A stretch of DNA of 23,090 nt from the IMG/VR virus record IMGVR_UViG_3300010354_000692, positions 1 to 23,090 of that record; one strand, 5' to 3'. The notes beneath the pieces were generated by a model. It worked only from the letters and a program-made list of their open reading frames with translations. It was not told the origin of the DNA and did not search any database. Below are positions 1-23,090 of the stretch, piece by piece. This DNA comes from a virus. Both the position numbers and the translations under genes were made by a program. Numbering within the stretch: the stretch's first letter is position 1; each line of letters begins with the position of its first letter.

Positions 1-149
1 AGAAAAATTCCAGTATCACACCCTTCTTCCTTTGCTTTGGCAATGTACCAGTCTACAAAATCTAAACAATCTTGATTATGTGTTTGACTGTTGCTTTTTA
101 ATCCAAAATGTATGTCTGTAAAACAAGCTGCTTTTTTAAATAGCCCCAT
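1..149 (-). CDS. 47: gp47-like recombination endonuclease subunit, N-terminal 49 residues only
   Basis: Partial gene, cut by the left edge of the window; it reads leftward from an ATG at 149. In T4, gp47 is the Mre11/SbcD-like nuclease that works with the gp46 ATPase in DNA end processing and recombination-dependent replication in the infected cell. The visible start MGLFKKAACFTDIHFGLKSN carries the D-x-H-x-G metal-binding motif (D12, H14, G16) that opens the calcineurin-like phosphoesterase fold, and T4 gp47 has the equivalent GDWHLG near its start. The ATG lies inside the end of the upstream small ORF (14-base overlap), with AAGGA a few bases before it, so it is probably translationally coupled. 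Other metallophosphoesterases start the same way; the position just after gp55 favours gp47. Confidence 0.85.
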   Translation of the reverse strand, partial: MGLFKKAACFTDIHFGLKSNSQTHNQDCLDFVDWYIAKAKEEGCDTGIF

Positions 150-294
150 AGAATCCTTGACCTATAACTTGCTGTATATCTTTCATCATATCATCGTCCA
201 TTTGGCATACCCAGGTGTCTTCTTCATTCATTCTAGTAAACAAAAGTTTTAAACATACACCTTCAGGTAAGCGTAAAGTGATATATTGCATCAT
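136..294 (-). CDS. Small hypothetical protein between gp55 and gp47 (52 residues)
   Basis: I do not recognise a function. The ORF starts at an ATG (294-292) sharing bases with the gp55 TGA stop (ATGA arrangement) and ends TAA at 138-136, inside the gp47 start region. A second ATG follows directly (291-289). The product starts MMQYITLRLPEGVCLKLLFT and ends in QQVIGQGFYGAI; it has an acidic, methionine-rich middle (DDDMM), no signal peptide and no membrane segment. A GAGG stretch lies just upstream within gp55. The stop/start overlaps at both ends argue for a real, translationally coupled gene between the two recognised genes. The alternative, a chance ORF filling a gap of about 140 bases, is less likely because it fits both neighbours exactly. 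Confidence 0.7.
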   Translation of the reverse strand: MMQYITLRLPEGVCLKLLFTRMNEEDTWVCQMDDDMMKDIQQVIGQGFYGAI

Positions 295-1112
295 TCGTCG
301 CCGCCCTCGTATCTTCTAACTGCTGCTTCGAATTCTCCTTGTCCTGTTCTACTATAACTAGGGTTCATTCCATTAATTTCTAATAGATCGTCTCTGATTA
401 CTTGATTACGTTTTTCTATGTTAATGATACGCACAAAGCTGTTAGTTACAGCAGCAGTAAAATATGCGAAAGGATTATTGGATTTTGATTCGTCAAACTG
501 TAATCCTATTTGCGTAAGTTGTAAAATAGCCTGTCCTCTCATTTCATCGTTGTAGGTGTATCCTCTGACGTTGCCTCTAGTAGCATATCTTTCACAAAGT
601 TTAATGTACATTTTAGCCAGAGTGTTAGTAATTTGACCGTGATCTTTACTAAATTTTCCTTTATCAATACCACCTTTCCAATGACTTTTACCAACACATA
701 CTAAAAGATCGTTTTCATCAAACTTCCAATGTTGAAATGGAGGAAAGTTTACTTTATCTCTATGATCAGCATCTGTTTTAGGATTTTTTTTACGTGTATT
801 ATTCATAGGAATATGATCAAAAGTCATTATCCTAAAAATTAAATCTTGTTTCGGAATTTTTTTATAATCGATTTCGCAATCGGCTTGTTTTATCTTTTCT
901 CCGGCTAGTTTACGTTGTTCGAAATCTTTAGTGCCTAATCGTTTAGCACGATTTCTTTTAGCTTCTGCTATTGTTCTTACATTGATCTTATCTATAGTAG
1001 ATAAGATTATATCATATTGATGGAATTCTGGTTTGATAAAAGAACAATATGTGTTTTTTGATTTATGAATTTCGTCTAGTAAGTCTTTATTATTAAGATA
1101 GTTTATTTTCAT
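291..1112 (-). CDS. 55: Late-transcription sigma factor gp55
   Basis: In T4, gp55 is the small sigma factor that binds host RNA polymerase core and recognises the TATAAATA late promoter. The N-terminus KINYLNNKDLLDEI matches T4's YNYVNNKELLQAI. The sigma region 2-like core lies at about residues 157-252, including YTYNDEMRGQAILQL, FDESKSNNPFAYFTAAVTNS and FVRIINIEKRNQVIRDD, parallel to T4's [21 protein letters not shown]. At 273 residues it is longer than T4's 185; a basic stretch of about 120 residues (roughly 35-155) separates the N-terminal motif from the core. The C-terminal tail (EFEAAVRRYEGGDE) is acidic but lacks T4's clamp-binding LDFLYE-type motif. The ATG at 1112 has AAGGA seven bases upstream and sits about 14 bases below a predicted sigma-70 start site. 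It is the first gene of the leftward unit. Confidence 0.93.
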   Translation of the reverse strand: MKINYLNNKDLLDEIHKSKNTYCSFIKPEFHQYDIILSTIDKINVRTIAEAKRNRAKRLGTKDFEQRKLAGEKIKQADCEIDYKKIPKQDLIFRIMTFDHIPMNNTRKKNPKTDADHRDKVNFPPFQHWKFDENDLLVCVGKSHWKGGIDKGKFSKDHGQITNTLAKMYIKLCERYATRGNVRGYTYNDEMRGQAILQLTQIGLQFDESKSNNPFAYFTAAVTNSFVRIINIEKRNQVIRDDLLEINGMNPSYSRTGQGEFEAAVRRYEGGDE

Positions 1113-1132
1113 ACATGATTCCTTGTTACAAT

Positions 1133-1161
1133 ATTATAAACAACGCACTTTATTTTGTCAA
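1133..1161 (-). promoter_or_regulatory. Consensus sigma-70 promoter for gp55
   Basis: On the minus strand there is TTGACA (1161-1156), a 17-base spacer, and TATAAT (1138-1133). Both hexamers are exact bacterial sigma-70 consensus with optimal spacing. The predicted start is near 1126, giving a leader of about 14 bases that still contains the AAGGA ribosome site (1124-1120) of gp55. This fits expression of the late sigma factor by unmodified host RNA polymerase. The match is by inspection; the start site is not measured. Confidence 0.85.
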
Positions 1162-1168
1162 CTAAATA
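1161..1168 (+). promoter_or_regulatory. Candidate phage late promoter for the baseplate operon
   Basis: ACTAAATA (followed by A) resembles the T4 late box TATAAATA at 6 of 8 positions, including the TAAATA core. With T4 geometry, transcription would start near 1174, just before AGGAG (1177-1181) and the ATG at 1188, giving a very short leader with a usable ribosome site. It abuts and shares one base with the -35 element of the opposing gp55 promoter. It is a short AT-rich motif, so chance occurrence is possible; the placement is what supports it. Confidence 0.55.
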
Positions 1169-1187
1169 ATGGATATAGGAGTTCAAT

Positions 1188-2258
1188 ATGGCAAAATTTG
1201 ATGTTGGTGCGGGGTTAAACACCTTTTCTTCCGGCTCAACTACATTCGGTAGTCAAGGTTTAGGTTCCTTAGGATCTGCGGTAGGTACAGTGGGGAAATT
1301 AGCCGGTGCATTAAACAATTTATCTAATCCGGGTGAACTAATTAGTAAATTAAGAAGCATAAATTTGCCAGCAGGCGGTTCTGCATCAGGACAAACTACC
1401 AGTGCAGGTGCCCAATGGAGCGGTAGAGAAGCTGAAAATGATTGGCGTGTAAGATTAAGTATACCTACTATTGAAACTTTTTCAGGTAGCCCTGTACTAC
1501 AACCTTTGCAAGCTGCCGGCGGAATGATTTTTCCATACACTCCTCAAGTCACTTTAAGCAGCTCTGCCGGATATGAAGAGCAAAATATAACACATCAAAA
1601 TTATAGTTTTATCAATTATACCAATAGTAAACAAGATACCATTACAATCACAGCACCTTTTCATGTAGAAGATGCTGTTCAAGCACAATATTGGTTAGCT
1701 GCTGTGCATTATTTTAGATCATTGACCAAGATGTTTACAGGGGATTTAGGAACTGTGTCTGGAAATCCTCCTGCTATAGTTCTTTTAAACGGTTATGGAG
1801 ATTATGTGTTTAAAAATATTCCTGTTGTAGTTAAGAATTTTAGTGTGGATTTACCACAAGATGTAAATTATATCGCTACTACAGTAGGAAAAAGTTTTGC
1901 ATCATCAGGACTGTCTGCCTCTACAGCATTACCTAAAAGCCAATGGAACGTTGGAAGAACAGCTACAACACTTGCAGGTGTAGCAGGTGCATTAGGAAAT
2001 GCTAAATTAGCACAAATTGCCGGCGGTATTGCTTTAGGAGCAGGAGTATTTGGTGCATATCAAAATGCTAAAAATAGTAACAGTGTAACCACTAATCCTA
2101 TATCGGTAGGTGCTGTTGGCGGTGCGAGCCACGTTCCAGTAAAAAGCTCGTTTACAGTTCAATTATTACCAATTTATAGCAGACAAAGTATGCGTAAATT
2201 TAATCTTGCTGATTTTGTAAATGGAAAGTATGTAAACAACAAAGTAGGATATCTATAA
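1188..2258 (+). CDS. Baseplate tail-tube cap / initiator-like protein (gp48-like)
   Basis: A 356-residue structural protein that heads the rightward baseplate operon. Residues 1-80 are Gly/Ser/Ala-rich and low in complexity. Residues 85-235 form a beta-rich core with MIFPYTPQVTLSSS, QNYSFINYTNSKQDTITITA, the helix YWLAAVHYFRSLTKMF and PPAIVLLNGYGDYVFKNIPV. An Ala/Gly-rich hydrophobic stretch (258-292) follows, and the end SFTVQLLPIYSRQSMRKFNL resembles the tube-domain ending of T4 gp48 (SNLPSTFTLEITMREIITLN in general pattern). T4 gp48 (364 residues) and gp54 are tube-like proteins that cap the hub and nucleate the tail tube; gp54 is therefore an alternative assignment. AGGAG precedes the ATG by six bases. 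The stop overlaps the next start as TAATG. The alanine/glycine stretch could be mistaken for a membrane segment but fits an internal structural linker. Confidence 0.7.
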   Translation: MAKFDVGAGLNTFSSGSTTFGSQGLGSLGSAVGTVGKLAGALNNLSNPGELISKLRSINLPAGGSASGQTTSAGAQWSGREAENDWRVRLSIPTIETFSGSPVLQPLQAAGGMIFPYTPQVTLSSSAGYEEQNITHQNYSFINYTNSKQDTITITAPFHVEDAVQAQYWLAAVHYFRSLTKMFTGDLGTVSGNPPAIVLLNGYGDYVFKNIPVVVKNFSVDLPQDVNYIATTVGKSFASSGLSASTALPKSQWNVGRTATTLAGVAGALGNAKLAQIAGGIALGAGVFGAYQNAKNSNSVTTNPISVGAVGGASHVPVKSSFTVQLLPIYSRQSMRKFNLADFVNGKYVNNKVGYL

Positions 2259-2557
2259 TGGCAATTTATAAAAAAAATAGTCCTTGGGCAGACACTCCTA
2301 TAGAGAACAATTATTTAGGTGTGTTAAGAATACGTTCTGTTAGTGCTGAAGCAGATGATTTTCTCTATACCATAGAACCGCAGTACACTTTTAGACCAGA
2401 TTTGTTGGCGTTTGATTTGTATCAAGATGCTAAGTTATGGTGGGTGTTTATTCAAAGAAATTTAGATGTATTGCAAGATCCTATCTATGATTTTGTACCA
2501 GGAGTACAAATTTACATACCTAAAGGCCATAGCTTAAAAAAAGTTTTAGGATTATAA
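2258..2557 (+). CDS. 53: Baseplate wedge subunit gp53
   Basis: A 99-residue protein matching the conserved part of the T4 baseplate wedge protein gp53 (196 residues in T4). Residues 48-80, with DLLAFDLYQDAKLWWVFIQR and then DPIYDF, parallel T4's ANAIYGNPQLYWVLLMCNDN followed by DPYYGW. The end, PGVQIYIPKGHSLKKVL (81-97), has the shape of a LysM-like or tail-protein-X ending, with a G-x-x-I-x-I-P motif. In T4, gp53 joins neighbouring wedges when they assemble around the hub. This short form lacks the long C-terminal part of T4 gp53. AGGA lies upstream inside the gp48-like gene, the ATG shares one base with that gene's stop, and the next start is one base after this stop, so it is tightly coupled on both sides. 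Confidence 0.87.
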   Translation: MAIYKKNSPWADTPIENNYLGVLRIRSVSAEADDFLYTIEPQYTFRPDLLAFDLYQDAKLWWVFIQRNLDVLQDPIYDFVPGVQIYIPKGHSLKKVLGL

Positions 2558-2558
2558 T

Positions 2559-5057
2559 ATGCTGCCAGGAATACAAAATGATAAAATTCAAAGCGGTTAT
2601 GGACAGCCCGAAAGTAAAACAACTGCTACAACTGCTAACGAAATAAAATCTGTAGTACTTTCTGGTAAAAGTGCTGTTTCTGGACTAGTAAATTCAACTG
2701 CTGATTTGGAGAATTTAAAAAAATCTATTATTAGTAACAGCACTAGTATGGGAAAAAATATAACAAATCAGATACCAGGAGTGCAGACCGCAGCAGAAAG
2801 TCTAGCATCAAGTCAAAAAAACCTAAACTTAAAAGATGCGTTTAATTTTCAAACTAAAGTTCAAGCTGATTTAACTCCACCATTACCTAATATTTTAAGT
2901 TATTATTCTAGTTACAACTATATTTTTACACTTAGTGTTTTAACACAGCAGTCGATTAATTTTCCAGATGTTACATATAAAAAAGGTATATATGGTCCTT
3001 TGATTTTAAGATCTGCCGGCGGAGCACCTGATAGTGAATTAGTAGGTACATTATATGGAAAATATGATTTTTATATTGATGATGTTAATATAGATAGCGT
3101 TATTGGTTTAGACAAGGCAACAGGAAATACTAATGCTACAGGATTCAGATTTAGAATCATAGAACCTTATAGCATGGGGCTTTTCTTTCAAAGTTTACAA
3201 GCTGCTGCCTTGGCATCAGGTTACATGAATTATCTCGATTGTCCTTTATTACTTACAATAGAATTTAAAGGACATGTGTTTGATAACGAAACACAATTAA
3301 TTAGTACACAAATTGATAATTCTCAAAGACACTTTCCACTAAAATTAAGCGATTTAAACATGAAGGTTACTGGAAAAGGCACAACGTATGATGTTGAAGC
3401 GTTTCCTTGGAACGAACAATCATTTAGCACAGAATTTAATCAAATTAAATCAGATATTCAATTTTATTGTGACGATAAAGGTCCATTTACAGTACAGAAT
3501 ATGTTACAGACCGGAGAACAAAGTTTACAGTATGTATTAAATGATTATTTAAAAAAACGTGTAAAAAAAGGCGAAAAACCTAATCAGATATTAATTTTAT
3601 TTCCAAAAGATTCCACGTCAAATCCATCAGGAGGAAATGGTCAACCAAATGAAAATCAAGATCGTAGTGCTTCTATAAATCCTAATGCAGGCAGTAGTGG
3701 CTCGGTTCTAAAAAAATTAGGAGTTGCAGCCGGAACAGGAAAAAATACTACACTTGTACAAGCTACTGGAGATAGTTCTGTAAACAAAATAGGACAATCA
3801 TTAATGGGGTTTAACGCATATTTTAAAGGAGATTCTCCATATCCTAAAGACAATGCTGTTTATGATGAAACCACAGGAATATATATTCGAGGTGATATAA
3901 CAATTAATCTATCTAATAGTAGCTTTAAATTTAAACAAGGCACTAGTGTTGTAGATATTATTAATAGAACAATACAGTTAAGTGATTATGCTCGCAATGC
4001 ATTAGATCCTGCTCAAAGATCAGAAAATGGAAAAGTTATTTGGTTTAAGGTAGAAACACAGACGTTTCTTTTAGATTCAGACGAAAATGATACAACAGGA
4101 GTTAAACCTAAACTAATAGTTTTTAAAGTAGTTCCTTTTGAAGTAGACATAAGTTATATCTTGCCTACTAATTCTCAAAGGCCACAATTAGATAATTTAA
4201 AAAAACAAGCCTTAAAACAGTATGATTATATCTATACCGGAAAAAATACAGAAGTTTTAGATTTTAATATAGATTTTAATGCAGGGTTTTATAGAGCTTT
4301 AAATGCTGATTATGGAAGCAATAATGAGGGATATATTGTTCAAGCACCCTCTGGAGCCGCAGCTGATTTAAGCGAAATTGATAGACTTAAAAGAAATGCT
4401 ATATCTGGAACAATAGGATCTAGTCCACTAACACAAGCGACTCCACAAAAGCAAATTAATACTAAAACAAAAACTCGAACTTATAACATAGGCGGTGGCG
4501 GACCAGACGATGCAATAGCAGTAGCAGCAGGTCAATTTCAAGAATTAGTTACAGCTGGTGTAGATATGATTAATCTAGATTTAACAATACTAGGGGATCC
4601 TTACTTTTTAGCAGACAGCGGCATGGGAAATTATTCAGCTAAAGGTGTAGGAAATTTTAAATGCATAAATGCAGATGGATCAGCGAACTATCAAGAAACA
4701 GAAATCGTTGTACAAGTAAATTTTAGAACTCCTATAGATGTTAACTTAGATACAGGGTTTTATAATTTTGGAGATACAAAACCAGTTACACAATTTAGCG
4801 GGTTATACAATATAATTGAAGTTAGTAGTTCTTTTTCAAGAGGAATGTTTAAACAGGTATTAAAAATGTTAAGGATACCAGGACAAGATAACTCTGCCGC
4901 AGAATCTAGTCCGCAAACCAATATAGTGTTAAACACTTCACCAAATAACGCTTCAAGTAGTTATTATGGGCAAGTTACAGGAAAAAATAATGTTAATAGT
5001 AATCCGCCTAATCCAGGATTACCAGGTGTAATTAATACGGGAGGGTTTACATCTTAA
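2559..5057 (+). CDS. Baseplate hub-type structural protein (832 residues; gp27-like role suspected)
   Basis: A large virion protein directly upstream of the gp5 spike. Residues 1-105 are Ser/Thr/Asn-rich. Residues 108-350 hold the first recognisable block (ILSYYSSYNYIFTLSVL, GPLILRSAGG, FRFRIIEPYSMGLFFQSLQA, LLLTIEFKGH). Residues 355-410 are a Gly/Asn/Ser linker. Residues 455-580 include VVDIINRTIQLSDYARNALD. Residues 668-775 contain INLDLTILGDPYFLADSG and end with FSGLYNIIEVSSSFSRGMFK then QVLKMLRI. That ending (x-GxYxVxxVxxxFxxGxFxQxLxxxR) is typical of phage hub proteins of the gp27/gpD class. Marine T4-like phages carry proteins of this size next to gp5, sometimes labelled VrlC-like; this is my recollection and is not checked. 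T4 gp27 has only about 390 residues, so this would be an expanded hub protein. The stop overlaps the gp5 start (TAATG). Confidence 0.6.
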   Translation: MLPGIQNDKIQSGYGQPESKTTATTANEIKSVVLSGKSAVSGLVNSTADLENLKKSIISNSTSMGKNITNQIPGVQTAAESLASSQKNLNLKDAFNFQTKVQADLTPPLPNILSYYSSYNYIFTLSVLTQQSINFPDVTYKKGIYGPLILRSAGGAPDSELVGTLYGKYDFYIDDVNIDSVIGLDKATGNTNATGFRFRIIEPYSMGLFFQSLQAAALASGYMNYLDCPLLLTIEFKGHVFDNETQLISTQIDNSQRHFPLKLSDLNMKVTGKGTTYDVEAFPWNEQSFSTEFNQIKSDIQFYCDDKGPFTVQNMLQTGEQSLQYVLNDYLKKRVKKGEKPNQILILFPKDSTSNPSGGNGQPNENQDRSASINPNAGSSGSVLKKLGVAAGTGKNTTLVQATGDSSVNKIGQSLMGFNAYFKGDSPYPKDNAVYDETTGIYIRGDITINLSNSSFKFKQGTSVVDIINRTIQLSDYARNALDPAQRSENGKVIWFKVETQTFLLDSDENDTTGVKPKLIVFKVVPFEVDISYILPTNSQRPQLDNLKKQALKQYDYIYTGKNTEVLDFNIDFNAGFYRALNADYGSNNEGYIVQAPSGAAADLSEIDRLKRNAISGTIGSSPLTQATPQKQINTKTKTRTYNIGGGGPDDAIAVAAGQFQELVTAGVDMINLDLTILGDPYFLADSGMGNYSAKGVGNFKCINADGSANYQETEIVVQVNFRTPIDVNLDTGFYNFGDTKPVTQFSGLYNIIEVSSSFSRGMFKQVLKMLRIPGQDNSAAESSPQTNIVLNTSPNNASSSYYGQVTGKNNVNSNPPNPGLPGVINTGGFTS

Positions 5058-7027
5058 TGAGTAACAATGATTATAGAGAACCGATAGGGCAACCGAGTCA
5101 ATATGAAGGTCCAGTTTGGGCTAAGGTAGTTAGTAATGTAGATCCGACTTATATGGGAGGATTAGAGGTACAGATATTGAGGGAAGTTGGCAACGACGAT
5201 GATGTTTCCGGACAAGTTATACCTGTAAAATATTTAAGTCCTTTTTTTGGATCTACTGCTAGAAAATTTGTTACAGAAATTGAAGATTATAACAACACAC
5301 AAAAAAGTTTTGGTATGTGGATGGTCCCCCCAGAAGTTAATAGTATTGTAGTTTGTATTTTTATTAATGGAGATTATAGAAAAGGATATTGGATAGGATG
5401 TGTATTAGAAGAAAATATGAATTTTGCTGTCCCAGGACATGCCGCTACAAAATATAATGTAGATGGAAGGGAAGAAAGAGTTCCTGTAGCCGAGTATAAT
5501 AAAGTAGTAAGAGGCTCTACTCAGGATCCAACAAAAATTCTAAAAGTTGAAAGTCCTTTTTCTAAAACATTAGATGATCAGGGATTATTAAGAGATGATG
5601 TGCGTGGAATCACGACTAGCAGTGCAAGAAGAGAAACTCCAAGCACAGTGTTTGGAATAAGCACACCAGGACCAGTTGATAAAAGATCGGGAGCTAAAAG
5701 AGGAAAAATAGGAAAACTAGAACATCAAATACCTAATGCTTTTGTTAGCAGATTAGGAGGTAGTTCGTTTGTAATGGACGACGGCGATGATAAGTTTTTA
5801 AGAAAAAAAAGTCCATCAAAAGGTCCGCCCGAATATGCTAAAGTTGAATTGAAAGAAACAGATGGTGATGTAACAAGACCCCATAACGAATTAGTAAGAA
5901 TTAGAACAAGAACAGGACATCAAATTTTATTACACAATTCTGAAGATTTAATCTACATAGGAAATGCAAGAGGAACTGCATGGATAGAATTAACTAGTGA
6001 TGGAAAAATAGATATATTTGCTGATGATAGTATTAATATTAGAACAAAACAAGATTTAAATTTATATTGTGATAGAGATTTTAATTTAGAAGTAGGAAGA
6101 AATTTTAATACAAAAGTAAAAGGCGAAATGCATACTAATGTATTACAAGATCAAATTAACGTTGTAGAAGGAGATCAAAAAATTGAAATCAAGAATCGAG
6201 TTGATGAAACTATAGGTGAACAGTATAGATTACATGTAAAAGATCATGCTAAATTTGTTTTCAGTGACGATTACACTTTAGGAATTTTAGGTAGATTAGA
6301 TTTAAAAGTAACTAAAGGAACTAGTGTAAATTTAGGTATAGGACAAAGTGTTCAATATGCTCCTTACGACAAACTAAGTCATGAACTTGATTTAGAACAA
6401 AAAGATGTAGAAGGACCTAACGATGATAAAGTATACATTAAAATTCATCAAGATGCTAAAATTCAATATGTAAACAGCAATTTAGATATCACTGTAGATA
6501 AAGATCAAAAATTAAAAGTTAAAGGTAATCAAGATGTTAATGTTACTGGATATGTTTATACAACATCCGGCGGCTCTAATGAAACTAAGGCAGGCGGAAA
6601 TATTATCGAAGTAGCACCAAATATTCATATGAACGGTCCTCCAGCCGCTACAGCAGCTACAGCAACAACTCCTTTAGATGCAAGGGTAAGTGCCAAGGCT
6701 GTGCCTTTAAGAGTGCTTGTTCAACATGCATTACCAGATATTGAAGTGGAGGATGACAATAATAACAATGGATCGAACAATTCAGATACACGAATAGTAA
6801 GAAATATTACCACCTTAAACACTATTTTAAAAAGAGTTCCAACTCCAGAACCTTATCCGCATCATGAAAATTTTGATCCAGAAAGTTATAAACCAGAAAT
6901 GACAGATAGAGATTCTGGAGGAAGATACATTTCTATAGGGACAGAACCTACTGAAACATATACTACCCCGAGCAATTTTAATGAATACACTATCTCAGTA
7001 GATACTTTTGAAAAAATTAAGGGGTAA
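5057..7027 (+). CDS. 5: Baseplate central spike gp5, without a visible lysozyme domain
   Basis: This is the membrane-puncturing spike at the centre of the baseplate. Residues 17-120 are the gp5/VgrG OB-fold (GPVWAKVVSNVDPTYMGGLE, FGMWMVPPEVNSIVVCIF, GDYRKGYWIG). Residues 280-325 carry the gp5/VgrG neck (RIRTRTGHQILLHNSEDLIY, then GTAWIELTSDGKIDIFADDS). Residues 325-530 show alternating beta repeats such as DLNLYCDRDFNLEVGRNFNT and QKLKVKGNQDVNVTG, as in the triple-stranded beta-helix. Residues 545-656 form an extra tail with ILKRVPTPEPYPHHENFDPE, which I associate with marine T4-like gp5 proteins. In T4 a lysozyme domain of about 170 residues lies between OB-fold and beta-helix; here residues 125-275 are charged and linker-like with no lysozyme-type catalytic signature. 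GGAGG lies upstream; the gene is coupled to the hub gene by TAATG. Confidence 0.92.
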   Translation: MSNNDYREPIGQPSQYEGPVWAKVVSNVDPTYMGGLEVQILREVGNDDDVSGQVIPVKYLSPFFGSTARKFVTEIEDYNNTQKSFGMWMVPPEVNSIVVCIFINGDYRKGYWIGCVLEENMNFAVPGHAATKYNVDGREERVPVAEYNKVVRGSTQDPTKILKVESPFSKTLDDQGLLRDDVRGITTSSARRETPSTVFGISTPGPVDKRSGAKRGKIGKLEHQIPNAFVSRLGGSSFVMDDGDDKFLRKKSPSKGPPEYAKVELKETDGDVTRPHNELVRIRTRTGHQILLHNSEDLIYIGNARGTAWIELTSDGKIDIFADDSINIRTKQDLNLYCDRDFNLEVGRNFNTKVKGEMHTNVLQDQINVVEGDQKIEIKNRVDETIGEQYRLHVKDHAKFVFSDDYTLGILGRLDLKVTKGTSVNLGIGQSVQYAPYDKLSHELDLEQKDVEGPNDDKVYIKIHQDAKIQYVNSNLDITVDKDQKLKVKGNQDVNVTGYVYTTSGGSNETKAGGNIIEVAPNIHMNGPPAATAATATTPLDARVSAKAVPLRVLVQHALPDIEVEDDNNNNGSNNSDTRIVRNITTLNTILKRVPTPEPYPHHENFDPESYKPEMTDRDSGGRYISIGTEPTETYTTPSNFNEYTISVDTFEKIKG

Positions 7028-7030
7028 TAT

Positions 7031-7468
7031 ATGTATAATAATAGGTTATATGATAATATTGTTTTAAAAGGTTCTAATAATCTACAAAGCATTCCAGGAT
7101 CTAAAACTTATAAAGGATTCAGTAGTGTAAGTTCAGAAGCAAATAGTTTTGCATTGTACGATCTAGCTTTAATTAAACAAGATATTTTGAATCATTTCAA
7201 TACACGACAAGGAGAAAGGTTAGAACAACCTGAATTTGGTACTATTATTTGGGATGTGCTATTCGAGCCTTTAACAACAGAGCTAAAAGATCTTATTAGG
7301 AAAAATGTAGAAACTATTGTTAATTATGATCCTAGAGTAATAGCCGACGAAGTTATAGTAACTAGTTACGAAAGCGGAATCCAAATCGAATGTGTGCTTA
7401 TATTTTTACCATACAATATTAGAGAATCTATACAATTACAATTTGATCAAGAAAATGGATTAATATAG
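7031..7468 (+). CDS. 25: Baseplate wedge subunit gp25
   Basis: A 145-residue member of the GPW/gp25 family (T4 gp25 has 132). gp25 is the most conserved wedge protein in contractile tails; with gp53 and gp6 it forms the inner wedge core and starts sheath assembly. The family signature is clear: IKQDILNHFNTRQGERLEQP then EFGTIIWDVLFEPL (about 48-82), including the conserved GER and the PEFG turn, followed by the helix LKDLIRKNVETIVNYDPRV and a terminal beta-strand region. The N-terminal 35 residues are variable. AAGGGG ends ten bases before the ATG and the gp5 stop is three bases upstream. It ends TAG at 7466-7468, followed by the only gap longer than a few bases inside the rightward unit. Confidence 0.95.
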   Translation: MYNNRLYDNIVLKGSNNLQSIPGSKTYKGFSSVSSEANSFALYDLALIKQDILNHFNTRQGERLEQPEFGTIIWDVLFEPLTTELKDLIRKNVETIVNYDPRVIADEVIVTSYESGIQIECVLIFLPYNIRESIQLQFDQENGLI

Positions 7469-7491
7469 ATATATACGCACTTTTCAAATAC

Positions 7492-7510
7492 GGTAAATAT
7501 TATATAAATG
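7492..7510 (+). promoter_or_regulatory. Two late-promoter-like boxes between gp25 and gp6
   Basis: The 52-base gap 7469-7520 contains GGTAAATA (7492-7499) and TATAAATG (7503-7510), matching the T4 late box TATAAATA at 6 and 7 of 8 positions. Using T4 geometry, the first would start RNA near 7505, leaving about 15 bases with a weak GGGA (7510-7513) before the gp6 ATG at 7521. The second would leave only about five bases, too short for a normal ribosome site. I see no hairpin-plus-T-run terminator in the gap. AT-rich sequence makes such matches easy, so this is tentative. Confidence 0.4.
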
Positions 7511-7520
7511 GGACAAACTA

Positions 7521-10500
7521 ATGCCAGCAATAGATAGACAAAATAGATTACTAGCAGCAGAAGACTGGAAAAGAATTTATCAAAGTTTTAAAAATGCCGA
7601 TTTTCAAAGTTATGATTTTGAAAATCTACGTAGAGTAATGATAAATTATATCAGAGAAAATTATCCAGAAGATTTTAACGATTATATTGAATCTAGTGAA
7701 TATCTTGCTCTTATTGATGTCATCGCTTTTTTAGGACAAAGTATTAGTTTTAGAACAGATTTAAATTCTAGAGAAAATTTTTTAGAATTAGCTGAGCGTA
7801 GGGAAAGTGTATTAAGACTATCAAGATTGTTGGGCTATAATGCTAAAAGAAATATTAATGCAAGCGGTCTGCTAAGATTTAGTACAGTAAGCACCACTGA
7901 AAATGTGTTCGATTCTAACGGAAGAAATTTGTCTGGACAAATTATTGGCTGGAACGATCCTACGAATCTAAACTGGTTTGATCAATTTATTAAAGTTATC
8001 AACGCAGCATTGCCAGCGTCTAGACAATTCGGCAACCCTGATGACAAGGATGTTATAAACAACATTCCTACCGAGCAATATAGATTTCAAAGTGCCAATA
8101 CAGATGTACCAATTTATAGTTTTACTAAGTCTATTGACGGCAGAAACATGGTTTTTGAAATAGTTAGCTCTACATTTAAAAATTCATTGGACGTATATGA
8201 GGAACCGCCTAGTTTAGGTAATAGGATAGCATTTATATACCGAAATGACGGCAAGGGTAATGCCAGTGCTAATACAGGTTTTTTCATTTATTTTAAACAA
8301 GGAATTTTAAATCAAGGAACGTTCGATATCACACAACCTAGTACAAACGAAATTGTGGATATAGATGCTACAAATATAAATGATAGTGATGTTTGGTTAT
8401 ATAGATTAGATCAGAACGGTTTAGAATCGGAATATTGGCAAAAAGTACCAAGCTTAGAAGGTAATAATATCATCTATAACAGTTTATCGAAATCTGTCAG
8501 AAATATTTATAGTGTAACTACAAAGGCAGGTGACAGAGTTAGTTTAACATTTAGTGATGGTACTTTTGGAAATTTGCCTCTAGGCACCTTTAGAGCATAT
8601 TATAGAGTAAGTAACGGTTTATCTTATACAATAAATCCAAAAGATATTAGAAATGTTAATATTGATATTCCTTACATAAGTTCTTCAAATCAGTTAGAAA
8701 CTATTTCTATCTCTCTAAGTTTACAATCTAGTATAGATAATAGTAGTGAAACAGAAACTAATGATAGTATTAAAACAAATGCGCCAGCTACTTATTATAC
8801 TCAAAACAGAATGATTACTGCTGAAGATTATAATATCAGTCCTCTAAGTGTTAATCAAGAAGTAATAAAAGTAAAGTCAGTTAATAGAAGTTCTAGTGGT
8901 ATAAGTAGATATTTTGACTTAATTGATCCTACAGGAAAATACAGTAAAACTAATTTATTTGCTGATGATGGTGTAATCTATAATCAAGAATATACAGATA
9001 GTTTCAGATTCAGTTATCAAACACGTACAGATATTGAAGCAGTGATTTATAATCAAATTTCAGAATTACTTAAAACTGTACCTTTACGAGATTTTTATTA
9101 TAGTAAGTTTTTTAAAATTATAACAGATAGTTTAGATGTGAGTTGGTTTAGTAGAAGCTCAGAAACAAATCAATCTACCGGTTATATAGCAGATACTAGT
9201 ACAGGTGTAATTTATAAATTAGCCGAGTACACTTCAAATAGTTTACGGTACTTTACTGTAGGTACTCTTGCAAGGTTTATCTCAGGACCTGGTCGGTATT
9301 TTGATTTAGCAGACAATAATAAAATTAAAATAGGATCTGCAGGAGCTGCTAATACAGCCACTAGTTTATGGACTAAAGTTGTTAGTATTGCAGGAGACGG
9401 ATCAGCTAATAATACAGGAATATTAGTAGATGGTAGTGGACCAGTAATTTTAAATGATATAATTCCTCAAGGAGCTATATTAAGTACACTTATTCCTACA
9501 TTAAGATCTACAATAGAAGCAAGCACTATTTCTACTATGATAGACTTAATTTTTTCAAACAAACCATTTGGATTAAGATACGATATAGAAAATAGATCAT
9601 GGAAAATTGTTTTTGAATCAAATCTTAATACTGTAGATAACTTTAGTCTAGGTAAACAAGGAGATGTCAGTAATCAAAAATTAGATTCAAGTTGGTTAAT
9701 TTTGTTTACTACTGACACAGAATTTTATACAGTAAAAAGTAGACTTACGAGATACATCTTTGAAAGCGATTCACAAGTAAGATTTTATTATGATGCCAGC
9801 GACAAAGTATATGATACAAGAACAAATAGTACTGTGAAAGATAAAATAAAAATTTTAAGTATTAATACACAACCTAATTCTACTTTACCTTTCACTTATG
9901 ATAAGGATTGGGAGATCACTGAAGAATTTAAAGGATTAGATGGTTATGTGGATACAAAAAAAATACAAATTACATTCAGTGACACTGATGATGATAGTGT
10001 AGTAGATAATCCTGTATTGTTCGATGAAATAGTAGATGCTGCTAATACAACCTTACAAAATAAATTTATTATACAACAAAAATATGAGTTTGCAGAAGGA
10101 CAAGAAGATTACAAATATGTTTCTAATAGTGATCAAAAAGTTTTAATACTTGCGTCAGAATCAAATATTGGAAGTTTAGTTAACTATGCTGACGGTCAAT
10201 ATTTTTATTTTGATGATACAAAAACAGTGAAAAAATTAGACAAATCTACTAGTACTTTAAATGCAACTTTAGATTATAAATTATTCACAGGAAGAGATAA
10301 ATTAAAATTTCAATACACACATAATGCAGATTATGAGTCAAGGATTGACCCAGGCATTACAAATATAATAGACATTTATGTTTTAACAAGGAATTATGAT
10401 CAGATTTTTAGACAGTGGTTAAACGGGTCTATAAATGAAGAGCCGTTGCCTCTTAGTTCCGATAATTTGTATATCTTAATGAATCCAAAGTTGTCACAAA

Positions 10501-10976
10501 TAAAATCAATAAGTGATGAAATAATTTATCATCCGGTAAAATATAAAGTTTTATTCGGAGAAAAAGCTACGACTAATGTACAAGCTTTATTTAAAGTAGT
10601 CAAAAATACAGATATCGTAATAAGTGATAATGATGTCAAAGCAGGCGTACTTAGTGCTATTAATGAGTTTTTTGCTTTAGAAAATTGGGATTTTGGAGAT
10701 AATTTTTATTTTTCAGAATTAGCAACTTATGTAATGACACAATTAAGTCCTTATATTGTGAATTTTATTTTAGTGCCTAAACAATCAGATTTAAATTTTG
10801 GTGCATTATATGAAATAAGATCAGAAAAAGATCAAATTTTTATTAATGGTGCAGGTATTAATGATATTGAAATAATTAACACAATAACAGCTAGTAAATT
10901 AAAAGCTAGCGGAGCAATTTATGCTAGTCAAACAGTTACAGGACAGCAATCTATAACGAGTTCGGAGATTAATTAA
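7521..10976 (+). CDS. 6: Baseplate wedge protein gp6, enlarged (1151 residues)
   Basis: gp6 forms the ring that links the wedges and is central to sheath contraction. The N-terminus has the family pattern YDFENLRRVM, IESSEYLALIDVIAFLGQSI and SRENFLELAERRESVLRLSR with LLGYNAKR (31-110), parallel to T4's YDFEGSRLNVLCDLLAYNT and RTANLRSSVVQAAQDNGY. Residues 342-366 (LTFSDGTFGNLPLGTFRAYY) match the gp6/baseplate-J core, and 418-437 (TNAPATYYTQNRMITAEDYN) match T4's RETQQRCVTATDYD region. The C-terminal block holds DNDVKAGVLSAINEFFALEN and WDFGDNFYFSELATYVMTQL. T4 gp6 has 660 residues; most of the extra length is a Ser/Thr/Asp-rich beta-type insertion at about 530-940. The ribosome site is weak (GGGA). 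Its TAA shares one base with the next ATG. Confidence 0.9.
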   Translation: MPAIDRQNRLLAAEDWKRIYQSFKNADFQSYDFENLRRVMINYIRENYPEDFNDYIESSEYLALIDVIAFLGQSISFRTDLNSRENFLELAERRESVLRLSRLLGYNAKRNINASGLLRFSTVSTTENVFDSNGRNLSGQIIGWNDPTNLNWFDQFIKVINAALPASRQFGNPDDKDVINNIPTEQYRFQSANTDVPIYSFTKSIDGRNMVFEIVSSTFKNSLDVYEEPPSLGNRIAFIYRNDGKGNASANTGFFIYFKQGILNQGTFDITQPSTNEIVDIDATNINDSDVWLYRLDQNGLESEYWQKVPSLEGNNIIYNSLSKSVRNIYSVTTKAGDRVSLTFSDGTFGNLPLGTFRAYYRVSNGLSYTINPKDIRNVNIDIPYISSSNQLETISISLSLQSSIDNSSETETNDSIKTNAPATYYTQNRMITAEDYNISPLSVNQEVIKVKSVNRSSSGISRYFDLIDPTGKYSKTNLFADDGVIYNQEYTDSFRFSYQTRTDIEAVIYNQISELLKTVPLRDFYYSKFFKIITDSLDVSWFSRSSETNQSTGYIADTSTGVIYKLAEYTSNSLRYFTVGTLARFISGPGRYFDLADNNKIKIGSAGAANTATSLWTKVVSIAGDGSANNTGILVDGSGPVILNDIIPQGAILSTLIPTLRSTIEASTISTMIDLIFSNKPFGLRYDIENRSWKIVFESNLNTVDNFSLGKQGDVSNQKLDSSWLILFTTDTEFYTVKSRLTRYIFESDSQVRFYYDASDKVYDTRTNSTVKDKIKILSINTQPNSTLPFTYDKDWEITEEFKGLDGYVDTKKIQITFSDTDDDSVVDNPVLFDEIVDAANTTLQNKFIIQQKYEFAEGQEDYKYVSNSDQKVLILASESNIGSLVNYADGQYFYFDDTKTVKKLDKSTSTLNATLDYKLFTGRDKLKFQYTHNADYESRIDPGITNIIDIYVLTRNYDQIFRQWLNGSINEEPLPLSSDNLYILMNPKLSQIKSISDEIIYHPVKYKVLFGEKATTNVQALFKVVKNTDIVISDNDVKAGVLSAINEFFALENWDFGDNFYFSELATYVMTQLSPYIVNFILVPKQSDLNFGALYEIRSEKDQIFINGAGINDIEIINTITASKLKASGAIYASQTVTGQQSITSSEIN

Positions 10977-13900
10977 TGGCAGATCAAGAAGAACCTAATC
11001 TACCAATTGGTATTAATGAAGAAAGAAAAAGTGTTAATTTATTACCAAAATATTATAGGACTAATACTAATTCTAAGTTCTTAGATGCAACAGTAGATAA
11101 TCTGACACAACCTGGCACAGTTAAAAAACTAAATGGATTCATAGGAAGACAAAACGGTAAAGCTGTAAAAGCTTCTGATATTTTTGTTTCTGCGTCAGAT
11201 ACTTCACGACAAAATTATCAATTAGAACCTGCTGCTGTTATTAAAGATGAATTTGAAAATATTACATTTTTTAAAGACTACTTAGATTACATTAATCAAA
11301 TTAAGATTTTCGGCGGCAACGTAGATAATCATGAAAGATTAAATGAACAAGAATTCTATAGTTGGAATCCACAAATAAATTGGGATAAATTTGTTAATTT
11401 TCAAAACTATTATTGGTTACCTTACGGGCCCGATCCAATAAGTGTAGTAGGACAACAGCAGGAAATTATAAGCACATACACTGTAAATTTAGTCAATGAC
11501 GGAGATAATTTAGCATATGTAATGTCTCCTGATGGACTTACTAGAAACCCTACTATTACCTTATTTAGAGGACAAACATATAGATTTGAGATCAATAGTC
11601 CTGATAATCCTTTTAGTTTTAAAACTGCAAGAACAACAGATAATTTAAATCGATATTCAACAGGTATTTCTTCGAATTCAGTTTCTGTAGGAACTATCAC
11701 CTTTACAGTAAGTGTTAATGCTCCTGATGTAATTTTTTATTGTAGCGAAGCAGATGCAAATGCAGGAGGCGCAATACACATTTTAGACATAGAAGAAAAT
11801 ACATTTTTAAATGTAGAAACAGATATCATAGGAAAAAAATCATATTCTATTCCAACTAATAACATTAGCTTATCTAATGGAATGAAATTAAAGTTTGAAG
11901 GTAACGTAACTCCAGAAATTTACAGTGATGGTTATTGGTATGTCGAAGGTGTTGGTTCAGCAATTAGATTAATATCAGATCAAGATTTAGATATAATTTC
12001 ATCTTATAGCGAAGAAAAAGAATTATTATTTGATGATACAGCTTTTGATAAAGATCCTTTTAGCACAGCGAGTGCCTTTCCAATTAATAAAGATTATATA
12101 ACAATCAATCGTGCTAGCCCTGACAGGAATCCTTGGTCTAGATATAACAGATGGTTCCATCAAGATGTTATTATAGCATCCGCACAAAGTAGAAATCAAT
12201 TAGCAGAATTTGATCAATCGGCAAGAGCTAATAGATGTATAATAGAATTCGATGCAGGTTTAAAATTATTTAATTTTGGACACAAGGCTAAGAAAAATGT
12301 TAGTTTAATAGACACATTTACTACAGATATATTCTCTACAATTGAAGGATCATTAGGCTATAATGTAGATGGAATAGATTTAGTAGATGGTATGCGTGTT
12401 TTATTCATAGCAGATACAGATAGATTAGTTAAAAATAAAATTTTTAAAGTAAATTTTATAGAAGTAATTGTTCCATCTCGTCAAATAGAATTTGATGCTT
12501 CAATAGTTGATAAAGATAATAATATTTTAAATTTCAATAATGAACATGGTCTAACGTCAGGGCAGCAAGTATTTTATTTGAACAACGGAAATGCTAATAT
12601 TTCTGGATTACTTAATAGGAAATTATATTATGTTTCTGTTATTTCTGCAACAAAAATAAAATTATTTACAGATAAATTATTAACTTTTGAGGTTGATATA
12701 TTTGATATAGGTTCTGGACAACATAAAGTCGAGTTATTTCAAGGAAAACGTAGACAAATAAATCTTACAGAAGAGCCTGACATTGATCCTATCTTAAACG
12801 AGACTGTTTTAATAGAACAAGGATTACAAAATCAAGGACAAATGTATTATTATGATGGTGAAACTTGGAAATTAGGTCAAGTAAAGTCTACAGTTAATCA
12901 GCCTCCATTATTTGATATCTTTGATTCTGAAGGTAATAGTTTTGGTGATCTGTTGGTGTACGACAGTTCTACATTTAGCGGAACTAAATTATTTTCTTAT
13001 AAAATAGGAACAGGAAATGTTGATTCAGTTCTTGGGTTTGCTTTAAGTTATAAAAATATCAATAATATTGGGGATATTGTTTTTGACTTCAATATACTTA
13101 GTGATAGTTTTACCTATAAATCTTTGGCAGTAGTTAAAAGCTTAAAAATAGATATTGGTTTTTTAAAAGTAATTTCGGATCTTGATAACTTTAATTATAC
13201 TAACGGCTGGACGAAATGTCAAGTAGCTAATGTTCAACCTATAGTAAGAATTTTTAAAAATTCTAATTTAGTAAATGATTTTCCAGTTGATGTTTATGAT
13301 AATACCGATGATCTAAACGATTTGGATGTTAAAGTTCTTGTTAACGGAATAAGATTAAAAAAAGAAGATTATACTATACAAGATGGAGTTGTTAGAAAAT
13401 TTGTAAGGTTGAACACGGATGTAGGACTTGATGATGTCGTCACTCTAAGATGTTTTGCATCTCAAAATAAAAATGATAAAGGATATTATGAAATCCCAGT
13501 TAACTTACAAAATAACCCATTAAACAATGCTTTAGAGTCTTTTACTTTAGGTGAAGTGATCGATCATGTAGGAAGTATAGCAGATAACAATAATGAGTTC
13601 GTCGGCGAATTTCCAGGAAAAGGTAATTTAAGAGATTTATCAAATGTAAGTGGATATGGAACTAAATTTTTACAACATAGCGGACCTTTAAATTTATCTT
13701 TATATCATCTAACACAAAAAAGTTTTAATTTAATAAAGGCCTTAGAAAAATCAAGTTTAGATTACGGTAAGTTTAAAAGAGCTTTTTTAAGTGCAGCTTC
13801 TACAAGTGACATAACCACAGATACTAGACAGCATGTTGATTACATATTAGAAAAAATAACTAAAGATCAACCAAAATCTTTACCGTATTATTTGTCTGAT

Positions 13901-16900
13901 ATGTTTGCTTTTGTAGGATCAAACAGATATGAATTTGTAGTAAGAGATTCTAGAATTAAAATTTATCCTTTAACAACAAATTTTAATTTAGATAATCTTA
14001 GTAATAGAGCTGTTTATGTCTATCTAAATGATCAACATTTAATATATGAAAAGGACTATGAATTTGGAACAGAACCTTTTATAAACTTACTAATTGATTT
14101 AGCAGAAAATGACAAAGTACAAATATATGAATATGAAAGCACAGACGGAACTTTTTGCCCGCCAACACCATCTAAATTAGGGATTTACCCCAAGTATGAA
14201 CCTAAGAAATATATAGATAACACCTATCTTACTCCAACCGAAGTTATACAAGGACACGATGGAAGTATCACTATAGCCTTCGGAGATTATAGAGATGATA
14301 TGTTGTTAGAATTAGAAAAACGAATTTTTAACAACATTAAGATAAAATACGATTCTGATATTTTTAACATTTATGATTTTATTCCAGGGTATGAAAGAAG
14401 TATTTCATATTCTAAAGTAGAAGTAGACAATGTTATTGCATCACTGTTTTTCCAGTGGACTTCTAATATAAATCAAGACTATACAAAACAGCTTGAGTGG
14501 GATTCTGAGAATTCTTTTACTTTTAACTACAGAGATAATTATGCTCCTGACGGAACTGATGTTCCTGCATTTTGGAGAGGTATTTATAAGTGGTTTTTAG
14601 ATACAGATAGACCACATACTCATCCGTGGGAGTGCTTAGGTTTTACACTACAACCTAAGTGGTGGAATGAAGTTTACGGTCCAGCACCTTATACTAAAGA
14701 TAATTTAATTTTATGGGATGATTTACGTCAAGGTATTATTAGAGAGCCAGGAAAACCAATAACTATTAACACTCAGTTTGTAAGAAGTATTTTAACTGAA
14801 AGATGTCCTGTTGATGAAGAAGGAAATTTAATTTCACCTTTATCTTCTAATTTTGTTAGCGGTTATATAAAACCAACAGCAGAAGGTTATTATACATTCG
14901 GAGATCAGGGACCAGTTGAAACTGCTTGGCGACGTAGTAGCTATTATGCTTTTGCTCTAATTCAAACAGCACTATTATTAAAACCAAACAAAGTTTTAGC
15001 CACATGTTTAGACAGAAGTAGAGTTAATCGCAATCTCACCAACCAACTAGTTTATAGTCATACTAATCTTAGAATTAAATTAAAAGATATAATAATGCCA
15101 TCTACTGTAAAAAGTTCGGCTAGAATTTTTACTTCTGGATTAATTAATTACATTGTAGATTATGTTAATTCAGATATAACAAGTTTATTAGAAAATTATG
15201 TTTATGATTTACAAAATTTAAAAAATAATTTATCAAGTAAATTAGGAGGATTTACTACACAAAATAAATTTAAACTTTTATTAGACAGTAAATCTCCTAC
15301 TAGTGTAGGGGGTGTGTTTGTACCAACTGATAATTATAAAATTGCATTAAACACATCTAGTCCAATTAAAAAAATTACATACAGCGGCATAATTATTACA
15401 AAATTTGCGGACGGATTCGAGATAAGAGGTTACATTCAAACTCAACCGTACTTTGTTTATTTTCCTTATAGATTAACTGATAAGGTCATTCGAGTAGGAA
15501 GTATTTCAGAAAGCTTTGTATTATGGCAAACAGGAAAAAATTACATAGCCGGAAAAATTGTAAATTACAATGGCGAATACTATAGAGTTAAAACTAGTCA
15601 CGAAACTGATGAAAATTTTAATCCTGAGTTGTATGCTAAGTTATCAGGACTTCCCCAAACAGGCGGAAGAGAAGCAGTTTTAAGGAAAAATTGGGACACA
15701 AAAAATCCTCAAAAACTTACATACGGTACAAAATTTAGAACTATTCAAGAAGTAGTAGATTTTATTCAAGGTTATGGTGCTTATTTAGAATCAGAAGGAA
15801 TAATCTTAGAAGAATATAACGCCAATCTTAAAACAGTAATAAATTGGGAAACCAGTATTAAAGAATTTTTATTTTGGACAACACAAAATTGGGCTGAAGG
15901 ATCGGCAATAAGTTTAAGTCCAGCAGCAGATCTATTAACTCTTAAATTAGACAGATGTGTTGTTAATGATGTTAAAGATCCTTTTTACGGTTATAATATT
16001 TTTAAAGTAGATGGTTCCATATTAGATGATAGTTTTACTAATGTTTCTAGGAATGAAAGTAATTTTAATTTAAGACCGATTAACACAAATCAAGGAATAT
16101 ACGGAGCAGTTCTATATCTTGTTCAAAAAGAACATATATTGATTTTAGATAATACTACTTTGTTTAATGATGTTATATACGATGTAGAACCAGGTTACAG
16201 ACAGGAAAGAATTAAAGTTATAGGATACATTAGCTCAGCATGGAACGGAGGATTTAATGTTCCAGGATTCATTTTTGATAATGCAACTATTTCTAATTAC
16301 GAACCATACGTAGATTATAATTTAGGTGACATTGTAAAATATAAAGAATTTTATTATAGTGCTAAGTCTCGTATTACAGGATCGAGCGAATTCGTTTCTA
16401 AAGAATGGGTAAGACTAGATGAAAAACCAGTGGCAAAATTAATTCCTAATTGGGATTATAGAGCAGAACAATTTACAGATTTTTATGATTTAGATACAGA
16501 TAATTTTGATTCCGAACAACAAAGATTAGCACAACATTTAATTGGCTATCAAAATAGACAATATCTTGAAAATATTATTAAAGATGATGTTAGTCAGTAT
16601 AAATTTTATCAGGGAATGATAACAGAAAAGGGAACGCAAAATGTTCTTAGTAAGTTATTCGATGTTCTAAGTGCTGATGAGCAAGACAGTTTAACTTTTA
16701 ACGAGGAATGGGCTGTACGTGTAGGTGAGTATGGTGCCATAGATTCTTTTAATGAAATTGAATTAAAATTAGACGAGAAAGAATTTAAATTAAGTCCGCA
16801 GCCTGTAGAATTAGTTCAAATTAAAGATCCTTCAATAGTAGACTTCGTCTATAGACAAACACCATCAGATATCTATATTAAACCGGTAGGATATAATAAT

Positions 16901-19900
16901 AATCCATTTCCGACAAGTAACCAAGAAAAATATTTAAGATCCCCAGGATATGTAAGATATGAAGATGTTAAAATATATGCTGACAATTTACAAACAGCAA
17001 CACTTAATGGAGTCTCTTCATTTAACGAGGGAGATTATGTTTGGTGCGCTTTTGAAAATAAAGAATGGAATGTATACAGATTCACAAAAAATACATTCAT
17101 TCCTACTTTCATAGAATATGAGAATAATATATTAACCATAACTTGTGATAAAATTCCAGATATTAATATAGGCGATTTTATAGCTATAAAACAAACGTCA
17201 TCGTTAGATAATTTTTATACAATTAAAAATATTATAGGTAGAAAAATAATAATTGAAGCTGTTATCTCAGGATGGATTAATCCTTTTACTGAGTACAATA
17301 CTATTTTAACTTTTAAGTTTATTTCTAGTAGAATTGATAATATAGATAAAGCTAATGAACATCTGCCATCTAATATTAAAGAAAATGAACTATTATGGGT
17401 AGATAATAATGGGCTAGGACTTTTTACTACATATAAAAATAATAAAATCTTTGACAGAGAAGAATTTGATAACACAGGGGCTAGTCTAAATTATAAATTT
17501 GGCAATAAGGTTAGTATTACTAAAAATGGAAATATTGCAGCAGTTACAACTAATGATAATGTCTTAATTTTCAATAGATCAGGTAGAGGTTATTCTTGGC
17601 AGCAAATACAAACAATAACACCTAACACCGATATTGCTAGTGCTATCGAATTAAATTTTGGTGTGGAAACCGCCTTTAGCCCAGATGGAGAGTGGTTAGC
17701 CATCTCGGCCCCTACTGCAAGTTTTGTAAAGTCAAGGTGGGTAGGAGAATTTAACAGATTAAGCAGTTATTCACTCTCTGATATAGTTCAGGTCAAAAAT
17801 GTTCATTTTAGTGCAAAACAAGGATATACGTTTGTCAACGATGGTTCTTCTCTCTATGATGTTAATAAATTTAATCAAGATTGGGTTCCGGCATATTTAA
17901 TACCAACAGATATAAGCAAACCTGCAAGTGGATTGAATAGACAAGGATATGTTAACATTTACAAGAAGCAGTCGGGTAATAATAGATACATTTTTAATAG
18001 TAGTTTTGTAAGTCCTAATCCAACAGATAATGAAAAGTTTGGCAGTAAATTAGAATTTGCAAAGCAGGGAGAAGAATATGTTTTAGCCGTAAGTAGTTTA
18101 GGTTATAACAATAATCAAGGTAGAGTATATCTATTTAGATATGGAACGACAGAAACTGATAGTACTGTTAGTTTATGGCAAATGGATTATGACAGAAATT
18201 ATGTAGGACTTTATAATCCTTTAAATCAGTATTATGCCGGAGATATTGTATTTAGAGCACACTTATCTGTAACCGCAGGTTCTTTTGTAGTTGGAAAATC
18301 ATACATAATTGAAACTTTAGGCACTACTAACTTTACTCTCATAGGAGCCTCATCTAATACTATGGGCGATTTATTTGTTGCAACTGGTGTAGGAACTGGA
18401 ACAGGCACTGCTTATGAACCTGATTTGTATGATGAATTTTTATTTTATAGATGTTTAGCAGATCAAGATCCAGCACCAATGGAGACTAATTCCAGTGCAT
18501 GGGAAGTGATCGAAGATCCTAACGTATTAGGCTTTTTCCCTCAACAAATCCAAGATAATACAATTACTGATGCAAACCTTGATGTTTATCCGTCTACTAA
18601 TCAAAACGTAGAATCAGTGTTACAAGGAGATTTGTTTGGTTATGATGTGAGAATGTCTGAAGATGGATTAAAATTAATTATTTCAGCTCCTGCCGCAGAT
18701 CATGCTAACCATACAAATTATAAAGGAAGATTTAGAACTAATCAAAGATACGATGTAAATGATGTTGTTTACCATAACGGTTTTTATTATGCATATAAAA
18801 GATCGTTCGATAGTTCTCTTCCTAGTGCATTTGTTTCGGCCGATTGGAGATTGCTAGATTACGATATTTTTGATCCTAACAATGTGTACAATATTGGTGA
18901 TATTGTTTATTATAATAATTTTTTATGGAAGGCAAAAACAAAAATATATGGTGATGGTAGCACAATTAACTTAACTACACAAGACTGGGAAGTTCAGCCA
19001 AATCCTATTGATCCAAATACAGGAAAAGTTTTTGTATATGAGTATAACGGAGAATCATTTGTATTAGTAGATACGTTAGGATCTCAAAATCTAAAAATAA
19101 ACACTAAAGAACGATTTGGAGAATCTATAGCGATTTCTGCTACAGGTAATTACCTAGCAGTTAGTTCTATACTAACAGATGAAGCACAGTTAGATCAAGG
19201 CAGAGTTCTTGTTTTTGAATCAAGTACAAGTACTTTTTCTAAGATTCAAGATCTTTATAGCATTCAAAAAGAGCCAAGAGAAAAGTTTGGTATGTTTATA
19301 GATTTTATGAATGACGATCAAACCTTGGTTGTTTTTAGTGTTAACGGAGATGTATCTAATGAAACTATTTTTGATTCAAGAGAAACATATTTTGATAGTA
19401 AGACTCTAAAAATAGTGGATGTGCTTAAAGATACAGGTAGGATTGATATTTTTGATAGATATTATTCTACATTTATCTATGGAGAATCTTTAACTTCATC
19501 TGCAACTAATGATGTAAATGATAGTTATGGAAGAACTATTGCTGTAGGAAATAATACAGTGCTAGTAGGTGCACCAACAGATGATGATTATGAAGTAGAT
19601 GCAGGTAAAGTTTACAGTTATACAAAACCAAATAGATTGTGTTGGGAAGTAAAAGATGTTGAAAAACACATTGCCAGCGCCAATAAAATTAAAAAAGCTT
19701 TTTTATACAATAAAGTTAACAACAATATTGTAGCCTATTTAGATGTAATTGATCCTTTACAAGGTAAGATAGCCGGGATAGCCGATCAAGAATTAAGATA
19801 TAAAACATATTTTGATCCTGCTTTTTATTCAGTAGGCAATCAAACTGTAAATGTAGATACCGGATTAAATTGGACTTCATCACATAAGGGTATGTTATGG

Positions 19901-22900
19901 TGGGATTTAACAAGAGCTAAATTTTTAGAATTTTCGGGCGGTGATGTAATTTATAGAAGTACTACTTGGAATAAGTTATATGAATCAGCTAGCATAGATA
20001 TTTACGAATGGGTAGAAACAAAATATCTGCCTAGCGAGTGGGATTCTTTATCAGGAACGGAAGAAGGATTCGCTCAAAATATTACAGGAACTTCTAAATA
20101 CGGCAACAGTGTTTATAGTGTTAAACAAAAGTATGATTCTGCAAGTCAAAGTTTTACAAACACTTATTATTACTGGGTAAAGAATACTTCGATTATTCCT
20201 AATGTACAAGGAAGAAGTTTAAGTGCAATAGATGTTTCCAAATTAATTGCTGATCCTGTAGCATATGGATATCCTTGTTTAGCGTTTTTAGGTACAGATA
20301 GTTTTAATCTTGTCAACATTCAAAATTATTTAGAAAATAATGACATAGTCCTTTCGATACAATATTGGTTGGTAGATAATCAAACTCAAAATTATCACAG
20401 TCAATGGAAAATTATAAGCGAAAATGCAGGGACTTCTATTCCTTCTTTTATAGAAGCTAAATGGATCAATAGTCTTGTAGGTAAAGACGAAAAAAATAGA
20501 CTATTACCTAATTTAAAATTGCCAGGGAAAATACGTTATGGAATTGAAGACAGACCTAGGCAAAGTATGTTTATTAATAGAATAGAAGCAGTAAAAGAAA
20601 TTATAGAAAGAGTAAATCAAGTTTTAATTAAAGAATTAATTGTAGACGAATTTGATCTTACCGATTTAACTTTATCAGAACAATCGCCATCTATAATAAC
20701 AGGTAAATGGGATAAAGTAATAGATTTTGAAACCGAACTAAGATTTATAGGTATAGCTTTCTTAGAACAAGCAGTGCTTTCTCCAGTAATTGTAGATGGC
20801 AAAATAATTGATGCAGAAATTATAAATCCAGGGTACGGTTATATAAATGCACCGTATATAGATGTAAAAGGACGAGGAATAAATGCCAACTTAAAAACTG
20901 TTTTAGACGCAAATGGCAGAGTAATTGATGTAGAAATAATTGAAACAGGCGAAGGATATACTTCAGATACTACCTTTTTTGTTAGACCCTACAGAGTTTT
21001 AGTAACCAGTGACAGTTCTATTCAAGACAAATGGGCAATTTATTCTTGGAACAAACAAGACAAGATATGGGAACGAGTGCGCAATCAATCATATAATGTT
21101 AATAATTATTGGAATTATGTTGATTGGTATTTGGAGGGATACGATCAATATACTAAAATTGATAATGTAGTAGAGAATACTTATCAACTAGCATTTTTAC
21201 AAGACAATATAGGCTCTACAGTAAAAGTACAAAATGTAGGAACCGGAGGTTGGATATTATTAGAAAAATTCAATGATTCTATCACTATAGATTATACTCA
21301 AAATTATAAACTGATTGCAAGACAAAACGGAACTATACAGTTTAGTAAAACTTTGTATACTTTTAAAAATACAAATTTAGGATATGATGGTTCGTTACAC
21401 GACTCTAACATTTACGATTTAAGTGCATTAGAAGAATTGAGAATAATTCTTAACACTATTAAAAATAATATTTTAGTAGATAATTTACGACCTGAATATA
21501 TTAAATTATTTTTTGCATCTCTTCGATACGTGCTAAAAGAACAAATATATGTAGATTGGGCTTTTAAAACAAGTTTTGTAAAGGCAACACATCATGCCGG
21601 AGAATTAAAACAAAAAGTTAATTACAATAATGATAGCTTAGAAGATTTTGAAAATTATGTAAAGGAAGTTAAACCTTATAGAACAAAAGTAAGAGAATAT
21701 GTAAGTGCATATAATAAAGTCGACAATGCCAATCATGCAGTTACAGATTTTGATTTGATACCAGTTATAGATTCTAGTACAAAAATTTCGCCTGTTGATG
21801 TTAGATTAGATGATAATGGTGAGATTTTTAGTACCTATTCTGATATAGAAACTTATCCTTGGAAATTTTGGTATGATAATATTGGTTACAAAATTACTGA
21901 CTTAATTATTGTAGATGGAGGATCCGGGTATATTAGATCTCCATTAGTAAAAATAATTGGCGGTTTCGGAGTTGATGCAGAAGCTAAAGCTTATATAAGT
22001 AATGGTAAAGTTACACGTATAGAACTCATTAATAAAGGAAAAGGATATTTAAAAGCACCTACAGTTATAATAGATGGCGGTCTTAATGTAGGCGGTGTTC
22101 AAGCAAAAGTTGTTGCAGTTATTAATGAAGGGCTTGTGAGGTCTAATAAAATATCAATTAAATTTGATAGAATTACTAGATCATATTATGTTACAGAACT
22201 TGAGGCTTCGGCTCAGTTTACAGGAACAGGTAACAGATTACAATGGCCCTTACAATTCAGTCCTAGAAATATTAAAACAATAAAGAACGGAAATGTTTTG
22301 CCAAAAGTTACAATTAATAATGTAGATGTTTTAAGAAACAATTTTAAACTTTCTACAAAAACATCTACAAATAAGGGATATACAAGCTATTCTGGATTAA
22401 TTACATTTTTAGAAGCACCACCAGCTGGTTCTACAATATCTGTTACTTACGAAAAAGATTTTAATCATTTATCAGCTGCTGATAGAATAAACTTTTACTA
22501 TAATCCTGTAAAAGGTCAGTTAGGCAAAGATTTATCACAGTTAATGACAGGTATTGATTTTGGTGGTGTAAATATATCAGGGTTAGGGTTTGACGTTAGT
22601 AAGGGTTGGGATACTTTACCGTGGGTTGATGAAACATGGGACGGATTTGATGCAACGTTTAATGATGAAATAGTAAGGCTTAACGCAGATAGTTCACAGC
22701 AATATGAACATGAACTAGAATATATTCCTACAGTAGGTACTGAGATTAATGTTTATCTTAATGGACGTAGAATAGATGATCCATATTTTAATCTTTATGA
22801 TGGAATTACAGTACAACCAAATGGAAAACTAGTTGCCCCACAAGGTACGTACATGCAGACTTGGGTCGGTGATGGGGAAAATAACATTATTGTTCTGCCT

Positions 22901-23090
22901 AATTTAACTAGCAATCCTCCATTAAATTTAAATGAAGGCGATGTTTTAATTTTTAGAAAAAGCTCAAGTGACGGTAGTTTTGCCCCAGATCAAGATAGTT
23001 ATGATACTCAATTATCAGGTGGAAATTTATCTTATACTTCTGCTACTGGTTTTAGTCCCGACGACATAGTTTTAGATGGCGAAGGATTTA
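10976..23090 (+). CDS. Giant modular virion protein (at least 4038 residues, runs off the window) in the gp7 position
   Basis: A single open frame runs from the ATG at 10976 to the right edge without a stop: 4038 complete codons, end not seen. The start shares one base with the gp6 stop, and GGAG lies about nine bases upstream. It starts MADQEEPNLPIGINEERKSV and has no signal peptide. Visible modules are a conserved N-terminal block (residues 98-155), a cupredoxin-like fold (178-270), a long marine-phage core (about 640-1500), CBM5/12-like modules, a seven-repeat FG-GAP propeller (2175-2885), and GxGY repeats (3270-3339 and 3639-3717). The gene order gp25-gp6-X matches T4, where X is gp7 (1032 residues, peripheral wedge), but I see no direct residue similarity to T4 gp7. 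I infer a baseplate-peripheral structural and possibly surface-binding protein. Very large ORFs here are, from memory, known in marine T4-like phages; the exact domain mix is not checked. Confidence 0.93.
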   Translation, partial: MADQEEPNLPIGINEERKSVNLLPKYYRTNTNSKFLDATVDNLTQPGTVKKLNGFIGRQNGKAVKASDIFVSASDTSRQNYQLEPAAVIKDEFENITFFKDYLDYINQIKIFGGNVDNHERLNEQEFYSWNPQINWDKFVNFQNYYWLPYGPDPISVVGQQQEIISTYTVNLVNDGDNLAYVMSPDGLTRNPTITLFRGQTYRFEINSPDNPFSFKTARTTDNLNRYSTGISSNSVSVGTITFTVSVNAPDVIFYCSEADANAGGAIHILDIEENTFLNVETDIIGKKSYSIPTNNISLSNGMKLKFEGNVTPEIYSDGYWYVEGVGSAIRLISDQDLDIISSYSEEKELLFDDTAFDKDPFSTASAFPINKDYITINRASPDRNPWSRYNRWFHQDVIIASAQSRNQLAEFDQSARANRCIIEFDAGLKLFNFGHKAKKNVSLIDTFTTDIFSTIEGSLGYNVDGIDLVDGMRVLFIADTDRLVKNKIFKVNFIEVIVPSRQIEFDASIVDKDNNILNFNNEHGLTSGQQVFYLNNGNANISGLLNRKLYYVSVISATKIKLFTDKLLTFEVDIFDIGSGQHKVELFQGKRRQINLTEEPDIDPILNETVLIEQGLQNQGQMYYYDGETWKLGQVKSTVNQPPLFDIFDSEGNSFGDLLVYDSSTFSGTKLFSYKIGTGNVDSVLGFALSYKNINNIGDIVFDFNILSDSFTYKSLAVVKSLKIDIGFLKVISDLDNFNYTNGWTKCQVANVQPIVRIFKNSNLVNDFPVDVYDNTDDLNDLDVKVLVNGIRLKKEDYTIQDGVVRKFVRLNTDVGLDDVVTLRCFASQNKNDKGYYEIPVNLQNNPLNNALESFTLGEVIDHVGSIADNNNEFVGEFPGKGNLRDLSNVSGYGTKFLQHSGPLNLSLYHLTQKSFNLIKALEKSSLDYGKFKRAFLSAASTSDITTDTRQHVDYILEKITKDQPKSLPYYLSDMFAFVGSNRYEFVVRDSRIKIYPLTTNFNLDNLSNRAVYVYLNDQHLIYEKDYEFGTEPFINLLIDLAENDKVQIYEYESTDGTFCPPTPSKLGIYPKYEPKKYIDNTYLTPTEVIQGHDGSITIAFGDYRDDMLLELEKRIFNNIKIKYDSDIFNIYDFIPGYERSISYSKVEVDNVIASLFFQWTSNINQDYTKQLEWDSENSFTFNYRDNYAPDGTDVPAFWRGIYKWFLDTDRPHTHPWECLGFTLQPKWWNEVYGPAPYTKDNLILWDDLRQGIIREPGKPITINTQFVRSILTERCPVDEEGNLISPLSSNFVSGYIKPTAEGYYTFGDQGPVETAWRRSSYYAFALIQTALLLKPNKVLATCLDRSRVNRNLTNQLVYSHTNLRIKLKDIIMPSTVKSSARIFTSGLINYIVDYVNSDITSLLENYVYDLQNLKNNLSSKLGGFTTQNKFKLLLDSKSPTSVGGVFVPTDNYKIALNTSSPIKKITYSGIIITKFADGFEIRGYIQTQPYFVYFPYRLTDKVIRVGSISESFVLWQTGKNYIAGKIVNYNGEYYRVKTSHETDENFNPELYAKLSGLPQTGGREAVLRKNWDTKNPQKLTYGTKFRTIQEVVDFIQGYGAYLESEGIILEEYNANLKTVINWETSIKEFLFWTTQNWAEGSAISLSPAADLLTLKLDRCVVNDVKDPFYGYNIFKVDGSILDDSFTNVSRNESNFNLRPINTNQGIYGAVLYLVQKEHILILDNTTLFNDVIYDVEPGYRQERIKVIGYISSAWNGGFNVPGFIFDNATISNYEPYVDYNLGDIVKYKEFYYSAKSRITGSSEFVSKEWVRLDEKPVAKLIPNWDYRAEQFTDFYDLDTDNFDSEQQRLAQHLIGYQNRQYLENIIKDDVSQYKFYQGMITEKGTQNVLSKLFDVLSADEQDSLTFNEEWAVRVGEYGAIDSFNEIELKLDEKEFKLSPQPVELVQIKDPSIVDFVYRQTPSDIYIKPVGYNNNPFPTSNQEKYLRSPGYVRYEDVKIYADNLQTATLNGVSSFNEGDYVWCAFENKEWNVYRFTKNTFIPTFIEYENNILTITCDKIPDINIGDFIAIKQTSSLDNFYTIKNIIGRKIIIEAVISGWINPFTEYNTILTFKFISSRIDNIDKANEHLPSNIKENELLWVDNNGLGLFTTYKNNKIFDREEFDNTGASLNYKFGNKVSITKNGNIAAVTTNDNVLIFNRSGRGYSWQQIQTITPNTDIASAIELNFGVETAFSPDGEWLAISAPTASFVKSRWVGEFNRLSSYSLSDIVQVKNVHFSAKQGYTFVNDGSSLYDVNKFNQDWVPAYLIPTDISKPASGLNRQGYVNIYKKQSGNNRYIFNSSFVSPNPTDNEKFGSKLEFAKQGEEYVLAVSSLGYNNNQGRVYLFRYGTTETDSTVSLWQMDYDRNYVGLYNPLNQYYAGDIVFRAHLSVTAGSFVVGKSYIIETLGTTNFTLIGASSNTMGDLFVATGVGTGTGTAYEPDLYDEFLFYRCLADQDPAPMETNSSAWEVIEDPNVLGFFPQQIQDNTITDANLDVYPSTNQNVESVLQGDLFGYDVRMSEDGLKLIISAPAADHANHTNYKGRFRTNQRYDVNDVVYHNGFYYAYKRSFDSSLPSAFVSADWRLLDYDIFDPNNVYNIGDIVYYNNFLWKAKTKIYGDGSTINLTTQDWEVQPNPIDPNTGKVFVYEYNGESFVLVDTLGSQNLKINTKERFGESIAISATGNYLAVSSILTDEAQLDQGRVLVFESSTSTFSKIQDLYSIQKEPREKFGMFIDFMNDDQTLVVFSVNGDVSNETIFDSRETYFDSKTLKIVDVLKDTGRIDIFDRYYSTFIYGESLTSSATNDVNDSYGRTIAVGNNTVLVGAPTDDDYEVDAGKVYSYTKPNRLCWEVKDVEKHIASANKIKKAFLYNKVNNNIVAYLDVIDPLQGKIAGIADQELRYKTYFDPAFYSVGNQTVNVDTGLNWTSSHKGMLWWDLTRAKFLEFSGGDVIYRSTTWNKLYESASIDIYEWVETKYLPSEWDSLSGTEEGFAQNITGTSKYGNSVYSVKQKYDSASQSFTNTYYYWVKNTSIIPNVQGRSLSAIDVSKLIADPVAYGYPCLAFLGTDSFNLVNIQNYLENNDIVLSIQYWLVDNQTQNYHSQWKIISENAGTSIPSFIEAKWINSLVGKDEKNRLLPNLKLPGKIRYGIEDRPRQSMFINRIEAVKEIIERVNQVLIKELIVDEFDLTDLTLSEQSPSIITGKWDKVIDFETELRFIGIAFLEQAVLSPVIVDGKIIDAEIINPGYGYINAPYIDVKGRGINANLKTVLDANGRVIDVEIIETGEGYTSDTTFFVRPYRVLVTSDSSIQDKWAIYSWNKQDKIWERVRNQSYNVNNYWNYVDWYLEGYDQYTKIDNVVENTYQLAFLQDNIGSTVKVQNVGTGGWILLEKFNDSITIDYTQNYKLIARQNGTIQFSKTLYTFKNTNLGYDGSLHDSNIYDLSALEELRIILNTIKNNILVDNLRPEYIKLFFASLRYVLKEQIYVDWAFKTSFVKATHHAGELKQKVNYNNDSLEDFENYVKEVKPYRTKVREYVSAYNKVDNANHAVTDFDLIPVIDSSTKISPVDVRLDDNGEIFSTYSDIETYPWKFWYDNIGYKITDLIIVDGGSGYIRSPLVKIIGGFGVDAEAKAYISNGKVTRIELINKGKGYLKAPTVIIDGGLNVGGVQAKVVAVINEGLVRSNKISIKFDRITRSYYVTELEASAQFTGTGNRLQWPLQFSPRNIKTIKNGNVLPKVTINNVDVLRNNFKLSTKTSTNKGYTSYSGLITFLEAPPAGSTISVTYEKDFNHLSAADRINFYYNPVKGQLGKDLSQLMTGIDFGGVNISGLGFDVSKGWDTLPWVDETWDGFDATFNDEIVRLNADSSQQYEHELEYIPTVGTEINVYLNGRRIDDPYFNLYDGITVQPNGKLVAPQGTYMQTWVGDGENNIIVLPNLTSNPPLNLNEGDVLIFRKSSSDGSFAPDQDSYDTQLSGGNLSYTSATGFSPDDIVLDGEGF
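11267..11440 (+). other. Conserved N-terminal block of the giant protein
   Basis: Residues 98-155 are aromatic-rich: FFKDYLDYINQIKIFGGNVD, HERLNEQEFYSWNPQINWDK and FVNFQNYYWLPYGPDPI. The dense Trp/Tyr/Asn/Gly pattern suggests a folded docking segment, possibly the part that anchors the protein to the gp6 ring given that gp6 is encoded just upstream. The docking role is inference; the composition is seen directly. Confidence 0.5.
11505..11790 (+). other. Cupredoxin-like beta-sandwich domain with lost metal ligands
   Basis: Residues about 178-270 follow a plastocyanin-like pattern that recurs in marine phage structural proteins: NPTITLFRGQTYRFEINSPD, then NPFSFKT, then GTITFTVSVNAPDVIFYC and ADANAGGAIHILD. 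In metal-binding versions the first motif is HPF and the last is Y-Y-x-C-x-x-H-x-x-M-G-G. Here the first His is Asn211; in a gapless alignment the Cys position is Ser257 (Cys256 is one residue early), the second His is Asp and the Met is Ala. It is probably a structural sandwich that binds no copper. Confidence 0.6.
14430..15480 (+). other. Marine T4-type conserved core of the giant protein
   Basis: Residues about 1152-1500 contain FFQWTSNINQDYTKQLEWDS, PAFWRGIYKWFLDTDRPHTH, PWECLGFTLQPKWWNEVYGP then APYTKDNLILWDDL, GPVETAWRRSSYYAFALIQT, and LSSKLGGFTTQNKFKLLLDS. From memory these match large structural proteins of T4-like cyanophages and related marine phages; I cannot run the search. The segment has no catalytic signature that I recognise and is best read as virion-structural. 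Confidence 0.5.
15515..15650 (+). repeat. CBM5/12-like module 1
   Basis: Residues about 1514-1558 of the giant protein: LWQTGKNYIAGKIVNYNGEY followed by YRVKTSH. This fits the chitin-binding type 3 / CBM5/12 pattern W-x-x-G-x-x-Y-x-x-G-x-x-V-x-Y-x-G-x-x-Y-x-A/V. It carries the leading Trp (W1517), but the terminal Trp of the family is not obvious (AKLSG at that place), so it may be degenerate. Confidence 0.55.
16298..16429 (+). repeat. CBM5/12-like module 2
   Basis: Residues 1775-1818: YEPYVDYNLGDIVKYKEFYY, then SAKSRITGSS and the terminal EWVRLDE with W1811. The Y-x-x-G-D-I-V-x-Y core, the aromatic FYYSAK strand and the closing Trp follow the module pattern. The leading Trp is replaced by Tyr. 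Confidence 0.6.
17738..17893 (+). repeat. CBM5/12-like module 3, inserted in propeller blade 2
   Basis: Residues 2255-2306: WVGEFNRLSSYSLSDIVQVK, then the strand HFSAKQGYTF and the closing QDWVPA. W2255 and W2303 frame the module. It lies between the LAISAP strand and the GYVNIY strand of blade 2. The Gly of the usual GD is replaced by Ser (LSDIV). Confidence 0.55.
18197..18520 (+). repeat. CBM5/12-like module 4, split by a nested cassette, after blade 3
   Basis: Residues 2408-2515: the first half is LYNPLNQYYAGDIVFRAHLS and the second half is DEFLFYRCLADQDPAPMETN followed by SSAWEVIED with W2509. If the segment 2434-2480 is removed, the two halves read as one module (GDIVF then FYRC then W), so the nested cassette appears to sit in the loop between the two central strands. 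Confidence 0.6.
18275..18415 (+). repeat. Nested phage cassette (about 46 residues) inside CBM-like module 4
   Basis: Residues 2434-2480: AGSFVVGKSYIIETLGTTNF, TLIGASSNTMGDLFVATGVG, TGTGTA. This is the recurrent phage structural-protein motif of the type V-G-x-x-Y-x-I-x-x-x-G-T-T-x-F-T-x-I-G-A-S-x-N-x-x-G-x-x-F-x-A-T-G-x-G-x-G-T-G-T-A, familiar to me from many tail and fibre proteins. Its function is unknown to me. By a rough hand count it is slightly richer in G+C (about 38%) than its surroundings. Confidence 0.7.
18722..18862 (+). repeat. CBM5/12-like module 5, inserted in propeller blade 4
   Basis: Residues 2583-2629: RFRTNQRYDVNDVVYHNGFY then YAYKRSFDSS and the closing ADWRLLDYD with W2624. 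It follows the IISAP strand of blade 4, the same point of the blade as module 3 in blade 2. The Y-x-x-x-D-V-V-Y-x-x-G-F-Y-Y-A core is close to the family pattern. Confidence 0.65.
18860..19006 (+). repeat. CBM5/12-like module 6, tandem with module 5
   Basis: Residues about 2629-2677: FDPNNVYNIGDIVYYNNFLW, KAKTKIYGDGST and the closing QDWEVQPN with W2671. This is the cleanest match of the set (Y-x-x-G-D-I-V-Y-Y-x-x-x-x-W-x-A ... W). It directly follows module 5 and leads into the GKVFVYE closing strand of blade 4. Confidence 0.68.
20783..20990 (+). repeat. First pair of GxGY beta repeats
   Basis: Residues 3270-3339 hold two copies: VDGKIIDAEIINPGYGYINA with PYIDVKG, and ANGRVIDVEIIETGEGYTSD. 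The pattern G-x-[IV]-x-x-[AV]-x-I-x-x-x-G-x-G-Y-x-x-x-P is common in phage structural and fibre proteins and predicts short beta-strand units. Function unknown. Confidence 0.65.
21890..22126 (+). repeat. Second pair of GxGY beta repeats
   Basis: Residues 3639-3717 hold two further copies: ITDLIIVDGGSGYIRSPLVK with IIGGFGVDAEAKAYI, and NGKVTRIELINKGKGYLKAP with TVIIDGG and VQAKVVAVI. These are closer to the common phage form (GSGYxxxPxVxIxGG...AxAxA) than the first pair, which lies about 900 bases upstream. Confidence 0.7.

Follow-up and report, generated by a model that had tools for sequence, protein, structure and literature searches.

The 36-bp block at positions 1133-1168 of the window, a complete 23,090-base IMG/VR virus record, is on sequence grounds a pair of divergent promoters that are interleaved and not merely touching. 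Along the DNA the order is late box, sigma-70 -35, late upstream element and sigma-70 -10, with one promoter directed towards gp55, the late-transcription sigma factor, and the other towards a late baseplate operon. An earlier note on this DNA had proposed that a host-type gp55 promoter stands back-to-back with a late promoter of the baseplate operon, and both the layout and the relatives support this. The giant-type phages concerned form a large and mostly uncultured group, for which the literature library searched gave no transcript map and no earlier description of the layout.

The intergenic region that holds the block is only ~75 bp long (Table 1). At the other end of the window, a single open frame of at least 4038 aa (10976-23089) follows the gp6-like gene and reaches past the record end. 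Since a DNA search of a phage collection with the window gave no match, relatives were gathered by protein and pattern searches. Searching IMG/VR with gp55 gave 80 loci at 72-88% identity. The readable set comprises the 79 relatives with enough upstream DNA and the window itself, 80 sequences in all, L042 being left out as too short upstream.

Table 1. Genes and promoter elements of the window (positions in the window).
Feature	Position	Strand	Remarks
gp55, late-transcription sigma factor, 273 aa	291..1112	-	PHROG 12791 E=7e-77; PHROG 234 E=3e-24
Predicted early transcript start (+1) of gp55	1126	-	inferred from standard promoter spacing from the -10
Sigma-70 -10 TATAAT of gp55 promoter	1133..1138	-	exact TATAAT in 71/75 scored sequences
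Late-promoter upstream element, -38 to -22, nearly all within the 17-bp spacer	1136..1152	+	score 19.5 (gp6-only matrix) vs null 99.9th percentile 8.4
Core of upstream element, AACGCAC	1142-1148	+	family consensus TACGCAC
Sigma-70 -35 TTGACA of gp55 promoter	1156..1161	-	TTGAC kept except in L027; sixth base A or T
Late box CTAAATA, -12 to -6	1162..1168	+	complement TATTTA[GT] keeps its register in every readable relative; tighter by one base in L069
Predicted late transcript start (+1)	1174	+	inferred from T4 late-promoter spacing
Virion structural protein, opens divergent late baseplate operon	1188..2258	+	PHROG 12050 E=5e-46
Baseplate wedge subunit (gp53-like)	2258..2557	+	PHROG 7145 E=3e-25
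Virion structural protein	2559..5057	+	PHROG 11190 E=7e-28
Baseplate hub subunit and tail lysozyme	5057..7027	+	PHROG 13211 E=1e-59
Baseplate wedge subunit (gp25-like)	7031..7468	+	PHROG 261 E=1e-19
Second upstream element core TACGCAC, before gp6-like gene	7474..7480	+	score 9.7, p about 0.0006
Late box variant GTAAATA of gp6-like gene, 12 bp past TACGCAC	7493..7499	+	ATAAATA in most relatives
gp6-like baseplate wedge subunit, 1151 aa	7521..10976	+	PHROG 10646 E=4e-295

The gp55 promoter had been described as an exact match to the sigma-70 consensus, and it is one: TTGACA-17-TATAAT lies at 1133-1161 (-) with zero mismatches, its hexamers separated within the 16-18 bp range of sigma-70 promoters and placed before a gene. 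About 0.02 such matches at this spacing are expected by chance in the window. The perfect TTGACA is not the rule, the relatives' gp55 -35 being mostly TTGACT. Its sequence suggests that this promoter would be used by host polymerase early in infection. A second perfect TTGACA-17-TATAAT, at 13194-13222 (-), lies antisense within the gp7-like gene; it is not conserved in the five relatives compared, and is therefore probably a chance match.

On the other side, CTAAATA lies 19 bp ahead of the ATG at 1188, so that a late gene has a NATAAATA-like box close upstream, in a phage that carries a gp55-type sigma. Since CTAAATA is no commoner in the window than chance (9 observed against 11.8 expected from shuffles), the case for the late box rests on comparison. 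The window frequency would fit a reading in which the CTAAATA at 1162 is accidental and the sigma-70 promoter alone is real. That reading is scarcely credible when set against the relatives: CTAAATA or ATAAATA stands in register across 64 non-redundant sequences with flanks that are near random, and a 372-kb relative has 47 copies of ATAAATA before genes against 4.0 expected, and 10 of [A/G]CTAAATA against 0.66. Furthermore, the late box of phage Aeh1 is the same a/gC variant (PMC2988020). From these comparisons, the box is taken to be a real late motif in these phages.

The earlier note had the -35 and the late box sharing a base. For the 7-base CTAAATA this does not hold, as 1156-1161 and 1162-1168 abut; it holds only if the box is taken in its 8-base T4-type form, ACTAAATA, in which case base 1161 is common to both. 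Whether relatives keep this junction was put forward there as a check, and they do: the composite TATTTA[G/T]TTGAC is exact and in the same register in 78 of the 80 readable sequences. L027 carries one substitution (TTGAT), and L069 lacks one base, so that its late box and -35 truly share a T while both promoters can still be read. Many positions of the 36-bp block reach ~2 bits and the bases just outside fall near 0. The register is fixed while the spacing between block and start codon differs by many bases on either side; for gp55 the value is approximate, having been taken to whichever codon aligns with the start in the window. TATTTAKTTGAC is present exactly once in 18 of the 19 long relative records, one of them 372 kb, the nineteenth being L027's record with its one substitution. 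Register conservation and once-per-genome occurrence rule out the composite as a product of chance.

A pattern scan found the composite in at least 120 IMG/VR stretches. Among the 80 matches listed, gp55 follows directly in 71, and another 5 are cut short within 70 bases; the remaining 4 mark other divergent gene pairs, and there the spacer has no upstream element. These four (L140, L149, L195 and L200) belong to other phages, and in each the late box abuts TTGAC[A/T]-17-TATAAT. The abutting design may therefore have arisen more than once.

These loci also bear on the simplest account of the block, that two independent promoters were crowded into a short intergenic space, each selected by itself, with a register set by their separate needs and no regulatory coupling. 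The shortness of the intergenic region and the four loci, with a late box against a sigma-70 promoter before other genes, are what such packing would lead one to expect; the constant register between flanks of varying length is not. Because the four elements alternate, no insertion could separate two of them without damage to one promoter, and this accounts for the fixed register better than crowding. Interleaving would, in addition, make polymerase collision almost unavoidable, so that passive interference at least is expected. We therefore give independent packing little credence.

The 17-bp sigma-70 spacer of the gp55 promoter is conserved among the relatives too, a point absent from the earlier note. 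A sigma-70 promoter does not require a conserved spacer sequence, and the spacer is conserved here because an upstream element of the late promoter sits within it. Read in the late direction, this element is roughly A-T-W-A-A-C-T-A-C-G-C-A-C-W-T-W-A. Ahead of the gp6-like late box, 57 loci (47 non-redundant) show a matching profile at the same register, and the spacing from core to late box is 12-13 bp at different genes. No opposing -35 or -10 was seen at the gp6-like promoters, and likewise no opposing sigma-70 promoter at tail-tube genes. A scoring matrix was built solely from gp6 promoters and then applied to the gp55-side sites, which gave a median score of 16.0; the 99th percentile of the null (2.8) was exceeded by 57/57 sites and its 99.9th percentile (8.4) by 53.

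Conservation of the spacer is not a general trait of the group's sigma-70 promoters, as 39 of 43 near-perfect ones in five relatives have no such element. The four that do are the gp55 promoters; the gp55 promoter of the fifth relative (TTGATT) falls outside the near-perfect pattern and is not counted. The element is not a feature of every late promoter either, with no signal across 106 late-box sites. When 1054 NTAAATA boxes were scored, the top ones were mainly promoters of the gp55-divergent, gp6, tail-tube and ~204-aa phrog_11259 genes. When IMG/VR was scanned for the element together with the box, blind to gp55, the picture was similar: the 80 loci listed comprise 40 gp6, 23 tail tube and 12 gp55-divergent virion genes, and the other five are three genes truncated at contig ends (two gp6, one virion gene), a probable virion gene and a gene of 845 aa. 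The element thus chiefly marks tail operons.

Two observations concern the genes so marked. The ~204-aa phrog_11259 protein, which has no assigned function, has an upstream-element late promoter at G006 120433+, G009 128563+ and G004 4921-, and this promoter suggests a tail role for it. At the tail tube, 20 of 23 loci (the L270-L342 set) have the ATG only 4-5 bases past the late box, from which a leaderless late mRNA is predicted; further tail-tube sites are G006 34616-, G004 94432+, G012 12641-, G013 3198- and G009 27444-.

The element could instead be the operator of a phage repressor that silences the tail operons and gp55 until a set moment, the late box being merely adjacent. Its place between the -35 and -10 of the gp55 promoter is a classic repressor site, and it occurs on a small set of operons. 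However, the 12-13 bp spacing to the late box is kept at different genes, which fits an element recognised jointly with polymerase, and operators usually tolerate other positions. A repressor is on balance unlikely.

T4 late promoters likewise use a gp55-family sigma, with the box NATAAATA at -13 to -6 (PMC2988020), but they lack both a -35 and an upstream element (PMC2988020, PMC7892883), whereas here a subset, chiefly of tail operons, has one at -38 to -22. The late promoter of the window is accordingly a variant and not a plain T4 late promoter. Since T4 late transcription needs no upstream element and its gp33 reads no DNA sequence (PMC2988020), a reader of the element must be postulated. 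Candidates are a phage activator or coactivator and gp55 itself through its N-terminal domain; recognition of the element may call for a DNA-binding factor distinct from gp55. The families PF16805 and PF02916 (gp33, gp45) had no match in these phages, and the controls were likewise without a match.

By sequence, gp55 matches the T4 gp55 chain 7d7c_F (E=2e-5), which is also the top PDB match of its AF2 model (pLDDT 87). The first ~160 residues have no PDB match with Foldseek, and the remainder matches T4 gp55. This N-terminal region of ~160 residues is conserved to PA5oct and RaK2 and has no solved relative. In a variant of our preferred reading, and one compatible with it, the late polymerase itself would read the element, for instance through this extra domain, with no further factor. 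The length of gp55 (273 aa against 185 in T4) and its unmatched N-terminus would accommodate such a role, and the element lies where sigma region 4 would bind. Against this, most late boxes of the same genomes have no element, so gp55 must work without it, and no recognisable region 4 was found. Reading by the polymerase alone is accordingly improbable, to about the same degree as a repressor.

Among known systems, the T4 MotA/AsiA middle promoters carry an element with its centre at about -30 and a distance of 12+-1 bp to the -10 (PMC2988021), a geometry like that of TACGCAC to the late box. There, WWWTGCTTtA precedes a sigma-70 -10, whereas here TACGCAC precedes a late ATAAATA with tail genes downstream. 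A middle promoter of MotA type was therefore rejected, as the sequences of both element and box differ. In phi29, early and late promoters (A2b/A2c and A3) occupy a common region, where repression of the early side and activation of the late side come about in a single event; activator site 3 overlaps the A2b -35 (PMC3100819). The layout described here is compatible with a switch of the phi29 type. The phi29 switch uses p4/p6 with host polymerase, whereas here the late sigma is itself an early product and the elements alternate; no p4/p6 equivalent was identified.

The jumbo phages CBB and GAP32 also have ATAAATA before structural genes and a gp55 homologue, and in CBB ATAAATA has been proposed as a late motif (PMC5259590). 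In CBB, unlike here, gp55 follows a TGAAACG/TATA promoter and not a consensus sigma-70 promoter, and no upstream element or interleaving was found described in the CBB/GAP32 promoter literature (PMC5259590). Divergence of gp55 from a virion/baseplate operon extends to PA5oct, Phosso, Atu_ph07, 121Q, RaK2, Vibrio phage 2.275 and SCTP-2, with a nucleotidyltransferase-type gene first in the divergent operon of Phosso and Atu_ph07. In Atu_ph07, whose gp55 is ~41% identical, the TATTTAGTTGAC junction recurs along with an upstream element scoring 14.5, with no clear TATAAT at the matching position. PA5oct has weak element matches (7.1) before its gp25/gp6 operon and at one other late box. Apart from Atu_ph07, the other jumbo phages have late box and -35 ~2-20 bp apart, or a poor -35, and are not interleaved; phages can thus have this gene order without tight interleaving. 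A separate locus, L131 765-915 (PA5oct ~65.6 kb), has a gp25/gp53-like baseplate gene divergent from small early-type ORFs, and there the late box faces away from a TTGACG-type promoter.

The preferred reading, then, is that the interleaved divergent promoters form an early/late switch with feedback by gp55. The predicted starts lie back to back and 48 bp apart, so the polymerase footprints would have to collide; given standard footprints, two complexes at such starts are not expected to coexist. Mutual exclusion of the early gp55 promoter and the late promoter is therefore likely. Early in infection, host polymerase would fire the perfect sigma-70 promoter and gp55 would be made. Polymerase carrying gp55, together with the reader of the upstream element, would then occupy the late promoter and in doing so cover the -35 and spacer of the gp55 promoter. 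Activation of the baseplate operon would thus close the early promoter, and gp55 would in effect shut off its own supply, a negative feedback on the late sigma factor tied to one tail operon under its control. We favour this switch, its timing included, as the probable function of the layout, with considerable room for doubt. The broader proposal of a two-element gp55-dependent system stands at about even chances: a factor or the extra gp55 domain would read TACGCAC at about -30 of tail late promoters, and the copy in the gp55 spacer would serve as an off-switch, coupling the supply of late sigma to the tail genes.

We take the layout to be a variant both of T4-type late promoters and of phage early/late switches; the comparisons strengthen its anatomy, and its action as a switch is proposed. 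The textbook example of a promoter with no upstream element is the T4 late promoter; here a widespread group of related phages has such an element on its tail operons, one copy being built into the early promoter of gp55. This offers a compact and testable model of how a phage may limit its own late sigma factor and time its tail genes, and the TACGCAC motif provides a handle for finding the missing regulator.

Follow-up and report, generated by a model that had tools for sequence, protein, structure and literature searches.

A giant gene among baseplate genes

The window, the whole 23,090-nucleotide stretch of viral DNA analysed here, carries a series of genes that match phage baseplate components, all on the plus strand, as are all features described below. 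A gp5-like baseplate hub/tail lysozyme gene (5057–7027), assigned from profile matches, is followed by a gp25-like baseplate wedge gene (7031–7468; PF04965) and a gp6-like baseplate wedge gene (7521–10976; phrog_10646, baseplate wedge subunit), the product of which we take to correspond to T4 gp6. Directly downstream lies a giant virion structural protein gene (10976–23089; 4,038 amino acids, open at its 3′ end), a member of the jumbo-phage family phrog_10938, whose profile matches along the protein body at 1060.8 bits. This single uninterrupted frame encloses the whole propeller stretch discussed below, with positions 17498–19630 corresponding to residues 2175–2885, and the sequences on both sides of that stretch resemble jumbo-phage structural proteins in profile and sequence matches. 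An NCBIfam search returned no match.

The order hub, gp25-like, gp6-like and giant gene is the same in phage PA5oct, where all four products are annotated as detected by ESI-MS/MS and a gp10-like gene lies three frames downstream of the giant gene. In one relative of the window (L008), a tail/collar-fibre-like gene lies two frames downstream of it. The position of the giant gene is presumably that of gp7 in the T4 gene order, and the giant protein is probably located in the baseplate, as a wedge component; the label 'baseplate protein' used in the initial annotation stands on gene order and family and not on direct observation. In a search for homology to T4 gp7, a profile of residues 3–1959 (14 rows) run against known structures returned four chains at E values up to 1, all chitin-related and none from a baseplate, leaving gene position as the only shared feature. 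The photosystem protein D1 (PF00124), considered as a hint to the host, is carried by 0 of 14 records; most of these records may be fragments, and we therefore propose no host.

Seven blades and their predicted fold

Residues ~2160–2895 of the giant protein (17453–19660) are assigned to a seven-bladed FG-GAP propeller domain on the basis of profile scores, random-sequence nulls, a structure model and fold matches. The seven F/Y-G repeat starts proposed in the initial annotation are all present, at residues 2175, 2228, 2355, 2554, 2714, 2771 and 2851 (six FG and one YG); F/Y-G occurs three more times, at 2389, 2658 and 2835, where no blade begins. The closing strands proposed to pair with them, resembling G-x-V-x-x-F, are readable in all seven blades, with the glycine itself present in six; blade 1 reads DNVLIF. 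The Pfam model PF14312 (FG-GAP_2) scores 46.6 bits on the full protein and 55.9 bits on an 801-residue piece (cut-off 23) and resolves three stretches only, one of which exceeds the cut-off alone. Because Pfam separates only these three, we built a family blade profile from 21 blades of three relatives (L016, L017 and L019), which scores all seven sites at 26.2–38.5 bits. The expectation that most repeats would match an FG-GAP profile is thus borne out in seven of seven repeats with the family profile and in three of seven with Pfam alone.

Blade 1 (17498–17617; residues 2175–2214; 26.2 bits) was delimited with DSSP of the model. Inserts separate strands 2 and 3 in blade 2 (17657–18010; residues 2228–2345; 32.5 bits; one insert) and blade 4 (18635–19078; residues 2554–2701; 28.9 bits; two inserts), and strand 4 of blade 3 (18038–18202; residues 2355–2409; 36.5 bits) is assigned from the sequence pattern. 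Blades 5 (19115–19255; residues 2714–2760; 31.8 bits), 6 (19286–19492; residues 2771–2839; 32.6 bits) and 7 (19526–19660; residues 2851–2895; 38.5 bits) complete the series. Among 5,000 random 48-mers carrying a fixed FG or YG, 4,737 of which were reported by the program, the best reached 13.1 bits. When the type of the blade under test was removed from profile training, six blades still scored 16.7–28.7 bits, values attained by 0 of 2,000 random sequences; blade 6 scored only 5.7 bits, attained by 15 of 2,000, demonstrating that its recognition depends mainly on its orthologues. Given these nulls, the blade count is not due to chance.

We modelled the structure of the window stretch (pTM 0.72) and that of a relative with almost no inserts (pTM 0.81); in each model four strands are legible in every blade. 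Both models best match integrin α heads, at Z 30.9 and rmsd 2.9 over 352 residues for the window, covering model residues 18–753, and at Z 36.0 and rmsd 3.0 over 347 residues for the relative. In the window model, the blade 2 insert is of fair quality, with pLDDT blocks from 47 to 90, and the remaining inserts are of poor quality, with blocks from 32 to 74. Searched against the PDB, the family sequence profile ranks integrin α-4 first at 2.5e-6. The complete closed ring suggested from the repeat count and order is therefore upheld by the predicted ring and the integrin-head match in both proteins, and on the models the stretch is very probably a closed seven-bladed FG-GAP propeller with a fold near that of the integrin α head. 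It is scarcely credible that the repeats belong to another propeller class, WD40 or similar, with incidental FG pairs: non-integrins make up 16 of the 50 matches listed for the window model (best Ciao1, Z 29.1) and G-β chains appear from rank 14 on in a Foldseek search with L017, but integrin heads top both models and fill all 50 matches listed for the insert-poor relative, the sequence-profile search is headed by integrin α-4, and PF14312 exceeds its cut-off where no WD40-like Pfam model does.

Integrin-type propellers have been defined by FG in strand 1 of seven blades, a GAP/Cage proline with the next glycine, and DxDxDG calcium loops, of which integrins have three to four and bacterial cases one per repeat (PMC3192720). 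F/Y-G is present in seven of seven window blades, whereas the GAP-position proline occurs in three (2, 4 and 7) and the glycine in six, read by eye, so that not every blade carries the pattern. No DxDxDG loop occurs in residues 2140–2925 with a strict or a loose pattern; in relatives the loose pattern occurs 0–2 times per region, in some cases within a DNNGNG anchor and once in blade 4 of L004. The window propeller is not strictly integrin-type, because calcium loops are absent and the GAP proline is confined to three blades. Like the integrin α head, it is predicted to have seven four-stranded blades with FG in strand 1, the head being its top fold match, and it carries extra domains in its loops, comparable to the αI domain that integrins carry between blades 2 and 3 (PMC3192720). 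Unlike that head, it is one domain within a giant phage protein, and some of its inserts are CBM5/12-like rather than von Willebrand A domains. We found no ligand site in the window propeller, which also lacks the calcium loops of integrin heads, and a ligand-binding platform, the role raised for it in the initial annotation, is one that we infer.

Conserved core and variable loops

To 45 loci we applied a requirement for both anchors, removing four that lacked one or both (L005, L028, L033 and L038). Among the remaining 41 entries, 4 are the same contig as another entry, and 26 relatives remain after collapse at 93% identity. Seven blades are readable at one place in all 26, down to about 20% identity. 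We compared a set of 13 sequences, made up of the window and 12 nearer relatives, with a second clade of 14 sequences, classing loops of at least 30 residues as long. In the window's set, 36 of the 169 loops on the 2-3/4-1 face are long, versus 0 of the 182 on the 1-2/3-4 face, and the inserts include several that are CBM5/12-like. In the second clade the 1-2/3-4 face bears the majority of the long inserts; a fixed outer face is therefore not general. We rejected the idea that the second clade has fewer than seven blades: its blade 2 and 3 rows are shifted in one alignment (A3), yet each of the 14 sequences accommodates all 28 strands, which were assigned by eye on L043 and not from a model.

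Four CBM5/12-like inserts interrupt the window propeller. The first lies in the 2-3 loop of blade 2 (17747–17899; residues 2258–2308) and alone has no Pfam match. Between blades 3 and 4, an insert (18203–18634; residues 2410–2553; residues 2401–2514 without Pfam match) holds a CBM5/12-like unit interrupted by a nested insert (18269–18415; residues 2432–2480) that is missing from L004 and L006–L008. Blade 4 contains two units in tandem, unit 1 (18722–18856; residues 2583–2627) and unit 2 (18857–19003; residues 2628–2676; missing from L004 and L006), which score 13.0 and 24.0 bits against Pfam CBM5/12, below the cut-off of 26.2. In the protein body, one CBM5/12 unit exceeds that cut-off (15506–15643; residues 1511–1556; 32.7 bits) and a second, CBM5/12-like unit falls below it (16280–16417; residues 1769–1814; 16.3 bits). 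A profile of six units, comprising three window inserts, both body units and one unit from L022, matches the CBM5 of chitinase 2rts at 6.2e-8, a match that may be carried by the body unit that clears the Pfam cut-off alone. The chitin-binding surface of CBM family 5 has a neighbouring aromatic pair (PMC8449059). All four window inserts retain the core Tyr and Trp, and the aromatic pair is absent from them as judged by eye with the spacing from the core Tyr in CjCBM5 (PMC8449059).

Inserts are gained or lost between relatives whose flanks are about 60% identical. In four of the six pairs compared, conservation is lower in top loops and inserts than in strands; in the other two, top loops are not less conserved. 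The seven-blade core is retained while loops gain and lose modules. The giant protein also has relatives outside the propeller group: the named phrog_10938 proteins of PA5oct (gp355), Atu_ph07, Phosso, SCTP-2, Vibrio 2.275.O and RaK2 are homologous to it in both flanks and share the wedge gene order, but no FG-GAP blade match was found in any of the six, and PA5oct and Atu_ph07 have other sequence at the propeller site. In a tree of the C-terminal flank, with the propeller excluded, 27 propeller bearers separate from these six named relatives (SH-aLRT 96). The propeller occupies one fixed place, and the flanks on both sides of it occur in phages without a propeller.

Possible role and propellers in other phages

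We favour, with a probability of roughly 60%, the explanation that the propeller is a rigid platform on the baseplate, carried by a wedge component at the T4 gp7 position, from which the inserted modules would, in the window's group, extend to the host surface and make low-affinity, perhaps glycan, contacts. For a host-contact role of the propeller taken by itself, we would put the odds slightly below even. The principal alternative, unlikely though a serious contender, is that the propeller is a structural hub in the virion whose loops and modules dock fibres or neighbouring wedge proteins, leaving host contact to the fibres. Proteins at this gene position usually bind other virion proteins, as T4 gp7 normally does, and the fibre-like gene close downstream of the giant gene in L008 would suit a hub. 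So would the tail-fibre match (phrog_38233) in L043, which sits in an insert of the 4-1 loop that joins blades 3 and 4; 5 of the 14 second-clade sequences have this insert. However, we rejected an assignment of the second-clade 3-4 loop inserts as tail-fibre modules, since three such inserts searched alone gave weak or no matches (one of three matches tail-fibre families, at 0.0015–0.0025 only), and a docking surface would be less likely to show insert turnover at about 60% flank identity, unless its partners varied with it. Passive bulk, in which a domain-accumulating family tolerates the propeller and its inserts without a dedicated function, is improbable: the lack of blades at this site in the six named relatives, with other sequence there in two, is compatible with it, but it fails to explain seven blades kept at one place in every one of the 26 relatives.

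The favoured platform might further be an evolvable display ring in one jumbo-phage branch, a proposal we regard as speculative. The loops of the seven-blade wedge chassis would accept exchangeable host-contact modules, and the loaded face would have switched: modules, several of them CBM5/12-like, would occupy the 2-3/4-1 face in the window's own set of sequences, and in the second clade unrelated modules would occupy the 3-4 loop in each of blades 3, 4 and 5. Such a ring would be a phage counterpart of integrins acquiring the αI domain. The parts that recognize the host are mostly unknown in uncultivated jumbo phages, and a propeller at a fixed place that swaps loop modules by lineage offers a testable candidate for a host contact site. 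The natural series of almost insert-free propellers, propellers with one face loaded and propellers loaded mostly on the other provides material for studying surface diversification in phages. The propeller also contributes a phage example to the discussion of where integrin-like heads occur outside animals.

Propellers have precedents in phage host recognition (PMC4901313), and we found no description of the present one in the open-access papers searched. Among jumbo phages, PhiKZ already provides an example of a baseplate propeller with seven blades in its gp131C (PDB 4GBF), which lies at the baseplate rim and is suspected, though not proven, to bind a receptor (PMC4901313); PhiKZ is a jumbo phage (PMC13282480). 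The window propeller shares with gp131C the seven blades, the large myophage setting and probably the baseplate location, and differs in lying mid-protein in a chain of more than 4,000 residues rather than forming the C-terminal domain (PMC4901313). 4GBF is not among the matches listed for the models or the family profile, and the two may still share a fold class. In Staphylococcus phage phi11, gp45 likewise uses a propeller platform in a baseplate receptor-binding protein, but with five blades in a homotrimer with a coiled-coil stem (PMC4901313, PMC7048315); the excerpts of these two sources make no mention of FG-GAP repeats in gp45. Propellers are also described in the fibres of contractile injection systems, with no mention of FG-GAP (PMC12923769), and the word propeller is absent from the excerpted text of a jumbo-phage review (PMC13282480).

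The window propeller gave no tblastn match at 1e-5 among 50,697 phage records, and a second-clade query gave just one short match, in a single phage that appears twice. With an insert-poor relative as query, 14 phage records with other FG-GAP proteins matched at 0.01. FG-GAP blades like those of the window occur in phage proteins including S-TIM5 gp054, the product of a 21-kb gene of S-MbCM6, Phosso XYS97267 and UFOVP1367_22; unlike the window's relatives, these four matched by the propeller alone. The annotated neighbours of S-TIM5 gp054, Phosso XYS97267 and UFOVP1367_22, as fetched, are not wedge genes, unlike those in the window, and two of the four proteins are annotated as virion structural.

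Seven blades within a giant virion protein

The window spans the entire virus record (23,090 bases) and contains six complete frames of at least 100 amino acids and one open frame. In order, these encode a minus-strand sigma factor for late transcription, two virion structural proteins, a gp5-like hub/lysozyme, a gp25-like and then a gp6-like wedge protein and, last, the giant protein (10976–23089). The giant protein matches phrog_10938, a family of phage virion structural proteins, at 1060.8 bits, and its first 2108 and C-terminal 1130 residues find matches in 67 and 71 of 50,697 phage records, respectively. PA5oct has an identical order of hub, wedge and giant protein genes, and all four products carry an ESI-MS/MS note in its record. 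PHROGs files phrog_10938 under 'head and packaging'; because of the gene order, we infer a baseplate location for the giant protein. Repeated 'GxGY' modules are visible by eye at 20783–22081 (amino acids ~3270–3702), a stretch that includes a phrog_22827 match at amino acids 3639–3702, and similar copies occur at other places in Atu_ph07 and Phosso proteins.

The initial annotation had read a propeller from seven F/Y-G repeat starts, and all seven are present at the positions claimed (amino acids 2175, 2228, 2355, 2554, 2714, 2771 and 2851). A blade profile built from 21 blades of three relatives and scored on 48-residue pieces gives 26.2–38.5 bits at these sites against a null of 13.1 bits, the best among 5000 random pieces, so that each of the seven repeats has an FG-GAP-type match above the null. 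Further above-null pieces at V/L/Y-G positions 2857, 2864, 2701, 2835 and 2375 (17.0–38.5 bits) all overlap named blades or their surroundings. Run against the whole giant protein, the profile yields ten hits, of which seven are the blades (15.5–32.2 bits), two are short closing-strand pieces at 2320–2342 (4.7 bits) and 2681–2697 (3.5 bits), and one is a chance match at −2.9 bits. The closing-strand pieces lie 92 residues past the start of blade 2 and 127 past that of blade 4, the blades that are split by inserts where these separate pieces appear. With a blade's own type omitted from the profile, six blades remain convincing, their scores reached by 0 of 2000 random pieces, and blade 6 is unconvincing (15 of 2000).

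Two IMG/VR scans yielded 45 loci, of which 41 entries had both anchors and 26 relatives remained after near-identical entries were collapsed (12 near and 14 far). F/Y-G, in strict letters, occupies 78 of 91 aligned blade starts in the window and near set, with three relatives (L024–L026) accounting for 9 of the 13 exceptions. Seven blades are placeable in all 14 far relatives, by eye on one member (L043) and then by alignment.

Predicted fold and likeness to integrin heads

AlphaFold2 modelling of the window stretch (786 amino acids, 13 sequences) gave a pTM of 0.72 and a mean pLDDT of 71.2, the model being fairly good in the blade-2 insert and mostly poor in the blade-4 inserts and in those separating blade 3 from blade 4. 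The almost insert-free propeller of the relative L017 (491 amino acids, 17 sequences) reached a pTM of 0.81 and a pLDDT of 81.2. Integrin heads are the best structural matches of both models, supporting the claimed seven-blade propeller fold. The window model aligns with αMβ2 (7usm) at Z 30.9 and rmsd 2.9 over 352 residues, and 34 of the 50 best matches listed are integrins; the remainder are propellers of the WD40 type or similar kinds, reaching at most Z 29.1. For the L017 model, integrins make up all 50 best matches listed (integrin head at Z 36.0, rmsd 3.0, 347 residues), and Foldseek places integrin α4β7 first (1.0e-12), with Gβ propellers from rank 14. A sequence profile searched against the PDB likewise ranks integrin α4 first (2.5e-6). 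Among viral models in a structure library this fold recurs often, in giant viruses, in S-TIM5, in an FG-GAP protein of an uncultured phage and in a protein of Atu_ph07 named hemagglutinin; FG-GAP propellers in viruses are therefore not new in themselves, and seven-bladed propellers at jumbo-phage baseplates are also already known.

Integrin-type blades carry FG, proline and glycine, with DxDxDG calcium loops in several blades, as defined in PMC3192720. The window propeller has F/Y-G in all seven blades, glycine in six and proline in three, and a search for calcium loops of the DxDxDG type found none in it. Given the proline count and the lack of such loops, sequence and model together describe an FG-GAP_2 propeller with a predicted integrin-head fold that is not integrin-type in the strict sense. 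Pfam PF01839, the FG-GAP model that includes the calcium loop, scores 21.7 in L017, just below its cut-off of 22.1, with no match listed for the window.

Loop inserts and their propeller faces

With four up-and-down strands per blade, the 2–3 and 4–1 loops share one face and the 1–2 and 3–4 loops the other; integrins bind ligands and their β subunit on the 2–3/4–1 face. We took strands from the DSSP of the window model, trimming the long strands of blade 6 and placing blade-3 strand 4 at W2401–Y2409 by sequence pattern (2409–2412 in the model), and counted loops of at least 30 residues as long. Across the window and its 12 near relatives, long loops make up 36 of 169 on the 2–3/4–1 face and 0 of 182 on the 1–2/3–4 face. 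Of the 36, twelve are the blade-6 loop, common to 12 of 13 sequences, 12 are 2–3 loops of blades 2 and 4, and the remainder lie between blades 1 and 2 (four) and blades 3 and 4 (eight). An alternative blade-3 strand 4 directly before blade 4 would shift the last eight to the other face; the 12 2–3 loop inserts are independent of this placement. In integrins, blades 2 and 3 have the αI domain inserted between them (PMC3192720).

The far set carries long loops on the 1–2/3–4 face (42 of 196), namely the 3–4 loops of blades 3, 4 and 5 in all 14 members, as well as on the 2–3/4–1 face (19 of 182; 14 blade-6 loops and five between blades 3 and 4). L043:6381-8003 is an example of a locus with these long 3–4 inserts. 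All three in L043 are without a clear family, one having weak best tail-fibre matches (0.0015 and 0.0025) and another no tail-fibre match. Searched by itself, its 4–1 insert between blades 3 and 4 matches the tail-fibre family phrog_38233 (1.5e-15), and a tail-fibre-like insert occurs at this place in 5 of 14 far-set members.

Near-set inserts are in part similar to carbohydrate-binding module family 5/12 (CBM5/12), and a motif of this kind is visible by eye in the blade-5 insert of some far-set members. A profile from six units (three propeller inserts, two units in the giant protein's body at 15506–15643 and 16280–16417, and one from the relative L022) matches the chitinase CBM5 domain 2rts (6.2e-8) and, more weakly, the protein All3316 (9.8e-5), part of a contractile injection system of Anabaena. 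Individually, none of the four propeller inserts exceeds the Pfam CBM5/12 cut-off; one body unit does so alone. In family 5, chitin is bound at a surface of two adjacent aromatic residues, and the core has a Tyr and a Trp (PMC8449059). By eye, the window inserts retain the core Tyr and Trp and lack the aromatic pair, so chitin binding would not be expected; they may have a ligand other than chitin, or none. Pfam CBM5/12 is listed in PA5oct, Atu_ph07 and Phosso (below cut-off) and in the relative L006 (above cut-off), and the module may therefore be an old part of the giant protein family.

Identity to the window, counted over aligned residues, was compared in four parts: the N-terminal region that is shared, the strands of the propeller, its bottom loops, and its top loops with inserts. 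In this order it is 63/62/47/41% for L004, 61/48/36/36% for L015, 59/54/29/37% for L016, 62/45/35/38% for L019, 46/31/23/35% for L022 and 37/25/32/34% for L048, with 76, 47, 41, 44, 73 and 73% of the top loops aligning, respectively. In four of the six pairs identity is lower in top loops than in strands, the exceptions being the two most distant, and bottom loops are at least as divergent as top loops in L015, L016, L019, L022 and L048. Insert gain and loss is a clearer signal than this divergence. The second blade-4 unit (CBM5/12-like, amino acids 2628–2676) is present in the window and absent in L004 and L006, as is a module some 49 residues long (18269–18415, amino acids 2432–2480) nested inside a CBM5/12-like insert. 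L015–L017 and L019, members of the window's group of seven in the flank tree, lack most inserts. Look-alikes of the nested module occur in the relatives L033 (68%) and L047 (47%) and in three phage records annotated as stabilization protein, virion structural protein and b-glycanase; it may be a small unit spreading between phage proteins.

Distribution and possible function

Alignments of the window protein with those of PA5oct, Atu_ph07 and Phosso run to residue 1942–1947 and resume at 2854–2896, with no BLAST alignment in between; the PA5oct and Atu_ph07 stretches at the propeller place were also inspected by eye. The blade profile has no match in the giant proteins of six named phages (PA5oct, Atu_ph07, Phosso, SCTP-2, Vibrio 2.275.O and RaK2; for Atu_ph07, Phosso and Vibrio 2.275.O, in a partial stretch that includes the propeller place), and tblastn with the window propeller matched none of the other named giant-protein relatives. 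Within this giant protein, the propeller was seen only in IMG/VR contigs, the longest of 349,369 and 317,493 bases. A quick tree was built from the C-terminal flank (amino acids 2896–3230, propeller excluded; SH-aLRT without bootstrap, midpoint root); in it the 27 propeller bearers and these six proteins lie on opposite sides (SH-aLRT 96). The 14 far relatives form one clade (100), and the window groups with L004, L015–L017, L019 and L027, seven in all (100); the 13 near sequences as a single clade are unsupported (18), with L036 apart. In Vibrio phage 2.275.O, the gene directly upstream of the giant gene is annotated CBM 5/12.

Our best reading is that the propeller would form a stiff ring held by the baseplate wedge, its loops carrying exchangeable small modules that in the window's group would contact the cell surface. 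Baseplate propellers have precedents in phi11 and PhiKZ, the role of PhiKZ gp131C itself being unproven (PMC4901313). As the chief alternative, the ring may be a hub to which fibres dock, which a fibre-like gene nearby favours; the face difference between lineages is compatible with a cell-surface platform and a docking hub alike. The open-access literature searched gave no account of a propeller within this giant protein whose loop modules differ by group and by face. By the same blade profile, Phosso XYS97267 (L052; a hypothetical protein in its record) has 22 blades in the stretch retrieved, which may form several tandem propellers; S-TIM5 gp054 (L053) has six, and the retrieved stretch of a 21-kb gene of S-MbCM6 (L054) has five.
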